Shown: one piece after another, positions 1 to 64,000 of the stretch
Position numbering within the stretch: the first letter of the stretch is position 1
How the letters are laid out: every line of letters starts with the position of its first letter
NCBI RefSeq assembly: GCF_015711645.1
Contig: NZ_JABTEX010000003.1
Location: 310,001-374,000, forward strand
Length of the DNA: 64,000 nt
Direction: 5' to 3'
From: Planomonospora sp. ID82291
Lineage (GTDB): Bacteria > Actinomycetota > Actinomycetes > Streptosporangiales > Streptosporangiaceae
Notes under the pieces: model-generated
Seen by the model: only the letters and a program-made list of their open reading frames with translations
Database searches by the model: none
Told to the model about the DNA's origin: nothing
Position numbers and translations under genes: made by a program

Positions 1-768
1 GGCGGGCTGCTGGGCGCCGGCATCGGCGGGCTGTTCGCCCTCCTCGGCCTCGGCGCCGGCGCCACCCTCGCCGCCACCGGCGTCCCCCTGGCCCTCGTCT
101 CCCTGTACGCCGGCCGCCACCTCCTGCCCGCCGGCCCCCGCCCCTCCGCCCAGGACGAGCCGAAGACCGCCGAACCCGCCCGCTGGACCGGCTGGATCGT
201 CCTCATGGGCGTCGTCGCCTTCGCCGGGCTCGTCGGAGAGGGCGCCGCCGTCGACTGGACCTCCGTCTACCTCTTCGAGGACCTCCACGCCTCCGAGACC
301 GTCGCCGCCCTCGGCTTCGCCGTCTTCTCCGTCGCCATGACCGCCGGCCGCTTCGCCGGCGACCGCCTCGCCCTGAGACACGGCCCCGTCCGCCTCGTCC
401 GCGTCTCCGGCGTCATCGCCGCCCTCGGCCTCGGCGGCGCCCTGCTGGTCGGCAGCATCCCGGTCGCCATCGTCGGCTTCGCCCTGTTCGGCCTGGGCCT
501 GGCCACCATCGTCCCCCAGGTCTTCTCCGCCGCCGGCAACCACGACCCCGCCCGGGCCGGACAGGCGATCGCCCAGGTCGCCACCGTCGGCTACAGCGGA
601 CTCGTCGCCGGACCCGCCATCATCGGCGGCGTCTCCGAACTCACCGACCTGCCCACCGCCCTGGCCGTCCCCGCCGCCCTGGCGATGTTCATGGCCGCCT
701 CCGCCGGAGCCCTGCGCCCCCGCGCCGTCGGAGAGGACGCCGCCGCGACCGCACGCCCCGATCCCTGA
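1..768 (+). CDS. MFS transporter, 3' part (5' end outside window)
   Basis: The reading frame is open from the first base and ends at a TGA at 766-768, so the gene starts upstream of the window. The visible 255 residues are alternating hydrophobic helices: an AG-rich helix pair, a charged loop (RPSAQDEPKTAEPAR), then about six more helices. This is the usual layout of the second half of a 12-TM major facilitator. The segment GEGAAVDWTSVYL followed by GRFAGDRL resembles the loop and motif-A-like stretch found in sugar/fucose-type and drug-efflux MFS proteins. The substrate cannot be read from this fragment. It converges on the oxidase gene at 865-1353 with a strong hairpin between them. Confidence 0.8.
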   Translation, partial: GGLLGAGIGGLFALLGLGAGATLAATGVPLALVSLYAGRHLLPAGPRPSAQDEPKTAEPARWTGWIVLMGVVAFAGLVGEGAAVDWTSVYLFEDLHASETVAALGFAVFSVAMTAGRFAGDRLALRHGPVRLVRVSGVIAALGLGGALLVGSIPVAIVGFALFGLGLATIVPQVFSAAGNHDPARAGQAIAQVATVGYSGLVAGPAIIGGVSELTDLPTALAVPAALAMFMAASAGALRPRAVGEDAAATARPDP

Positions 769-810
769 GACCGAACGGGGCCTGCCCGGGCTCTTGTCGT
801 GTTGTTCTTC

Positions 811-842
811 GGGTGGGGAGGATTCATGAACCCTCCCCACCC
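811..842. terminator. hairpin between convergent genes
   Basis: Eleven-base perfect arms GGGTGGGGAGG and CCTCCCCACCC flank a 10-nt loop. The hairpin lies between two convergent stop codons (768 and 865), so it can terminate both genes. It has no long T tract, which is common in high-GC actinomycetes. Confidence 0.65.
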
Positions 843-864
843 CTTTACAAAGTAGATTTATTGA

Positions 865-1353
865 TTACCGCCGCCGGACCTCGCGGAAGCCCCGGCCCTC
901 ATGCCACATCTGGATGACCAGGTGCTCTCCGTCCGCGTCCACGAACGTACGGACCACCTCGGCGACATCGATCCGGAACAGGTGCGACTCCTGCCCCTCC
1001 GGCAGCTCGAATCCCCCGAGCACCTGCGGATCGGTCACCTCCACCGCCCGGCCCGCCAGCTTGGCGTCCCCCGCCCACCCCGACGGGTCCTCGTCGTCGG
1101 GATCCTCCGACCCGCTGTGCAGGGCGAGCCGCGGATCGCGCCGCAGGTCCTTCGCCTTCACCGAACCCGGCATGGACCCCAGCCACAGCTCCCCGTCCTG
1201 GAACCGGGCCTCCGTCCCGCTGATGCGGGGCGAGCCGTCCCTGCGGAGCGTCGCCATCGTCTTGTGCCGGTGCGCGTCCAGCAGCTCGCGCACCCTGCCC
1301 GCCAACTCGGGCACTTCCGTCTCGATCTCCCGCCACGAAGCCATGCCGGCCAT
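865..1353 (-). CDS. pyridoxamine 5'-phosphate oxidase-fold (split beta-barrel) protein
   Basis: A protein of about 162 residues. The N-terminal part, ELLDAHRHKTMATLRRDGSPRISG, is the first strand pair of the PPOX/FMN-binding split barrel. GELWLGSMPGSVKAKDLRRDPRLALHS is the following strand with the cofactor-phosphate-binding K/R stretch. Such proteins bind FMN, F420 or haem, and this one may be a redox enzyme of unknown substrate. The frame can be extended 17 codons to an ATG at 1404, but the family-like sequence begins near MASWREIE, so an ATG at 1353 or 1344 is preferred; neither has a clear Shine-Dalgarno. It stands alone, convergent with the MFS gene. Confidence 0.75.
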   Translation of the reverse strand: MAGMASWREIETEVPELAGRVRELLDAHRHKTMATLRRDGSPRISGTEARFQDGELWLGSMPGSVKAKDLRRDPRLALHSGSEDPDDEDPSGWAGDAKLAGRAVEVTDPQVLGGFELPEGQESHLFRIDVAEVVRTFVDADGEHLVIQMWHEGRGFREVRRR

Positions 1354-1479
1354 CGTGCACCCCGCCACCGACAATCCGGCGGTGCCCGCCGCCGACATCA
1401 TCACGAGCCGACCGCCGACCGCACGCCGCGCCCGGTCGGCGCCGCACCCGGGACCCGCTCGGGCGCGGCGCCCCGGCCG

Positions 1480-2472
1480 TCAGCCCTCCGGGGCCGCCGG
1501 CGGGCCGTACAGCAGCGCGAGCGCGGCGGCCGTCTCGGCCATCGCGGCGCGCAGCTCGGGCGGCTCCAGCACCTCGACGTCGGTCCCCAGGCGCAGCAGC
1601 AGCCACCGGGCGTGCCGGACCGACTCGACCGGCAGGCGCAGCACCCTCCAGCCGCGCTCGTCGGGCGGCCCGGCGCCGGCCAGCGCGGCGTCGGCGGCGT
1701 CCTCCCCCACCGTGTAGCGCAGCAGGCCCTCCAGCCCGGGGGCCAGCCGGATCAGCGCGTGCGCGGTGTACATGCGCTCGCGGAAATCCGCGGTGTAGCG
1801 CGCCCAGAAGTCCGCCAGGCCGAACCCCTCGGGCCGCTCGAAACGGCCGTCGAGCACCTCGGCGTCCACGATCCGCCCCACCTTGTAGGTGCGCGGCGCC
1901 TCCTGGCCCGGGGCGGCCACCATGTACCAGGAGCCGCCCTTCAGCACGAGACCGTACGGATGGACCAGGCGCTCCACCTCCTTGGGGCCCCAGCGGCGGT
2001 AGGCCATCCGCACCGGCCGCTGCTCCCACACCGCTCCGGCGACCAGCCCCAGGAACGGCGCCTCCTCCGCGCTGTGGTACCACCCCGGGACGTCCAGGTG
2101 GAAGCGCTCGCGCATCCGGGCGGCGTGGGAACGCGGCTCCGGCGGCAGGGCGGCCAGCAGCTTCAGCTCCGCGGCGGCGGCCACCTCGCCCAGCCCCAGC
2201 TCCGCCGCCGGCCCGGGCAGGGCCGCCAGGAAGAGGGAGGAGGCCTCCTCGGCCGTCAACCCGTTGAGCCGGGTGCGGTACCCGTCCAGGAGCCGGTAGC
2301 CTCCGGCCGGTCCGCGGTCGGCGTACACCGGCACCCCCGCCGACGACAGCGCCTCCACGTCCCGGTAGACCGTCCGGACCGAGACCTCCAGCTCCTCGGA
2401 GAGCTCGGTGGCCGTCATCCTCCCCCGCGTCTGCAGCAGCAGCAGGAGGGAGAGGAGACGACTCGCACGCAT
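1480..2472 (-). CDS. YafY/WYL-type transcriptional regulator (HTH + WYL)
   Basis: A 330-residue protein. Residues 1-60 form a DeoR-like HTH (MRASRLLSLLLLLQTRGRMT, then ELEVSVRTVYRDVEALSSAG). The middle carries the WYL core (RPVRMAYRRWG...RLVHPYGLVLKGGSWYMVA), which in this family binds ligands or nucleic acid. The chosen ATG at 2472 matches the conserved family start and follows GGGGGAG at good spacing; the frame runs further upstream but that part is proline/arginine-rich filler. It is divergent from the secreted protein gene at 2639, so it may regulate that gene or itself from the shared 166-bp gap. Confidence 0.85.
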   Translation of the reverse strand: MRASRLLSLLLLLQTRGRMTATELSEELEVSVRTVYRDVEALSSAGVPVYADRGPAGGYRLLDGYRTRLNGLTAEEASSLFLAALPGPAAELGLGEVAAAAELKLLAALPPEPRSHAARMRERFHLDVPGWYHSAEEAPFLGLVAGAVWEQRPVRMAYRRWGPKEVERLVHPYGLVLKGGSWYMVAAPGQEAPRTYKVGRIVDAEVLDGRFERPEGFGLADFWARYTADFRERMYTAHALIRLAPGLEGLLRYTVGEDAADAALAGAGPPDERGWRVLRLPVESVRHARWLLLRLGTDVEVLEPPELRAAMAETAAALALLYGPPAAPEG

Positions 2473-2638
2473 GCGCCCATTCTCCCCCGGGCCGCGCCCC
2501 GGGTCGGCGGCCTCGCAGTGCCGGCCGGTCCGGCGCCCCGCCCGCCCGAGGCGCGGCCCGCTTGCACGAACGGCTTCAAGCCGGTTGAAAGCGGTCCGGC
2601 GCACACTGCGCTCAGTCGCAGACGGAAAGGATCCCCCC

Positions 2639-3154
2639 ATGCACACCGCTCGCACCCTGGCCGGGCTCTCCATCGCCGGTCTCACCGGTCTGGCCGTCCT
2701 CACCCCCGCCACCGCTCACGCCGCCGGCCCCGCCGCGGGCGCCGCGGACGCACGCTCCGCGCAGACCGCCGCCCCGGGCCCGTGGGGGCCCCACTACGCC
2801 GCCGGCCGCAAGGCCAGAGCGGCCGGTTCGCTGACGGCCACGGCGAAGGACGACCCGAGCAGGCCCGCCGACCGCGTCACGGTCACCGGCCGCGTCACCG
2901 ACCTGACCGGCTCCCCCTCCACCTGCGGCTGGGCCGTCTTCCGCCTCTCCGTCGCGGAGGCCGGCGGCCGGGTGTCCCTCAAGCAGCGCCACTACCGCGC
3001 CTGCGCCCACGGCAGGCCGCTGACGTTCACGTTCTCCCACAAGAACGTGTACCAGGTCGAGCTGAAGGTGTGCGCCGAGGCCAAGGCGTCCAAGCCGTCC
3101 CTCCACTGCCTGTACGCCGGAACGTGGAAGCCCCTCTACACCTACTACGCGTGA
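2639..3154 (+). CDS. small secreted protein of unknown function
   Basis: 171 residues. The N-terminus has the form of a Sec signal peptide: short positive start MHTAR, hydrophobic core LAGLSIAGLTGLAVL, and AHA cleavage site near residue 29. The mature part is beta-rich, with four cysteines (CGWAVF, YRACAHG, KVCAEA, HCLYAG) that could form two disulfides. GGAAAGG precedes the ATG by about 7 nt. No enzyme motif is visible. The protein is probably exported and may be structural or protective; the WYL regulator is transcribed divergently from the same gap. Confidence 0.75.
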   Translation: MHTARTLAGLSIAGLTGLAVLTPATAHAAGPAAGAADARSAQTAAPGPWGPHYAAGRKARAAGSLTATAKDDPSRPADRVTVTGRVTDLTGSPSTCGWAVFRLSVAEAGGRVSLKQRHYRACAHGRPLTFTFSHKNVYQVELKVCAEAKASKPSLHCLYAGTWKPLYTYYA

Positions 3155-3180
3155 GCCCTCTCCGGGATGAGGCGCCGCCC

Positions 3181-3252
3181 GGTCAGGCGGCCTCCGGTCA
3201 GGCGGCCTCCGGTCAGGCGGCCTCCGGTCAGGCGGCCTCCGGTCAGGCGGCC
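3181..3252. repeat. 15-bp tandem repeat, 4 full copies plus one partial
   Basis: The unit GGTCAGGCGGCCTCC is repeated exactly at 3181, 3196, 3211 and 3226, with a 12-bp partial copy at 3241. Read on the minus strand, the last unit contains the stop codon of the TSUP gene. Because 15 is a multiple of 3, the array places a new in-frame TGA every five codons after the natural stop. Confidence 0.95.
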
Positions 3253-4010
3253 AGGAACCGGTCGTAGCCGAGCTTGGCGACCATCGCGGCGACCACGCAC
3301 AGCAGGACGATCCGTACGAACTTCGCCCCCCTGCGCAACGCCATCCGCGCGCCGAGCTGGGCTCCGGCGATGTTGCACACCGCCATCCCCAGGCCGAGGA
3401 GCCACAGCACCTCCCCCTGGAACCCGAAGACCAGCAGCGCCCCCACGTTCGTGCAGAAGTTGACGATCTTCGAGTGGGCCGAGCCGTCCACGAAGTCCAT
3501 GCCGAGGATCACCGTGAAGGCGATGATCAGGAAGGTGCCCGTGCCCGGTCCGATGATGCCGTCGTAGAAGGCGATGCCGACGCCGGTGACGCCGATCGCC
3601 GCCAGCGTCCTGGCCGGGGTGCCCAACTGGGGCCGGGGATGGGTGCCGAGAGCGGGGCGGAAGGTGACGAACAGCGCCACCCCCACCAGCACGGCCATCA
3701 CCAGCGGGATCAGCGCCTCCTTGGAGATCAGCGTCACGGCCGAGGCGCCGAGCCCGGACAGCAGCACCGCGGCCAGCCCGGCGGGGACCGCCACCCGCTT
3801 GTCGATCTTCGTGGTGAGGGCGTAGGTGACGGCCGCCGAGGCCGTGCCGAAGACGGAGGAGAACTTGTTGGTGGCCATCGCCTGGACCGGCGGCACGCCC
3901 GCCACCAGCAGCGCGGGGAGCTGCACCAGCCCTCCCCCGCCGACCACGGCGTCGATCCACCCCGCCCCGGCAGCGGCCACCATCAGCAGCACGATCTGCC
4001 CCATGTCCAT
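3243..4010 (-). CDS. TSUP-family membrane transporter (TauE/SafE-like)
   Basis: 255 residues, about eight hydrophobic helices. The first helix pair, GAGWIDAVVGGGGLVQLPALL, and the later repeat, AFYDGIIGPGTGTFLIIAF, are the two internally homologous G-rich motifs of the TauE/SafE (TSUP) family. That family moves sulfite, sulfonates or other small organic anions across the membrane. The length is typical for the family (about 250). No sulfur-metabolism gene is nearby, so the substrate is open. The 3' end runs into the 15-bp tandem array described separately, which supplies extra stop codons. Confidence 0.85.
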   Translation of the reverse strand: MDMGQIVLLMVAAAGAGWIDAVVGGGGLVQLPALLVAGVPPVQAMATNKFSSVFGTASAAVTYALTTKIDKRVAVPAGLAAVLLSGLGASAVTLISKEALIPLVMAVLVGVALFVTFRPALGTHPRPQLGTPARTLAAIGVTGVGIAFYDGIIGPGTGTFLIIAFTVILGMDFVDGSAHSKIVNFCTNVGALLVFGFQGEVLWLLGLGMAVCNIAGAQLGARMALRRGAKFVRIVLLCVVAAMVAKLGYDRFLAA

Positions 4011-4142
4011 GCACAGCCCCCAAAATCACACGTCCGCCGGCCAGAGCGTACCGACCGCTCCCCGCGAGGGGAGTCCCGGCTCAGATCGCGGACATCGCCG
4101 GACCGCAGGAGGGGACCGACGACTGTGCGGGGGCCGCCGGTG

Positions 4143-4709
4143 CTAGGCAGGGTCGCGGTACACCGGTGCCGGCTCCCCGTAGTGCACCCGTCGAACGGCA
4201 CCGGGCAGGGCTTCGGCCAGAGCCTGGGACGCGTCGGCGGAACATCCGACGGTGAACTCGATCTCCTCGTCGACCTCGCAGGCCAGGCACCAGGCTTGAT
4301 CTTCGGGCCACACGAGGTGAGGGTCTGGACCGCCCAGCGCAGAGCCGTACCAGGCGAGGGCGGGCGCGTCGCTCAGTACGTCGACAGGGCCGGTGAAGAG
4401 CAGCATCTCTCGATGGGGAACGGCCACCCGTGGCGCTTCAGGAGCCGGCGGGTGCCCGCTCCACCCCTCCCAGATCGCCGCGTATCCGCTGGAAGGCGTG
4501 GCCGTGCATGTCGCGAGAGTCGCGAGTGCCACGCGAACGGCGCGGTCTTCTCCCTCCGGGTCGACACCCTCCGCCCCATGGGCGAAGGCGATACGCACGT
4601 ACACGTCGAAGCCCGGCGGGCCGTAGCGAACAAGATCCCACCAATCGACATCAGCCCGGAGCAACCATCGAGCCGCGTCGGCGTTCGGAGCGGGTCGCAC
4701 CTCGGTCAT
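4143..4709 (-). CDS. conserved hypothetical protein (about 188 aa)
   Basis: A soluble, acidic protein with no membrane segment. It is rich in tryptophan and aromatic residues (ADVDWWDLVRYGPPGF, SGYAAIWEGWSG, ALAWYGSALGG), as in many small actinobacterial proteins of unknown role. ATG at 4709 is chosen because GAGGA lies directly upstream; an in-frame TTG six codons earlier has no better signal. I do not recognise a family. It lies downstream of the decayed binding-protein fragment. Confidence 0.65.
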   Translation of the reverse strand: MTEVRPAPNADAARWLLRADVDWWDLVRYGPPGFDVYVRIAFAHGAEGVDPEGEDRAVRVALATLATCTATPSSGYAAIWEGWSGHPPAPEAPRVAVPHREMLLFTGPVDVLSDAPALAWYGSALGGPDPHLVWPEDQAWCLACEVDEEIEFTVGCSADASQALAEALPGAVRRVHYGEPAPVYRDPA

Positions 4710-4825
4710 GTCCTCAGTTTGTCGCAACCGCAGGCGGTACCCGAGGCGGGGCCGGCTCCGGCGGGTGGCGGAGGAGGCCGCCGGGCGGGGTGCGCTTCCG
4801 GTTCAGCACCTTTCCCGGCCGGGTC

Positions 4826-5170
4826 CACGACGGTCTCGAGCCGGCCGCCGGCCGGCTCGGCCTCGAACGTCCTGGGCTCGTAGCAGGGGAACGCCTCCGA
4901 CGCCTTCCCGATCGTGGTGTCCGGATCGAGCTGCTGGAACTCCGCCCTGTCGGCCTCGAGGTTCCGCCGTTCCGCCGTGTTCGTCTTCGGCGGCACGCAG
5001 TTGATCGAGATCGACACCGGTGTTCTCCCGGCGGCCGGGGCTCCGGTGTCCCGCGCCGGCGGGGCGCCGTCCCGGGCGGACTCGCCGGAGCCGCACGCGG
5101 CGGGCCGCACCGCCCCCGGGCACCGCTTCGGACCGGCCGGGCCGCACCCCGGGTCACCCCCCGGCGACAT
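4826..5170 (-). pseudogene. remnant of a sugar ABC-transporter substrate-binding lipoprotein (N-terminal fragment)
   Basis: An open stretch on the minus strand carries AACGSGES (lipobox-like cysteine near 5095), then VSISINCVPPKTNTAERRN, DRAEFQQLDPDTTIGKAS, EAFPCYEPRTFEA and AGGRLETVV. In order, these match the first 90 or so residues of family-1 extracellular sugar-binding proteins, in which the paired cysteines (NC and PC) form a disulfide. After LETVV (about 4826) the sequence becomes proline/arginine-rich and stops within 40 codons, whereas a full protein has about 400 residues. No proper signal peptide precedes the cysteine. No permease genes are near. It is a truncated relic; the homology assignment is from memory of the family pattern. 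Confidence 0.6.
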
Positions 5171-5203
5171 CGCCGAGCCGCCCCGGCCTTCCGGCGCACG
5201 GTC

Positions 5204-5416
5204 TCACCCCTCGCCGGAGGCCCTGAGCAGCGACTCGCGCCGGACCTCGAGCTCGCTGATCAGGTTCTCCTGCTCGTCGGCCAAGTTGATCATCTGCGCC
5301 CGCTCGTTGGCGTCGGTGGCGCCGAGCTCGCCGACCTGGTCGCGCATGGCCGCGACCTCCGCGCGCAGCCGCGCCAGCTCCTCGTCGAGCCTGCGCAGTT
5401 CTTCCTCGTTGCTCAT
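5204..5416 (-). CDS. small coiled-coil protein (70 aa)
   Basis: The protein is nearly all predicted coiled coil. Heptads of leucine and charged residues run through MSNEEELRRLDEELARLRAE, VAAMRDQVGELGATDANERAQ and NLADEQENLISELEVRRESL. There is no membrane segment. ATG at 5416 has GGA eleven bases upstream. It is probably oligomeric or binds a larger partner; no specific function is recognised. It lies between the decayed binding protein and the kinase-like membrane protein, all on the minus strand. Confidence 0.7.
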   Translation of the reverse strand: MSNEEELRRLDEELARLRAEVAAMRDQVGELGATDANERAQMINLADEQENLISELEVRRESLLRASGEG

Positions 5417-5477
5417 CCGCTGTCCATACCCCGCGATGTCCCGAGATCACGCGGACGGGGCGGCCCCCGCCCGCCTC

Positions 5478-6239
5478 TCAGATCCCGCTGCGCGGATCCT
5501 CCGGCCCCTCCAGGTCTCCCGGCTCCCCCGGACCCGTCCCGCTCTCCGACGGCGACGGCGACGGCCGTCCCGGCTCCGGGGTCGCGGGGACCGGCGGCGG
5601 CGTCGGCTCGAACCTCGTCGGCGGCAGCGGCCCGGGGAACTGCCCGGCCTCCTCCTCCGGGCGGAGGAACTGCCAGAGCATCACCGCCAGCAGCACCAGC
5701 AGGACGGTCAGCACCGCCCCGGCCAGGAGCACCGACCTGCGGGTCTCCACCGCCGGAGGGGCCCCCGGGGAGGGCGCCGGCAACGCGGGCGAGCGGTCGC
5801 CCACCCAGTGTGGCGCGAAGTCCGGGCCGTGCCGCTCACCGATCAGCGTGCCGCGCACCAGCACCGGCTCCAGGAACCGCTCGGCCCCCACCCGGCCCGG
5901 TTCGTACGGCGTGGCGACCCAGGGCGCGGCGCCGCCGTCCATGGCCAGCACCTGCGGGACCGCCCCGGCCTCCGCCGTCCGGCCCCGCGCCGCCCTGGCC
6001 ATCCAGCCCCGGACCCCGCGACTGGCCGCCGCCTCGCGCACCGCCGTGACGAAGCGGTCCCTGGCCGCCGGGTCCTGCGCGGCCCCCTTGGTCAGCACCG
6101 CCAGCGAGACCGCCCGGCCGCCGGAGTCCTGCCCCAGGTAGACCAGTCCCGCGGGCCCCACGCGCAGGCGGGCCTGCAGGACGAACCGCCCGAGCCGGGG
6201 CGGGTCACCGTACTGGAGCGGACTGGCCACGTCTGCCAT
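5478..6239 (-). CDS. membrane protein with degenerate Ser/Thr-kinase N-lobe (pseudokinase-like)
   Basis: 253 residues. Residues 15-70 (RLGRFVLQARLRVGPAGLVY, then LGQDSGGRAVSLAVL, DPAARDRFVTAVREAA) track the N-lobe of actinobacterial Ser/Thr kinases, which normally read YRLVGRLGEGGMGTVYL, then VAVKVL. Here the glycine-rich loop is altered and the ATP-binding lysine of VAVK is replaced. VPQVLAMDGGAAPWVATPYEPG resembles the hinge strand. No HRD or DFG motif follows; instead there is one TM helix (about residues 168-190) and a Pro/Ser/Glu-rich tail (TPPPVPATPEPGRPSPSPSE). It is likely a membrane pseudokinase or scaffold. It is divergent from moxR, with start codons 115 bp apart. Confidence 0.7.
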   Translation of the reverse strand: MADVASPLQYGDPPRLGRFVLQARLRVGPAGLVYLGQDSGGRAVSLAVLTKGAAQDPAARDRFVTAVREAAASRGVRGWMARAARGRTAEAGAVPQVLAMDGGAAPWVATPYEPGRVGAERFLEPVLVRGTLIGERHGPDFAPHWVGDRSPALPAPSPGAPPAVETRRSVLLAGAVLTVLLVLLAVMLWQFLRPEEEAGQFPGPLPPTRFEPTPPPVPATPEPGRPSPSPSESGTGPGEPGDLEGPEDPRSGI

Positions 6240-6354
6240 GAAAGCACACGGGAAAGCGGGTGACGGCGATCACACCGCGCACAGGTGGGTATCAACCGGA
6301 AATGCGCACCACTCCAGCCATGCGGCAGAGCCCTCTGTTCGGTGGGATGTCACC

Positions 6355-7359
6355 ATGACCGTCGCCGAGGACGTCCCCAGCGAGACCGACGCCGGACTGG
6401 TGCGCGAGGCCCTGACCGAGGTCCGGCGGGTCATCGTGGGCCAGGACCACATGGTGGAGCGGCTGCTCGTGGCGCTGCTGGCCCGCGGCCACTGCCTGCT
6501 GGAGGGCGTGCCCGGCGTCGCCAAGACCCTGGCCGCCTCCACCCTGGCCACCGTGGTGGGCGGCACCTTCGCCCGCATCCAGTTCACCCCCGACCTGGTG
6601 CCCAGCGACATCGTGGGCACCCGGGTCTACCACCCCTCCCGCGAGGCCTTCGACGTCGAGCTCGGACCGGTCTTCGTCAACTTCCTGCTCGCCGACGAGG
6701 TCAACCGCGCCCCGGCCAAGGTGCAGTCGGCCCTGCTGGAGGTCATGGCCGAACGCCAGGTCTCCCTGGCCGGGCGGACCCACCCGCTGCCCAAGCCGTT
6801 CGTCGTGCTCGCCACCCAGAACCCGATCGAGTCCGAGGGCGTCTACCCGCTCCCGGAGGTCCAGCGCGACCGCTTCCTCTTCCGGGTCCGGGTCGGCCAC
6901 CCCAGCGCCCACGAGGAACTGGAGATCCTGCACCGGATGAGCGTCACCCCGCCCACCCCCCGGGCGGTCCTCGACCCGCAGCGGCTGTCCGCCCTGCAGG
7001 AGCTCGCCGACCAGGTCTCGGTGCACCACCTGGTCGCCGACTACGTCGTCCGGCTGGTCATGGCCACCCGCTCCCCCGACGAGTACGGCCTGGCCGGGCT
7101 GGAGGACACCATCGAGATCGGCGTCAGCCCGCGCGCCACGCTCGGCCTGGTCTCCGCCGGCCGCGGCCTGGCCCTGCTGCGCGGCCGCGACTACCTGCTC
7201 CCCGACGACGTCCGGGACGTGGCGGTGGACGTGATGTCCCACCGGCTGATGCTCACCTTCGACGCGCTCGCCGACGGGATCGACCCCGACGACGTGGTCC
7301 GGCAGATCCTCGCCGCCGTGCCCCCGCCGCTGGTGGTCTGGAACCAGGGCCCCCGATGA
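6355..7359 (+). CDS. moxR: MoxR-family AAA+ ATPase
   Basis: 334 residues. Walker A GVPGVAKT is at 51-58, Walker B LLADE at 111-115, and sensor ATQNP near 153. The segment FTPDLVPSDIVGT is the MoxR-specific pre-Walker-B stretch. MoxR ATPases act as chaperones with VWA-domain partners in assembling or activating enzyme and envelope complexes. ATG at 6355 has GGTGGGA upstream; the frame extends further 5' but without family-like sequence. It is the first gene of a three-gene operon. Its stop overlaps the next start as ATGA. Confidence 0.93.
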   Translation: MTVAEDVPSETDAGLVREALTEVRRVIVGQDHMVERLLVALLARGHCLLEGVPGVAKTLAASTLATVVGGTFARIQFTPDLVPSDIVGTRVYHPSREAFDVELGPVFVNFLLADEVNRAPAKVQSALLEVMAERQVSLAGRTHPLPKPFVVLATQNPIESEGVYPLPEVQRDRFLFRVRVGHPSAHEELEILHRMSVTPPTPRAVLDPQRLSALQELADQVSVHHLVADYVVRLVMATRSPDEYGLAGLEDTIEIGVSPRATLGLVSAGRGLALLRGRDYLLPDDVRDVAVDVMSHRLMLTFDALADGIDPDDVVRQILAAVPPPLVVWNQGPR

Positions 7360-8321
7360 CGCGCGGGCCGCGCCTGAGCGCATCGGAGCAGGCGCTGCGC
7401 AGGCTGGAGCTGGCCATCGTGCGGCGGCTGGACGGGCTGCTGCACGGCGCGCACCAGGGCCTGCTGCCCGGCCCCGGCAGCGAGGCCGGCGACAGCCGCG
7501 TCTACGTCCCCGGCGAGGACGACGTCCGCCGCATGGACTGGGCGGTGACCGCCCGCACCTCCGTTCCGCACGTCAGGGACCTCGTCGCCGACCGGGAACT
7601 GGAGACCTGGGTGCTGGCCGACCTCTCCCCCAGCATGGACTTCGGCACCGCCGCCGTGGAGAAGCGGGAACTGGTGATCGCCGCGGTCGGCGCGATCGGG
7701 TTCCTCACCCGGCGGATCGGCAACCGCTTCGGCGCCTACGTCCTGCACGACGAGTACGTCCACCGGATGCCCGCCCGCGGCGGCCGTCCCGCCCTGTACG
7801 GCCTGCTGCACTCGCTGATGGACGCGCCCCGGGGACTCCCGGTCGCCGACGCCCCCGACCTGGCCGAGGGCGTCGAGGTGCTGGCCTCGGCGCGGCGCCG
7901 GCGCGGCCTGCGGGTGGTCGTCTCCGACTTCCTGGACGCCGAGCCCGCCCTCGACCCCGGCCTGGAGCTGTCCTGGGAGCGGCCGATGCGCCGCCTGGCC
8001 GCCCGCCACCAGGTGCTGGCCGTGGAGGTGATCGACCCGCGCGAGCTGGAGCTGCCGCCCGTGGGCCTGGTCAGCCTCACCGACCCCGAGTCGGGACGCG
8101 GCCGCCAGGTCCGGCTCACCGCGAAGGTGCGCGCGGCCTACGCCCGGGCGGCGGCCGTCCAGCGGGAGGTCAACCGGATGGCGCTGCGCCGCTGCGGCGC
8201 GGCGCACCTGGTGCTGCGGACCGACCGCGACTGGGTGGCCGACATCGCGCAGTTCGTGCTGAGGCAGCGGCGCACCGCGCACCTGTCCCACCGGCACCCG
8301 GCGGCGGGGGCGGCCCGGTGA
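7356..8321 (+). CDS. DUF58-domain protein, MoxR operon partner
   Basis: 321 residues, starting at the ATG that overlaps the moxR stop codon. The segment GSEAGDSRVYVPGEDDVRRM and the following DWAVTARTSVPHVRDL are the signature of DUF58 proteins (G-D-x-R-x-Y-x-P-G-D-D-x-R-x-I-D-W). WVLADLSPSMDFG is a VWA-like MIDAS strand (D-x-S-x-S), and VVVSDFLD is a later one. These proteins accompany MoxR ATPases and are thought to be substrates or adaptors. It is translationally coupled to genes on both sides: moxR stop/ATG overlap and its own TGA overlapping the next GTG. Confidence 0.9.
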   Translation: MTRGPRLSASEQALRRLELAIVRRLDGLLHGAHQGLLPGPGSEAGDSRVYVPGEDDVRRMDWAVTARTSVPHVRDLVADRELETWVLADLSPSMDFGTAAVEKRELVIAAVGAIGFLTRRIGNRFGAYVLHDEYVHRMPARGGRPALYGLLHSLMDAPRGLPVADAPDLAEGVEVLASARRRRGLRVVVSDFLDAEPALDPGLELSWERPMRRLAARHQVLAVEVIDPRELELPPVGLVSLTDPESGRGRQVRLTAKVRAAYARAAAVQREVNRMALRRCGAAHLVLRTDRDWVADIAQFVLRQRRTAHLSHRHPAAGAAR

Positions 8322-9265
8322 CCTTCCTGTCTCCCGCCTGGCTGTGGTTGTTCGCCGCGCTCGCGGCCCTCGCCGCCGCCTACGTGGCGGCCCAGTTCGC
8401 CCGCCGCCGCTACGCGGTGCGCTTCACCAACCTGCCCCTGCTCGACCTGGTGACGCCCTCCGGGCCGGACTGGCGGCGCCATCTCGCCCCCGCGCTGTTC
8501 TTCGTGATGATGAGCCTGCTGGTGCTGTCCGTCGCCCGTCCGGCCGACGCGGTCCGGGTCCCCCGCGACCGTGCGACGATCATCATCGCGCTGGACGTCT
8601 CGCTGTCGATGGAGGCCGGCGACGTCGCGCCCAACCGGCTCGCCGCGGCCAAGGAGGCGGCCCAGAAGTTCGTCCAGGACCTGCCGGAGCGCTTCAACGT
8701 CGGCCTGGTCGCCTTCGCCCGCTCCGCCGCGGTGGTCGTCTCCCCCACGCTCGACCACCAGGCCGTGTCCACCTCGCTGGCCAACCTGAACACCCGGGCC
8801 GGCACCGCCATCGGCGAGGCGGTGTTCAGCTCCATCGACTCCATCCGCTTCTTCGACCAGCAGGCCGTCAGCGATCCTCCGCCGGCCGCGATCGTGCTGC
8901 TGTCCGACGGCGACAACACCTCGGGCCGGTCGGTGGCCGAGGCGGTCGAGTCGGCGGTCAACGCCCGCGTGCCCGTCTCCACGATCGCCTACGGCACTCA
9001 GGACGGCACCGTCTCCATCGACGGCAGAGAGGTGAACGTCCCGGTGAACAAGGCCACCCTGCAGGCCCTCTCGCAGGGCACCGGCGGGCGCGCCTACGAG
9101 GCGGAGTCGGGCAGCGAGCTGCGCGCGGTCTACGAGCAGATCGGCACGTCCCTCGGCTACCGGACCGTCAACCAGGAGATCGGCCGGTGGTTCACCGTGG
9201 CGGGGGTGGTGACGGGCCTGCTGTTCGCCGTCTCCGCCCTGCTGCTGGGGGCGCGCCTCCCCTGA
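8318..9265 (+). CDS. membrane-anchored VWA-domain protein (BatA-like)
   Basis: 315 residues, GTG start overlapping the previous stop by 4 bp. TM helices lie at about 7-26, 57-75 and 290-312. The VWA domain between them has an intact MIDAS: DVSLSMEAGD (D93-x-S-x-S), a conserved threonine region NTRAGTAIGEAV, and VLLSDGDNT. In Bat/MoxR operons such proteins present a metal-dependent binding face outside or at the membrane and work with the MoxR ATPase. The context is complete: ATPase, DUF58 protein, membrane VWA protein. Confidence 0.92.
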   Translation: MTFLSPAWLWLFAALAALAAAYVAAQFARRRYAVRFTNLPLLDLVTPSGPDWRRHLAPALFFVMMSLLVLSVARPADAVRVPRDRATIIIALDVSLSMEAGDVAPNRLAAAKEAAQKFVQDLPERFNVGLVAFARSAAVVVSPTLDHQAVSTSLANLNTRAGTAIGEAVFSSIDSIRFFDQQAVSDPPPAAIVLLSDGDNTSGRSVAEAVESAVNARVPVSTIAYGTQDGTVSIDGREVNVPVNKATLQALSQGTGGRAYEAESGSELRAVYEQIGTSLGYRTVNQEIGRWFTVAGVVTGLLFAVSALLLGARLP

Positions 9266-9282
9266 CCCGTCCCTCCTGACGG

Positions 9283-9311
9283 CGCCGCCGGGCCCGCGTC
9301 GGCCGGCGGCG
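9283..9311. terminator. hairpin after the moxR operon
   Basis: Nine-base arms CGCCGCCGG and CCGGCGGCG are separated by 11 nt, 18 bp after the VWA gene stop. There is no T tract. It plausibly terminates the moxR operon before the methyltransferase gene. Confidence 0.5.
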
Positions 9312-9347
9312 TGCGGAGCGCTCCGCCGGAGGCGGGACAATGAGCAC

Positions 9348-9941
9348 GTGGCACATTACTTCGAGGAGCGCCCCACCAGCGCCGGCCGGCCGGGGTCGGT
9401 CACGCTCGTCCTCCCCGACCTCCACCTGAGGCTGGAGACCGACAGCGGGGTCTTCTCCCCCGAGCGGGTCGACCAGGGCACCCGGATCCTGCTGGAGAGC
9501 GTGCCCCCTCCCCCCGCGGAGGGCGACCTGCTGGACCTGGGCTGCGGCTACGGGCCGATCGCGCTGACGATGGCCTCCCGCGCCCCCGGCGCGACCGTGT
9601 GGGCCGTGGACGTGAACCGGCGTTCCGTGGAGCTGTGCGCCAGGAATGCACAGACCGCCCGCCTTGACAAAGTAAGGTCAGTGCACGCCGACGAGGTCCC
9701 GCCGGAGGTCCGCTTCCGCGCCATCTGGTCCAACCCGGCGATCCGCATCGGCAAGCCCGCCCTGCACGCGATGCTGACGCGCTGGCTGTCGCGCCTGACC
9801 CCGGACGGCGCCGCCCACCTGGTGGTCCAGAAGCACCTGGGCTCCGACTCCCTGCAGCGCTGGCTCAACGAGCAGGGCTGGCCCACCACCCGCGCGGCCT
9901 CCCGGTCGTCCTACCGGATCCTCCGGGTCGGGGCGCGGTGA
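9348..9941 (+). CDS. class I SAM methyltransferase, RsmC-like
   Basis: 197 residues starting at GTG. Residues 60-68, LLDLGCGYGP, are SAM-binding motif I. VWAVDVNRRSVELC is motif II and IWSNPAIRIGK is the N-P-x-[I/Y] catalytic-type motif, typical of N2-guanine 16S rRNA methyltransferases (RsmC/RsmD class, MTS domain). The N-terminus (HYFEERPTSAGRPG) matches the short actinobacterial version that lacks the second pseudo-methyltransferase half of E. coli RsmC. It probably modifies ribosomal RNA; the exact base is not decidable here. Confidence 0.85.
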   Translation: MAHYFEERPTSAGRPGSVTLVLPDLHLRLETDSGVFSPERVDQGTRILLESVPPPPAEGDLLDLGCGYGPIALTMASRAPGATVWAVDVNRRSVELCARNAQTARLDKVRSVHADEVPPEVRFRAIWSNPAIRIGKPALHAMLTRWLSRLTPDGAAHLVVQKHLGSDSLQRWLNEQGWPTTRAASRSSYRILRVGAR

Positions 9942-9942
9942 G

Positions 9943-9962
9943 CGCCGCCCGGCCGGGCGGCG
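9943..9962. terminator. 20-bp perfect palindrome after methyltransferase gene
   Basis: CGCCGCCCGGCCGGGCGGCG starts one base after the stop codon at 9941. As RNA it folds into an 8-bp GC stem with a 4-nt loop. No T run follows, so it could be a weak terminator. Confidence 0.5.
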
Positions 9963-10023
9963 GCGAGAGCCACGACCGAGAGCACGACCGAGACCCACGA
10001 CGACCAGGAACGGTGAACGCCCC

Positions 10024-10593
10024 ATGACCGCCAACCCGCGCAGGCAGCTGCGGCCGACCGACGTCAAGCGGCTCAACCGCACCTGGCGCAGGAACACCGA
10101 AGGCCGCCTCGCCCTGATCGTGGAGTCGGTGACCGGGCCGTTCAACATCGGTTCGATCTTCCGTACGGCCGCCGCCTTCGGGGCCGACCGCATCTGGCTG
10201 GCCGGCAACGCCACTCCCCCGACCAACCCCAAGGCGCAGAAGACGGCGCTGGGCACCGACCGGCTCGTCGCCTGGGAGGAGCCGGTCCCGGTCGCGGAGG
10301 CCGTACGGGCCGCCAAGGCGGACGGGTTCCGGGTGGTCGCGGTGGAGCTGACCGGCGACGCCGTCCCGCTGCACGAGGCGGAGCTGTCCGGCGACGTGTG
10401 CCTGGTGGTGGGCAGCGAGGACCACGGCTGCTCCCCCGCGCTGCTGGAGGCCGCCGACGCGGTCTGCTACATCCCGCAGGTCGGCCGGGTCGGGTCCTTC
10501 AACGTCGGGGTCGCCGCGGCGATCGCCGTGGCCGAGGTCCGCCGCCGGGAGTGGGCCGCGCTGGAGCCGGTCCGCACCGCCGAACCCGGGTGA
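10024..10593 (+). CDS. SpoU/TrmH-family RNA 2'-O-methyltransferase
   Basis: 189 residues. The three SPOUT motifs are intact: motif 1 NIGSIFRTAAAFGAD, motif 2 CLVVGSEDHGCSP, and motif 3 IPQVGRVGSFNVGVAAAIAV, which forms the trefoil knot that binds SAM. The short length and lack of an N-terminal L30-like domain fit the stand-alone TrmH/TrmL-like group acting on tRNA or rRNA ribose. The ATG lies just after AGGAACGG. It may be co-transcribed with the upstream methyltransferase, 82 bp away, although a palindrome lies between them. Confidence 0.9.
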   Translation: MTANPRRQLRPTDVKRLNRTWRRNTEGRLALIVESVTGPFNIGSIFRTAAAFGADRIWLAGNATPPTNPKAQKTALGTDRLVAWEEPVPVAEAVRAAKADGFRVVAVELTGDAVPLHEAELSGDVCLVVGSEDHGCSPALLEAADAVCYIPQVGRVGSFNVGVAAAIAVAEVRRREWAALEPVRTAEPG

Positions 10594-10612
10594 GCGGGGA
10601 GCCCGAGGACGA

Positions 10613-11248
10613 TCAGGGGCTCCTCAGCGCGTCGGCGAGCGGGCCCTGACCGGTCACCGTGATCCGCCCGTCGGCCACGGCGTCGGCGACCGTCCCGACG
10701 TCCCGGGCGAGGGCGACGCAGGTGTCGGCGTCCGTGGCGAGCCGCGCGTCGGCGGCCTCGGCCGGGCCGTCCCCGTAGGACGGCGCCTCCTTCCCGCCGA
10801 GCCGCAGGTGGAAGACGCCCTCCTCCAGCGCGACCTCGACGACCCCCGCCCGCCCGTCCGCGATCCGTTCGAGCCGGTGCACCAGGGGGACGGCGAACCA
10901 GTGGGCGCGCACGGCGTCGGTCGGGCTCCGCTCGGCGAGGCCGTCCGCGCCCCAGGCGGCCAGCGCGGTCAGGACCGGCAGCAGGCCGCGACCGCGCGGG
11001 GTGAGCTCGTACACCGTGGCGGCGCCGGGCGGCGGCAGCCGGCGGCGGGTCACGACGCCCTCGCGCTCCAGGTCCTTGAGCCGGGCGGCGAGCACGTCCG
11101 TGCTCACCCCCGGCAGGTCGGCGTGCAGCTCGGTGTATCTGCGGGGACCGGCCAGCAGCTCCCGGACGACCAGCAGCGCCCACCGGTCGCCGACGGCGTC
11201 GAGTGCCCGCGCGATGGCGCAGTACTGGTCGTAGCTCCGTCGTGGCAT
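10613..11248 (-). CDS. HxlR-type winged-helix regulator with SCP2-like C-terminus
   Basis: 211 residues. Residues 1-100 are an HxlR winged helix: DQYCAIARALDAVGDRWALL (the conserved G-D-R-W), LLAGPRRYTELHADLPGVST, and the wing RRLPPPGAATVYELT. The C-terminal half (VVEVALEEGVFHLRLGG...ADTCVALARDVG) resembles the sterol-carrier/SCP2-like sensing domain seen in many actinobacterial HxlR proteins, so it may bind a hydrophobic ligand. It is transcribed away from alaA, and two dyads in the 99-bp gap are the likely operators. Confidence 0.87.
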   Translation of the reverse strand: MPRRSYDQYCAIARALDAVGDRWALLVVRELLAGPRRYTELHADLPGVSTDVLAARLKDLEREGVVTRRRLPPPGAATVYELTPRGRGLLPVLTALAAWGADGLAERSPTDAVRAHWFAVPLVHRLERIADGRAGVVEVALEEGVFHLRLGGKEAPSYGDGPAEAADARLATDADTCVALARDVGTVADAVADGRITVTGQGPLADALRSP

Positions 11249-11264
11249 GCCGCCACCCTAACGG

Positions 11265-11301
11265 TTGGACTTTCCAAGTGCTTACTTGGTAGAACCAAGT
11301 A
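11265..11301. promoter_or_regulatory. double operator between hxlR-like gene and alaA
   Basis: Two dyads share TTGG-N5-CCAA. The first, TTGGACTTTCCAA at 11265-11277, is perfect. The second is TACTTGGT-AGA-ACCAAGTA at 11283-11301, with perfect 8-bp arms. Their centres (11271 and 11292) are 21 bp apart, two DNA turns, so two regulator dimers would sit on the same face. The position in the divergent gap and the symmetry fit autoregulation by the HxlR protein. Confidence 0.75.
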
Positions 11302-11347
11302 CCATCGCAGACGGCGCAGACGTGCACACGGATCGGGAGACCACCGC

Positions 11348-12562
11348 ATGGAGTTCAGGCAGTCGAGCAAGCTGAACGGGATCTGCTACGAGATCCGCGG
11401 GCCGGTCGTCGAGCACGCCGACGCGCTGGAGGAGGCGGGTCACAGCGTGCTCCGGCTGAACACCGGCAACCCGGCGCTGTTCGGCTTCGAGGCGCCCGAG
11501 GAGATCGTCCAGGACATGATCCGGATGCTCCCGAAGGCCCACGGCTACACCGACTCCCGGGGCGTGCTGCCCGCGCGGCGGGCGGTGGCCCAGCACTACC
11601 AGGAGCGCGGCCTGCCCGACGTGGACGTCGACGACGTCTACCTCGGCAACGGCGTCTCCGAGCTGATCTCGATGGCGGTCCAGGCCCTGGTCGACGACGG
11701 CGACGAGGTCCTGATCCCGTCCCCCGACTACCCGCTGTGGACGGCCGTGACCACCCTGGCCGGCGGGCGGGCCGTGCACTACCTGTGCGACGAGTCGGCC
11801 GGCTGGTACCCCGACCTCGACGACATGGCCGCCAAGGTCACCCCCCGCACCAGGGCCGTGGTGATCATCAATCCCAACAACCCCACCGGCGCGGTGTACC
11901 CCCGGCACGTCCTGGAGGGGATCCTCGACCTGGCGCGGCGGCACGGCCTGATGGTGCTGGCCGACGAGGTCTACGACAAGATCCTCTACGACGACGCCGT
12001 CCACCACCACGTCGCGGCGCTCGCCCCCGACCTGGTGTGCCTGACCTTCTCCGGGCTGTCGAAGGCCTACCGGGTGGCCGGCTACCGCTCCGGCTGGCTG
12101 GTGGTGTCCGGCCCCCGCGAGCACGCCCGCGACTACCTGGAGGGCCTGAGCATGCTGGCCTCCATGCGGCTGTGCCCCAACACCCCGGCCCAGTACGCCG
12201 TCCAGGCGGCGCTCGGCGGCCGGCAGAGCATCACCGACCTGGTCCTGCCCGGCGGGCGGCTGCGCGAGCAGCGCGACCTCGCCTGGGAGATGCTCAACCG
12301 GATCCCCGGCGTCTCGTGCGTGAAGCCGCAGGGGGCGGTGTACGCGTTCCCCCGCCTCGACCCCGAGGTGCACAAGATCGTCGACGACCAGCGGTTCGTC
12401 CTGGACCTGCTGCTGCGCGAGAAGATCCAGGTCGTGCAGGGCACCGGTTTCAACTGGCCGCGCCCCGACCACTTCCGCATCCTCACCCTGCCGCACGCCG
12501 ACGACCTCGACGCGGCGATCAGCCGCATCGGCCGCTTCCTCGACGGCTACCGCCAGGTGTGA
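11348..12562 (+). CDS. alaA: alanine-synthesising aminotransferase, AlaA type
   Basis: 404 residues, nearly the length of E. coli AlaA (405) and following it closely throughout. The N-terminus is QSSKLNGICYEIRGPVV, the cofactor region NPNNPTGAVY and LADEVYDKILYDD, and the PLP lysine is K239 in FSGLSKAYRVAGYRSGW. The C-terminal GTGFNWPRPDHFRI is also conserved. It makes alanine from pyruvate with glutamate as amino donor. ATG at 11348 follows GGGAGA. The gene faces the HxlR regulator across a double operator, so its expression is probably controlled by that protein. Confidence 0.93.
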   Translation: MEFRQSSKLNGICYEIRGPVVEHADALEEAGHSVLRLNTGNPALFGFEAPEEIVQDMIRMLPKAHGYTDSRGVLPARRAVAQHYQERGLPDVDVDDVYLGNGVSELISMAVQALVDDGDEVLIPSPDYPLWTAVTTLAGGRAVHYLCDESAGWYPDLDDMAAKVTPRTRAVVIINPNNPTGAVYPRHVLEGILDLARRHGLMVLADEVYDKILYDDAVHHHVAALAPDLVCLTFSGLSKAYRVAGYRSGWLVVSGPREHARDYLEGLSMLASMRLCPNTPAQYAVQAALGGRQSITDLVLPGGRLREQRDLAWEMLNRIPGVSCVKPQGAVYAFPRLDPEVHKIVDDQRFVLDLLLREKIQVVQGTGFNWPRPDHFRILTLPHADDLDAAISRIGRFLDGYRQV

Positions 12563-12602
12563 CGCCGCCCCGCCGGCGGGCCCGCCCCCCGGGTACGGCC
12601 CG

Positions 12603-12626
12603 CCGCCGGGAAGCGGTCCCCGGCGG
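12603..12626. terminator. hairpin between alaA and the small membrane protein gene
   Basis: Arms CCGCCGGG and CCCGGCGG (8 bp) with an 8-nt loop lie in the gap between two convergent stop codons. There is no T tract, so support as a bidirectional terminator is moderate. Confidence 0.45.
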
Positions 12627-12657
12627 GAGGCGTCCGGCGGCGGTCATCCGGCCGGCG

Positions 12658-12828
12658 TCAGCCGCGGGCCTTCGAGGAGCGGAAGAGCTTGGCCGCGAAC
12701 GTGGCCACCACGGCCACCAGGCCGATGATCAGGGCCCACTTGAGCAGGCCGAACAGGAAGCCCAGCACCGAGCCGAGCAGGAAGAAGGCGAGCACCACGG
12801 CCGCCACGATCAGCAGAATTCGTCCCAT
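12658..12828 (-). CDS. 56-residue hydrophobic membrane protein
   Basis: A short gene with two hydrophobic segments: MGRILLIVAAVVLAFFLLG (residues 1-19), then VLGFLFGLLKWALIIGLVAV and VATFAAKL, ending in a basic tail FRSSKARG. GGTGGG lies just upstream of the ATG at 12828. Codon use is typical of the genome. It looks like a small membrane protein with two helices separated near the GLLKW lysine. Function unknown; small proteins of this look often modulate a larger membrane partner, but none is adjacent. Confidence 0.7.
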   Translation of the reverse strand: MGRILLIVAAVVLAFFLLGSVLGFLFGLLKWALIIGLVAVVATFAAKLFRSSKARG

Positions 12829-13115
12829 GCGCCCACCGTAGGCCGCGGCGGGGCCGGACGGCGGGCTCGCGGGCCGAGATCAGGGACAAGCCAGGGTCGC
12901 CCCTCAGGGTCCCCCGCCGCCGTACGGCGGGTGGCGGGCGCGGCCGGTCCCTCGGGTCTCCGGGAACGGCCCCTCGGGCTTGCGGGAACAAGCCACACGA
13001 GCCCACGGCCTCGGTGCGGTGTCCGGCCGGGGCGCGTCCCACGGGTCCGTTTGCTCTCACCTGGGCGGGTAGACGAGCCGCGACAGCCGTTCCCTGACAG
13101 GAGAAGAGTCCGATC

Positions 13116-13487
13116 ATGATGAACGAGAACCTGTGGGACTACCGGCCGGACGTCTACGGCGGCGACCGCTCGCTGGACATCATCGGCTTCGAGGTGCACA
13201 CCCCCGACGGGGAGATCGGGCCGGTGGAGGAGGAGAGCACCATGGCCGGTGACAGCTACGTCGTCATCGACACCGGTTCGTGGGTCTCCGACAGGAGCAC
13301 GCTGCTGCCCGCCGGTCTGGTCACCCGCATCGACCCGGCCGAGCGCACGCTCCATGTCTCCCCCACCAGGGAGGAGATCATGGATGCTCCGCAGTTCCAC
13401 GGCGCCGAGGCCGGTGCGCCCCGCTCCCGCGAGCGGCTGGGCGCGTACTACGCCCACCGGCTCGCGGAGCGGACCCCGGCCGGATGA
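13116..13487 (+). CDS. PRC-barrel-like domain protein
   Basis: 123 residues. The pattern GFEVHTPDGEIGPVEEESTM, then SYVVIDTGSWVSDRSTLLPA and GLVTRIDPAERTLHVSPTREE, is the PRC-barrel layout seen in photoreaction-centre H subunit, RimM C-terminus and many actinobacterial stress proteins: a glycine turn in strand one and an I-D-T-G-x-W core. The C-terminus ends in YYAHR. AGGAGA precedes two tandem ATG codons (13116, 13119). Monocistronic; function unknown, probably protein or metabolite binding under stress. Confidence 0.75.
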   Translation: MMNENLWDYRPDVYGGDRSLDIIGFEVHTPDGEIGPVEEESTMAGDSYVVIDTGSWVSDRSTLLPAGLVTRIDPAERTLHVSPTREEIMDAPQFHGAEAGAPRSRERLGAYYAHRLAERTPAG

Positions 13488-13593
13488 GGAGAGCCGGGCG
13501 GCCGATCCGGCACGGCCGCCCGCCGGCCGGCCGGCGGGGAGGTGCTGCGGCGACCGGTCGCATGCGCCGAGTGCACCACGGCCGCCTGGCGCC

Positions 13594-13917
13594 TCACGCG
13601 CCCACGGCCGCCTGATCGCTCGCCCCGGCCGGGGCCGGCGGTCGGGCGGGGTGGAAGACCGCGAGGATCTCGCCGATCCGGTGGTCGCGCTCGAGGGGGT
13701 GACGCAGGGGCAGGGCGGGGTTGACGCGGTAGCGGTTGCGCCGTCCTTCCCGGGTGGCGGTGAGGTAGCCGGCGGCGGTCAGGTCGGCCAGGATGCGCTG
13801 CGCGGCCCGCTCGGTGATCTCGACGCGGGCCGCCACGTCACGGATCCGGGTGCCGGGGTCACGGGCGATGCACAGCAGCACGTGGGCGTGGTTGGTCAGG
13901 AAGGTCCAGTCCGGCAT
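13594..13917 (-). CDS. MarR-like winged-helix regulator (about 107 aa)
   Basis: PDWTFLTNHAHVLLCIARDPG, RIRDVAARVEITERAAQRIL, ADLTAAGYLTATREGRRNRY and RVNPALPLRHP form a single winged helix with a TREGRRNRYR wing. The C-terminal tail is short, ending PAPAGASDQAAVGA. This is the compact MarR/ArsR-type protein common in actinomycetes. ATG at 13917 is preferred (GGATGGCGGGT upstream); two earlier in-frame ATGs exist within seven codons. It is upstream of terC but transcribed away from PRC-barrel and toward the same side as terC; the regulated target is not evident. Confidence 0.8.
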   Translation of the reverse strand: MPDWTFLTNHAHVLLCIARDPGTRIRDVAARVEITERAAQRILADLTAAGYLTATREGRRNRYRVNPALPLRHPLERDHRIGEILAVFHPARPPAPAGASDQAAVGA

Positions 13918-13989
13918 ACCCGCCATCCTACAAAGCACGCTGCGGGTTTCACGAATGAGAAGTGCCGAACTCGAAAGCGTGAATCGGGG

Positions 13990-14946
13990 TCAGGACGGGG
14001 CGGCGCTGTGGGTACCGGCGTCGGAGCCGGGGGTGCGCCGGGTGGCCAGCAGGCTCCAGGCGATGGAGGCGCCGATGGTGACCACGATGACGCCCAGGGT
14101 CAGCGGGATCGGCAGTTTGCCGACCGGGGTCTCCGAGGCGATCAGCTTGACGCCGGCGAAGGCCAGCAGGAGGGCCAGGCCGTAGTGCAGGTGCACGAAC
14201 CGGCGCAGCAGCCCGGCCAGGCAGAAGTACAGGCTGCGCAGCCCCAGGATGGCGAAGGCGTTGGCGGTCCAGACGATGAAGGTGCTGGTGGTGATCGCCA
14301 GGATGGCCGCGACCGAGTCGATCGCGAAGATCAGGTCGGTGGCCTCGATGGCGATCAGCACCACGAACAGCAGCGTGGCCACCCGCCGGCCGCCGATGCG
14401 GGCGAAGAACCGGTCGCCGTGGTAGCGGGCGTCGGTGGGCACGATGCGGCGCACCAGGCGTACCAGCGGGTTGCGCTCGGGCGGCGCCTGCCGGTCGTGC
14501 CGGAAGGCCATCTTGTAGCCGGTGTAGATGAGGAACGCGCCCAGCAGGTAGGCGGTCCAGAAGAACCGATCCAGCAGTTCGGCCCCGAGGAAGATGAACA
14601 CCAGCCGGAAGGCCAGCGCGCCGATGACGCCCCAGAACAGCACCTTGTGCTGGAGCTCGGCCGGGACGGCGAAGGCGGTGAAGATCATCGCGAAGATGAA
14701 CACGTTGTCGATCGACAACGCCTTTTCGATCAGGTAGCCGGCGAAGTAGGTGCCGGCCGCCTCGCCGCCCTGCCAGCCCCACAGGATCACGCCGAACAGC
14801 AGGCCGGCGGCGATCCAGACGCCGGACCAGACGGCCGCCTCGCGAAAGCCGATGACGTGGTTGTCGCGGTGCAGGAACAGATCGATGGCCAACATGGCGG
14901 CCACGGCCAGCATCACCGCGGCCCAGGCCCACCAGGCAACAGACAA
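13990..14946 (-). CDS. TerC-family integral membrane protein
   Basis: 318 residues, about nine TM helices. Conserved TerC segments are FAGYLIEKALSIDNVFIFAM and IAIEATDLIFAIDSVAAILA, each with the acidic residues (E/D) thought to bind metal, and TANAFAILGLRSLYF. TerC/Alx proteins export manganese or load metal into secreted enzymes and are also tied to tellurite resistance. TTG at 14946 is chosen because the family homology starts at SVAWWAWA and a strong GAGGAGG lies 8-14 bases upstream. The frame continues 146 codons further 5' but that part is not TerC-like and contains the leader hairpin. Confidence 0.9.
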   Translation of the reverse strand: MSVAWWAWAAVMLAVAAMLAIDLFLHRDNHVIGFREAAVWSGVWIAAGLLFGVILWGWQGGEAAGTYFAGYLIEKALSIDNVFIFAMIFTAFAVPAELQHKVLFWGVIGALAFRLVFIFLGAELLDRFFWTAYLLGAFLIYTGYKMAFRHDRQAPPERNPLVRLVRRIVPTDARYHGDRFFARIGGRRVATLLFVVLIAIEATDLIFAIDSVAAILAITTSTFIVWTANAFAILGLRSLYFCLAGLLRRFVHLHYGLALLLAFAGVKLIASETPVGKLPIPLTLGVIVVTIGASIAWSLLATRRTPGSDAGTHSAAPS

Positions 14947-14947
14947 C

Positions 14948-15009
14948 GGGGAGACCTCCTCGACCAGCCGCCGGCGGATGCGGCGGCGCCGGTGGTCGAC
15001 GGTCTCCCC
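14948..15009 (-). promoter_or_regulatory. leader hairpin covering the terC ribosome-binding site
   Basis: On the terC transcript the arms GGGGAGACC (15001-15009) and GGTCTCCCC (14948-14956) pair perfectly. Inside them CGACCA pairs with TGGTCG, with a GC-rich inner stem. The GAGGAGG ribosome-binding site lies within the structure and the TTG start follows one base after it. Such a fold would limit translation unless opened. The sequence does not match the yybP-ykoY manganese riboswitch as I know it. Confidence 0.6.
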
Positions 15010-15138
15010 AGGCCGCCGGCGAAGGGCGGCCGCAGCGCCGGGACCCGGATGGGCCGGGCCCGTCTTGACGGCGGTGCGTGGAGCCTTGGGTACTCCCCAT
15101 CGATCTACGTACCAGTATTCACGACACAAAAGACATGT

Positions 15139-15285
15139 GTCAAGTTTCAGGTATTCCCGCTGCACCAGTTGCGTCACAACGCCGCCGCCCACCTCGGCGA
15201 GGTCGAAGTACCGCTGCAGCCCATCATGGGCGGGACCCGCCACAACGACCCCCGCACCGCCATGCGTTACGTCGACCCCCGGCGC
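15139..15285 (+). pseudogene. C-terminal fragment of a tyrosine recombinase (integrase)
   Basis: The + strand reads FPLHQLRHNAAAHLGEVEVP, LQPIMGGTRHNDPRTAMRYV. HQLRH is box II (H-x-L-R-H) of phage/transposon tyrosine recombinases, TRH carries the next conserved histidine and RYV the catalytic tyrosine region. The spacing (about 25 residues between the boxes, 9 to the tyrosine) is normal. Only about 45 residues survive; the upstream catalytic arginine region is absent and there is no start codon. This marks a lost mobile element. Downstream the frame becomes random arginine-rich sequence. Confidence 0.7.
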
Positions 15286-16217
15286 CGAAGCCGTCGCCGC
15301 TGGGCGGCTCCGCGAGGTCGCGGGCAGGGCGAACGCCGCCCAGCGCGGCACCGGACAGTCCCCCGGCAGCCCCGGACCGGCCATGGTCGCGGAGAGGCCG
15401 CGTCCAGGAGAGCACGTCCGGCCTCAGTGAGCTCGTGCGCGGCCGTGCGGCCGGCCCTGCTGCTGTCGATCAACCCGACGTCTCGCAGGATCGCCAGGTG
15501 CTCGCTGGCCGTCGGGGCGGTGACGCCCACCAGCCGAGCCACGACGGTCGTCTGCAGCGGAGTGGTGAGCGCGGCCAGGATCCTCGACCGAGTCGCTCCC
15601 AGAAGCCGGTCGAGGGATCTCGGCGTGGGAGGCGGCGCCCAGAGGTACCGCCCGGACGCCGGGTAGTAGATCGCCGGAGTCCAGTGGTCTGAGGTGGTGC
15701 ACTGCATCCGGTCGGTGATGAACAGCGACGGAACGAGGATGAGTCCCTCAGGGCAGCCGACATCGATGTCGACGGTCTTCTCGACGGTGATGGCGTCGCC
15801 TTCGCACGCAGCGGAGTGGTGCAGGCGCGGAAGGACCGCACGCAGCCCCTCGCGGTTGACCTGGACGGCCCGGTCCAGCATCTCGGCGCGCAGCGCCTGC
15901 CGCATGGACGGCCATTCCGGTTCCACGGCCGCCTTCCAGAGGCGGCGTAGCGCCTCGGCGGCCTCGGACCTGGCCCGGTCGGGGTCATCGAGCAGCCGAC
16001 GGCCGATCTCTTCCCCGCGCCCCGTCGCGGCGTCGACCAGCTCGGCGTACGCCTGGTCCGCCGGCGCGGCCCGTCGTCGCCGCATCAGCCAGTCGGCGGC
16101 CAGTCGGCGTCGGAAGGCGGAGCGGAGAGGTTCGGCAACCGCGAATCCGGGCCGTGAAGCCCGGGGGTCCGCGGTCCGGGGGTCCGGGCGCACGTCCCGG
16201 ACCCCCGTCCGGGTCAC
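15267..16217 (-). CDS. ArsR-type regulator, probably truncated at the N-terminus
   Basis: 316 residues if read from the GTG that overlaps the peptidase stop by 4 bp. From about residue 68 it follows the long actinobacterial ArsR proteins with an N-terminal sensing region: EPEWPSMRQALRAEMLDRAV, GLILVPSLFITDRMQC, then the C-terminal winged helix ATRSRILAALTTPLQTTVVA, VTAPTASEHLAILRDVGLID. The first 60 or so residues are arginine/proline-rich and do not look like the family's start, and the last 45 run into non-homologous sequence over the integrase relic. Both ends look eroded, so activity is doubtful. Confidence 0.65.
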   Translation of the reverse strand: MTRTGVRDVRPDPRTADPRASRPGFAVAEPLRSAFRRRLAADWLMRRRRAAPADQAYAELVDAATGRGEEIGRRLLDDPDRARSEAAEALRRLWKAAVEPEWPSMRQALRAEMLDRAVQVNREGLRAVLPRLHHSAACEGDAITVEKTVDIDVGCPEGLILVPSLFITDRMQCTTSDHWTPAIYYPASGRYLWAPPPTPRSLDRLLGATRSRILAALTTPLQTTVVARLVGVTAPTASEHLAILRDVGLIDSSRAGRTAAHELTEAGRALLDAASPRPWPVRGCRGTVRCRAGRRSPCPRPRGAAQRRRLRRRGST

Positions 16218-18214
16218 CTGAGCGCCGAGCGCCCGCCGACCAGCGGGAGCGTCACGGAGCTGTCGCCCGGCTTGACCTCCACCCGGGTCCCGGCGGGCAG
16301 GCGGAGGGTGAAGTCGCGGTCGGTGGAGATCAGCACGACGCCGATCCGGTGCCCGGCCTTGACGATGTGGTCGCTCGGCTGCAGGTCGAAGCGGAAGTCG
16401 TAGAACCGGCCCTCGCGCAGCAGTTCGGTCCGGGCGGCGGAGTGCCGGTTGCGGACGTCCAGCCAGCCCCGAGTGATGATCTTGAAGGGGGCGGTGGCGG
16501 TGACGTGCTCGGCCAGCCGGGCGCAGCCGGTGTCGCCGGGCACGCCCTGGCCGTAGCAGACCGGGGTGGCGCCGTAGGCGACCCGGCCGTAGGCGCGGGC
16601 GTCGGTGCCGTAGTCGACCAGCAGCGCCGTCAGGTACGGCGAGCGGCCGCCGGAGAAGGCGGCCTTCACCGCGACCTCCGGCGTGCCGGACAGCCGGGTG
16701 TCCTTGGCCAGCGGCGCCGACAGGTAGGCCAGCCGGTTGGGGTCGGCGGCCGTCTCGTTCTCGGCGAGCTGCTCGGCCGTGCGCGCGGGAGCGTCGGTGA
16801 ACACCTCCGTAGATTTCGCGGCGTGTCCGCGGCCGGGCCGCGGGGTCAGCGCGCCGCTGCCCCCGTTCTCACCGGCGGCCAGGGCGAAGCGCACGTCGCG
16901 GGTGCCGGGCAGCGGCCAGGCGGCGTGCTGCGCCCACTGGCCGGGCCCGTGCTCGACGTCGGCCTGCGGCTCCTCCATGATCCCGTTGGGCAGGCCGTAC
17001 AGGTGGAAGTCGAACCAGCGGTGCAGCTGGCGCAGCCACTCGGCGTTGCGGGAGGCGAAGTTGAACGGGTTGAAGTGCGCGCCCTGGTGGAGCCAGATCT
17101 TGCGCGGCACGCCCCGCCCGCCCAGCGCGTCCCACCACTGCACGGCCTGCCCGGTCTTGACGTTCCAGTCGTTGAGGCCGTGCACCAGGAACACGCTCGC
17201 CCGGACCTTCCGGACGTCCTTCAGGTAGTCGCGCTCGTCCCAGAAGCGCGTGTAGTCGCCGGTGACGCGGTCCTGGTCGTGTTCGATCCGGTCCATCAGC
17301 GCGCCGCAGGCCTCCTGGCCGTTCTCCCGGGTCAGCACGTAGCGGGCGAGCACGTCGGCGTCCTCGCCCTGGTAGCCGCCGGGCGCCACGACGCCGCCGT
17401 TCGAGCGGTAGTAGTCGTACCAGGAGGAGATGGCCGCGATCGGCACGATGGTCTTCAGGCCCTTCACCCCGGTCGCGGCGACGGCGTTGGGCAGGGTGCC
17501 GTTGTAGGAGATGCCGATCATGCCGACGTTCCCGGTCGACCAGTCGGCCCGCACCTCGTTTCCGGCCGCGTCGAAGCCCTTGGCTCGGCCGTTCAGCCAG
17601 TCGATCGCGGCCTTCGGCCCGGCGGTCTCGTTGGGCAGGCCGGTGGTCGGGCAGCCGGTGGCCCGGCCCGAGCCGAGGTTCTCCACCAACGCGACCGCGT
17701 ACCCGCGCGGGACGAAGTAGTTGTCGTAGTAGCCCGGGAAGGGGCCGGCGGCGGCGCGGGCGGCGGCCGGGTCCTCGGCCTGGCCGAACATCGTCTCGCG
17801 CAGGTCGCTGAACTTGTTGCGGCGGTACTCCATGCCGGCCGGGTCGGAGCCGTCGAGGTCGACGACGTGGTTGTCCACGTCGTTGCCGCCGGCGTAGTAG
17901 GGGCTGGCCTCCATGATGACCGGGACCTTCAGCCCGGTGGCGGTCGCCGCCGGGCGCATGATGTCGACGGCGACCCGGTCGGGGCGGCCGTCGGCGTCGC
18001 TGTCGGTCCCGGCGACCTCCACGAACACGGTCTCGGTCAGCGCGTCGGCGCGCGAGTGGACCGGTTGGGTCTCACCGTTCTCGATCGGCGCGGACGGCAG
18101 GGGTGGTGGGGTGGGCGTGGACGACGCCGACGCGGCGGGGGCGGCCGCCGCCGGCAGGGCGCCTGTGGGCACGGCCACCGCCAGGGCGAGCAGGAGGTGT
18201 TTCCATCTGGTCAT
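16214..18214 (-). CDS. secreted S15-family Xaa-Pro dipeptidyl-peptidase-like hydrolase
   Basis: 666 residues. The signal peptide is MTRWKHLLLALAVAVPTGAL with AAA cleavage near 30. The catalytic triad fits the S15 alpha/beta-hydrolase: serine S236 in GMIGISYNGT, aspartate D349 in VHGLNDWNVK, histidine H380 in LHQGAHFNP. After residue 430 comes the beta-sandwich C-terminal domain of the PepX family (PF08530-like). It would cleave X-Pro dipeptides from peptides outside the cell. ATG at 18214 is chosen for the signal peptide and an upstream GGAG; a long dyad sits just 5' of it. Confidence 0.92.
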   Translation of the reverse strand: MTRWKHLLLALAVAVPTGALPAAAAPAASASSTPTPPPLPSAPIENGETQPVHSRADALTETVFVEVAGTDSDADGRPDRVAVDIMRPAATATGLKVPVIMEASPYYAGGNDVDNHVVDLDGSDPAGMEYRRNKFSDLRETMFGQAEDPAAARAAAGPFPGYYDNYFVPRGYAVALVENLGSGRATGCPTTGLPNETAGPKAAIDWLNGRAKGFDAAGNEVRADWSTGNVGMIGISYNGTLPNAVAATGVKGLKTIVPIAAISSWYDYYRSNGGVVAPGGYQGEDADVLARYVLTRENGQEACGALMDRIEHDQDRVTGDYTRFWDERDYLKDVRKVRASVFLVHGLNDWNVKTGQAVQWWDALGGRGVPRKIWLHQGAHFNPFNFASRNAEWLRQLHRWFDFHLYGLPNGIMEEPQADVEHGPGQWAQHAAWPLPGTRDVRFALAAGENGGSGALTPRPGRGHAAKSTEVFTDAPARTAEQLAENETAADPNRLAYLSAPLAKDTRLSGTPEVAVKAAFSGGRSPYLTALLVDYGTDARAYGRVAYGATPVCYGQGVPGDTGCARLAEHVTATAPFKIITRGWLDVRNRHSAARTELLREGRFYDFRFDLQPSDHIVKAGHRIGVVLISTDRDFTLRLPAGTRVEVKPGDSSVTLPLVGGRSALR

Positions 18215-18230
18215 GGGGGGTGCTCCGAAA

Positions 18231-18269
18231 GCCGATGGAGATTTGACGACTGCCGTCAATCTCCACGGC
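18231..18269 (-). promoter_or_regulatory. long interrupted dyad upstream of the secreted peptidase
   Basis: GCCG-a-TGGAGATT-t-GACG pairs with CGTC-AATCTCCA-CGGC: 16 base pairs with two single-base bulges and a 5-nt loop, 17 nt before the ATG at 18214. It may be an operator or a 5'-leader hairpin of the peptidase mRNA. Confidence 0.6.
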
Positions 18270-18394
18270 CGGATCTCCTCCCGCAAGATCCAGGATGTAA
18301 CGAATCACGTGCCGCCGGGGGTTTCCGGTCCGCCCCCGCGCAGCGACCGCCGTCCGCACGGAGCCGGAGTCCTGGAGCCGCGGACCGCGGGACC

Positions 18395-20020
18395 TCACAC
18401 GGTGCGGAACTGCGAGACGAGGTCGCGCAGGTCCGCCGCCATCCGGGACAGCTCCCTGGCGGTGTCGGCCGCCTGGACCGCGCTGGTGGTCGTCTCGGAC
18501 GTGGCCGTCGCCACCTCGGAGATGTTCGTGGAGATCTCCTGGGAGCCCAGGGAGACCGCCATGACGTTGCGGACCATCTCGCTGGTGGTCACGCTCTGGG
18601 TGCCCACCGCTTCGGCGACCGCCTCCTGCAGGGAGTCGATCCGCTGGACGATGCCGGTGATCTCGCGGATCGTCTGCGACACCGCCTCCGCGTCCGAGCG
18701 CGCCGCGGCGACGCGGCCGACGATGTCCTCGGTCGCCTCGGCGGTCTGGCGTGCGAGCTCCTTGACCTCGCCGGCCACGACGGCGAAGCCCTTTCCGGCC
18801 GAGCCCGCACGGGCGGCCTCGATGGTGGCGTTGAGGGCGAGCAGGTTGGTCTGTTCCGCGATGGAGGTGATGAAGGCGACGACCTGGCCGATCTTCTGGC
18901 TGGAGGCGCTGAGCCGCTCGACCGTGTTCTCGGCCGCGCCGGCCGCGGTCACCGCGTCGGCGGCGACCCTGCTCGCGCCGGCGGTGCTCTCGGCGACCGC
19001 GTTGATGGTGCTGGTGAGCTCTTCACCGGCCGCGGCGATGGTGGCGATGTTCACGTTGATCTCCTCGGCCGCCGCGGACACGGCCTGGGAGCGGGTCGAG
19101 GACTGCTGCGCCCCGTCGGACATGCCCGCCGCGACGGTCGACAGCGACGCGGAGGAGGCGCTGAGCCGCCGGGCGCTGTCGGTGATCGCACCGATCAGGG
19201 TGTTGAGCCTGGCGATGGACGTGTCGACCGCCTCGCCGATCTGGCCGACCTCGTCGGCTCCGGCGACGTCCGACGTCTGGTCCAGACGGCCGTCGGCGAG
19301 ACCGCGGATGATCTCGGCGACGCGGACGAGGGGACGGGCGATGGCGCGGCTCAGGGCGAGGGCGAGGACGAGCGCGAGGAGCACCGCCAGCAGGCTCAGC
19401 CCGACGATGATGAGGCGGGCCTGCTCGGCGGCCTCGACCGCGCCGTCGCGGGACGCCTTGGCCTCGGCCATCACCACCGCCTTGAGCTCTGCCAGCTGAC
19501 CGCGTGCGGCGTGCGCCAACGGCTCCACCTCGGTGTTCCGCAGGACCGTGAAGGCGTAGTTCATGCCGTTGCCGGCGAACGGGTCCAGCCGGGCACGCTG
19601 GGTGCGCCAGGCCTTCAGATTCGCCTCGAAGGAGGTCCGCACCTTCTCCGGGAGATCGGCGTTGGTGCCGATGAACTCCGCCCACCGCGCGTCGAGGCCG
19701 GCGTCGGTGGCCGCCGACCGCTTCTGCACCTTCTCCAACTGGGATGTGTCGGGCGAGAGGGCGATCTCGGACATGTCCGCGGAGATCGCGTAGAAGTCGG
19801 CGGTGATGGCTCCCACGAGGTCGACCGAGCGCAGGCCGTCATGGTAGAGCGACTCCATCCGCGCCTCGGACTGGTTCAGCTTGACGATGCTGATGTAGCC
19901 GATGCCGGCCATCAGCAGGCAGACGGCGAGGAAGGCGCTCAGCAGCTTCCTGCCGACCGACCAGTCGCGCAGGGACGACAGGGCGGTGCGCTTGCGGGTC
20001 GTGCGAGGCGTGGCGGACAT
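18395..20020 (-). CDS. methyl-accepting chemotaxis protein
   Basis: 541 residues. TM1 is at about 27-47 ([20 protein letters not shown]) and is followed by a four-helix-bundle ligand domain to about 200. TM2 is at 203-225 ([20 protein letters not shown]), then HAMP ([20 protein letters not shown]). The coiled-coil signalling domain has the highly conserved hairpin tip [24 protein letters not shown]-type sequence, here intact. It is a complete chemoreceptor. ATG at 20020 follows GAAGGA. Directly upstream on the same strand is an orphan solute-binding lipoprotein, 44 bp away, which may present ligand to it. No cheA/cheW is in the window. Confidence 0.93.
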
Positions 20021-20064
20021 GGCGGTCCTTCGGTCCGGAGCGGTGGGAGGCGGTCGGCGGGCGG

Positions 20065-21429
20065 TCAGGAGGACCTGTGGATCAGCGCGACTTCCGACGC
20101 CATGGACTGTCCCTGGTTCAGAACGGCCCTCACCGTCGTGGTCCCCTCGAAGGCGTCGGCCAGGTTGTGGCTGATGCGCGTCGCCAGGTCGGCGAACTCG
20201 GGAATGGCGACGAACTGGATGCCGGCGGCCGGGCGCGGCTGCAGGCCCGGGTTCACCGGGTCCGCCTCCTGGATGGCCTTGAGGGTGATGTCGCCGAACG
20301 CGGCGGACGCCTGCCGGTACTCCGGCAGGGAGTACGTGCTGGCCCGTTTCCCCGAGGGCACCCGGGACCAGCCGAGCGTCTCGCCGACCAGCCGCTCGTA
20401 CTCCTTGCCGGTGGCCCACTTGACGAAGGTCGCGGCGTCCTCGGTGTTCTTCGACGCCGACGGGACGGACAACGCCCAGGTCCACAGCCAGCCGGAGGAC
20501 TTCGTGCGCTCGACGGGCGCGTACACGTAACCGACCTTGCCGACCACCCGGCTGGTCGAGCCGTCCTCGAGCAGCCCCGCGGCGGAGGTGGCGTCGTACC
20601 ACATCGCGACCTTGCCGCCGCCCATCGCCTCCAGGCACTCGGCGAACCCGGCCTCGGCCGGGTCCGGCTGGCCGTGGGCGCGGACGAGGTCCACGTAGAA
20701 CTCGGCCGCCTCGACGAAGGCCGGGGAGTTCACCCGCGCCTTCCAGTCCTCGTCGAACCAGGTGCCGCCGAAGGTGTTGACGACGGTCGTCATCGGGGCG
20801 AACACCTGTCCCCAGCTGGGGAGACCGCGCAGGCAGATGCCCTTCATCCCGGGCCTGGACCCGTCCGCCTTCGCCGCGAGGTCGGCGACCTGCCGCCAGG
20901 TGGGGCGCTCGGGCATCCTCAGGCCCTCGGCCGCGAAGACGTCCTTGCGGTACATCAGCATGGACGACTCGCCGTAGAAGGGAACGGCGTACAGCTTCCC
21001 GTCGGAGCCGGTCAGCGACTGCACCATCGGCGCGAGCAGGTCACCGGCGTCGTAGGCGGCGTCGCCCTCCGTGGTGCTCGACAGCTCGTGGAGCCATCCC
21101 CGGCTCGCCCAGATGGGGGCTTCGTACGCGCCGATCGTGGCCACGTCGTACACGCCGCTCTGCGTGGCGACGTCCTGGGTGATCTTCTCCCGGACGTCGG
21201 CCTCACCGGCCAGGGTGAGGTTGACCTTGATCCCGGTCTTCTTGGTGAAGTGCTCGTCCACCAGCTCGGCGAGGTCCTTCATCTGCGGGTTGTCCGTCAT
21301 GATGACGTTGATCGAACGGGCCGCCGCGGTCGCCGTCCCACCCTGTTCGGCGTCACCGCAGCCGGTCAGGGCCACCAGCCCCGTGACGGCGGTGACGCCG
21401 ACGAGCGATCTGATCCGGTGACGTGCCAT
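20065..21429 (-). CDS. extracellular solute-binding lipoprotein (ABC family 1), orphan
   Basis: 454 residues. Lipoprotein signal peptide with lipobox LTGC (C24). The mature protein has the family-1 binding fold: [77 protein letters not shown], all typical of mannitol/sorbitol-type binding proteins. No permease or ATPase gene is nearby, while the chemoreceptor gene follows 44 bp downstream on the same strand. This suggests a sensing role, with the loaded binding protein docking to the chemoreceptor. A transport role with distant permeases remains possible. Confidence 0.9.
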
Positions 21430-21620
21430 GGCGACCTGCTTCCGATGAATGGCCTGCGGTCACACGTCCGGCGGGCCCCATGCGTCTTCCATCGGTTGAT
21501 CGCACACCCACTTGAGGACACCCGGGTCCGTGATGCGCGGCCGATGCGCCGGGAACAGGAGACCCGCCCTCCCGGGGAATCCCGTACGGGGGACCGCTCC
21601 CCCTCTGGCAGGCTGGACCC

Positions 21621-22280
21621 GTGAGCATGCGGTTCGTCCCGGATCATCTGGTGCTGTCGGTGGTGGTCGGCTCCCGCGCGTACGGGCTGGAGACCGAGGA
21701 GTCCGACGTGGACCGGCGCGGCGTCTTCGCCGCGCCCACCCCGCTGTTCTGGCGGCTGGACAAGCCGCCGACCCACGTCGACGGACCGCTGCCCGAGCAG
21801 TTCTCCTGGGAGGTCGAGCGGTTCTGCGCGCTGGCGCTGGAGGCCAACCCCACGGTCCTGGAGTGCCTGTGGTCGCCGGTCGTCGAACGCGCCGCCCCGG
21901 CGGGCCGCGACCTGCTCGCGCTGCGGCGGGCGTTCCTGTCCCGGCGCGCCCGCGAGACGTTCACCGGCTACGCCGACGCCCAGTTCCGCAGGCTCGACCC
22001 GGAGCGGCCGAAGTGGAAGCAGGCCATGCACATGATCAGGCTGATGATCAGCGGGCTGCATCTGGTCCGCGAGGGCGAGCCGCTGGTGCGGATGGACGGG
22101 CACCGCGACCGGCTGCTGGCGCTGCGGCGGGGCGAGATCCCGTGGCCGGAGGTGGAGCGCTGGCGCGCCGAGCTGCGCTCCGCCCTCACCGCCCTCGGCG
22201 ACCGGAGCGCCCTGCCCGAGCACCCCGACCGCCGCGCCGTCGACGACTACCTGACCACCGTACGGAAGGCCCTGCTGTGA
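21621..22280 (+). CDS. nucleotidyltransferase-fold protein (RlaP/PF10127-like), first of a pair
   Basis: 219 residues, GTG start (an ATG lies two codons on). VVVGSRAYGLETEESDVDRRGVF is the nucleotidyltransferase core: G-S at the start of the helix and D-x-D metal ligands. The following EQFSWEVERFCALALEANPT and LECLWSP are the pattern of the PF10127 group of predicted nucleotidyltransferases that often lie beside RNA-repair genes. The substrate is unknown. The stop overlaps the next gene's GTG. A deleted partial copy of this gene lies at 24228-24336. Confidence 0.82.
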   Translation: MSMRFVPDHLVLSVVVGSRAYGLETEESDVDRRGVFAAPTPLFWRLDKPPTHVDGPLPEQFSWEVERFCALALEANPTVLECLWSPVVERAAPAGRDLLALRRAFLSRRARETFTGYADAQFRRLDPERPKWKQAMHMIRLMISGLHLVREGEPLVRMDGHRDRLLALRRGEIPWPEVERWRAELRSALTALGDRSALPEHPDRRAVDDYLTTVRKALL

Positions 22281-23095
22281 CCGCGACGCTCCCCGCCTGG
22301 CTGCCGGAGATCGCCGCCGAGCAGCCGCACGCCCTGGCCTTCGCCACGGTCAGCGGCGCGCACCTGTACGGCTTCCCCTCCGACGACTCCGACGTCGACC
22401 TGCGCGGCGTGCACGTCCTGCCGCCGGAGCAGGTCGTCGGCCTGCGCACCGGGCCCGAGACCGTCTCCCGCTCCTGGACGCGCCGGGGCGTCGAGGTGGA
22501 CCTCGTCACCCACGACCTGGCCAAGTTCTGCCGCCTGCTGCTGCGCCGCAACGGCTACGTCCTGGAGCAGCTCCTCTCGCCACTGGTGGTCGCCACCTCG
22601 TCGGTCCACGAGGAGCTGGCCGCCGCCGCGCCGGGCTGCCTCACCCGCCACCACGCCCACCACTACCTGGGCTTCGCGCGCACCCAGTGGCGCCTGTTCG
22701 AGCGGTCCGGCGAGCTCAAGCCGCTGCTGTACACCTTCCGCGTGCTGCTCACCGGCATCCACCTGATGCGCACCGGCACGCTCGTGGCCGACCTCACCCG
22801 CCTCGGCGGCGGCCCGCCGTACCTGGGGGAGCTGATGGCGGCCAAGCGCGCCGCCGAGCACGGGGCGCTGCCGTCCGGCGCTCCGGAGCGCCCGCGGCTG
22901 GAGCGCGACGTCGCCCGGCTGACGGCCGATCTGGAGGCGGCCCGGGACGCCTCGCGCCTGCCGGAGGCCGCCACCGCGGACGGCGTCCTGCACGACCTGG
23001 TCGTCCGCACCCGCCTGGCGGCCGGGGCCGGGCCCCCTCCAAGCCGACTCCCCGGCCGTGACGCGACCGTCTCGCAGGAGCGCGGCCTGCGCTGA
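22277..23095 (+). CDS. nucleotidyltransferase-fold protein (PF10127-like), second of a pair
   Basis: 272 residues, GTG start overlapping the previous stop by 4 bp. ATVSGAHLYGFPSDDSDVDL, RGVHVLPPEQVVGL is the core motif with D-x-D, here with S-G instead of the usual G-S. EVDLVTHDLAKFCRLLLRRN supplies the third acidic strand (E-V-D). LEQLLSP and KPLLYTFRVLLTGIHLMRTG follow as in the family. It is clearly a distant paralogue of its upstream partner; the two overlapping genes probably make proteins that work together. Confidence 0.82.
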   Translation: MTATLPAWLPEIAAEQPHALAFATVSGAHLYGFPSDDSDVDLRGVHVLPPEQVVGLRTGPETVSRSWTRRGVEVDLVTHDLAKFCRLLLRRNGYVLEQLLSPLVVATSSVHEELAAAAPGCLTRHHAHHYLGFARTQWRLFERSGELKPLLYTFRVLLTGIHLMRTGTLVADLTRLGGGPPYLGELMAAKRAAEHGALPSGAPERPRLERDVARLTADLEAARDASRLPEAATADGVLHDLVVRTRLAAGAGPPPSRLPGRDATVSQERGLR

Positions 23096-23137
23096 TGTCG
23101 ATGTGCTGCAATCGGCGCCGTGGGCCATGGTGGACGT

Positions 23138-24214
23138 ATGAGCGATCGACAGGCCGCTGCCGGCCGGAGCCCGGACGGCCCGCAGCATGGTCACCACCAC
23201 GGGCACGGGCACGGGCACGGGCACGGGCACGGGCAGGCAGGGGTCTGGGCGAGGATCACGCACCTGCTCCGGCCGCACGCCCACGATGCCTCCGACAGGA
23301 TCGACACGGCGCTGGAGTCCAGCGCCGAGGGCATGCGGGCGCTGTGGATCTCGCTGGGGGTGCTCGGCCTGACCGCGGCGGTCCAGGCCGCCATCGTGGC
23401 GCTGTCGGGGTCGGTGGCGCTGCTGGGCGACACCGTGCACAACGCCGCCGACGCCCTGACGGCGGTGCCGCTGGGGATCGCGTTCCTGCTGGGCCGCCGT
23501 GCGCCGGACCACCGCTACACCTACGGGTACGGCCGGGCCGAGGACCTGGCCGGGATCGTCATCGTGCTGGTGATCGCGGCCTCGGCTATCACCGCCGGGT
23601 GGACCGCGGTCGACCGGCTGGTCCATCCTCGGCCGGTCGCGCACCTGGGGGCGGTCGCGGCCGCGGGACTGGCCGGGTTCGCCGGAAACGAGCTGGTGGC
23701 CCGCTACCGCATCCGCGTCGGCCGCAGGATCGGCTCGGCGGCGCTGGTCGCCGACGGCCTGCACGCCCGCGCCGACGGGTTCACCTCCCTGGCGGTCCTG
23801 ATCGGCGCCGGCGGCGCCGCGGCGGGCTGGGACCGGGCCGACCCGGTGGTCGGCCTGCTGATCGCCGCGGCGATCGCGGGCGTGCTGGCGCAGGCCTCCC
23901 GGCAGATCTGCCACCGGCTGATGGACGCGGTCGACCCCGCCGTGACCGCCCGGGCGCGGGCGGCGCTGTGCGCCACCGGCGGGGTCCTGCAGGTGGGGCG
24001 GGTCCGGCTGCGGTGGGTCGGTCACCGGCTGGAGGCCGACTGCCAGATCGTGGTGGACCACACCCTGTCGGTGGTCGCCGCCCACCGGGTCGCGGTCGCG
24101 GCCGAGCACGCCCTGCTGCACGCGCTGCCCCGGCTGGCCGCCGCCACGGTGCACACCGACCCCCGGCCGGTGGACGGTGCCGACCACCACGCCCTGCTCG
24201 CCGGCCACCGGTGA
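23138..24214 (+). CDS. cation diffusion facilitator (zinc/cobalt-type exporter) with His-rich N-terminus
   Basis: 358 residues, six TM helices. TM2 has LLGDTVHNAADALTAVPLGI (H-x3-D metal site) and TM5 ADGLHARADGFTSLAVL (second H-x3-D). The cytoplasmic C-terminal domain (VLQVGRVRLRWVGHRLEAD) is present. The N-terminus has a (HG)n run, HHHGHGHGHGHGHG, that would bind metal. ATG at 23138 has GGTGGA at correct spacing. It would pump Zn2+ or related ions out in exchange for protons. No regulator is adjacent. Confidence 0.92.
   Translation: MSDRQAAAGRSPDGPQHGHHHGHGHGHGHGHGQAGVWARITHLLRPHAHDASDRIDTALESSAEGMRALWISLGVLGLTAAVQAAIVALSGSVALLGDTVHNAADALTAVPLGIAFLLGRRAPDHRYTYGYGRAEDLAGIVIVLVIAASAITAGWTAVDRLVHPRPVAHLGAVAAAGLAGFAGNELVARYRIRVGRRIGSAALVADGLHARADGFTSLAVLIGAGGAAAGWDRADPVVGLLIAAAIAGVLAQASRQICHRLMDAVDPAVTARARAALCATGGVLQVGRVRLRWVGHRLEADCQIVVDHTLSVVAAHRVAVAAEHALLHALPRLAAATVHTDPRPVDGADHHALLAGHR
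23201..23236 (+). repeat. hexamer repeat coding for the His-Gly run
   Basis: GGGCAC is repeated five times, then GGGCAG, inside the CDF gene. It encodes alternating glycine and histidine. In-frame length change by slippage would alter the number of metal-binding histidines without breaking the gene. Confidence 0.9.
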
Positions 24215-24227
24215 ACGCCGACACCGT

Positions 24228-24336
24228 GGGGGACCGCTCCCCCGCTGAGGGCTGGACCCGTGAGCAGGCGGAACGCGCCGCCCCGGCGGGCCGCGACCTG
24301 CTCGCGCTACGGCGGGGCGAGATCCCGTGGCCTCCC
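24228..24336 (+). pseudogene. internally deleted partial copy of the nucleotidyltransferase gene
   Basis: Three blocks of the gene at 21621 reappear in order. The first is its promoter-proximal part (GGGGGACCGCTCCCCC and GGCTGGACCCGTGAGCA). The second is the 42-bp block GAACGCGCCGCCCCGGCGGG to CTCGCGCT (from about 21886). The third is GCGGCGGGGCGAGATCCCGT (from about 22120). The last join falls at CTGCTSGCGCTGCGGCGGG, a direct repeat present at both places in the parent gene. In the copy, residues AERAAPAGRDLLALRR lead straight to GEIPWP. It is a non-functional duplicate. Confidence 0.85.
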
Positions 24337-24482
24337 CTGGCCGGCTTCGACCCCGTGATACCGGTGGGCGAGGCGAGCGACCCGCCTGCCGAAGCGGAAT
24401 CGTCCTTCGACGTGATCCTCGGTCTCGTCCTCCTGCAGCCGGCCCGCGCCTGCACCGAACCCCGCACAAGAAGGCACCTCGC

Positions 24483-24980
24483 ATGGAAACGCCATGGCAG
24501 TCGTATCAGCGTGTCGAGTTCACCCAGCAGCCTCCGGAAGCCTCGTTGAACGGGATGGCGCTCCCACTGGCCGGCAGCGACTGGGAAGCGGTCAGCGGCG
24601 TCCCGGCCGCACCTGCTCCCACCGCTCTCGCATGGCCGGCCGCGCACCGCCTTCAGGGGCCGGCCGAGTTGACGCTGGAAACCACCGCCCAGCCGTTGTC
24701 CGTAAGCGTCATGACGTTCGACGCCGTGGGCGCTGACGGCATCCCGACCAGCAGGGTCGACCGGTGGACCTGCAGCAGGCTTCAGCCGGTGGACGGCTGC
24801 GGTTTCCACGCGCTGGAGGACGGCACGCACGCGGTCTCCCTGCCCGCCGCCCTGTTCGCCGACGACAAGGCCGTCTGGCACACGATCCAGGTGTTCTGGG
24901 ACGTCCCCTTCCCCGTGCGGCACCCGGACCATGAAGATCGCGCCTCGTGCACCGCGGTCTGGCTGTTCCGGCACGCTTGA
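24483..24980 (+). CDS. hypothetical protein (165 aa), no recognised family
   Basis: A soluble protein with no signal peptide or membrane helix. It is rich in tryptophan and mixed strands (WQSYQRVEFTQQPP, LSVSVMTFDAVGADGIPT, VWHTIQVFWDVPFPVR). Four cysteines are spread through it. ATG at 24483 has AAGG 8-11 bases upstream. The 5' flank contains the deleted nucleotidyltransferase copy, and the 3' flank the broken phosphotransferase, so the gene sits between two pieces of decayed DNA and may be a recent arrival. No function is proposed. Confidence 0.55.
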   Translation: METPWQSYQRVEFTQQPPEASLNGMALPLAGSDWEAVSGVPAAPAPTALAWPAAHRLQGPAELTLETTAQPLSVSVMTFDAVGADGIPTSRVDRWTCSRLQPVDGCGFHALEDGTHAVSLPAALFADDKAVWHTIQVFWDVPFPVRHPDHEDRASCTAVWLFRHA

Positions 24981-25105
24981 ACTCCGAAGCGCCGGCGGTG
25001 CGCAGCGGCGCCGGACATCGCCCACGACCCACTCCTGGCACGGTGCTCTGTGACGCGCGGCGCTGTTCGGCAGGGTTTCAGCGGCGTTATCTGGCGTCGA
25101 TACGC

Positions 25106-25636
25106 TTCGCGGAATGCGGAGGACCGCTCGCCGACCACACCGAGGGGTTCGCCAGGCAGCTCGCCGAGGCCACCGAGAGGGGACTGATTCCCGACCCGGA
25201 CGCCGTACGCGCGATCTGGGACGATGCCGCCGCCGCGCCCGGCTGAACCGGCCCGGCGTTATGGCTGCACGGCGACCTGCATCCGGCCAGCGTCCTGACC
25301 GCGGACGGCACCATCTGCGCGGTGATCGACTTCGGTGACCTGCGTGCGGGCGATCCGGCCTGCGACCTCGCCGCCGCCTGGATCATGCTGCCGGACGGCG
25401 CCGTCGGCCACTTCCGCTTCGCCTACCGGCCAGCCCTGGACGACGCGACCCTGCGCCGCGCCCGTGGATGGGCGGTGGGACGCGCCCTCAGCGGCATCCT
25501 CATCGGCGAGGCCGGCGTCCGCGGCCGCCCAGGCGGCAAGGCCACGTGGGGCCCGCCCGCCCGCGCGGCGCTGCGGCGCCTCATCGGCCTTCCGGTAGCC
25601 CGGCCGAACGGGGTGGGAAAGCGCTGCGCACCGTGA
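25106..25636 (+). pseudogene. broken aminoglycoside-phosphotransferase-like gene
   Basis: One frame reads GGPLADHTEGFARQLAEATE, VRAIWDDAAAAPG, stop (TGA 25244-25246), then TGPALWLHGDLHPASVLTAD, CAVIDFGDLRAGDPACDLAA, RRARGWAVGRALSGILIG. The order is that of APH/choline-kinase-type phosphotransferases. The stop replaces the tryptophan usual at that point (APxW), so a single TGG to TGA change explains it. Two more defects are visible: the first 130 or so residues (N-lobe) are missing, and the catalytic-loop asparagine of HGDLHPxN is serine. The DFG motif is intact. Not functional. Confidence 0.8.
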
Positions 25637-25693
25637 TCCGATCACCGTCCGCCACAGCGGTGCATCCCGAACACGCCCCCAGATGCGAACCGG

Positions 25694-27595
25694 TCACCGC
25701 CACGGGCGATGGACGATCTTCTCCGTGGAGCGACCGGGATAGACGACGATCAGGTGCTCCTCGACGGGCGCATCGGGGTCGTCCTCGTCCCACTCGAACG
25801 AGCGGGCGTAGACGCGCATCCGGTAGCGGCCGGGGCCGTCGACAGCCAGGTTGGGCAGCGGCCGGATCGCTCCGCTGTCGCCGCCCTCGGGGTAGGGCGG
25901 GACGACCAGGCGGCCGGTGCGGCTGGCGATGCCCACCTCGACCACCCGGTCCCAGCCGTTGAGCCGCAGCGGCGGGGCGGCGCCGAAGGCCTTGACCGTC
26001 AGACACATCGGCGCGTTCTCGCCGCCGGTCGTGATGGCGGCGCTGCTGCCGACGGCGTCGATGAACCCCTCGTCGATGGCCTTGAAGATGTCGCCGCTCG
26101 CGCCTTCGGTGTGGTCGCGGTCGTCGAAGACGGCGTAGCCGCCCCCTTCGAAGAGCAGGTACGCGGCGGTGCCCTGCCGCCCGGCCCGCACTCTCGGCCA
26201 GGGATCGGTGCACCGGGCGTTCGCCTCGGCCTTCCACGCGGCCCACTCCCGCTGCTGCTCGCGTTCCCGGCGGGCCTGTTCGCGCGCCTCCTCGGCCCGC
26301 TGCCGGGTGATGACGTCGGGGCACAGGAACTCCAGGGCATCACTGAGTTCGGCCGCGTCCGCCGACCCTCCGGCCCGCCGCAGCAGCGCCTGGCGCTCCT
26401 CGGCGCCGGGCGCCGCGCACAGTTTTCTGCCGTGGACCAGGATGCGCTGGTCCGGCAGGTCCTCGGGGAACATCGGCGTCCCGGTGGGGGTGCCGCCCCG
26501 GGCCAGGCACAGGAACGCCTGCTGCCGGTCCCGCGGCCGGGTGTCGGCGTAGGAGCCGATCCGCTCGAAGCAGTCCTCGTCGGCGCCGGTGAAGCTCAGC
26601 TGGGCGCCTTCCTCGGCGCCGACCGCGATGAGCGGCAGCACGAGCGCGACGGCGACGAACCGCAGCCGCCCGCGGCCGGTGGCGGGCGACGCGGTGGTTT
26701 CCGCAGCGGGCGTGCCTCCGGGTCCGGCGAGTTCGTGCGCGGTGCGCGCCAGCCACACCGTGCTCAACATGCCGAGCGTGCCGATCACGATCCCCAGGCC
26801 GTTGAGCAGCAACGACTCACTCTGGAGGGCGAGAGTGCGCAGGGGGGAGGCCAGCAGGACGACGAGGGCGATCCTGCCGACCTCGATCGTGGCGTTGCTC
26901 CACCGCCCGTCGCGGCGCTGCCCGATGAGGATCATCACCGTCCAGCCGCAGCTCGCCAGCCCCAGGAAGCTGATCATCGAGAGGTCGGGATCGCCGAGGA
27001 GAAGCAGCGGCGCCGGGGCCAGCACGCCGGTCAGGCCGAGCACGAGAGCGACGACCCGGAACCGGGCCGAGACCCCACCGACGACCCGCGTCAGCAGGAC
27101 CACCGTGACGGCCCACAGCAGCAGGCTCCCGACGTCCTCCACGGCGTCGGACAGCTCTTCGACGAGCTCCCAGACCACCAGGTCGCCGGCGACGCCCGCA
27201 TACAGCAGGCGCCGCAGCCAGACCACGCCGGGCGTCAACCCCTCGGTGCGCGGCAGCGCAGGACCGCGCAGCACCTGCCACAGCATCCACGCGTTGAGCC
27301 CGCAGATCCCGATGAGCAGAGGCCCGAGCCAGCCTTCCTGCCCGTGGTGCGCGTAGAGGAGGACCCAGGTTGTGGTCATCGTGGCCGACGAAAGCGCCGA
27401 CGGGTCGCCGGACACGACGGCGAGCACCGCGGCGACGGCCACGGCGGACAGGTAGAGCGCGACGACGACGGCGGCGGCGCGCCCGAAGCGGTATCGGCCG
27501 GCGGCGGCCCAGATTCGTGTAACGATGTAGATGATCTTAGAGGTATGTCCGGATGTGTTCTGTCGTGCCATGTCGTATGCGACGCCTCGGGCCAT
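25694..27595 (-). CDS. large multi-pass membrane protein with charged C-terminal domain
   Basis: About 633 residues from ATG 27595 (an ATG at 27571 is equally possible; neither has a clear Shine-Dalgarno). The first half holds 9-10 hydrophobic helices. From about residue 330 a soluble part follows: DEDCFERIGSYADTRPRDRQ, an alpha-helical R/E/Q-rich stretch (RAEEAREQARREREQQREW), then a beta-rich C-terminal domain (YAVFDDRDHTEGASG, GGENAPMCLTVKAFGAAPP, GRYRMRVYARSFEWDEDDPD). I recognise no family. The topology suggests a membrane-anchored module with a long exported or cytosolic tail. Confidence 0.65.
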   Translation of the reverse strand: MARGVAYDMARQNTSGHTSKIIYIVTRIWAAAGRYRFGRAAAVVVALYLSAVAVAAVLAVVSGDPSALSSATMTTTWVLLYAHHGQEGWLGPLLIGICGLNAWMLWQVLRGPALPRTEGLTPGVVWLRRLLYAGVAGDLVVWELVEELSDAVEDVGSLLLWAVTVVLLTRVVGGVSARFRVVALVLGLTGVLAPAPLLLLGDPDLSMISFLGLASCGWTVMILIGQRRDGRWSNATIEVGRIALVVLLASPLRTLALQSESLLLNGLGIVIGTLGMLSTVWLARTAHELAGPGGTPAAETTASPATGRGRLRFVAVALVLPLIAVGAEEGAQLSFTGADEDCFERIGSYADTRPRDRQQAFLCLARGGTPTGTPMFPEDLPDQRILVHGRKLCAAPGAEERQALLRRAGGSADAAELSDALEFLCPDVITRQRAEEAREQARREREQQREWAAWKAEANARCTDPWPRVRAGRQGTAAYLLFEGGGYAVFDDRDHTEGASGDIFKAIDEGFIDAVGSSAAITTGGENAPMCLTVKAFGAAPPLRLNGWDRVVEVGIASRTGRLVVPPYPEGGDSGAIRPLPNLAVDGPGRYRMRVYARSFEWDEDDPDAPVEEHLIVVYPGRSTEKIVHRPWR

Positions 27596-27763
27596 CGGTA
27601 TGCGTGTTGATACCTGATGGCTGCCCCCCGGGAGGCGGGCTTGTGTCTGCCGCGGGCAGAGCACGGCCAGCAGTCCGGCACTTCGGTCAGACAGACCGGC
27701 GCCCGGGCGGGTGATGTCCTCTTTTCATCCTGAGCCGCAGGCCTGAGCTCGATTTCGGCGGCA

Positions 27764-28138
27764 CTATGCCTGATGCCGAGCGGCTAGTTCGGCCAACTGG
27801 TCGAACGTCTGGACGAGGGTCGCGCGCCGCTGCGTGCGGTACTCCGGACGCGGCTCCAGGTTGCCTATCGTTTTGTCCCAGACGGTCATGTACGCCCTCT
27901 TCCATTGCGCGATCATGTCCGCTTCGGGCAGTTGGGCGCCGACGTAGCGCTGCTGGGCGATGACGTACAGCAGTTCGAGGTTGCACGGCACTGCGACGCC
28001 CCAGTACTCGTCGGGCTCGATATGGAGCGGATCGCCCGACATCGCCTCGGCGACCTCGGTGATCAGTCGATCGGTGATGATCGAAAGATGGTCCGCCGCC
28101 GTGTCGTCGTTGAAATTGCCCGGGCCCCATGTCCCCAT
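27764..28138 (-). CDS. DUF4259-type small protein
   Basis: 124 residues. It starts MGTWGPGNFNDDTAADHLSI, the hallmark N-terminus of DUF4259 proteins, which are widespread in actinobacteria and often found near toxin or immunity genes. DEYWGVAVPCNLELLYVIA and YMTVWDKTIGNLEP continue the pattern. It is soluble, of unknown function. GGAGAG precedes the ATG at 28138. It lies between the large membrane protein and lspA, on the same strand as both. Confidence 0.8.
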   Translation of the reverse strand: MGTWGPGNFNDDTAADHLSIITDRLITEVAEAMSGDPLHIEPDEYWGVAVPCNLELLYVIAQQRYVGAQLPEADMIAQWKRAYMTVWDKTIGNLEPRPEYRTQRRATLVQTFDQLAELAARHQA

Positions 28139-28205
28139 TCGATCTCTCCGGACACACGTCACCGCTGAGGCAGGCACCGGGCCGGGGCCGCCTTGAGCCG
28201 TCGGC

Positions 28206-28769
28206 TCAGGCTCTGGCCGACGAGCTCCCGGAGGAGGTGGGGGCGCCGAGGCCCGAGTCGGGTGTGCCGTCGAGGGAGACGCCCCGCGCACTGAGCAGAA
28301 TCACGAAGGCGCAGCTTCCGGTGAGGGCGATGTCGGCCAGGTTGCCGACGAACAGCCCGCCGTAGTCGATGAAGTCGACGACGTGGCCCCGGGCGAAGCC
28401 GGGCGGGCGGAACAGGCGGTCCAGCAGGTGAGAGGCGGCGCCGCCCAGCAGCCCGCCCAACGCCACGGTCCACGCCGCCGAGCGCAGCCGCCGCCCGACA
28501 TACGCGATGCCGGCCGCGGCCGCGGCCGCCACTAGGGTGAACACCCACGTCGCCCCCTCCCCGATCGAGAAGGCGGCACCCGGGTTGAACAACAGCCGCA
28601 GCCGAATCACCCCCGGAACCACCGAGACGGGTTCACCTTCGGCCAGCGCCGAGATCGCCCACACCTTGGAGGCCTGGTCGGCGAGAAGGACCATGACGGC
28701 CAGCACGAGCATCCACCCGTACCGCCGCGTTCCTCGTCTCCCTGCGTGCGCGCTTCGTTCGTCCGACAT
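28206..28769 (-). CDS. lspA: lipoprotein signal peptidase (signal peptidase II)
   Basis: 187 residues, four TM helices. The family core is present: LLADQASKVWAI in the first helix, LLFNPGAAFSIGEG (N-P-G-A-A-F box), GGAASHLLDRLF and FVGNLADIALTGS with the two catalytic aspartates (the D of LLDR and of NLAD). The second box has S/H where most have G-N. It cleaves lipoprotein signal peptides after diacylglyceryl transfer. GAGGT precedes ATG at 28769. The C-terminal tail (SSGSSSARA) is unstructured. No operon partner is close on the same strand except the DUF4259 gene, 67 bp downstream. Confidence 0.88.
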   Translation of the reverse strand: MSDERSAHAGRRGTRRYGWMLVLAVMVLLADQASKVWAISALAEGEPVSVVPGVIRLRLLFNPGAAFSIGEGATWVFTLVAAAAAAGIAYVGRRLRSAAWTVALGGLLGGAASHLLDRLFRPPGFARGHVVDFIDYGGLFVGNLADIALTGSCAFVILLSARGVSLDGTPDSGLGAPTSSGSSSARA

Positions 28770-29146
28770 GCTTACCTCGCAATCGTGGGATCGAGCACGG
28801 CAAATCTAGCGAACCGGCCTGTCGACGAATACGGCGATGACGGCTCGCCCCTCACCTCCGTGTACCGGCGCAAGAGTCAACGACGGCCGGGGCCGGCACC
28901 CATCCGGCCGGCTCGGCGGCGGTTTGACTGCAGGGCGGCCGTATCCCCGGCGGGCTGCGCGCGGACCGGTGCCGCTTCACTGAACACAGATCGTGGCTTT
29001 ACGTCGTAGATTCGCCGGGCGAGCGGCATGAACCGTAGCCCGGCCGGCCCTTACCCGCGGCTGTCCATGGGGCTGAGCGACCCGAAGCGGTCGCGATACA
29101 AGACGGCGACGGTCAAGGCGCCGGGCAGGCTCCCGAGGCCGGAGTG
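28770..29146. other. 377-bp gap with no supported gene
   Basis: This is the promoter side of lspA and the end of the MBL hydrolase gene. Short open frames here have no family-like residues, no ribosome-binding sites and poor coding bias. No repeat or strong hairpin was seen. Confidence 0.5.
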
Positions 29147-30262
29147 CTACACCCCGCCGAGCAGCTCCCACCAGGGGTCGAGCTGCGGCACGTCGCCGAC
29201 GTCGATCCGGTCGCCCGGCCGGGGGATCGCGAGCCGCACGTCACGGGCCTTGGCCTCGTGCCACAGCCGGTCGACGGGCTCGGCCCAGGGGTGCAGGGCC
29301 AGGCTGAACGTCGCCCAGTGCACCGGCAGGAGCAGCTCGCCGCCCAGGTCGAGGTGGGCGGCGACCGCCTGCTCGGGGTCCATGTGGATGTCGGGCCAGC
29401 TGGGACTGTAGGCGCCGATCGGCATGAGCGTCAGGTCGAAGGGGCCGTGCGCGGCGCCGATGCGGGCGTAGCCGTCGAAGTAGCCGGAGTCGCCGGCGTA
29501 GAACACCCGCCGCCGCGCGCCCGCGACCGCCCAGGAGCCCCACAGGGTGTCGTTGCGGCGCAGGGTGCGCCCGGAGAAGTGGCGGGCCGCGGTGGCGGTG
29601 AACCGCAGCCCCGCGACGATCGCCTCCTCCTCCCAGTCGAGCTCGATGATGCGGGAGGGGGGCACGCCCCAGCGCTCCAGGTGGGCGCCGATGCCCAGCG
29701 GGACCAGGAACGGCGCGGTCTGCGTCGCGGCGAGCACGCGCACCGTCGCCCGGTCGAGGTGGTCGTAGTGGTCGTGGGAGATCGCGATCGCGTCGAGCGC
29801 CGGGAGGTCCGCCAGCGGGACCGGCAGCGGGTGCAGCCGCCGCGGGCCGGCCATCGGGACGGGGGAGGCGCGCTCGCTCCACACCGGGTCGAACAGCACC
29901 CGCCGTCCCTCGATCTCGACCAGCGTGGTCGCGTGGCCGTACCAGACGACGCTCAGGCCGGTCTCGGACGGCGGCGTGGCCGGGGAGGCCACCAGCGGGA
30001 CGGGACCCGCCGGACGGCGCCCCTCCCGGTCGAGGAGCATCCGGGCCAGCAGCCTCGGCGCGCTGCTCGGCGGGACGAGATCGGCCGGGACGGAGTTGCG
30101 GAAGGCCCCGTCACGGAACCGCGGCGACCGGAGCACGCGCGCCAGCCGCTCGCCGGCGATCCTGCCGCCCAGCTCCGCCGGGACGTCCCGCAACGCCCAT
30201 CCGGCGGCGGCCAGCGCCAGTCCGCCCGCGACCAGACGTCCGGCCGTTCCTCTTCCCGCCAT
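29147..30262 (-). CDS. MBL-fold metallo-hydrolase (UlaG/NAPE-PLD-like)
   Basis: 371 residues. Metal motif SHDHYDHLD (H-x-H-x-D-H) is at about 185, VVWYGHATTLVEIEG is the first strand pair, RVFYAGDSGYF the D-S/T motif, and LPVHWATFSLALHPW the last histidine. This is the layout of the UlaG/NAPE-phospholipase-D group of zinc hydrolases. The N-terminus (RLVAGGLALAAAGWALRD) is hydrophobic and could be an uncleaved membrane anchor. GAGGGGAG precedes ATG at 30262. The substrate may be a phospho- or lipid ester; it cannot be told here. Confidence 0.87.
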   Translation of the reverse strand: MAGRGTAGRLVAGGLALAAAGWALRDVPAELGGRIAGERLARVLRSPRFRDGAFRNSVPADLVPPSSAPRLLARMLLDREGRRPAGPVPLVASPATPPSETGLSVVWYGHATTLVEIEGRRVLFDPVWSERASPVPMAGPRRLHPLPVPLADLPALDAIAISHDHYDHLDRATVRVLAATQTAPFLVPLGIGAHLERWGVPPSRIIELDWEEEAIVAGLRFTATAARHFSGRTLRRNDTLWGSWAVAGARRRVFYAGDSGYFDGYARIGAAHGPFDLTLMPIGAYSPSWPDIHMDPEQAVAAHLDLGGELLLPVHWATFSLALHPWAEPVDRLWHEAKARDVRLAIPRPGDRIDVGDVPQLDPWWELLGGV

Positions 30263-30391
30263 GCGGCACACTCCCCTCACGCGTCGATCCAGACGGTTCA
30301 ACCGGTCGCCGGCCTCCGGTGTTCCCGGGACGCGGGCCGCCGCGGGGGGGGGGCGACGGCGGCCGGGGGACGGGCCCCGGCCGCCGCGCGG

Positions 30392-30691
30392 TCACGCCAG
30401 ATGCCGCTCCACGGTGGCGACCTTGGCGTCCATCCGGCCGCCCCCGCCCTCGCGGATGTCGGCCTTCAGCACCAGGCTGACCCGTCCGCACCGGGCCTCG
30501 ACCGCCGCCACCGCGGCCCTGACCACGGACATCACCTCGTCCCAGTCCTCCCCCTCCACTGTGGTGAACATCGCATCGGTCCGGTTCGGCAGGCCGGAGG
30601 CCCGCACCACCCGGACGGCCTCGGCGACGATCTCACCGACGTCCTCCCCGGCCCCGATCGGCGTCACGCTGAACGCCACGAGCACTGACAT
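30392..30691 (-). CDS. thiamine-binding/YqgV-type protein (MTH1187 family)
   Basis: 99 residues. [20 protein letters not shown] and [20 protein letters not shown], then [12 protein letters not shown], fit the MTH1187/YqgV family of small ferredoxin-fold proteins that bind thiamine or its pyrimidine precursor. GGAGGAGACGGAG precedes the ATG. A perfect 15-bp tandem array lies 30 bp upstream, inside the expected promoter or leader. No thiamine pathway gene is next to it. Confidence 0.82.
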
Positions 30692-30720
30692 CTCCGTCTC
30701 CTCCCCACCCGGGAGCCCGT

Positions 30721-30785
30721 CCCGGGTCTTCCGTTCCCGGGTCTTCCGTTCCCGGGTCTTCCGTTCCCGGGTCTTCCGTTCCCGG
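30721..30785. repeat. 15-bp tandem repeat, four exact copies
   Basis: CCCGGGTCTTCCGTT repeats at 30721, 30736, 30751 and 30766, with a 5-bp partial copy at 30781. It ends 30 bp upstream of the thiamine-binding gene's ATG (minus strand). It is in a non-coding stretch and would tolerate copy-number change. Confidence 0.95.
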
Positions 30786-30830
30786 CGCGACGCCCCGCTG
30801 CGGCCCGCCGCGCCGCCGTGACCCCGCGCG

Positions 30831-30950
30831 ACCCGCTACAGCCCGCCGCGACCCGCTGCAGCCCGCCGCGACCGGCCGCGGCCCGCCGCGACCGGCCGCG
30901 GCCCGCCGTGATCCACTGTGGCCCGCTGCGACCCACTGTGGCCCGCTGCG
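30831..30950. repeat. 20-bp tandem repeat, six degenerate copies in three pairs
   Basis: Units begin at 30831, 30851, 30871, 30891, 30911 and 30931. Consensus ACCCGCTGCAGCCCGCCGCG. Copies 1-2, 3-4 and 5-6 each differ by one base, while the pairs differ more from each other. A weak seventh unit lies upstream near 30790. It is non-coding, between the 15-bp array and the MOSC gene's end. Confidence 0.9.
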
Positions 30951-30994
30951 ACCCGCCCGCTTCTCCGGGCGGCCGGATCCGTGCGCGCCCCGGA

Positions 30995-31735
30995 TCACGC
31001 TCCGGTGACCGGGACCGCCGCCGCCGGGTCCCCCCTGCGGACGGTACCGGGGCGGGACACCCTCATGATCACTCCGAACGCGTTCGCGTGCCGCTCGATG
31101 AGCCGTTTCTGCAGTCCCGGCCAGCGCTCGCGCCCGTCCGGGTCCCAGCTCGGCACCGCGCACCGGATGCACGGCCCCGCCTCGGGCCCCTCCACCGCGA
31201 GCTCCACGTCCCCCACGGTGACCACGGTTCCGGCCGTCCACCCCTCCTCGGCGAAGGCGGGGGCGTCCAGCGCGAGGTGGAGGTTCGGCCGGAACCTGCG
31301 CAGGTCCACCGGCGCTCCCAGCTCCTCCTCCAGCGCGGCCCGGGAGGCCTCGGTCGTCACCAGCACGGTGGGCCCCCGGTCCTGCTGGCCGTCGGCGGCC
31401 CGCAGGCGCAGCGGCGTCCCCAGCGACTCCGCCAGCGCCCCGGCCAGGCCGGGATCGTCCCACTTCCACTCGGACCCGTCCGGCGCCGTCAGCGTCGGCA
31501 CGCCGTCGGCGGCCCCGTCGTCCCCCGGGTAACCGCTGCGCCAGTGGAGCATCTCGGCGCGCTGCCGCACGGTCAGCAGCCTGCCGACGTGGTGCTCGCG
31601 CCCGTCGACCAGCGCGTAGGCGCGGTCCCCGGCCATGCCCCGCGCGTCGAACCGCGCCTGCCCGACCTCCTCGCCCCGCAGTGACTTCACCGGCCAGCGC
31701 AGCACCCGCTGAACGCTCCCGCGATATGTCGTCAT
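30995..31735 (-). CDS. MOSC-domain protein
   Basis: 246 residues. N-terminal MOSC_N beta-barrel part: GSVQRVLRWPVKSLRGEEVG, FDARGMAGDRAYALVD. C-terminal MOSC part: RRFRPNLHLALDAP and GPCIRCAVPSWDPDG with the conserved cysteine (R-C) that holds sulfur in molybdenum-cofactor sulfurases and mARC-type enzymes. It probably binds Mo-cofactor or a related sulfur carrier. ATG at 31735 follows AGGGGAC. It is divergent from the zinc-ribbon protein gene. Confidence 0.87.
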   Translation of the reverse strand: MTTYRGSVQRVLRWPVKSLRGEEVGQARFDARGMAGDRAYALVDGREHHVGRLLTVRQRAEMLHWRSGYPGDDGAADGVPTLTAPDGSEWKWDDPGLAGALAESLGTPLRLRAADGQQDRGPTVLVTTEASRAALEEELGAPVDLRRFRPNLHLALDAPAFAEEGWTAGTVVTVGDVELAVEGPEAGPCIRCAVPSWDPDGRERWPGLQKRLIERHANAFGVIMRVSRPGTVRRGDPAAAVPVTGA

Positions 31736-31819
31736 GTCCCCTAAAGTAGCGATTCCCGATGTCTCCGAGGACGCCTTCCGGCGCTGCCGTCCCGGGCGGG
31801 TCGGTAGAGTCGCGGGGTC

Positions 31820-32368
31820 ATGAGAGAACACACGATCACCGCGCTGTGGGAGGAGATCCCCGACGACGCCGACGACCTCGCGCTGGTCAGCGGCGGTTTC
31901 CGGGTCTATCTCTGCCTCTGCGGAAAGCAGCTGGGCGACCGGGCGGCGGCCGAGCTGCACGCGATGGAGACCGACCAGTGCACCACCTGCCTGGGCTCCG
32001 GGACCGAGCAGATCGTGCCCGACTACGCCCAGCCCTGCACCTCCTGCGCCGGGAGCGGACGGCGCAGGGCGCAGCTGCAGTGGCAGCTCGCCTGCGCCGA
32101 GGCCGAGGCGGTGATCACCGTCGACGTGGTCCGCGCGCTGATCGCCCTGCTGCCCGGGCCGTTCCGGCTCTCCCAGGTCGCCGACGCCGTCCGGGACGCC
32201 CTGGGCCTGCCGGTGGGCCGGCTGCCGGTCGGCCCCCGGGTGCGCGACGTCCTGCGGGGCCTGGAGGCGGCGGGCGAGCTCGTCCTGGTCTCGGCCCCGG
32301 ACGAACTGCTGCGCGGCACCACCGTGGTGCTCTACCGGGACCCCTCCTGGGAGCACGCCCGGGACTGA
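31820..32368 (+). CDS. protein with DnaJ-type CxxCxGxG zinc fingers and no J domain
   Basis: 182 residues. CTTCLGSGTEQIVPDYAQPC, TSCAGSG carries two CxxCxGxG units, the zinc finger found in DnaJ (normally four). An earlier YLCLCGK could add ligands. No J domain or DnaJ C-terminal domain follows. The rest (ITVDVVRALIALLPGPFRLS, LEAAGELVLVSAPDELLRGT) looks like a winged-helix or helical module. It might act as a redox- or zinc-dependent adaptor. Function not assigned. It overlaps no other gene and is divergent from the MOSC gene. Confidence 0.7.
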   Translation: MREHTITALWEEIPDDADDLALVSGGFRVYLCLCGKQLGDRAAAELHAMETDQCTTCLGSGTEQIVPDYAQPCTSCAGSGRRRAQLQWQLACAEAEAVITVDVVRALIALLPGPFRLSQVADAVRDALGLPVGRLPVGPRVRDVLRGLEAAGELVLVSAPDELLRGTTVVLYRDPSWEHARD

Positions 32369-32447
32369 ACCGCTCCGCGCGGGCGCGCCGTACGGACGCC
32401 GGGCCGACCGGGTCCCCGCCCGGGACGGGCGGGGCGGGAGCCGGCGC

Positions 32448-33455
32448 TCAGCGCTCCTGCAGCACCTCGGAGACCGGCCGCCGGACGCCCGGCGTGTCGT
32501 CGAAGGTGAAGCCCAACCGCATGATCATCTGCGGGTACTCCCCCGAGCAGAGCTCCTGGCGCAGGAACTCCCGCAGGTGGAACATCTCCAGCGCTTGGGT
32601 GTGGAACGCCGCGCTGACCCCGTAGGCGAAGGCGTGCAGCAGGACGCGCTGCAGCGCCTGCCCCGCGGTGATCCAGGCCTCCCGGGAGTCGCCGGGGGTG
32701 GTCAGCACCGCCACCACCCCGGCGGAGGTCGCGGCGAACTGGTCGGCGGCGTGGCCCCAGGGGTGGCCGCGGGCGTAGTCCCGCTGGGCGAAGAGGGGGT
32801 CGGTCCGGCCGGTCGCCCGGGGATAGGCCTGCGCCGGGACGCCGTCCCTGCGGGAGCTGCCGGGCGGGCGGGCCCAGCGGACCACCTCCAGGCCGGAGAC
32901 CCGGTCCTGGGCCTGCACGTCCTGCGCGGCGCAGGTCAGCGCGGCGAGCACCCGGACCGAGGCCTCCGAGCGGACCGGGGCCAGGCGCGCGCCCTCGGCG
33001 GACGCCTGGGCGACGAGCGCCTCGATCAGGCGCTCCGGCACCGGCAGGTCGGTGAAGCCCGCCCGGTGGGTGCGGCGGCGCTCGATCTGGGCGTGCAGCA
33101 GCCGGGTGTGCTCGTCGGACGGCGCCTGCCCGCCGATCCGGACCGTCGCCAGCAGGCTGGGGCGGTCCGGGTCGGGCAGCACGCGCACCTGCGGCTCGTA
33201 GCCGAGCTTGAGCAGGGTCAGCCGCACGTTCAGCAGGGCGGCGCCGCAGCTGATCAGGAGTTCGCGGCCGGCCGGGTCGCCGACCCGCAGGCCGCGGTCG
33301 GGGTCGGCGTCCAGCCGGATCTCCCCGTCCTCGATCGTGAAGGCCCACGGCTGGGTGTTGTGCACCGACGGCGCGTGCACGGCGGCCTCCACCGCCGTGC
33401 GGAGCGCGAAAGCGGTCTCCTCGGGCGTCTTGCTCCCCACCGGGTGAACGTTCAT
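32448..33455 (-). CDS. Acg-family nitroreductase-like protein (first copy)
   Basis: About 335 residues. VHAPSVHNTQPWAFTIEDGE is the family start (N-T-Q-P-W), LISCGAALLNVRLTLLKLGY and RRRTHRAGFTDLPVPE follow, and AGQALQRVLLHAFAYGVSAAFH closes the FMN-like fold. This is the Acg group (M. tuberculosis Rv2032 type), classic members of the DosR dormancy regulon. They keep a nitroreductase fold, thought to have lost normal FMN catalysis and perhaps to store flavin. ATG at 33455 has GAGGTGCGGAG upstream; an ATG at 33470 is possible. DosR-like boxes lie 89-124 bp upstream. Confidence 0.87.
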   Translation of the reverse strand: MNVHPVGSKTPEETAFALRTAVEAAVHAPSVHNTQPWAFTIEDGEIRLDADPDRGLRVGDPAGRELLISCGAALLNVRLTLLKLGYEPQVRVLPDPDRPSLLATVRIGGQAPSDEHTRLLHAQIERRRTHRAGFTDLPVPERLIEALVAQASAEGARLAPVRSEASVRVLAALTCAAQDVQAQDRVSGLEVVRWARPPGSSRRDGVPAQAYPRATGRTDPLFAQRDYARGHPWGHAADQFAATSAGVVAVLTTPGDSREAWITAGQALQRVLLHAFAYGVSAAFHTQALEMFHLREFLRQELCSGEYPQMIMRLGFTFDDTPGVRRPVSEVLQER

Positions 33456-33543
33456 CTCCGCACCTCGCATCCCGCTCCCGGCCGGCGTCCTCTCGTCGGC
33501 CTGCCTGTGCCTTCAGCATCCCCGGGCGGATCAGGCGGGATAA

Positions 33544-33579
33544 GCGCCGAAGGTCCCCCCGGGGGAGGACCTTGGCAAC
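33544..33579 (-). promoter_or_regulatory. DosR-like box pair upstream of the first Acg gene
   Basis: GCGCCGAAGGTCCC (33544-33557) fits GGGNC-N4-GNCCC at 9 of its 10 non-N positions. AGGACCTTGGCAAC (33566-33579) is a weak second copy, centre 22 bp away. They lie between the cydB stop and the acg start, 89 bp or more upstream of the latter. Confidence 0.6.
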
Positions 33580-33589
33580 CGGCCGGGGG

Positions 33590-34567
<978 letters not shown>

Positions 34568-34577
34568 GGGGGGATCC

Positions 34578-35981
34578 TCAGTAGGAGAGCGCGGGGGCGG
34601 CGCCGGTCCCGGTCTCGGACTCGCCGGAGGGATCGGTCACCCCTTCCACGGGACCGATCTTGATGAACTTGAGCAGCAGCCGGATCTCGATCACCGCGAG
34701 CACCCCGTAGAGCAGGGTGAAGCCGACCAGCGTGGTGGCGACCTCGGCGACGTCCACCCCGGGGGAGACCGCCGAGGCGGTGCTCATGATCCCGTAGACG
34801 GTCCACGGCTGGCGGCCCATCTCGGTGAAGATCCAGCCCATCGAGTTGGCCAGGAACGGCAGGCCGATGCCCAGGACGGCCAGCCGGTAGAACCAGGGGC
34901 TGCGCGGCAGCCGGCCCCGGCGGGTGAGCCAGAGCCCGGTCAGGGCGAGCAGCCCGGCCAGCACGCCGAAGCCGATCATCAGACGGAAGGTCCAGTAGGC
35001 CAGGCCGACGCTCGGCCGGTAGTCGCCGGGGCCGTACAGGGCCTGGTAGCGGGCCTGGATGTCGTTGATGCCCTCGACCTCGCCGTCCAGGGTGTTGGTG
35101 GCCAGCAGGCTGAGGCCGTACGGGATCTGCAGGTTGACGTGGTTGCGGCCGTTCTCCACGTCGCCGACGGCGAACAGCGAGAATCCGGCGGAGCTCTCGT
35201 CCTCCCACAGCGCCTCGGCGGCGGCCATCTTCATCGGCTGCTGCTCGGTCATGATCTGCGCCTGCCAGTGGCCGCTGAAGGCGACCCCGGCCGAGGCGAC
35301 CAGGGCGACGGCCATCGCCAGGCGCGCCGAGGTGCGGAACAGTTCGACGTCCTGCTTCTTGAGCAGCTTCCAGGCGCTGACGCCGGCGACGAACGCGCCG
35401 GCGGTGACGAACGCGCCGAAGATGACGTGCGGGAAGGTGGCCAGGGTGGTGACGTTCGTGAGCACCGCCCAGATGTCGGTGAGCTCCGCGCGGCCGGTCT
35501 CCGGGTTGAGCCGGTAGCCGACCGGGTGCTGCATCCAGGAGTTGGCCGCCAGGATGAAGTAGGCCGACAGGTTGGTGCCGATCGCGGCCAGCCAGATCGT
35601 CATCAGGTGGAGCCGGGGCGGGAGCCGGTCCCAGCCGAAGATCCACAGTCCGAGGAAGGTGGACTCCAGGAAGAAGGCCATCAGCCCTTCCATGGCCAGC
35701 GGGGCACCGAACACGTCGCCGACGAAGCGGGAGTAGTCACTCCAGTTCATGCCGAACTGGAACTCCTGCACGATGCCGGTGACCACCCCCATCGCGAAGT
35801 TGATCAGGAAGAGCTTGCCCCAGAACTTCGTCAGCCGCAGGTAGGCCGGCTTCTTCGTCCGGTGCCAGGCGGTCTGCAGGCCCGCGACGATGATCGACAA
35901 CCCGATCGTCAGCGGCACGAAGAGGAAGTGGTAGACCGTGGTGATCCCGAATTGCCAGCGGGAGAGGTCCAAGACGTCCAT
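34578..35981 (-). CDS. cydA: cytochrome bd oxidase subunit I
   Basis: 467 residues. Haem ligand H18 is in TTVYHFLFVPLTIGLS. GLMAFFLESTFLGLW has the conserved glutamate E99, GRQPWTVYG is the quinol-site motif, and the insertion after it is short (short Q-loop type). VLFWGVI-type loops are absent, as expected. It makes the haem b558/b595/d subunit of the high-affinity oxidase. GACGGAGTCCCC precedes the ATG. Two DosR-like boxes lie 63-98 bp upstream, inside the tail of the next gene, so the operon is probably hypoxia-induced. Confidence 0.97.
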   Translation of the reverse strand: MDVLDLSRWQFGITTVYHFLFVPLTIGLSIIVAGLQTAWHRTKKPAYLRLTKFWGKLFLINFAMGVVTGIVQEFQFGMNWSDYSRFVGDVFGAPLAMEGLMAFFLESTFLGLWIFGWDRLPPRLHLMTIWLAAIGTNLSAYFILAANSWMQHPVGYRLNPETGRAELTDIWAVLTNVTTLATFPHVIFGAFVTAGAFVAGVSAWKLLKKQDVELFRTSARLAMAVALVASAGVAFSGHWQAQIMTEQQPMKMAAAEALWEDESSAGFSLFAVGDVENGRNHVNLQIPYGLSLLATNTLDGEVEGINDIQARYQALYGPGDYRPSVGLAYWTFRLMIGFGVLAGLLALTGLWLTRRGRLPRSPWFYRLAVLGIGLPFLANSMGWIFTEMGRQPWTVYGIMSTASAVSPGVDVAEVATTLVGFTLLYGVLAVIEIRLLLKFIKIGPVEGVTDPSGESETGTGAAPALSY

Positions 35982-36033
35982 GGGGACTCCGTCTCACGAG
36001 TGATTTCCCGGCAATCGTCCCGACGCGGCGGAG

Positions 36034-37236
36034 TCACTCCGTAGGGTCTGCCGTCCCCCTCCGCAGGGACCTTGGTCCCGCCCCCACCATCCCGACCAGC
36101 GTGGTCCCGGTGACGGCCGCCACCGTGGCGGCCATCGCCACCGCGCCGAGCATCCCGATGAGCACCACGAGCGGCGGCGACTGCCCCGGCTGCCAGAGCG
36201 GGGTGGTCACGAGGCCGAAGGCCGCCAGGCCCATGCACCAGCCCCCGGTGCTCGCCACGATCCACCGCCACGCCCCGGCGACGCGGCCGCGCAGCACGCG
36301 CCACTGGAACAGCCCCATCGACACCAGCAGGGCCGGGCCCATGACGGCCAGCAGCGGCCAGGGGACGGCCGTCAGCCCCTCGCCGAGCAGCACGGGGACC
36401 GAGCCGATCGTCCAGGCGACCGTGGCCCCGGCCGCGGTCGCCCGCACCCACGTGCGCGTCGGCACCGAGGGCAGCGCGCCGCGCAGCGCGTACGCCTGGC
36501 CGAGGCCGAGCAGGGCGCCCTCCCCCGCGCCCGCCAGGACCAGCAGGAAGACCTGGGCCAGCGGCCCGAGCCGCGCGGAGCCGACCACCAGGGCCGCGAC
36601 CACGGCGGGCAGGGCGAAACCGGCGATCTCCCCGGCCAGGGTGGCCAGGAACCAGCGCCGCCACAGGCCGCGCGCGCCCCCCGCGCCCGGCCCGCCGGGA
36701 ACCGGCCGCTCCAGGCGGATCCGGATCGCCACCCCGTCGCGGGCCCAGGCGGGCGGGGCCGCCCCCGCGGGCCGGCCGGGGGCCGACGCCATCTCCAGCA
36801 GGGTCTCGGCCACCCGGTGGACGTCCGCGGACACGCTCGCGACGCCCTCCCACTCGCGTCCGCGCAGGCGCACGCGGACCGGGGCGCCGCCGGGCCCGGA
36901 CAGGTTGCGCCACCACATCCGGTCGCGGTGGCTGACCAGCAGCAGCTCGCCGTCCCTGGCCACGTAGTTCGCGGGCACCGTGATCCGCCTGCCGGTCCTG
37001 CGGCCCTCCACCGTCACCAGGGCGACCGAGGCGCTCAGCAGGTCGTGCAGGGGGGAGCGGAGCAGACGGCGGACGAACGGGTTCACCAGGCGGTTCTGGA
37101 CCGCGCGCAGCGGGCTCCGCGTCCCGGGGCCCGCTGCGGGGCCCGGCCGGGCCTGCGGGCCGTCCACGACTCCGGGCGGCGCGTATGCGGGCGGCGCGTG
37201 CGAACCGTCCCCGGTCCGCGGCCGGTGCATCACCAT
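36034..37236 (-). CDS. deazaflavin (F420)-type nitroreductase-like domain fused to a six-helix membrane domain
   Basis: 400 residues. Residues about 45-150 (NPFVRRLLRSPLHDLLSASV, LVTVEGRRTGRRITVPANYV, GELLLVSHRDRMWWRNLSG) are the split-barrel of the Ddn/PF04075 deazaflavin-dependent nitroreductase family. From about residue 185 there are six or so TM helices (FLATLAGEIAGFALPAVVAA onward), with no recognised family. The two halves in one chain are unusual. It sits between cydA and the XRE-PPOX gene. Its 3' end carries the cydA operator boxes and its 5' end faces three more, so it is part of the hypoxia island; a quinone or nitro-compound reductase role at the membrane is inferred. Confidence 0.75.
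   Translation of the reverse strand: MVMHRPRTGDGSHAPPAYAPPGVVDGPQARPGPAAGPGTRSPLRAVQNRLVNPFVRRLLRSPLHDLLSASVALVTVEGRRTGRRITVPANYVARDGELLLVSHRDRMWWRNLSGPGGAPVRVRLRGREWEGVASVSADVHRVAETLLEMASAPGRPAGAAPPAWARDGVAIRIRLERPVPGGPGAGGARGLWRRWFLATLAGEIAGFALPAVVAALVVGSARLGPLAQVFLLVLAGAGEGALLGLGQAYALRGALPSVPTRTWVRATAAGATVAWTIGSVPVLLGEGLTAVPWPLLAVMGPALLVSMGLFQWRVLRGRVAGAWRWIVASTGGWCMGLAAFGLVTTPLWQPGQSPPLVVLIGMLGAVAMAATVAAVTGTTLVGMVGAGPRSLRRGTADPTE
36044..36079 (-). promoter_or_regulatory. DosR-like box pair upstream of cydAB
   Basis: GGGTCTGCCGTCCC (36044-36057) and GGGACCTTGGTCCC (36066-36079, perfect palindrome) both fit GGGNC-N4-GNCCC. Centres are 22 bp apart. They sit in the last codons and 3' flank of the upstream gene, 63-98 bp from the cydA ATG. 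Confidence 0.8.
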
Positions 37237-37288
37237 GTCGTCCTCCTACCGTCTCCCCCATTCGACCGTCTGCCGGTGTCCGGCACAG

Positions 37289-37341
37289 GGGCCGAAAGAC
37301 CCTGCCGGGCGGGACCTCCGGCCCGCAGGGGCCCGGGTCCC
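37289..37341. promoter_or_regulatory. three DosR-like boxes in the divergent gap
   Basis: GGGCCGAAAGACCC (37289), GGGACCTCCGGCCC (37311) and GGGGCCCGGGTCCC (37328) all fit GGGNC-N4-GNCCC. The first two centres are 22 bp apart, the third 17 bp further. The gap separates the Ddn-fusion gene (minus) from the XRE-PPOX gene (plus), so both may be controlled. Confidence 0.8.
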
Positions 37342-37502
37342 TGCCTTACGATGGCGATCGATCATGACGGGCCTCCGGCGGCCGGGCACGGGTTAGAGTC
37401 ACCCGGGCGGGGGGAGGTCCGGAGTGATCCGGTTTCGAGCACGCCGGTCCCCGGGCGCTCCGGCATCCGGGACCGCCGCTGCCCTCTTCATCGGGAGAAT
37501 CC

Positions 37503-38177
37503 ATGACCGAACGCATCACGGCCCCCGGCGATCTCGGCCGCCGGGTCGCGGCCAGGCGTGAGGCCCTCGGCCTCAGCAGGGAACGGCTGGCCGAGCGGGC
37601 CGGGATCGACCCCGGTTACCTCGCCTATCTGGAGGAGGCCGCCGCCTCCCCCGCCAGTGAGACCGTGCAGCGGCTGGCCGCCGCCCTGCAGACCGGCCCG
37701 GAGGAACTGCTGGGGGGCACGGTCGACCTGCCGCCCGGACGCGGCCCGGCCGGCGCCGAGCCGTCGCTGGACGAGCTCGACCCCAACGAGTGCCTGCACC
37801 TGATCTTCCCCGGCGGTGTGGGCCGGGTCGCCTTCGACGACGGCGGCGGGCCGACGATCCTGCCGGTCAACTACGTGCTGCACGACAACGCGGTGGTCTT
37901 CCGCACCGCGGCCGAGGGCCCGTTCAGCCGGCACCTGCGCACCGGCGTCCCCGGGGTCGAGTTCAAGGTCGCCTTCGAGGTCGACCGGATCGACGACCCC
38001 AACCGGGAGGGCTGGAGCGTGCTCATCCGGGGCGGCGCGCACCTGGTCTCCTCCCCCGACGAGCAGGCGGCCGTGGCGGCGGCGGGCGTGCAGTCCTGGG
38101 CGGGCGGCACGCGCGACCTCTACATCAAGATCGTTCCCAGTGAGGTCTCCGGCCGCCGGATCCGGCACCGCTCGTGA
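37503..38177 (+). CDS. XRE helix-turn-helix fused to a PPOX-fold domain
   Basis: 224 residues. Residues 8-62 form an XRE HTH (GRRVAARREALGLSRERLAE, GIDPGYLAYLEEAAASP). After a linker, residues 95-220 are a flavin/haem-binding split barrel (GRVAFDDGGGPTILPVNYVL, HDNAVVFRTAAEGPFSRHLR) that resembles the separate PPOX gene at 39016 (P-V-N-Y-V-L shared). It would be a DNA-binding protein that responds to a bound redox cofactor. It starts with ATG at 37503 and GGGAG upstream. It lies next to devR under three DosR-like boxes. Confidence 0.85.
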   Translation: MTERITAPGDLGRRVAARREALGLSRERLAERAGIDPGYLAYLEEAAASPASETVQRLAAALQTGPEELLGGTVDLPPGRGPAGAEPSLDELDPNECLHLIFPGGVGRVAFDDGGGPTILPVNYVLHDNAVVFRTAAEGPFSRHLRTGVPGVEFKVAFEVDRIDDPNREGWSVLIRGGAHLVSSPDEQAAVAAAGVQSWAGGTRDLYIKIVPSEVSGRRIRHRS

Positions 38178-38316
38178 CCGTCCGGCGCGGGATCCGGCGA
38201 TCGTGCGGGCACCCGCGTGCCGATGACGCCCCGATCCGTGTTTTGATGGTCTCCCGCAGGACAGGGGTGACCGGAAGGCTCGGTTGCCGGCGGTCGAGGT
38301 GAGGAGAGCTGACGAC

Positions 38317-38985
38317 ATGGATGTGATTCGCGTGGTCCTCGTGGACGACCACGAGGTGGTACGGCGCGGCGTCGCGGCCCTCCTCGACTCCGAGGACGAC
38401 ATCCAGGTGGTCGGCGAGGCCGGGACCGCCGAGTCGGCCGTCACCCGCATCACCGCGCTCCAGCCGGACGTGGCGGTGCTGGACGTGCGCCTGCCCGACG
38501 GGAGCGGCGTCGACGTGTGCCGCGAGGTCCGCTCCCGCCTGCCCGGACTCGCCTGCCTGATGCTGACCTCGTTCGCCGACGACGACGCGTTGTTCGATTC
38601 GGTGATGGCGGGCGCCTCGGGATACGTCCTCAAGCAGATCCACGGCTCCGACCTGGTCGGCGCCGTGCGCACCGTGGCCTCGGGCCAGTCGCTGCTCGAC
38701 CCGCAGACGACCGCGTCGATGCTGGCGCGCCTGCGCGACCAGGAGAGCCGCAAGGACCCGCTGTCGGCCCTGTCGGCGCAGGAGCGGCAGATCCTCGACC
38801 TGATCGGCGAGGGGCTGACCAACCGGCAGATCGGCGAGCGGATGTTCCTGGCGGAGAAGACCGTCAAGAACTACGTCTCCAACCTGCTCGGCAAGCTCGA
38901 CATGCAGCGCCGCACCCAGGCCGCGGCTTTGGTCACCCGGCTCAAGGCCGAACGCGGCGAGCGGGGAGACCTTCGTCCCTGGTGA
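38317..38985 (+). CDS. devR: DevR/DosR-like response regulator
   Basis: 222 residues. Receiver domain: VVLVDDHEVVRRGVAALLDS, phospho-acceptor D56 in VAVLDVRLPDGSG, LMLTSFADDDALFDSVMAGA, GYVLKQIHGSDL. The NarL/LuxR C-terminal HTH is LSAQERQILDLIGEGLTNRQ, then IGERMFLAEKTVKNYVSNLL, the recognition helix K-T-V-K-N-Y-V-S characteristic of DevR. It is the master activator of hypoxic dormancy genes in mycobacteria. ATG at 38317 has GAGGAG upstream. The kinase partner devS is 550 bp away on the other strand, not in an operon. No DosR-like box is visible before its own start. Confidence 0.93.
   Translation: MDVIRVVLVDDHEVVRRGVAALLDSEDDIQVVGEAGTAESAVTRITALQPDVAVLDVRLPDGSGVDVCREVRSRLPGLACLMLTSFADDDALFDSVMAGASGYVLKQIHGSDLVGAVRTVASGQSLLDPQTTASMLARLRDQESRKDPLSALSAQERQILDLIGEGLTNRQIGERMFLAEKTVKNYVSNLLGKLDMQRRTQAAALVTRLKAERGERGDLRPW
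38966..38979 (+). promoter_or_regulatory. DosR-like box upstream of the PPOX gene
   Basis: GAGACCTTCGTCCC has one mismatch to GGGNC-N4-GNCCC. It overlaps the last codons of devR and is 37-50 bp before the start of the next gene, a normal activator position. No 22-bp partner was found. Confidence 0.6.
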
Positions 38986-39015
38986 TCCCGGCAGGTCGGC
39001 GGTGATGCTGGAGGC

Positions 39016-39447
39016 ATGAAAGTCGACTCCGCCGGGCTGCGGGTGCTCACCCGTGCCGAGTGCATCCAGTTGCTCGCCTCCACTCCCCTGGGGCGCATCG
39101 TCTTCACCGACCGGGCGCTGCCTGCGATCCAGCCGGTCAACTACGTGCTGGACGGAGACGACCTGGTGATCCGCACCGGCTCCGGCTCCAAGCTGGCCTC
39201 CGCGGTGCGCGACACCATCGTGGCGCTGGAGGCCGACGCGTTCGACCCGGACGGCCGCACCGGATGGTCGGTGACCGTCGTCGGGCAGGCGCGGGCCGTC
39301 CGGGAGGCCCACGAGGTCAGCCGGCTGGCACACCTCCCGCTGGCCCCGTGGACCTCCCGGAGCCCCGGTTCCCCGGAGGCCCAGGACCACTACATCGTCC
39401 TGCCGATCGAGCAGGTCTCCGGCCGCCGGGTCGACACGCACCCCTGA
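39016..39447 (+). CDS. PPOX-fold (FMN/haem-binding) small protein of the dormancy group
   Basis: 143 residues. LTRAECIQLLASTPLGRIVF, TDRALPAIQPVNYVLDGDDL, VIRTGSGSKLASAVRDTIVA and FDPDGRTGWSVTVVGQARAV are the split-barrel of the pyridoxamine-phosphate-oxidase-like proteins that make up a large share of DosR regulons. It is likely a flavin, F420 or haem protein of unknown reaction. It has the same core as the barrel of the XRE fusion. A DosR-like box lies just upstream. Confidence 0.85.
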   Translation: MKVDSAGLRVLTRAECIQLLASTPLGRIVFTDRALPAIQPVNYVLDGDDLVIRTGSGSKLASAVRDTIVALEADAFDPDGRTGWSVTVVGQARAVREAHEVSRLAHLPLAPWTSRSPGSPEAQDHYIVLPIEQVSGRRVDTHP

Positions 39448-39534
39448 CGCCGCATCCCGCCCCCCGCCGGAGGCGCGGTCCTCTGCGGGCGGACCGCCCC
39501 GCCCGGAGGGGACCGGGCGGCGGACCGGCCGGGA

Positions 39535-41235
39535 TCACCCCCGGTCCAGGGGGGCCTGCCAGCGCAGGCGGCTGCCCCCTCCTTCGGCGCGCTCGGCGGT
39601 GAAGGAGCCGCCCAGGCGCTCGGCGCGCTCGGCCAGGTTGCGCAGTCCGCTGCGCCGCCCGCCCTCGGGGATGCCGACGCCGTTGTCGCCCACCTCCAGC
39701 AGCAGCGTGCCGTCGCGCACCTCCACCAGCACCTGCGCCCTGCTCGCCCGGGCGTGGCGGGCGACGTTCGACAGCGCCTCACGCAGCACCGCCCGCAGCT
39801 GCTCCCCCACCTCCTCGGGCACCGTGTTGTCCAGCGGCCCCTCCATCCGGATGCCGGGCATGAAGCCGAGCTGCTCGCGGGCGGCCTCCACCAGCTCCGT
39901 CACCCGGCCGCGCAGCGTGCGGGCCGGACCGTGCTGCGGCGGCGACTGCAGCGCGAAGATGGTGGAGCGGATCTCCTTGATGGTCTGGTCCAGCTCGTCC
40001 ACGGCGTGCTGCAGCCGCGCCGACGCGGCGGGGTTCTCGACCATGCGGACCGTGCTCATCAGCGTCATGGCCACCGCGAACAGCCGCTGGATGACGACGT
40101 CGTGCAGGTCCTTGGCGATGCGGTCGCGGTCCTCCAGCAGGCCCAGCCGCTCGGCGTCGCGGCGCGCGTCGGCCAGCTCCAGCGCGACCGCCGCCTGCCC
40201 GCCCAGGGACTCGGCCATCCGCAGGTCCGCCTCGTTGAACGGCAGCGCCCCGCTCCGCTTGGCCAGGACGAGCACGCCGCGGGACGCGTCCACCCCGCCC
40301 AGCGGCACCGCGATGGCCGGGCCCAGCGGCACCCCCTCCAGATGCGGCGGATACCCGGCGAACTCCTGCAGGTCCGGCGTGCTCTGCGGCCGGCCGCTGC
40401 GCAGCGCCGCCCCGGCCAGCGACCGGTCCGTCCGCATGTCCCGCGCGCGCAGCAGCTCCTCGCCGAGCCCTTCGACGATCTCGATCCGCACCATGTCCTC
40501 GTGCGGGAAGCTCACCATCGCCGTATCGGCCCCGGTCAGCTCCCGGGCGCGCCGGGCCATGATGGTGAGCACCTCCCCCGGGTCGTCGCCGGACAGCAGG
40601 CTGGTGGTCACCTCCGACGAGACCCGCAGCCAGTCCTCCCTGCGCCGGGTCTCCTCGTACAGCCGGGCGTTCTCGATCGCCACGCCCGCGGCGGCGGCCA
40701 GCGCGTTGACGACCGCCTCGTCCTCCTCCTCGAACGCCCCGCCCCCGGCCTTCTCGGTCAGGTAGAGGTTGCCGAACACCTCGTCGCGCACCCGGATGGG
40801 CACGCCCAGGAAGCTGCGCATCGGCGGATGGCCCGCGGGGAAACCGTAGGACTCGGGGTGCTCGGCCAGGTCGGCGATCCGCAGCGTCTGCGGATCCTTG
40901 ATCAGCAGGCCGAGCAGCCCCTTGCCGTGCGGCCAGTGCTCGATCTGCGCGATCTCCTCCTCGGTGACCCCCACCGGGATGAAGCGCTCGAGGGTGCCGC
41001 CCTCGCCGATCACGCCGAGCGCCGCGTACCGGGCGTCGACCAGCTTGGCCGCGGCCTCGGTGATCCGCCGCAGCACGGTCTCCAGGTCCAGGTCGCTGCC
41101 GACCGAGACCACCGCCTCCAGCAGCGCGTGCACCCGGTCGCGGGTGGCGAGCACCGTGTCCAGCCGGTCCTGCAGCTCCGACAGCAGATCGTCCAGCCGC
41201 ATCTGCGGAATCAGAGGTCTCTCGCCCACGCCCAT
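39535..41235 (-). CDS. devS: DevS/DosS-like GAF sensor histidine kinase
   Basis: 566 residues. GAF-A (about 40-195) has H136 in GHPPMRSFLGVPIRVRDEVF, the position of the haem-binding histidine of mycobacterial DosS. GAF-B runs to about 370. The HisKA_3 motif is DLHDVVIQRLFAV with phospho-acceptor H378. The ATPase domain carries EALSNVARHARAS and GDNGVGIP. It would sense oxygen, NO or CO, or redox state, and phosphorylate DevR. ATG at 41235 has GGAGGG upstream. It lies after the arc terminator and convergent with the PPOX gene. Confidence 0.92.
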   Translation of the reverse strand: MGVGERPLIPQMRLDDLLSELQDRLDTVLATRDRVHALLEAVVSVGSDLDLETVLRRITEAAAKLVDARYAALGVIGEGGTLERFIPVGVTEEEIAQIEHWPHGKGLLGLLIKDPQTLRIADLAEHPESYGFPAGHPPMRSFLGVPIRVRDEVFGNLYLTEKAGGGAFEEEDEAVVNALAAAAGVAIENARLYEETRRREDWLRVSSEVTTSLLSGDDPGEVLTIMARRARELTGADTAMVSFPHEDMVRIEIVEGLGEELLRARDMRTDRSLAGAALRSGRPQSTPDLQEFAGYPPHLEGVPLGPAIAVPLGGVDASRGVLVLAKRSGALPFNEADLRMAESLGGQAAVALELADARRDAERLGLLEDRDRIAKDLHDVVIQRLFAVAMTLMSTVRMVENPAASARLQHAVDELDQTIKEIRSTIFALQSPPQHGPARTLRGRVTELVEAAREQLGFMPGIRMEGPLDNTVPEEVGEQLRAVLREALSNVARHARASRAQVLVEVRDGTLLLEVGDNGVGIPEGGRRSGLRNLAERAERLGGSFTAERAEGGGSRLRWQAPLDRG

Positions 41236-41290
41236 CCCTCCACCACGCCCCGGCTCACCCCCCAAGCTTCCCATCCGGCGCCGGAGGGTC

Positions 41291-41325
41291 AAAAAAGAGC
41301 ACCCGCCCCGACGGGGCGGATGCTC
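41291..41325 (-). terminator. intrinsic terminator of the arcDABC operon
   Basis: On the minus strand GAGCATCCGCCCC-GTC-GGGGCGGGTGCTC (13-base arms, one mismatch) is followed by six T. It is 32 bp after the arcC stop. This is a textbook intrinsic terminator, rare in such GC-rich DNA. Confidence 0.9.
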
Positions 41326-41356
41326 TGTCACGGACCCCCTCCTGGTCCGCCGGGTC

Positions 41357-42292
41357 TCACAGCGTGCTGGTCAGCGGCCAGGTCGCGTTGGGCGTGATGA
41401 CGGTGCCCGCGGTCCCCTCCAGGATCCGCACGGCGTCGTCCAGCCGGCCGATGGCCGCCATGTCGCCGGTCGTCTCGACGAACCGGCAGGCCGCCTCGAC
41501 CTTCGGCCCCATCGAGCCGGCCGGGAAGTCCTCGGCGCGCAGCTCGTGCGGGGTGGTGTGGCCGATCTCCTCCTGCTGCGGGGTGCCGAAGCCCCGCATG
41601 ACCCGGGGCACGTCGGTGAGGATCAGGAAGGCGTCGCACTCCAGCGCCTCGGCGAGCATGGAGCCGGTCAGGTCCTTGTCGATGACCGCCTCGATGCCCT
41701 GCAGGCGGCCCTTGTCGTTGCGGATGACCGGGATGCCGCCGCCGCCCGCGCAGACCACCACGACGCCGTCGCGGACCAGCCCGCGGATCAGCCGGGTCTC
41801 CACCACCCGCTGCGGGCGCGGCGAGGGCACGACCCTGCGCCAGTGGGGGCCGTCGGGCTTGACCGTCCAGCCGTTCTCCGCGGCCAGCCGCTCGGCCTCG
41901 GCCCGGTCGTAGACCTGGCCGACGAACTTGGTCGGGTCGTCGAAGGCCGGGTCCACCGCGGAGACCAGCGTCTGGTTGACCATCGACATGACCTGGCGGC
42001 CCGGCAGCGCGTTCTGCAGCGCCTGGAGCATCCAGTAGCCGATCATGCCCTGGGTCTGGGCGCCCAGCGTGTCGAACGGGTACGGCCGGCTCAGGTTGGA
42101 GTCGCCGGCGCTCTGCAGCGCCAGCATGCCCACCTGCGGGCCGTTGCCGTGCGTGATGATCAGTTCGTGGCGGGCCGCGACCTCGGCCAGCGTCTTGACG
42201 GCGACGGCCACGTTGGCGATCTGGACGTCGGCGTCGGGGCTCTCCCCGCGCCTCATCAGTGCGTTGCCCCCCAGGGCGACGAGAACGCGCAT
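41357..42292 (-). CDS. arcC: carbamate kinase
   Basis: 311 residues. MRVLVALGGNALMRRGESPD, LIITHGNGPQVGMLALQS, VCAGGGGIPVIRND and IEAVIDKDLTGSMLAEAL are the amino-acid-kinase motifs of carbamate kinases. It makes ATP from carbamoyl phosphate and ADP as the last step of the arginine deiminase pathway. It is the last gene of arcDABC, starting three bases after the arcB stop with GGGGAG inside the arcB end. Confidence 0.96.
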   Translation of the reverse strand: MRVLVALGGNALMRRGESPDADVQIANVAVAVKTLAEVAARHELIITHGNGPQVGMLALQSAGDSNLSRPYPFDTLGAQTQGMIGYWMLQALQNALPGRQVMSMVNQTLVSAVDPAFDDPTKFVGQVYDRAEAERLAAENGWTVKPDGPHWRRVVPSPRPQRVVETRLIRGLVRDGVVVVCAGGGGIPVIRNDKGRLQGIEAVIDKDLTGSMLAEALECDAFLILTDVPRVMRGFGTPQQEEIGHTTPHELRAEDFPAGSMGPKVEAACRFVETTGDMAAIGRLDDAVRILEGTAGTVITPNATWPLTSTL

Positions 42293-42295
42293 CGC

Positions 42296-43300
42296 TCAGC
42301 TCCCCAGGGTGGCGACCATGACGGCCTTGATCGTGTGCAGCCGGTTCTCGGCCTGGTCGAAGACGATGGACCGCGGCGACTCGAAGACCTCCTCGGTCAC
42401 CTCCAGCGCCTCCAGGCCGGTCTTGGCGTACAGGTCCTCGCCGACCTGGGTCTCCCGGTTGTGGAAGGCCGGCAGGCAGTGCAGGAACTTCACCGCCGGG
42501 TTGCCGGTCGCCTTCACCAGCTCGGCGTTGACCTGGTACGGCAGCAGCAGCCCGATGCGCTCGTCCCACACCTCCTTCGGCTCTCCCATCGAGACCCACA
42601 CGTCGGTGTAGAGGAAGTCGACGCCCCGCACGCCCCCGGCGACGTCGGCGGTGAGGGTGAGCCGGGCGCCGGTCTGCTCGGCGAGCTCGCGCGCCGGGCG
42701 CACCACCGTCTCCTCGTCCGGCCACAGCGCCTCGGGCGCGACGATCCGCACGTCCATGCCGAGCATCGCGCCGGTGACCAGCAGCGAGCTGCCGACGTTG
42801 TTGCGGGCGTCGCCGAGGTAGGCGTAGGAGATCTCCCCCAGCGGCTTGTCGCTGTGCTCGCGCATGGTGAGCACGTCGGCGAGCATCTGCGTGGGGTGCC
42901 ACTCGTCGGTGAGGCCGTTCCAGACCGGGACCCCGGAGTAGGCGGCCAGCTCCTCCACGTGCGCCTGCCTGCGGCCGCGGAACTCGATGCCGTCGTACAT
43001 CCGGCCGAGCACCCGTGCGGTGTCCTTGACCGACTCCTTGTGGCCCATCTGCGAGCCGCTCGGGTCGAGGTAGGTGACGTGCGCGCCCTGGTCGTGGGCG
43101 GCGACCTCGAACGCGCAGCGGGTGCGGGTGGAGGTCTTCTCGAAGATCAGCGCGATGTTCTTGCCCGTCAGCCGAGGCTGCTCGGTGCCGGCGTACTTGG
43201 CGGCCTTGAGGTCGGCCGCCAGATCGATCAGGTAGCGGATCTCCTGCGGAGTGAAGTCGAGTTCCTTCAGGAAACTGCGGTGACGCAGGTTGAACGCCAT
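42296..43300 (-). CDS. arcB: ornithine carbamoyltransferase, catabolic
   Basis: 334 residues. Carbamoyl-phosphate site [60 protein letters not shown], and [20 protein letters not shown] (H-C-L-P). It splits citrulline into ornithine and carbamoyl phosphate. The operon position between arcA and arcC marks it as the catabolic enzyme rather than biosynthetic ArgF. AGGGGAAG precedes the ATG. Confidence 0.95.
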
Positions 43301-43347
43301 TGTTCTTCCCCTGTGGTCGTGTTGCGGATTCGGTGAGCGGCGGACGG

Positions 43348-44598
43348 TCAGATGCCGTCGCGCTCGATCGGGCAGCTCATGCAGCGCGGTCCGCCGCGTC
43401 CCCGGCCCAGTTCGCTGCCGCGGATGGTGATGACCTCGATGCCGTTGGCGCGCAGGTAGTTGTTGGTGGTGGTGTTGCGCTCGTAGGCCACGACCACGCC
43501 CGGCTCGATGGCCAGCACGTTGCAGCCGTCGTCCCACTGCTCGCGCTCGGCGGCGTGCACGTCCTGGGTGGCGGTCAGCACCCGGATGTCGTCCAGGTCC
43601 AGCGCCCGTGCGATCGTCCGGTGCATGTCCTCCGGAGCGTGATCGGTGATCTTGAGTTCCTTCTCGTTGTCCCCCGGTTCGATCGTGTAGGACGGCAGCA
43701 TGCCGAGTCCGGCGTACTTGGTGAACGTCCCCTCGTCGACCTGCGTCATAACCGTGTCCAGGTGCATGAACGCGCGCGCCTTCGGCATGTTCAGCGCCAC
43801 GATCCGGTTGGCCGAGCCCTCGGCGAACAGCCGGTGCGCGAGCATCTCCACGGCCTGGGGCTGGGTGCGCTCGCTCATCCCCACCAGGACCGCGCCGCGG
43901 CCGATGACCAGCACGTCGCCGCCCTCGACGGTGGCCGGGGCCGCGGCCATGCCGGGCATCCACACGTGGTAGCCGTTCTCCACACCGGGCCGGTCGTAGC
44001 CGCCGGCGAACATCGGGTGGTAGCGGTAGAGCGCCTCGTAGTTGACGGTCTCGCGCCGGCGGGCCTTCTTGCGCATCGCGTTGATCGAGACGCCGTCGTA
44101 GATCCAGCACGAGGTGTCGCGGGTGAACAGGTGGTTGGGCAGCGGCGGCAGGACGAAGCCGTCGGTGTCCAGCGTGCGGAACGCCACCGAGTTGCCCGGC
44201 GCGCAGCCGTACTCCATGATCTCCCGCTTGGTGATGCCGCCGGTGAGGAAGCGCGCCAGCGTGGCGGAGTCCATCGCGTCGAGCGTGTTGCGGATGGCGT
44301 CGGTGGCCAGCGGCCCGAACACGCGCTCGTCGATGATGCCGTCGAGGATGTGCTTGCGGCCTTCGAGGATCGAGACCGTGTCGCGGAGCAGGTCGGTCAG
44401 GAGGTGGACGGTGATGCCGCGGTCCCGCAGGACCTGCTGCCACTCCAGGTGCTCCTCCACCGCGCGCTGCACCCACAGCACGTCGTCGAAGAGGAACTCG
44501 TCCTTGTTGGAGGGGGTCAGCCGCTTCAGCGAGAGCTCGGGCTTGTGCAGAACCACCTGTCGCAGGCGGCCCACCTCGGAGTCGACGTGGAAGGTCAT
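43348..44598 (-). CDS. arcA: arginine deiminase
   Basis: 416 residues. Active-site elements: [64 protein letters not shown], and the C-terminal [15 protein letters not shown] with catalytic cysteine C406. It converts arginine to citrulline and ammonia. AGGAGAACTGCG precedes the ATG, which overlaps the arcD stop (ATGA), so the two are translationally coupled. Confidence 0.97.
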
Positions 44599-46034
44599 CG
44601 CAGTTCTCCTGTCATTCTCGTGGTCTCCCTGGGGCCGTACTCGCCGCGCGAGGCCTTGACCCAGATGTAGACGGGGATGCCCGCCAGCAGCATGAGGGTG
44701 CCCTGGAAGACGGCGTCGTTGCCGGCACCGAAGATCATCCAGAAGCTGAACAGCAGGGCCACGATCGCCATGGTCATGTTCCAGGCCAGGCCCTTGCGCG
44801 CCGCCGCCTGCCGCTCCCCGGTGGCCAGCCAGAACAACTGGGCGGCGGCGGAGAACAGGTAGGGCACGACCGTGGTGAAGGCGGCCAGCAGCAGGATGGT
44901 GTTGAAGGCGTTCTCCGCGGCGAAGGCCAGGACGAACGTGATCGAGGTCAGCGCCGTGCCGACGATGATGCCGACCCACGGCACGTTGCCGTTCCGCATC
45001 CGGGTGAACATCTTCGGGAACAGGCCGTCACGGGCGGCGGCCATCGGCATCTCGGCGACCAGCAGGGTCCATCCGTTCAGCGCGCCGATGCCGGAGATGA
45101 TCGCGAAGGCGGCCATCACCACGCCCCAGGCGCTGCCGCCGAACATCGCGTTGATCGCGTCGGCGAAGGGCGCCGTGGATTCCACCAGCTTCTCGTGGGG
45201 GACGGTGCCGAAGACCGCGACGGTGCCGAGCATGTAGAGCACCGCGCAGGCCAGGGTGCCGTAGATGCTGGCGCGGCCGATGTTGCGCTCGGGGTCCTTG
45301 ACCTTCTCCGCGACGATGCTGACGCTCTCCACTCCGGAGTAGGCGAACAGCACCAGCGCGGCCGACACCGAGATCGCCCCGATCCACGAGCCGTCCGTGG
45401 CGTTGAAGGGACCGAAGTTGTCCGCCTGGATGAAGAACAGGCCGACGATCGCGACGAAGATCAGCGGGGCGAACTTCAAGATGGTGGTGACCAGCTGGAA
45501 GAGGCCCATCTTGGTGACGCCGGCGAGGTTGATGAGCGCCGGGATCCACAGGCCCGTCAGTCCGATGACCACCTGGGCGGGGACGCTGCTCCAGTCCAGT
45601 CCGAACGCGGCGTCGGCGAAGTAGACGACGTAGCCGACCCAGGCGAAAGCGATACCGGCGTTGCCCGCCCAGGCGGTGATCCAGAAGGACCAGGCGTTGA
45701 GGAACCCGGGGAACTCCCCGAAGCCCTCACGGGCGTAGGCGTACGGCCCGCCGGAGGCCGGGATGCGCCGGCCGAGCCGTCCGAAGACGACGGCGAGCGC
45801 GAGCGCGCCGAGGGTGACGATCCCGAACGCCAGGATGCTCACGGTCCCGAACGCCGCCAGCGAGGCCGGGAGCAGGAAGATCCCGGTGCCGACGATGTTC
45901 CCGACGACCAGCGCCGTCGCCTGGGACAGCCCCAGGCGGGCGCCGCCTTCTGCGGGCGCGGACGGCGTGCCCTCCCGGGCCGGCTGTTCTGTGGCGAGTG
46001 GGCCCTGCGGGCGCCCGCCTGCTTCCTCTTTCAT
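44595..46034 (-). CDS. arcD: arginine/ornithine antiporter (APC family)
   Basis: 479 residues, 12-13 TM helices. [20 protein letters not shown] is the APC first-helix motif (G-x-G-I-F), [20 protein letters not shown] the second, and [20 protein letters not shown] the TM6 substrate motif. In the arc operon it would exchange external arginine for internal ornithine. The long hydrophilic N-terminus is typical of actinobacterial members. ATG at 46034 has AGGGAA upstream. First gene of the operon. Confidence 0.93.
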
Positions 46035-46211
46035 CTGTGCTTTCCCTAGGTGGTGACCTGGCCGCATGCCGGTCGGCAGCGGTCTCCCCACGGCATGGGC
46101 CGCCGGAGCGGCCCGGGTCTGCTTGCGCACCGAGAGAGGCGACCGGACGGGGTCCGGGCCTCCTGCGGGAGGGGTCGTCCTTATTTGACCGTTTGTGGCG
46201 GGCCGTTCACC

Positions 46212-46247
46212 CAGCCGAACGGCCCTGACCCTCAGGACCTCCGTCCT
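46212..46247. promoter_or_regulatory. DosR-like box pair in the arcD / acg gap
   Basis: AGGACCTCCGTCCT (46234-46247; perfect outer dyad) and CAGCCGAACGGCCC (46212-46225) are imperfect fits to GGGNC-N4-GNCCC, with centres 22 bp apart. They lie about 180-210 bp before arcD and 160 bp before the second acg gene. Support is moderate. Confidence 0.5.
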
Positions 46248-46314
46248 TTCTGTGCCTTTTCCATGCCTTTTGGCGCCCGTCTTGACCCCCGGCGGCGCGG
46301 CGCGGCGGTTTCCC

Positions 46315-46350
46315 GGTCCCGAGGTCCCCTCCCACGGGGACCTTCGGCCC
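46315..46350 (+). promoter_or_regulatory. DosR-like box pair upstream of the second Acg gene
   Basis: GGGACCTTCGGCCC (46337-46350) is a perfect fit and GGTCCCGAGGTCCC (46315-46328) has one mismatch to GGGNC-N4-GNCCC. Centres are 22 bp apart. The nearer box is 55 bp before the ATG. Confidence 0.8.
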
Positions 46351-46404
46351 TGCCCGCAGAGCCGTACGGTGGGCAGCCTCAGGAGGGACCAAGGAGGTTC
46401 CGCC

Positions 46405-47367
46405 ATGCTCAGTCCACTCGCCACCCATGCCGGCCTGCGGCGGCTCGTCACCGCGGCGAGCGCCGCCCCCTCCGTGCTCAACACCCAGCCCTGGCGCTTC
46501 GGCGTCCACCGTCGCGAGCACATCGAGCTCCACGCCGACCTGGACCGCTGGCTGCCGGTGGCCGACCCCCGCGGCCGGTCGCTCCACATCAGCTGCGGCG
46601 CGGCCCTGTTCAACCTGCGCCTGGCCCTGCGCGTCGCCGGCTGGCGGCCGGTCTCCTGGCCGCTGCCGGCGATCGGCGACGACGCGTCCTCCCTGCTCGC
46701 CGCGGTGCGGCCGGTGCGGGCCCCGCTCGCCTCGGCGGCCGAACACGAACTGTACGCCGCCATCCAGGACCGCCGCACCAACCGCCAGCCCTATTCCGAC
46801 CTCCCCGTCCCCCCGGCGGTCCTGGCGGAACTGGCCGCGGCGGTCCGGCTGGAGGGGGCCGACCTGGTCCCGGTGGGCGGCCCGGCGGGCGCCGCGCTGC
46901 TGGACGAGGTCGCCATGGCCGAGGAGCGGCTCGCCAGCGACGCCGAGTACCGCACGGAGCTCGCCCGGTGGACGAACGGCGGGCCGCGCTGCGACGGGCT
47001 CCCCGCCTACGTCCAGGGTCCGCGCCCCGACGGCGTCTCGGTCCCCGTCCGCAGCTTCGCCCGGACGGGTGCCGAGACCGCCCGCTTCGAGGCGCGTCCG
47101 CAGCTGGTGGTCGTGACCACCTCCGGAGACGGCCCGCAGGACTGGCTCCGGGCCGGCCAGGCGCTGCAGCGCATGCTGCTGGTCGCCACCCTGCACGGCG
47201 TGTCGGCCTCGTTCCTCAACCAGCCGCTGGACCTGCGCGACATGCGCCACCACACCGACCCGCAGCACCGGCGCGGCCACCCCCAGATGATCGTCCGGAT
47301 CGGCTACGGGCCCGCCGTGCCGCGTGCCCCCCGGCGGCCGGTGCCCGAGGTCCTCAGCGCCGCGTGA
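46405..47367 (+). CDS. Acg-family nitroreductase-like protein (second copy)
   Basis: 320 residues. VTAASAAPSVLNTQPWRFGV, HISCGAALFNLRLALRVAGW, RRTNRQPYSDLPVPPAVLAE and GQALQRMLLVATLHGVSASF align block by block with the first Acg protein at 32448. Proposed flavin-linked role as for that family. AAGGAGG is at ideal spacing before the ATG. It is divergent from arcD and carries two DosR-like boxes upstream. Confidence 0.88.
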   Translation: MLSPLATHAGLRRLVTAASAAPSVLNTQPWRFGVHRREHIELHADLDRWLPVADPRGRSLHISCGAALFNLRLALRVAGWRPVSWPLPAIGDDASSLLAAVRPVRAPLASAAEHELYAAIQDRRTNRQPYSDLPVPPAVLAELAAAVRLEGADLVPVGGPAGAALLDEVAMAEERLASDAEYRTELARWTNGGPRCDGLPAYVQGPRPDGVSVPVRSFARTGAETARFEARPQLVVVTTSGDGPQDWLRAGQALQRMLLVATLHGVSASFLNQPLDLRDMRHHTDPQHRRGHPQMIVRIGYGPAVPRAPRRPVPEVLSAA

Positions 47368-47406
47368 GCGGCGGGGCGGACGGGCGCGGGCCGCGCCGGT
47401 CCGTTC

Positions 47407-47442
47407 GTGACGAAGGTCCCGCCCTCCGGTGACGTCCGTCTC
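47407..47442 (+). promoter_or_regulatory. DosR-like box pair upstream of pflBA
   Basis: GTGACGAAGGTCCC (47407-47420, one mismatch) and GTGACGTCCGTCTC (47429-47442, two mismatches to GGGNC-N4-GNCCC) have centres 22 bp apart and end 64 bp before the pflB ATG. Confidence 0.65.
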
Positions 47443-47506
47443 CGGCCTGCACCTTCACCGGGGGGCGAACATAGACTGTAGACGTAGCCAAGCAGGAGGT
47501 TCCACC

Positions 47507-49768
47507 ATGAGCACGACGACCGAGACCGGACGAACGGCAGAGCAGGGCGCCTGGCGCGGCTTCCAGCCGGGCATCTGGTGCTCCGCCATCGACGTGCGGG
47601 ACTTCGTGCGCGCCAACTACACCCCCTACACCGGGGACGAGGGCTTCCTGGCCGGCCCGACGGAGCGCACGCTGGCCGTCTGGGAGAAGCTGACCGCGAT
47701 GTTCCCCGCCGAGCGGGAGCGCGGCATCTACGACGCCGACGTCTCGACGCCGTCCACGATCACTTCGCACGCCCCCGGCTATGTCGACCGGGAGAACGAG
47801 CTGGTCGTCGGCCTGCAGACCGACGCCCCCCTGAAGCGGGCGATCATGCCGAACGGCGGGCTGCGGATGGTCGAGAACGGCCTGGCGGCCTACGGGTACA
47901 CGCTCGACCCCCAGGTGAAGGAGATCTTCACCAAGTACCGCAAGACCCACAACGCCGGCGTGTTCGACGCCTACACCCCGCGGGTGCGCGCGGCCCGCCG
48001 CTCGCACATCCTCACCGGCCTGCCCGACGCCTACGGCCGCGGCCGGATCATCGGCGACTACCGGCGGGTTGCCCTTTACGGTGTAGATCAGCTGATCGCG
48101 GCCAAGAAGGCCGAGCTGCGCACCCTGGACGAGGTGCCCTCCACCGCGGACGTCATCCGCGACCGGGAGGAGCTGGCCGAGCAGATCCGCGCGCTGGGCG
48201 AGCTCAAGGAGATGGCCGCCTCCTACGGCTTCGACGTCTCCGGCCCCGCCGCGACCGCGCACGAGGCGATCCAGTGGCTGTACTTCGGCTACCTCGCCGC
48301 GGTCAAGGAGCAGAACGGCGCCGCCATGTCGCTGGGCCGCACCTCCACCTTCCTGGACGTCTACCTCCAGCGCGACCTGGAGGAGGGCACGATCGACGAG
48401 GTCCGGGCCCAGGAGCTCGTCGACGACTTCGTGATCAAGCTGCGGATCGTCCGCTTCCTGCGCACCCCCGAGTACGACCAGCTCTTCTCCGGCGACCCCA
48501 CCTGGGTCACCGAGTCGATCGGCGGCATGAGCCGCGACGGCCGCACCCTGGTCACCAAGACGAGCTTCCGGTTCCTGCAGACGCTGCACAACCTCGGGCC
48601 CGCACCCGAGCCCAACCTCACCGTGCTCTGGTCGCCCGACCTGCCGGAGGGCTTCAAGCGCTTCTGCGCGCGGACCTCCATCGAGACCAGCTCGATCCAG
48701 TACGAGAACGACGAGCTGCTCCGGCCGGAGTACGGCGACGACACCGCCATCGCCTGCTGCGTCTCCGCGATGCCGGTCGGCCGGCAGATGCAGTTCTTCG
48801 GCGCCCGGGTGAACCTGGCCAAGACCCTGCTGTACGCGATCAACGGCGGTCGCGACGAGATCACCGGTGAGCAGATCGGCCCCGCGCTCCCGCCGCTGAC
48901 CGGCGACCGGCTCTCCTACGACGAGGTCGCCGGCGCGCTGGACAAGATGATGGACTGGCTGGCCGAGACCTACGTCGACGCGCTCAACGTCATCCACTAC
49001 ATGCACGACAAGTACGCCTACGAGCGCGTCGAGATGGCGCTGCACGACTACCCGGTCAAGCGCACCCTCGCCTGCGGCATCGCCGGCCTGTCGGTGGCCG
49101 CCGACAGCCTGTCGGCCATCAAGTACGGCGGCGTGCGGGTGGTGCGCGACGAGACCGGCCTGGCGGTCGACTACGTCGTCGAGGGCGACTACCCCGCCTT
49201 CGGCAACGACGACGACCGGGTCGACGGCATCGCCGCCGGGCTGGTGCGGAGCTTCATGGACAAGATCCGCACCTACCCGTCCTACCGCGGCGCCGAGCAC
49301 ACCCAGTCGGTGCTGACCATCACCTCCAACGTGGTGTACGGCAAGCACACCGGCAACACCCCCGACGGCCGCCGCAAGGGCGAGCCGTTCGCCCCCGGCG
49401 CCAACCCGATGAACGGCCGCGACCGGCACGGCATGGTCGCCTCCGCGCTCTCGGTCGCCAAGCTCCCCTACGACCAGGCCAGGGACGGCATCTCGCTGAC
49501 CAACACGGTGACGCCGTCCGGGCTGGGCCGTACCGCCGAGGAGCGGATCGCCAACCTCGCCGGGGTGCTCGACGGCTACTTCGACGGCGGCGGCTTCCAC
49601 ATGAACGTCAACGTCCTCAACCGCGAGATCCTGCTCGACGCGATGGAGCACCCGGAGAAGTACCCGCAGCTCACCATCCGCGTCTCCGGCTACGCCGTCA
49701 ACTTCGTCCGCCTGACCAGAGAGCAGCAGCTCGATGTCCTCAACCGCACCTTCCACGGCTCGGTCTGA
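47507..49768 (+). CDS. pflB: pyruvate formate-lyase
   Basis: 753 residues, full length. Catalytic cysteine pair C417-C418 in [20 protein letters not shown]. The glycyl-radical loop [20 protein letters not shown] has G728 near the C-terminus. It cleaves pyruvate with CoA to acetyl-CoA and formate without oxygen. The radical is destroyed by oxygen, so use must be strictly micro- or anaerobic. AGGAGG precedes the ATG. It is followed by its activase, overlapping by 35 bp, and preceded by DosR-like boxes. Confidence 0.97.
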
Positions 49769-50516
49769 CGCCGCGTCCGCGGCTCCGGTCACCACCGGCT
49801 CCGTCCACTCCTGGGACATCTCCACAGGCGTGGACGGGCCGGGCACCCGCTTCGTGGTGTTCACCTCCGGCTGCCCGCTGCGCTGCCTGTACTGCCACAA
49901 CCCCGACACGTGGCGGATGCGGGACGGGCAGCCCACCACGGTCGACGAACTGGTGGCCCGGGCCGAGCGCTACCGGCGGTTCATCAAGATCACCGGCGGC
50001 GGCGTCACCATCAGCGGCGGCGAGCCGCTGCAGCAGCCGCTCTTCACCGGCGAGTTCCTGCGCCGGTGCCACGAGAGCGGCCTGCACACGGCCCTGGACA
50101 CCTCCGGTTTCCTGGGCGCCCGCGCGAGCGACGCGCTCCTGGCCGACGTCGACCTCGTCCTGCTGGACATCAAGTCCTGGGACCCGGAGACCTACCGCAA
50201 GACGACCGGGAACGAGGTCGCCCCGACGCTGCGCTTCGCGCGCCGCCTGGCCGAGCTGGACAAGCCCACCTGGGTCCGGTTCGTCCTGGTCCCCGGCCTG
50301 ACCGACGCCGAGGACAACGTCGACGGCCTGGCCCGCTTCGTCGCCACCCTGCCCAACGTCGAGCACGTCGACGTCCTGCCGTACCACCGGATGGCCGAGG
50401 CGAAGTACGCCGGGCGCGGCCTGCCCTACCCGCTGCCGGGCGTCGAGCCGCCGGACGCCGCCCTCCTGGAGCGCGTGCACGCGCAGTTCGGCGCGCACGG
50501 GGTGCGCAGCCTCTGA
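49734..50516 (+). CDS. pflA: pyruvate formate-lyase activating enzyme (radical SAM)
   Basis: 260 residues. The [4Fe-4S] motif is C47-x3-C51-x2-C54 in [32 protein letters not shown] is the SAM-binding G-G-E-P stretch, and the DIKSW and [10 protein letters not shown] strands follow. It installs the glycyl radical on PflB. The ATG lies inside the pflB 3' end (35-bp overlap), so translation is probably coupled; its own Shine-Dalgarno is weak. A 24-bp perfect hairpin follows the gene. Confidence 0.95.
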
Positions 50517-50524
50517 AGGACCCG

Positions 50525-50575
50525 CCCGCACGGGTGAGGCGGCGGCTCGGGGAGCCGCCGCCTCACCCGTGCGGG
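50525..50575. terminator. 24-bp perfect hairpin between convergent genes
   Basis: The arms at 50525-50548 and 50552-50575 are perfectly complementary over 24 bp with a 3-nt loop GGG. The right arm includes the stop codon and last codons of the minus-strand gene that ends at 50563. It probably terminates both pflBA and that gene. Confidence 0.8.
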
Positions 50576-51723
50576 CCGCGCAGCACCCTGAAGGTGATCC
50601 CCGCCCGCTGGAGGCGCCCGATCAGCGCCTCGCCCATCGCCGCGGCGGTGGTGGTCTGGCCCGCGGTCTCCGGCAGGTCGTCGAAGGCCAGGCAGAGCGC
50701 CGACTCGCCCAGCATCTTCGCGGTCTCGTCGTAGCCGGGATCGCCGCCGGAGACCTCGGTGACCACCCGCTCGCCGCCGCCGCGCCCGTCGAAGGTGACG
50801 GTGAACCAGCTCTTCGCCCGCTGCTCGGGAGTGGGCCCGCCACCGGCCGGGAAGCGCTCCAGCAGCCGGGAGCGCACCGGCGGGATCTGCGCCAGGAGCG
50901 CCAGCGCCCCGGCCCCCGCCGCCAGTCCCAGCGCCTCGGGCAGCCGCCGGACCGCCAGGTGGTGGCGGTAGGCGAAGTCCGGGCCGTAGCGCTCCAGCGC
51001 GCGGGCGGAGCGGGCGACGATCCGCGGGTCGATCGTGGGCAGCGGCAGCGCCCAGCCGCCGACGCGGTGCGGCGCGCCGGGCAGGCCCCGCACCCGGCGG
51101 CCGGCCGGGCGCTCCTCCAGCCTGCGCCGGGCGAGTGCGGCCCGCGCGCCCTGCCGGGCGCGGGAGAGCGCCGTGACGGCCGAGTGCACGGTGCCGCCCG
51201 ACGCCCTCCCTCCCGCGCGCACGTATCCGTCGACGGTGATCGGCACGCCCTCCGGGAGCCGCTGCACGGTGAAGTAGACGCCCAGGTCGTGCGGGGCCGA
51301 GTCGAACCCGCAGGCGTGCACGAGCCTGGCCCCGGTCTCCCGGGCGGTCGCGTGGTGCCGGGCGAAGACCAGGTCGACGAACTCCGGCTCGCCGGTGATG
51401 TCGGCGTAGTGGGTGCCCGCCGCCGCGCAGGCGGCGACGAGCGGCTCACCGTGCAGGACGTACGGGCCCACCGTGGTGGCGACCACCCGGGTCCGCCGGG
51501 CGATCTCCGCCAGCGAGGCCGGGTCGGCCGCGTCGGCGTGCAGCAGGGGCAGCTCCGGCAGGCCGATCCGCTCCCTGACCGCCTCCAGCCGCGCCCGGTT
51601 GCGGCCGGCCAGCGCCCAGCGCCGCTCCGGGCCGGCGGTGCGGGCGAGGTACTGCGCGGTGAGCGCGCCGGTGAACCCGGTGGCGCCGAACAGCACGATG
51701 TCGTACGGACGGTCCTCAGGCAT
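50563..51723 (-). CDS. saccharopine dehydrogenase-like / trans-acting enoyl reductase protein
   Basis: 386 residues. The N-terminal Rossmann motif DIVLFGATGFTGALTAQYLA is followed by WALAGRNRARLEAV and HYADITGEPEFVD, then VHACGFDSAPHDLGVYFTVQ. This is the pattern of the saccharopine-dehydrogenase-like NAD(P) proteins, including the mycobacterial trans-acting enoyl reductase Rv2953. It probably reduces a double bond in a lipid or polyketide intermediate, or acts on an unknown substrate. ATG at 51723 has GGGAGACG upstream. Its 3' end lies within the terminator hairpin. Confidence 0.85.
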   Translation of the reverse strand: MPEDRPYDIVLFGATGFTGALTAQYLARTAGPERRWALAGRNRARLEAVRERIGLPELPLLHADAADPASLAEIARRTRVVATTVGPYVLHGEPLVAACAAAGTHYADITGEPEFVDLVFARHHATARETGARLVHACGFDSAPHDLGVYFTVQRLPEGVPITVDGYVRAGGRASGGTVHSAVTALSRARQGARAALARRRLEERPAGRRVRGLPGAPHRVGGWALPLPTIDPRIVARSARALERYGPDFAYRHHLAVRRLPEALGLAAGAGALALLAQIPPVRSRLLERFPAGGGPTPEQRAKSWFTVTFDGRGGGERVVTEVSGGDPGYDETAKMLGESALCLAFDDLPETAGQTTTAAAMGEALIGRLQRAGITFRVLRGPHG

Positions 51724-51882
51724 GGGGGAAGCGTCTCCCGGCCCGGTCCCTTCCGCAACCCCCGTACCGCGAGGAGTCCGGTCGGCGTGATCACCGCGGC
51801 GGGACCGTTCGGCGGCCGGCCGTCCTGGTTGGTAGGTTCGGGGAAACACAGGCGATACATGGACAAGCGGAGGATCGGCGCG

Positions 51883-52365
51883 GTGGAAGTCGAGCAGACG
51901 GCGTTGCCGGGGATCGGATTGCGGCACGAGTTCACCACACGCTCCGGACGCCGGATCGGGATCGTCTCCCACCGGACCGGCCGCCGCGACCTGGTGATCT
52001 ACGACAAGGAGGACCCCGACCGCGCGTGCGAGGTCGTCAAGCTGAACGACGAGGAGGCCGACGCGCTGGTCGAGCTGCTGGGCGCCCCGCGCATCGTGCA
52101 GCGCCTCAACGCCCTGCACCGCGAGGTCGAGGGCCTGGTCAGCCTGCAGCTGCCGATCGCCCCCGGCTCGCCGTACGCCGGGCGGACCATGGGCGACGCG
52201 CGGGTGCGCTCCCGCACCGGCGCGTCCATCGTGGCCGTGGTCCGCGCCGGGCAGGTCTTCGCCAGCCCGGCCCCGGACTTCGCCCTCACCGGCGACGACA
52301 TCGTCGTCGTGGTGGGCAGCCCGGACAGCACCGACGCCGTCGCCGACATCTTCACCAACGGTTAG
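51883..52365 (+). CDS. RCK_C/TrkA-C domain regulatory subunit (KhtT-like)
   Basis: 160 residues from the GTG at 51883 (GGAGGA at good spacing; an ATG eight codons upstream is a weaker choice). EVEQTALPGIGLRHEFTTRS, GRRIGIVSHRTGRRDLVIYD is the KhtT N-terminal domain, and GSPYAGRTMGDARVRSRTGA, SIVAVVRAGQVFASPAPDFA, LTGDDIVVVVGS the TrkA-C domain. In Bacillus the KhtT domain binds c-di-AMP and gates KhtU. It is 8 bp upstream of the antiporter gene, so both form one operon. Confidence 0.87.
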   Translation: MEVEQTALPGIGLRHEFTTRSGRRIGIVSHRTGRRDLVIYDKEDPDRACEVVKLNDEEADALVELLGAPRIVQRLNALHREVEGLVSLQLPIAPGSPYAGRTMGDARVRSRTGASIVAVVRAGQVFASPAPDFALTGDDIVVVVGSPDSTDAVADIFTNG

Positions 52366-52372
52366 GCCGCGA

Positions 52373-53536
52373 GTGCACCACACTGCGATCCTGTTCCTGG
52401 AGTTCGGCGCGGTCCTGCTCGGACTCGGCATCCTCGGAGCGCTGGCGCTGCGCGTCGGCATCTCCCCCATCCCCCTCTACCTGATCGCCGGCCTGGCCTT
52501 CGGCACCGGCGGCATCGTACCCCTGGCCACCAGCGAGGAGTTCATCGCCACCGGCGCCGAGCTCGGCGTCATCCTGCTGCTGCTCACCCTCGGGCTGGAG
52601 TACAACGCCGACGAGCTCGTGACCAGCCTCAAGGGCAACGCCCGCGCCGGCATCGTCGACCTGGTGCTCAACGCCGCGCCCGGCGCGGTCTGCGCGCTGC
52701 TGCTCGGCTGGGGCCCGGTCGCCGCCGTGGCGATGGCCGGCGTCACCTACGCCACCTCCTCCGGCATCACCGCCAAGGTGCTGTCCGACCTGGGCTGGAT
52801 CGGCAACCGCGAGACCCCGGTGGTGCTCTCGCTGCTGGTCTTCGAGGACCTGACCATGGCGGTCTACCTGCCGGTCCTGACCGCGATGCTGGCGGGCCTG
52901 TCCCTGGCGGGCGGGGCGGTCACCGTGGCGATCGCGCTGGCCACGGTCAGCGTGGTGCTGCTGGTCGCGCTCCGCTACGGGCGGTTCATCGAGGCGTTCG
53001 TCTCCAGCCCGAACTCCGAGGTGCTGCTGCTGAAGGTCGTCGGGCTCGCGCTGCTGGTCGCCGGGATCGCCCAGCACCTGCAGGTGTCGGCCGCGGTGGG
53101 CGCGTTCCTGGTCGGCATCGCCCTGTCGGGGGAGCTGGCCGAGGACGCCCAGGCGCTGCTGGCCCCGCTGCGCGACCTGTTCGCCGCGGTGTTCTTCGTC
53201 TTCTTCGGCCTGCAGACCGACCCGGCGAAGATCCTGCCCGTCGCCGGGCTCGCCGCGGCGCTCGCCCTGGTGAGCATGGCGACCAAGCTGCTCACCGGCG
53301 TCTACGCGGCCCGGCGCGCGGGCATCGCGCGGGCGGGCCGGATCCGCGCCGGCATCGCGCTCATCCCGCGCGGCGAGTTCAACATCGTGATCGCGGGACT
53401 GGCCGTGGCCGCCGGCGCCCATCCGGACCTGGGGCCGCTGGCCGCCGCCTACGTCCTCATCCTGGCGGCGTTCGGCCCGCTGGCCGCGCGCCTGGTCCAG
53501 CCGTTCATCACCCGCATCGCCGGCCGCCCCGCCTGA
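52373..53536 (+). CDS. CPA2-type cation/H+ antiporter (KhtU/KefB-like)
   Basis: 387 residues, about 12 TM helices, GTG start. LFLEFGAVLLGLGILGALAL, ATGAELGVILLLLTLGLEYN, YATSSGITAKVLSDLGWIGN, VLSLLVFEDLTMAVYLPVLT and RAGIALIPRGEFNIVIAGLA are the CPA2 core, the E-D of VFEDL and the R-G-E-F motif being conserved. It would export K+ or Na+ for H+ under control of the KhtT-like partner encoded 8 bp upstream. Confidence 0.9.
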   Translation: MHHTAILFLEFGAVLLGLGILGALALRVGISPIPLYLIAGLAFGTGGIVPLATSEEFIATGAELGVILLLLTLGLEYNADELVTSLKGNARAGIVDLVLNAAPGAVCALLLGWGPVAAVAMAGVTYATSSGITAKVLSDLGWIGNRETPVVLSLLVFEDLTMAVYLPVLTAMLAGLSLAGGAVTVAIALATVSVVLLVALRYGRFIEAFVSSPNSEVLLLKVVGLALLVAGIAQHLQVSAAVGAFLVGIALSGELAEDAQALLAPLRDLFAAVFFVFFGLQTDPAKILPVAGLAAALALVSMATKLLTGVYAARRAGIARAGRIRAGIALIPRGEFNIVIAGLAVAAGAHPDLGPLAAAYVLILAAFGPLAARLVQPFITRIAGRPA

Positions 53537-53673
53537 TCGCCCGCCTTCCGGCCCCCGGTCAGGCGCTCCGCTCCCCGGTCTCCTGACCGGGGGCCGGAGC
53601 ACCGCGGGCGGTGCAACCGGACGGCACCCGCGCTGCACGGGATCCGGTCGGGTTCGCCGAGCAGTATGGCGGC

Positions 53674-55947
53674 ATGCGGATGACCTGTGACCGCCGGACC
53701 CCGCGCGGGCCGGGCGCCGGCATCGTCGCCGCTCTGGTGGCCGTGGTGGGCCTGGTGGCGTCGCTGGGCACCGGCGTGGTGCTGCACCGGGCGGAGGACA
53801 GAGCCGCCGCCCAGGCGATGGACCGGCGCACCGAGTCGATGCGGCAGGCGGTGCTCGCCGAGAGCCGCCGCTATACCGAGTCGATGCAGGCGATGGCCGC
53901 CGCCCTGCAGGCTCAGCACGAGCTGACCCCGGACGCCTTCGCGACGGTGACGGCGCCGCTGAGCCGGATGGGCCTGCCGGGCGCCAGCGGGATCGCGTTC
54001 GTGGTCGCCGCGTCCGACACGCAGATCGCCCGCGTGCAGGCGGACTGGCGGGCGCGCGGGGCCGCGCAGGTACGGTTGCGCCCGGCCGGCACCGGTGAGC
54101 ACCTGTTCTCGGTGCTCCAGCGTCCGCTGAGCGCCACAGGGCTGCCGCAGCCCGGCCTCGACGTGTCGGCGTCGGCGCCGGCCGCGGAGGCGATGCGACG
54201 GGCCCGCACCGAGGGCACGGTCGTCTCCTCGGCTCCCTACCGGCTGCTGAGCGACCGTCAGCTGCCCGCAGAACGGCAGCAGCTGTCGTTCGCCCTGGCC
54301 GCACCGGTCTACGCGCCGGCGGCCGGCGCGGCGCGGGGACCGTTCCGCGGGTGGCTGCTGCTGGGCATGCGCAGCCAGGACTTCATCGGCGCCACCATGC
54401 AGACCGCGGCGCAGGACACGCTGCACAGCACGCTGCTGGCGCACGTCGGCGGAGGGTGGCAGCCGCTGGCCGCCGGCGGACCGCGGACGGCGGGCATGGA
54501 CCTGCAGCGCCGGACGGACCTCACCGTGGCGGGACGGCAGTGGGTGCTGCGCACCGGCGCCGCGTCCGAGGCGCTGCCGGGCGGGGAGACGCACCTCGAC
54601 ACCGGCATCGCCGGCGCCGGCGCCCTGCTCACCCTGCTGCTCGCCACGCTGGTGCTGGTGCTGGCCTCGGGCCGGCAGCGGGCCGAGGACCGGGTGCGGG
54701 CCGCCACCGCGGAGCTCCGCGAGGCCGAGTCCGAGGCCCGGCGGCAGGCGGGCCTGCTGGGAGCGGTGATGGACAGCATCAGCGACGGCGTGGGGGTGGT
54801 CAACGACAAGGGCGCGTTCCTGCTGCACAACCCCGCCGCCAGGGCCATCCTCGGTGTCGACGACGACGTCGACGGCGCGGACAACTGGCAGTCCCACTAC
54901 GGACTGTTCCGCCCCGACGGCGCGACCCCCCTGCCCACCGAGGAGCTGCCGCTGGTGCGGGCGATCGCCGGCCAGAGCTGCGACGACGTCGAAATGCTCG
55001 TCCGCAACGCCGCCCACCCCGGCGGGGTGCTCCTGAACGTGTCGGCGCGCCCGCTGCAGGCGCGGGCCGGGTGGCCGGGCGCGGTGGCGGTCTTCCGCGA
55101 CATCACCGACCGCGTCACGGCCCAGGAGCAGCTGCAGCTGCTCAACGAGCGGCTCAACCGCCTCAACGGCGATCTGGAGCGGCACGTCGCCGAGCGCACC
55201 GCCCAGCTGCAGGCCCAGAGCGAGGCGCTGCGGCAGGCCAACGCCGAGCTGGAGGCGTTCTCCTACAGCGTCTCCCACGACCTGCGGGCGCCGCTGCGCG
55301 CGGTGGACGGTTTCGCCAAGGTGCTGGCCGCGGACTACGCCGATGCGCTCGATGAGCCGGGGCGGCGCTACCTGGACAAGGTCCGGGCGGGCGCGCAGCA
55401 GATGGGGCAGCTCATCGACGGACTGCTGTCGTTCTCCCGGCTGCAGCGCCAGTCCATGGCCCGCGGGCCGGTGCGCCTCGACACACTGGTCGACGAGGTG
55501 TGGGAGGAACTCGCTCCCGCCCGCGCCGACCGCGACGTCCGCCTGCGCGTCGGGACGCTGCCGACCGCCGACGGCGACCGGCGGCTGCTCCGCCACGTGC
55601 TGGGCAACCTGCTCGGCAACGCCGTCAAGTACACCCGCGGCCGCGAGCGCGCCGAGATCGAGGTGGGCAGCCACCGCGACGCCTCCGGGCACGTCGTGTA
55701 CGCCGTCCGCGACAACGGCACCGGCTTCGACATGCGCTACGCCGACAAGCTCTTCCAGGTCTTCCAGCGCCTGCACCGCGCCGAGGACTACGAGGGCACC
55801 GGCATCGGCCTGGCCCTGGCCGCCCGGGTGGTCCACCGCCACGGCGGGCGGATCTGGGCCGAGGCCGCCCCCGACGCGGGCGCCGCCTTCTTCTTCACCG
55901 TTCCCGCCGCCGGAGCCCCGGCGACCGTCGATCAGGAGATCCGATGA
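53674..55947 (+). CDS. CHASE-like/PAS sensor histidine kinase
   Basis: About 757 residues. TM1 is at about 14-38, followed by an extracellular CHASE-like domain of some 250 residues (SMRQAVLAESRRYTESMQAM, AFATVTAPLSRMGLPGASGI, YRLLSDRQLPAERQQLSFAL). TM2 is at about 310-335, then PAS (SISDGVGVVNDKGAFLLHNP), the HisKA helix SYSVSHDLRAPLRAVDGFAK with H535, and the ATPase domain (HVLGNLLGNAVKYTRGRERA, ADKLFQVFQRLHRAEDYEGT). It is coupled by ATGA-type overlap to the receiver gene at 55944. Its paralogue is at 58601. ATG at 53674 is the best start. Confidence 0.88.
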   Translation: MRMTCDRRTPRGPGAGIVAALVAVVGLVASLGTGVVLHRAEDRAAAQAMDRRTESMRQAVLAESRRYTESMQAMAAALQAQHELTPDAFATVTAPLSRMGLPGASGIAFVVAASDTQIARVQADWRARGAAQVRLRPAGTGEHLFSVLQRPLSATGLPQPGLDVSASAPAAEAMRRARTEGTVVSSAPYRLLSDRQLPAERQQLSFALAAPVYAPAAGAARGPFRGWLLLGMRSQDFIGATMQTAAQDTLHSTLLAHVGGGWQPLAAGGPRTAGMDLQRRTDLTVAGRQWVLRTGAASEALPGGETHLDTGIAGAGALLTLLLATLVLVLASGRQRAEDRVRAATAELREAESEARRQAGLLGAVMDSISDGVGVVNDKGAFLLHNPAARAILGVDDDVDGADNWQSHYGLFRPDGATPLPTEELPLVRAIAGQSCDDVEMLVRNAAHPGGVLLNVSARPLQARAGWPGAVAVFRDITDRVTAQEQLQLLNERLNRLNGDLERHVAERTAQLQAQSEALRQANAELEAFSYSVSHDLRAPLRAVDGFAKVLAADYADALDEPGRRYLDKVRAGAQQMGQLIDGLLSFSRLQRQSMARGPVRLDTLVDEVWEELAPARADRDVRLRVGTLPTADGDRRLLRHVLGNLLGNAVKYTRGRERAEIEVGSHRDASGHVVYAVRDNGTGFDMRYADKLFQVFQRLHRAEDYEGTGIGLALAARVVHRHGGRIWAEAAPDAGAAFFFTVPAAGAPATVDQEIR
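55185..55896 (+). repeat. near-identical kinase-core segment, duplicated at 60094-60805
   Basis: Two blocks are identical base for base at a constant offset of 4909: 55185-55289 with 60094-60198 (105 bp) and 55609-55896 with 60518-60805 (288 bp). The DNA between and outside the blocks is clearly diverged. The blocks encode the coiled-coil/HisKA start and the ATPase domain of two paralogous kinases. Confidence 0.92.
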
Positions 55948-56411
55948 TGAGACTGTCCCCGTCCCGCGTGCTGCTGGTGGAGGACAACCCCAACGACCTG
56001 GAACTGGCCCAGCTGGCGTTCGAACGCGGCCGCTTCGCCAACCAGGTCGACGTCGCCCGCGACGGCGCCGAGGCGCTGGACTACCTGTCCGCCCGCGGCG
56101 CGTTCGCCCACCGCGACCCCGACGACCTGCCGCGGGTGATCCTGCTGGACATCAAGCTGCCCCTCATCGACGGCATCGAGGTGCTGAGCCGGATCAAGAA
56201 CGATCAGCGGCTGCGGCACATCCCGGTGGTCATGCTCACCTCCTCGGCCGAGGACCGCGACCTGGCGGCCTGCTACGCCCTGGGCGCCAACAGCTACATC
56301 GTCAAGCCCGTCGACATGGAGCAGTTCTTCAACGCCATCCAGAACATCGGCGTGTACTGGCTGCTGCTCAACCACCCCGACGACCACATCCATCCCGCCG
56401 ACGTGCCGTGA
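55944..56411 (+). CDS. stand-alone receiver protein (Rcp1-like)
   Basis: 155 residues, one receiver domain: RVLLVEDNPNDLELAQLAFE, D69 in VILLDIKLPLIDGIEVLSRI, HIPVVMLTSSAEDRDLAACY, GANSYIVKPVDMEQFFNAIQ. The extra loop ALDYLSARGAFAHRDPDD is as in phytochrome-partner receivers. There is no output domain. The ATG overlaps the kinase stop codon and AGGAG lies upstream, so kinase and receiver are made together. Confidence 0.92.
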   Translation: MMRLSPSRVLLVEDNPNDLELAQLAFERGRFANQVDVARDGAEALDYLSARGAFAHRDPDDLPRVILLDIKLPLIDGIEVLSRIKNDQRLRHIPVVMLTSSAEDRDLAACYALGANSYIVKPVDMEQFFNAIQNIGVYWLLLNHPDDHIHPADVP

Positions 56412-56513
56412 CGGCCCGGGGGCCGCGACCGCCCGGGAGCCGCCTCCGCCGGAGGCGGAACGGCCCGCCGCCGGACGGGCCCCGGCGGGCGGGCCCCGGC
56501 GGGCCGCACGGAT

Positions 56514-57812
56514 TCAGTTCCGAGCCGTCCCCCCGTGCGCGGCGACGGGCAGGGTGAGGATGAACCGGGCGCCCCCGCCGGGGTTGTCGGCGGCGGTGAT
56601 GGTGCCGCCGTGGCGCTCGACGACCCGCTGGCAGATCGCCAGGCCCAGCCCGGTGCCGCTGTAGGCGGTGGTGGCGCGGTGGAACCCGGTGAAGATCGCT
56701 TCGTGCTCCCCCTGCGGGATGCCGATGCCGCGGTCGGCGACCGTGATGCGCACCCAGCCCTCGTCGGCCGGTTCGGCCGTGATGTCGATGCGCGCGACGC
56801 GATCGATCGTGGTGTACTTGATCGCGTTGCCGATCAGGTTGTTGAAGAGCTGCCGGATCAGGGCCGGATCGGCGCGGACGGCCGGCAGTGCTCCGACGTA
56901 CACCTGCGGGCCGGGACCGGCCGACTCGGCGCGGACCATGGTGACGTGGTCGTCGACGAGCTCGCCGACCAGCGTGTTCAGGTCGATGTCGACCGGATCC
57001 AACGCGGCGTCCCGGGCGGTGGCGTAGGTGAGCAGGTCATCGATCAGCCGGCCCATGTGACCGGTCGCGGTCAGCACCCGCTTCAGGTAGCCGGCGTCCT
57101 CGTCGTGACCGGGCCGCTCGACCAGGTTCTCGTACACCAGCTCGGTGAACCCGCGCATCACGCTGAGCGGGCGTTTGAGGTCGTGGGCGACGACCCCGGC
57201 GAACACGTGCAGTTCGGCCTCGCGCCGCCGGGTCTCCTCGTACAGCCGGGCGTTCTCGACCGCCACGCCCGCGGCGGTGGCCAGCGCGGTGACCACGGCC
57301 TCGTCCTCCTCCTCGAAGTCCCTCCCGCCGGACTTCTCGGTCAGGTAGAGGTTGCCGAACACCTCGTCGCGCACCCGGATGGGCACGCCCAGGAACCCGT
57401 GCATCGGCGGGTGGCCCTCGGGGAAGCCGTAGGAGGCCGGATGATCGGCGATGTCGGCCAGCCGCAGCGTCTGCGGCTCCCTGATCAGCAACCCGAGCAG
57501 GCCCAGCCCGTGCGGCCAGTGGTGGACCTGCTCGATCTGCTCCTGGCTCATGCCCACCGTGATGAACCGTTTGAGGGTGCCGCCCTCGCCGATCACGCCG
57601 AGTGCGCCGTACCGGGCGTCGACCAGCCGGGTGGCCGCCTCGATGATGCGTCGCAGCACGGTCTCCAGGTCCAGGTCGCTGCCGACCGAGACCACCGCCT
57701 CCAGCAGTGCGTGCACCCGGTCGCGGGCCGACAGCAGCGCGTCCAACCGGCCCTGCAGCTCCGACAGCAGATCGTCCACGCGCATGCTGGGAAGCAAGGG
57801 CTTATCGCTCAC
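56514..57812 (-). CDS. DevS-type GAF domain joined to a HisKA kinase core
   Basis: 432 residues, GTG start with GGAGAAGAG upstream. Residues 1-195 match GAF-A of the DevS protein at 39535 nearly word for word, including H134 in GHPPMHGF and VRDEVFGNLYLTEKSGG; the DNA shares a 62-bp identical run. But there is no GAF-B or HisKA_3. Instead a HisKA helix follows (FAGVVAHDLKRPLSVMRGFT, H210) and a standard ATPase domain (RQLFNNLIGNAIKYTTIDRV). The sensor is thus shared and the kinase core swapped. Confidence 0.9.
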   Translation of the reverse strand: MSDKPLLPSMRVDDLLSELQGRLDALLSARDRVHALLEAVVSVGSDLDLETVLRRIIEAATRLVDARYGALGVIGEGGTLKRFITVGMSQEQIEQVHHWPHGLGLLGLLIREPQTLRLADIADHPASYGFPEGHPPMHGFLGVPIRVRDEVFGNLYLTEKSGGRDFEEEDEAVVTALATAAGVAVENARLYEETRRREAELHVFAGVVAHDLKRPLSVMRGFTELVYENLVERPGHDEDAGYLKRVLTATGHMGRLIDDLLTYATARDAALDPVDIDLNTLVGELVDDHVTMVRAESAGPGPQVYVGALPAVRADPALIRQLFNNLIGNAIKYTTIDRVARIDITAEPADEGWVRITVADRGIGIPQGEHEAIFTGFHRATTAYSGTGLGLAICQRVVERHGGTITAADNPGGGARFILTLPVAAHGGTARN

Positions 57813-58057
57813 CTCTTCTCCCCTTCCCCCTGGTCAGGCGGAGGACCCCCTTTCCGGTCAAGTCTTCCACCTTCCTTCGGAGCGCCCGGAGGAGGACCCG
57901 CCCCGCGGCTGCGGGAGGAGGGCGGCCGTCCCGTCCGCGCTGCGGCGCACGGACCGGCCGGGGCCGGGGCGGCCGGCCGCCGGGGTGCTGATCGCGTGCA
58001 CCGGCGCCCGCGGGACGCCGGCGGTCCGTGCGCGGCGGCTCCCGCGGGCGTGCCGGG

Positions 58058-58432
58058 TCAGTGCTGGCCGCGTGCGAGGAGCGCCTCGACCCGCCGGGCG
58101 AGCTCGCGAGGGCTGAACGGCTTGGTGACGTAGTCGTCGGCTCCGGCGTCGAACCCGGCCTCCACGTCGCTTTCCTGGCCCCGGGCGGTCAGCATGATGA
58201 TGGCGATCTCGGCGGTGGAGGCGTCGGCCCGCAGCTTGCGGCAGATCTCCAGCCCCGAGTAGCCGGGCAGCATGACGTCGAGCACGGCCAGGTCCGGGGG
58301 GTCCGCCTGGGCGACGGCCAGGGCGTCGCGTCCGTCGTCCACCGCGGTGACCTCGTGACCCTCCATTTCCAGGCGGAAGGTGACCAGGTCCTTGATATTG
58401 GTGTCGTCCTCGACGAGCAGGATCGTTGCCAT
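58058..58432 (-). CDS. stand-alone receiver protein (CheY/PhoP-receiver type)
   Basis: 124 residues, a single receiver: TILLVEDDTNIKDLVTFRLE, D52 in LAVLDVMLPGYSGLEICRKL, IAIIMLTARGQESDVEAGFD, ADDYVTKPFSPRELARRVEA. It ends right after the last helix with no DNA-binding domain. GGAGAG precedes the ATG. It is divergent from the kinase at 58601, with a 168-bp gap. Confidence 0.92.
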   Translation of the reverse strand: MATILLVEDDTNIKDLVTFRLEMEGHEVTAVDDGRDALAVAQADPPDLAVLDVMLPGYSGLEICRKLRADASTAEIAIIMLTARGQESDVEAGFDAGADDYVTKPFSPRELARRVEALLARGQH

Positions 58433-58600
58433 CGGTGTTCTCTCCAGTGGCCAGTAGGGATGCCCCGTTCATCGACCGAGATCGGCCGGTATTTACCAGA
58501 AAGGGAAACTTCAAGGGCTTTGGTCATCGACCGGAACCGCCGAACACCGTGTGCGGGCCCTTCCCTTCAGGTACCGCCGGGCCGGGCCGATGACTCAGGC

Positions 58601-60871
58601 ATGACGACGTTTCCCCGCCGGATGCGGGCGGTCCTGCGGGAGTCGGTCCCCGGACCGGCCCTGGCGGTGCTGTGCGCGGGGGTGGCCGCGTCGCTGGTGC
58701 TGGGCACGATGACGGGGACGGCCCAGCGGCGTTCGGCGGAGGCGGCGATCGACCGGCGTGCGACGAGCACGCAGGCGGTGGCCGCAGCCGAGTTGCAGCG
58801 GTACGTGGACGCGCTGCGGATGACCGCCGACGCGCTGGCGACCGGCCCCGAGCCGACTCAGGCGCGCTTCGAGGCGGTGACCCGTCCCCTGGGGTACATG
58901 CGCCTGCGGGGTGCGACGTCGGTCATGTTCGTCGCCCCGGTCGCCTCCGCCCGGGTGGCCGAGGCCCAGCGCCTGTGGCGGGCCCGCGGCGCGACCGGAC
59001 TGGAGCTCATTCCCGCGGCGGGACGGCAGGAGCAGCTGTTCGTGACGCTGCGGCGGACGCTGGGCGACTCCTCCCCGCCGCCCCTGGGCGTCAACGCGGC
59101 GCTGGCGGCCGAACCGGCCGAGGCGCTGCGGCGGGCCCGCGCCACGGGCTCCCCGGCGGTCTCGGCCCCGTACGTGCTGCTGAGCGACCGCGCGCTGCCC
59201 AAGGCCCTCCAGCAGTCGTCCTTCGTCGTCGCCGCTCCCGTCACCGGCACCGTCGCCGGGCAGCAGGACCGGATGCTCGGATGGGCCGTGATCGGGGTGC
59301 ACGGCACCGATTTCCTGTCCTCCACCGTCAGCTGGGCCCGCCAGGGCAGGCTGCGGCTGACCCTCGACGCCGACGGCACCGAGGTCGTACGGCTCGGCGA
59401 GGACCACGACGACATGCTGTACCGCCGGGTGAGCGTGCCGGTGGCCGACCGGCGGTGGTGGCTGACGGTCGGCACCGACAGGGCCACGCTCAACGGCGGC
59501 GCCCACCTGTCCACCGTGATCACCGGGGCCGGGTTGCTGCTGACGCTGCTGCTGGCGGTACTGGTGTCGGTGCTGGCCGGTTCCCGTGCCCGGGCCCGCG
59601 CGCAGGTGGCGGCCGCCACCGCCGAGCTCCGCCGGACCGAGGCCGAGGCCCGCCACCAGGCCGCGCTCCTGACGACGATCATGGACAACATCAGCGACGG
59701 GGTCGGCGTCGTCGACGCCGACGGCTGCTTCCTGCTGAACAACCCCGCCGCCACGTCCATCCTCGGTGTCTCCGAGGACCGCGACGGCGCCGAGACCTGG
59801 CCGGCCCACTACGGGATCCGCACCCTCGACGGCGACCCGTTCCCCGCCGAGCAGCTACCGCTGGCGCGCGCCCTGGCGGGCCATGCCAGCGAGGAGAGGT
59901 CGATGGTCATCCGCAACCCCGCCCACCCGGAGGGGATCGTCGTCTCGGTCTCGGCCCGGCCACTGGACCTGCCCCGGGGCCGGCGGGGGGCGGTGGCGGT
60001 CTTCCACGACATCACCGAGCGCCGGCGGGCGGCGCAGGCGATCGAGGACCTCAACACCGACCTGCGCCGGCTCAACGCGGAACTGGAGCAGCGCGTCGCC
60101 GAGCGCACCGCCCAGCTGCAGGCCCAGAGCGAGGCGCTGCGGCAGGCCAACGCCGAGCTGGAGGCGTTCTCCTACAGCGTCTCCCACGACCTGCGGGCCC
60201 CGCTGCGCTCGGTGGACGGTTTCGCCAAGATGCTGATGCTGGACCACGCCGACCGGCTGGACGGCAGCGGCCGCCGCTACCTGGACAAGATCAGGGACGG
60301 CGCCCAGCGGATGGGGCAGCTCATCGACGGACTGCTGGCCTTCTCCCGGCTGCAGCGCCAGGCCATGTCCTTCCGCCCGGTCGCGATGGGGGACGTGGTC
60401 GCCGAGGCCTGGCGGGATCTGGCCGCCGAGCGGGCCGGCCGGGACATCACGCTGACCGTCTCCGACCTTCCCACCGCGCACGCCGACCCCGGCCTGATGC
60501 GGCATGTGATCATGAATCTGCTCGGCAACGCCGTCAAGTACACCCGCGGCCGCGAGCGCGCCGAGATCGAGGTGGGCAGCCACCGCGACGCCTCCGGGCA
60601 CGTCGTGTACGCCGTCCGCGACAACGGCACCGGCTTCGACATGCGCTACGCCGACAAGCTCTTCCAGGTCTTCCAGCGCCTGCACCGCGCCGAGGACTAC
60701 GAGGGCACCGGCATCGGCCTGGCCCTGGCCGCCCGGGTGGTCCACCGCCACGGCGGGCGGATCTGGGCCGAGGCCGCCCCCGACGCGGGCGCCGCCTTCT
60801 TCTTCCGTCTGCACCCCGACGGCGACGACCCGTCCACGACCGAGGAGCCCGCCCATGACACCGCCGCCTGA
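58601..60871 (+). CDS. CHASE-like/PAS sensor histidine kinase, paralogue
   Basis: About 756 residues, same layout as the kinase at 53674. TM1 is at about 17-40, an extracellular domain follows (TRPLGYMRLRGATSVMFVAP, PYVLLSDRALPKALQQSSFV), and TM2 is at about 305-325. PAS follows (NISDGVGVVDADGCFLLNNP), then HisKA SYSVSHDLRAPLRSVDGFAK with H529, and the ATPase domain. The kinase core shares 105-bp and 288-bp identical DNA blocks with that gene, while the sensor halves are only loosely similar. The hybrid kinase gene follows 66 bp downstream. Confidence 0.88.
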   Translation: MTTFPRRMRAVLRESVPGPALAVLCAGVAASLVLGTMTGTAQRRSAEAAIDRRATSTQAVAAAELQRYVDALRMTADALATGPEPTQARFEAVTRPLGYMRLRGATSVMFVAPVASARVAEAQRLWRARGATGLELIPAAGRQEQLFVTLRRTLGDSSPPPLGVNAALAAEPAEALRRARATGSPAVSAPYVLLSDRALPKALQQSSFVVAAPVTGTVAGQQDRMLGWAVIGVHGTDFLSSTVSWARQGRLRLTLDADGTEVVRLGEDHDDMLYRRVSVPVADRRWWLTVGTDRATLNGGAHLSTVITGAGLLLTLLLAVLVSVLAGSRARARAQVAAATAELRRTEAEARHQAALLTTIMDNISDGVGVVDADGCFLLNNPAATSILGVSEDRDGAETWPAHYGIRTLDGDPFPAEQLPLARALAGHASEERSMVIRNPAHPEGIVVSVSARPLDLPRGRRGAVAVFHDITERRRAAQAIEDLNTDLRRLNAELEQRVAERTAQLQAQSEALRQANAELEAFSYSVSHDLRAPLRSVDGFAKMLMLDHADRLDGSGRRYLDKIRDGAQRMGQLIDGLLAFSRLQRQAMSFRPVAMGDVVAEAWRDLAAERAGRDITLTVSDLPTAHADPGLMRHVIMNLLGNAVKYTRGRERAEIEVGSHRDASGHVVYAVRDNGTGFDMRYADKLFQVFQRLHRAEDYEGTGIGLALAARVVHRHGGRIWAEAAPDAGAAFFFRLHPDGDDPSTTEEPAHDTAA

Positions 60872-60937
60872 CCCCAGTGCGCCGCCGGTCCGCGACCGTC
60901 CCGCCGCCCCCGCCGGCCGCTACCCCCAGGACCGGCC

Positions 60938-62599
60938 ATGTCCACTGCGCTGAACGTCTTGTTCCTGGAAGACAACCCCGACGACGCCGAACTGCTGGCG
61001 CTGGAGCTGCGGCTGGCCGACTTCGCTCCCGACTGGCGGCGGGTGGACGGCCCGGAGGACTTCCTGAGGGAACTCCAGGACCGGCCCGACATCGTCATCG
61101 CCGACTACTCCATGCCCCAGTTCACCGCGCTGGACGCCCTGCGGCTGCTGCGCGAGGCCTCCTGCGACGTCCCCGTCATCGTGGTCAGCGGCATGATGAC
61201 GGAGGAGGCATGCGTGGAGTGCCTGCGCCACGGCGCGGTCGACTACCTGCTCAAGGACCGGCTGACCCGGCTGGGCCCGGCCGTGCACCACGCCCTGGAC
61301 CAGCACCGGCTGCAGACGGAGCGCCGCCGGGCCGAGCGGGCCGCGCAGGAGAGCTCCGCGGTCCTGCACGCGATGGTCAACGCCGCCCCGCTGATGTTCT
61401 ACCTCACCGACCCACACGGCCGGTTCTTGACGATCAATCATGAATTCGAGCGCCTGTTCGACCTCACCCGGGAGGAGGTGATCGGCCGGACGGCGCGCGA
61501 GCTGCCGCTCGGCCCGCTGGCGGCCGACCTGAGCCGGCGCGACACGCGCTGCCTGCGACTGCACACCACCCTGGAGGCCGAAGAGACGATCACCACGTCC
61601 GACGGGGAGCGCGTCTACCTGTCCACCCGCTACCCGGTGCCCGATCCCGACGGCGGCGTCCACGCCGTCGGCGCCATGTACACCGACATCACCCGCCAGA
61701 AGACCATCGAGGCCGAGGTGCGCTCGGCGCGGGCCGCGCTGCAGCGCCAGGCCGAGGACCTGGCCCGTTCCAACGCCGAACTGCAGGAGCTCGACCGGCT
61801 CAAGAACCAGTTCCTGGCGACCGTCTCCCACGAGCTGCGCACTCCGCTGACCAGCATCCGCGGTTACACCGAACTGCTGGCCGACGGCTACATCGGCCGG
61901 CTCGGGCCGGCCGAGCAGCGCGTGATCGGCATCATCGACAGCGAGGGCAAGCGGCTGCTGAGCCTGATCGAGGATCTGCTCACCTTCGCCCGCATCGACA
62001 ACGACGCCCTCGCCCTCAACCGCGGCGAACTCGACGTGACCGGCCTGATCGAGAGCTGCTGCGTCGCCGTGCAGCCCGCCTTCACCGCCGCCGAGGTCGG
62101 CCTGGCCCTCGCCGTACGGCCGGCCCTCCCCCGCCTGTACGGCGACGGCGCCCAGTTGGAGCGCGTGCTGCTCAACCTGCTCAGCAACGCCGTCAAATTC
62201 ACCCCGCGGGGGGGTGCGGTCACCGTCAGCGCCCAGCACGGCGGAGACGCCGTCACCGTCGCCGTCGCCGACACCGGCGTCGGCATCCCGGCGGAGGAGC
62301 AGGACAAGCTGTTCACCCGCTTCTTCCGCTCCTCCACCGCCTACGACAACCAGGTGCAGGGCACCGGCCTGGGCCTGGCCATCAGCAAGGCCATCGTCGA
62401 GGCCCACGGCGGCACGATCGGCGCCCGTTCCGCACCCGGCCAGGGCACCACCGTCACCGTCACCCTGCCCGTCCACCCGTCCTCCCCGGAGCGGGGCAGC
62501 GGCGGCCGGCCCGCCGACGGCGTCCCCGCGTCCTCCGCCTCTCCTCCGCCCACCGCCTTCACCCCGCCCACCGCCGACCGCCCGATCGACCACCGCTAG
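60938..62599 (+). CDS. receiver-PAS-histidine kinase hybrid
   Basis: 553 residues. N-terminal receiver 5-125 (VLFLEDNPDDAELLALELRL, D56 in VIADYSMPQFTALDALRLLR, AVDYLLKDRLTRLGPAV). PAS is at about 145-265 (MLFYLTDPHGRFLTINHEFE), HisKA has H298 in ATVSHELRTPLTSIRGYTEL, and the ATPase domain follows (NLLSNAVKFTPRGGAVTVSA, GTGLGLAISKAIVEAHGG), then a proline/serine tail. It has no membrane helix. It can both receive a phosphate and act as a kinase, so it may pass phosphate on to one of the stand-alone receivers. Confidence 0.92.
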   Translation: MSTALNVLFLEDNPDDAELLALELRLADFAPDWRRVDGPEDFLRELQDRPDIVIADYSMPQFTALDALRLLREASCDVPVIVVSGMMTEEACVECLRHGAVDYLLKDRLTRLGPAVHHALDQHRLQTERRRAERAAQESSAVLHAMVNAAPLMFYLTDPHGRFLTINHEFERLFDLTREEVIGRTARELPLGPLAADLSRRDTRCLRLHTTLEAEETITTSDGERVYLSTRYPVPDPDGGVHAVGAMYTDITRQKTIEAEVRSARAALQRQAEDLARSNAELQELDRLKNQFLATVSHELRTPLTSIRGYTELLADGYIGRLGPAEQRVIGIIDSEGKRLLSLIEDLLTFARIDNDALALNRGELDVTGLIESCCVAVQPAFTAAEVGLALAVRPALPRLYGDGAQLERVLLNLLSNAVKFTPRGGAVTVSAQHGGDAVTVAVADTGVGIPAEEQDKLFTRFFRSSTAYDNQVQGTGLGLAISKAIVEAHGGTIGARSAPGQGTTVTVTLPVHPSSPERGSGGRPADGVPASSASPPPTAFTPPTADRPIDHR

Positions 62600-62655
62600 G
62601 AGGACGCCGCGGACCCCGTGCGGCCGCCCGTCCCCCGGCACCCGGCGGGGCGGGG

Positions 62656-63102
62656 TCAGGCGAGGACGGCCTCGTCGAGGGAGGCGGTCATCCGGCGCAG
62701 GGTGGCCTTGAGCGCCACGAGCTCCTCCAGGCCGAGGCCGGTCGCCGCGTAGATCTTTTCCGGGACCTCCTCGGCGCGCGACCGGAGCCCGGCTCCGGCG
62801 GGCGTGAGCCGGACGAGCACCGAGCGCTCGTCGGCGGCGCTGCGCTCCCGGCGGACCAGCCCGGCCGCCTCCATCCTCTTCAGCAGCGGCGAGAGCGTGC
62901 CCGAGTCGAGCCGCAGGGCCGTGCCGAGCTCCTTGACCGTGACCGGCTCACGCTCCCAGAGCACCATCATCGCCAGGTACTGCGGGTAGGTGAGGCCGAG
63001 GTCGCGCAGCAGGGCGCGGTAGACGCCGTCCAGCGCCCGCGCCGTGGCGTGCACCTCGAAACAGAGCTGGTTCTCCAGGAGCAACTTCACCCTGCCCAGC
63101 AT
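62656..63102 (-). CDS. ohrR: OhrR-type MarR regulator (organic peroxide sensor)
   Basis: 148 residues. ENQLCFEVHATARALDGVYR has the reactive cysteine C14 of OhrR proteins, followed by LGLTYPQYLAMMVLWEREPV and the winged helix LGTALRLDSGTLSPLLKRME, VRRERSAADERSVLVRLT. It represses ohr until the cysteine is oxidised by organic hydroperoxides. The ATG at 63102 or a GTG four codons later are possible starts. It is divergent from ohr across the palindromic operator. Confidence 0.9.
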   Translation of the reverse strand: MLGRVKLLLENQLCFEVHATARALDGVYRALLRDLGLTYPQYLAMMVLWEREPVTVKELGTALRLDSGTLSPLLKRMEAAGLVRRERSAADERSVLVRLTPAGAGLRSRAEEVPEKIYAATGLGLEELVALKATLRRMTASLDEAVLA

Positions 63103-63117
63103 ACCGGTTGACTTCCG

Positions 63118-63162
63118 ACAACTAAATTGTGCACAATCTAGTTACGTACAACCTAATTGTGC
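63118..63162. promoter_or_regulatory. OhrR operator in the ohrR/ohr gap
   Basis: A 24-bp near-palindrome, AACTAAATTGTG-CACAATCTAGTT (63120-63143, two mismatched bases), is followed by a third half-site ACAACCTAATTGTGC (63148-63162). The same ACAAYYWAATTGTGC word starts at 63118 and 63148, 30 bp apart. TTGACT at 63108 and CACAAT at 63132 could be the ohr -35/-10, so a bound repressor would block them. Confidence 0.8.
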
Positions 63163-63182
63163 GCCATCAAACGGAGGTCCCC

Positions 63183-63593
63183 ATGAGCACGATCTACACC
63201 GCCATCGCCACCGCCGCCGGCCGCGAGGGACGGGCGGTCTCCTCGGACAACCGGCTGGACGTCCGGCTGGCCCCGCCGAAGGAGCTCGGCGGCTCGGGCG
63301 AGGGCACCAACCCCGAGCAGCTGTTCGCGGCCGGTTACGCCGCCTGCTTCGCCAGCGCGCTCAGCCTGGTCGCCCGCCGGCGCAAGCTCGACGTCGCCGA
63401 CGCCTCGGTGACCGCCGAGGTCGGCCTGCGGGCCGAGGGCGAGGCCTTCGGCCTGGTCGTCACGCTGCGGGTGGAGCTCCCCGACGAGCTCCAGGGGGAG
63501 GCCGGCACGGCCCTGGTCGAGGCCGCCCACCAGGTCTGCCCCTACTCCAACGCCACCCGGGGCAACATCCCCGTGGACCTGGTGGTCGAGTAA
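63183..63593 (+). CDS. ohr: organic hydroperoxide resistance protein
   Basis: 136 residues. Reactive cysteines C55 (FAAGYAACFASALSLVARR) and C119 (HQVCPYSNATRGNIPVDLVV) are both in place, with the R of GREGRAVSSDNRLDVRLA. Ohr is a thiol peroxidase that reduces lipid and other organic hydroperoxides. ACGGAGG precedes the ATG. Control by the divergent OhrR is explicit in the gap. Confidence 0.95.
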   Translation: MSTIYTAIATAAGREGRAVSSDNRLDVRLAPPKELGGSGEGTNPEQLFAAGYAACFASALSLVARRRKLDVADASVTAEVGLRAEGEAFGLVVTLRVELPDELQGEAGTALVEAAHQVCPYSNATRGNIPVDLVVE

Positions 63594-63703
63594 CCGGCGC
63601 CCTCGCGGAGCGGGCCGTCGGCGCCTGCCCGACCACGGCCCGCCGCGGCCCCGGCCCCCTCCCGGCTCCCTCGCCGGAGGCGGGCGCGGACCCTGCGGTA
63701 CGG

Positions 63704-63720
63704 CGGAGCGGACCGCTCCG
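63704..63720. terminator. 17-bp palindrome after ohr
   Basis: CGGAGCGG-A-CCGCTCCG, 8-bp perfect arms around one base, lies in the 236-bp gap between ohr and the STAS gene. There is no T tract. It could terminate ohr or be a binding site; nothing else was seen in the gap. Confidence 0.4.
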
Positions 63721-63829
63721 AGCGGCTCCGCCGGGTCATTCCCGGTCCCCGTCTCCCCCCACCGGGTCCGCCGAACTGGTAGGACAGAGACAGCCCGCCC
63801 TGCCCCCCGCGGGCGGAGGAGCTGAGACC

Positions 63830-64000
63830 ATGACCGTCTTCACCGTCTCGTCGCACCGGTTGGACACCGCGCTCGTCGTCCGGGCGGGCGGCGAACTCGA
63901 CTACGCCCACGCCCCCGTCTTCCGCGCCGAGCTGACCGGGGTCTGGGAGTCCTGCGCCCCCGCCACCGTGGTCGTCGACGTCACCGGCCTGACCTTCTGC
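63830..64000 (+). CDS. STAS-domain anti-anti-sigma factor, 5' part (3' end outside window)
   Basis: The first 57 codons are visible. TALVVRAGGELDYAHAPVFR, then TVVVDVTGLTFC, is the STAS fold: the first two strands, the first helix, then the strand before the phosphorylatable serine/threonine, which lies just beyond the edge. GGAGGAG precedes the ATG at 63830. It is probably a SpoIIAA/RsbV-type antagonist that binds an anti-sigma kinase. Confidence 0.82.
   Translation, partial: MTVFTVSSHRLDTALVVRAGGELDYAHAPVFRAELTGVWESCAPATVVVDVTGLTFC

Follow-up and report, generated by a model that had tools for sequence, protein, structure and literature searches.

A Ddn-type split barrel joined to a six-helix membrane domain beside cytochrome bd genes in an actinobacterial dormancy cluster

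Described systems and the present locus

Electron transfer from F420H2 to a quinone or a phenazine of the membrane is known from the multi-subunit F420H2 dehydrogenases Fpo and Fqo, which are large complex-I-like assemblies with FeS clusters; the overall reaction is the same as the one that we propose below for a single protein. Whether bacteria truly use F420H2 as an electron donor for respiration is still under study, and the published case is mainly that of the deazaflavin-dependent nitroreductase Ddn (Rv3547, FDOR-A1), a single-domain peripheral protein. Its F420 contacts, as listed by Cellitti et al., include R54, T56, P63, W88 and N91 (PMC3267046). According to Lee et al. 2020, Ddn reduces menaquinone, and the F420H2-driven oxygen uptake of M. 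smegmatis membranes requires cytochrome bd (PMC7032734).

Mycobacterial FDOR-AA enzymes are, like the protein described here, F420-type split barrels reported to be membrane-associated; the available part of the source proposes a lipid role and makes no mention of a multi-helix domain, and by this description they stand apart (PMC8498797). As for the genomic setting, the OsdR/DevR (DosR) dormancy regulon brings together, as do the fusion loci, a response regulator, a GAF kinase, universal stress proteins, an Acg nitroreductase, PNPOx proteins, fermentation genes and box-like sites, whereas Table 1 of that study holds no such fusion among the OsdR targets (PMC5069765).

In this study, we analysed a window of 64,000 nucleotides from Planomonospora sp. 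ID82291 (contig NZ_JABTEX010000003.1, positions 310,001 to 374,000). One of its genes encodes a protein that shares with Ddn the split barrel, the GR[KR][ST]G hairpin and equivalents of P63, W88 and N91 (PMC3267046), as well as a membrane location and a link to cytochrome bd (PMC7032734), but that differs from it in carrying the barrel covalently on six transmembrane (TM) helices. Our literature search, which reached few subscription papers, found no description of an FDOR fused to a multi-helix domain. With a barrel that is covalent with a membrane protein, next to cytochrome bd in a hypoxia/dormancy cluster, the question of F420H2 respiration becomes directly testable in soil actinobacteria that are harmless.

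Architecture of the fusion protein

The fusion gene (36034-37236) lies on the minus strand, which the initial annotation had left unstated. It is conserved in relatives and encodes 400 residues, with zero internal stops and the codon-position bias of actinobacteria. We could confirm that a reductase barrel is fused here to a multi-helix membrane domain, and the protein is almost certainly an FDOR-A-type barrel joined to a six-TM domain. The N-terminal half is Ddn-like as had been claimed, but the barrel does not start at residue 1: it is preceded by a low-complexity, Pro/Gly/Ala-rich segment (residues 1-43; 37108-37236, minus strand), which is not conserved in alignments and is probably disordered. 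The FDOR-A/Ddn-type split β-barrel spans residues ~44-177 (36706-37107, minus strand), and the six-TM domain, computed as three two-helix repeats with an N-in/C-in topology, residues ~191-386 (36079-36666, minus strand).

The match of the N-terminal half to PF04075 (F420H2_quin_red), over residues 66-136, is a narrow pass at 22.6 bits for a curated cut-off of 22, and the barrels of the reversed fusions and of the f6 fusions score under this cut-off. With TIGR00026 the window barrel obtains 25.3 bits, under the cut-off of 46.35; all fusion barrels (17/17) match this model at E<=0.1. A PHMMER search of the PDB with the single fusion protein reached Ddn at only E ~0.8, so that a profile was needed: with the profile built from the 17 barrels, Ddn ranks first (E 9.8e-7) and is followed mostly by other FDOR-A enzymes. 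The structure prediction of the N-terminus, which had been suggested as a check, likewise returned a split barrel. The strands of the barrel-only AlphaFold2 model (mean pLDDT 60, strands ~70-84) follow the order of a six-strand split barrel, and the top Foldseek match of this model is Ddn 3r5l (E 1.2e-6; VIA Z 9.5, rmsd 3.5 over 103 residues). Haem- and FMN-binding split barrels reach equally high structural Z (9-11, VIA) against this model; an identity as a PNPOx-type or haem barrel was set aside, despite the high Z to haem proteins, because the profile and Foldseek both put Ddn first. The full-length prediction is poor (pLDDT 49.7) because it was made from two sequences only, the window protein and one relative. 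Its Foldseek matches (GPCRs, proteorhodopsin) are meaningless. In both models a helix is predicted ahead of the barrel, where Ddn has its amphipathic N-terminal helix, but with pLDDT <50 there.

The equivalents of Ddn R54, T56, P63, W88 and N91 in the fusion are R79, T81, P88, W108 and N111. Among the 17 fusions, these positions hold R in 13/17, S/T in 17/17, P in 16/17, W in 17/17 and N in 16/17, and the contacts so kept are those to the tail, ribityl and phosphate of F420. By alignment, a GRRTG hairpin (residues 78-82; 36991-37005, minus strand) corresponds to Ddn G53-G57, holder of the F420 glutamate tail, and the stretch R106-x-W-W-R-N111 (36904-36921, minus strand) includes the W88 and N91 equivalents together with a fusion-specific Arg/Lys. 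This residue, two positions ahead of the Trp, occurs in 16/17 fusions against 1/9 stand-alone barrels, and we suggest that it may take over the phosphate contact of Ddn K79. Indeed, the post-β3 loop that bears K79 in Ddn is ~5 residues shorter in the fusions, where neither a K79 equivalent nor a kept equivalent of R60 was found. Helix D of Ddn, with the substrate tyrosines Y130, Y133 and Y136, is variable or deleted in the fusions and wholly absent in L018, so that the pocket must have another construction on its acceptor side. Since both of these Ddn-defining features, the K79 loop and the tyrosine helix, are missing, the fusion barrel lies within the FDOR-A superfamily yet is not a Ddn orthologue. 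The F420-gripping positions rank among the most conserved columns of the barrel in both fusion orders; the F420 site is largely kept, and we infer from these residues that the barrel binds F420.

The C-terminal ~195 residues form six hydrophobic helices, whose flanking charges clearly follow the positive-inside rule. The mean number of Lys/Arg is 1.4 at the N-terminal end, 2.8 in loop 2-3, 2.4 in loop 4-5 and 1.1 at the C-terminal end, and 0.4, 0.4 and 0.1 in the other loops. Both ends of the domain are thus inside, and because the number of helices is even, the barrel can be cytosolic, where F420 is, in either fusion order. Comparison of consecutive two-helix units by hhalign gave probabilities of 97% (E 1.6e-11), 91% and 85%, which indicates that a diverged helical hairpin is repeated three times in the domain. 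Residues W195, E203, G206, E239, Q247, W263, T267, Q311, L315, W325 and W333 are near-invariant in 30 membrane domains. The two glutamates, E203 in TM1 (36628-36630, minus strand) and E239 in TM2 (36520-36522, minus strand), are each present in 28/30 sequences and form a buried pair located in the first repeat only. Unlike Fpo and Fqo, compared by description, the fusion is one polypeptide, and its membrane domain has no Cys or His conserved across the 30 sequences, which makes haem ligation unlikely; we recognised in it neither a motif of a quinone site nor haem ligands or other redox residues.

The claim that the six TM helices belong to no known family is borne out. In Pfam and NCBIfam the membrane domain finds no fitting model (a few weak single-member matches concern unrelated families) and no known transporter or channel family, and it has no match among PDB sequences; it is uncatalogued in these libraries. 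The domain is matched in 13/396 genomes sampled, spread across the phylum, and mostly in stand-alone proteins that lack the F420 barrel; it is therefore not bound to serve as a quinone site. Two different families each hold a stand-alone six-TM gene (L067:3101-4303 and L070:9099-10186) with, no more than ~10 bp behind it, the gene of a PNPOx-type split barrel (PF12900, E 1.6e-17 and 1.3e-20), and these pairs are a second kind of split barrel paired with the same membrane domain. Its repeated pairing with split-barrel redox domains in actinobacteria offers a route to the function of this domain. A divergent relative of the TM domain was also detected in genome G609 (L086, E 9.5e-11); on the opposite strand, ~0.6 kb off, lies the gene of a Ddn-like barrel.

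Recurrence and genomic context

The barrel-TM order is found in 14 proteins, 12 from Streptosporangiaceae (including that of the window) and 2 from another family. The reverse order, TM-barrel, is found in 3 proteins: L052 and L059, each from another family, and L084, from another class. In the tree of the TM domain, forward and reverse fusions lie on either side of a branch supported at 100/97. The tree of the barrels gives a less clear picture, as the forward f6 barrels and L026 cluster with two reversed barrels (97/97). The relative from Planobispora takensis (Streptosporangiaceae) is ~62-67% identical over the aligned part. Copies L022 and L029 (genome G145) and L024 (genome G042) are likely broken by frameshifts or reflect poor assembly: the L022 sequence contains an N, and the G042 copy is frameshifted at its C-terminus. 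In L058, the contig ends exactly where the barrel would start. A TM-barrel fusion from another actinobacterial class (L091:10763-11836) has a universal stress protein gene directly after it (about 11836-12690).

In the window, the initial annotation had placed the fusion beside bd oxidase genes. Both are indeed found directly downstream on the same minus strand: cydA, for cytochrome bd subunit I (34578-35981; PF01654, E 2.7e-180), lies 53 bp downstream of the fusion, and cydB, for subunit II (33590-34567; PF02322, E 1.8e-108), comes next. Further on, an Acg/Rv3131-family FMN nitroreductase is encoded at 32448-33470 on the minus strand (NF047509, 298 bits for a cut-off of 199). Upstream of the fusion, domain searches identified a divergent gene for an XRE-type HTH and PNPOx split-barrel protein (37503-38177, plus strand), a LuxR-type response regulator (38284-38985, plus strand), a second PNPOx split-barrel protein (39016-39447, plus strand), a GAF-GAF histidine kinase with a DosS-like layout (39535-41331, minus strand) and an anaerobic block with carbamate kinase, arginine deiminase, a nitroreductase and pyruvate formate-lyase (41357-49768). 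Taken together, the regulator, the kinase, the arginine-deiminase pathway, the nitroreductases, pyruvate formate-lyase and cydAB make the window an anaerobic/dormancy island. Another GAF histidine kinase, which includes a HisKA domain, is encoded in the same island (56517-57812); a search for anti-phage defence gave no match.

What the relatives share around the fusion is a dormancy/hypoxia cluster. A universal stress protein domain lies within 11 kb of the fusion in 8/12 forward-fusion genomes, against 0.65 expected (P ~2e-8, computed from genome counts with kinship ignored). Response regulators 82-85% identical to that of the window are found near the fusions of several genomes, and the f6 fusions are near either a universal stress protein (L071) or the response regulator/kinase/Acg nitroreductase set (L072). 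The position of cydAB is more variable. The genes adjoin the fusion directly in the window genome only, among the fusion loci compared; in G135 and G117, both of one other genus, ~14 kb separates them from the fusion, and they adjoin the same set of regulator, kinase and nitroreductase. In G152, cydA is on the fusion contig at a distance of 67 kb, and in the remaining genomes cydAB is elsewhere. We therefore rejected cydAB as a conserved direct neighbour. The initial reading of the fusion thus holds for the barrel, its largely kept F420 site, the covalent TM domain and the presence of cydAB, and neither of the two results that would have spoken against it, a missing barrel or a missing F420 site, was obtained. 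The direct passage of electrons to menaquinone that it put forward is a hypothesis, strengthened by the published work on Ddn (PMC7032734) and by the reverse-order fusions; against it stand a membrane domain in which no haem ligand or quinone motif was recognised, the loss of the K79 loop and the tyrosine helix, and an adjacency to cydAB seen in this genome only. It is very likely that the fusion takes part in the function of the dormancy cluster.

Proposed function and regulation

The genome encodes FbiC (525 bits, cut-off 374) and, nearby, a CofD/FbiA-type gene, so that the host very probably makes F420; it also encodes a separate strong PF04075 protein. Because Ddn reduces menaquinone and the F420H2-driven oxygen uptake depends on cytochrome bd (PMC7032734), we favour for the fusion the role of an integral-membrane F420H2:menaquinone reductase feeding the bd oxidase at low oxygen, a mechanism that, as a whole, we regard as evenly balanced between right and wrong. 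The cytosolic split barrel would bind F420H2 in a Ddn-type groove. The six-helix domain would keep it at the membrane surface and form the pocket that receives a lipid-soluble acceptor, and would so stand in for two helices of Ddn, the one with the tyrosines and the amphipathic one at the N-terminus. By analogy with Ddn, this acceptor would be a quinone, most likely menaquinone, and the menaquinol would be oxidised by the cytochrome bd encoded downstream, F420H2 being in this way respired at low oxygen. A barrel-membrane fusion in a low-oxygen survival cluster beside cytochrome bd may thus feed F420 electrons straight into respiration. A bolder version, in which a single-polypeptide F420H2:menaquinone oxidoreductase with an undescribed quinone-binding fold, occurring in both orders, is dedicated to bd respiration in hypoxic dormancy and possibly moves protons via its glutamates, is tentative and rather doubtful.

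The fusion could instead be a membrane-anchored F420-dependent reductase of a lipid or terpenoid other than menaquinone, which the six-helix domain would present to the barrel. The membrane-associated mycobacterial FDOR-AA enzymes, for which a lipid role has been proposed, speak for such an activity (PMC8498797), and as the substrate-side tyrosines of Ddn are missing, the acceptor may well differ. We nevertheless hold this to be unlikely: beside the fusions examined, whose common neighbours are stress, fermentation and respiration genes, we recognised no genes of lipid synthesis, and of their acceptors, purified FDORs reduce quinones at the highest rates (PMC5449967). That the barrel has turned to FMN or haem, as several relatives of the same fold use, would agree with the structural Z of such barrels and with the loss of the K79 loop, but it is very unlikely given that the profile and Foldseek rank the F420-dependent Ddn first, that the F420-tail contacts R54, T56 and N91 are kept and that the host has F420 biosynthesis genes.

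It is also conceivable, if somewhat improbable, that the protein is a redox sensor, its barrel reading F420/F420H2 or another flavin and gating a six-helix transporter, channel or signalling partner in hypoxia. The membrane domain does occur alone, beside universal stress proteins and in two cases immediately ahead of a split-barrel gene of another family, the PNPOx type; moreover, its buried glutamates E203 and E239 would suit transport and the catalytic-side residues of Ddn are lost. A sensor fits less well with the conservation of the F420-gripping columns in both orders and with a membrane domain that matches no known transporter or channel family. Finally, the two domains might be joined by chance or in a degenerate gene and share no function. 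The broken copies (those of G145 and the C-terminally frameshifted one of G042) could point to this, but it is scarcely credible and is already contradicted by the conservation data, namely 14 conserved proteins in which each domain has invariant residues, and 3 more in reverse order.

Regarding regulation, sites resembling the OsdR box consensus AGGGCCGATCGGCCCT (PMC5069765) are found at several promoter positions in the window. An OsdR/DosR-box-like dyad, GGGGCCGAAAGACCCT (37288-37303), lies 52 bp before the fusion start and is singled out on a positional basis only; another, AGGGACCTTGGTCCCG (36065-36080), lies within the 3′ end of the fusion gene, 84 bp before cydA, and a weak box-like site (33543-33558) precedes the Acg nitroreductase by 73 bp. 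At a score of 10, the window holds 3 boxes for 3.9 expected, which is not above chance, and we rejected an enrichment. The promoter positions, judged after the fact, are at most suggestive of OsdR-type regulation. The OsdR/DosR-like two-component system encoded nearby probably controls cydAB together with the fusion. A strong OsdR-box-like site is also present at 46336-46351, within the anaerobic block.
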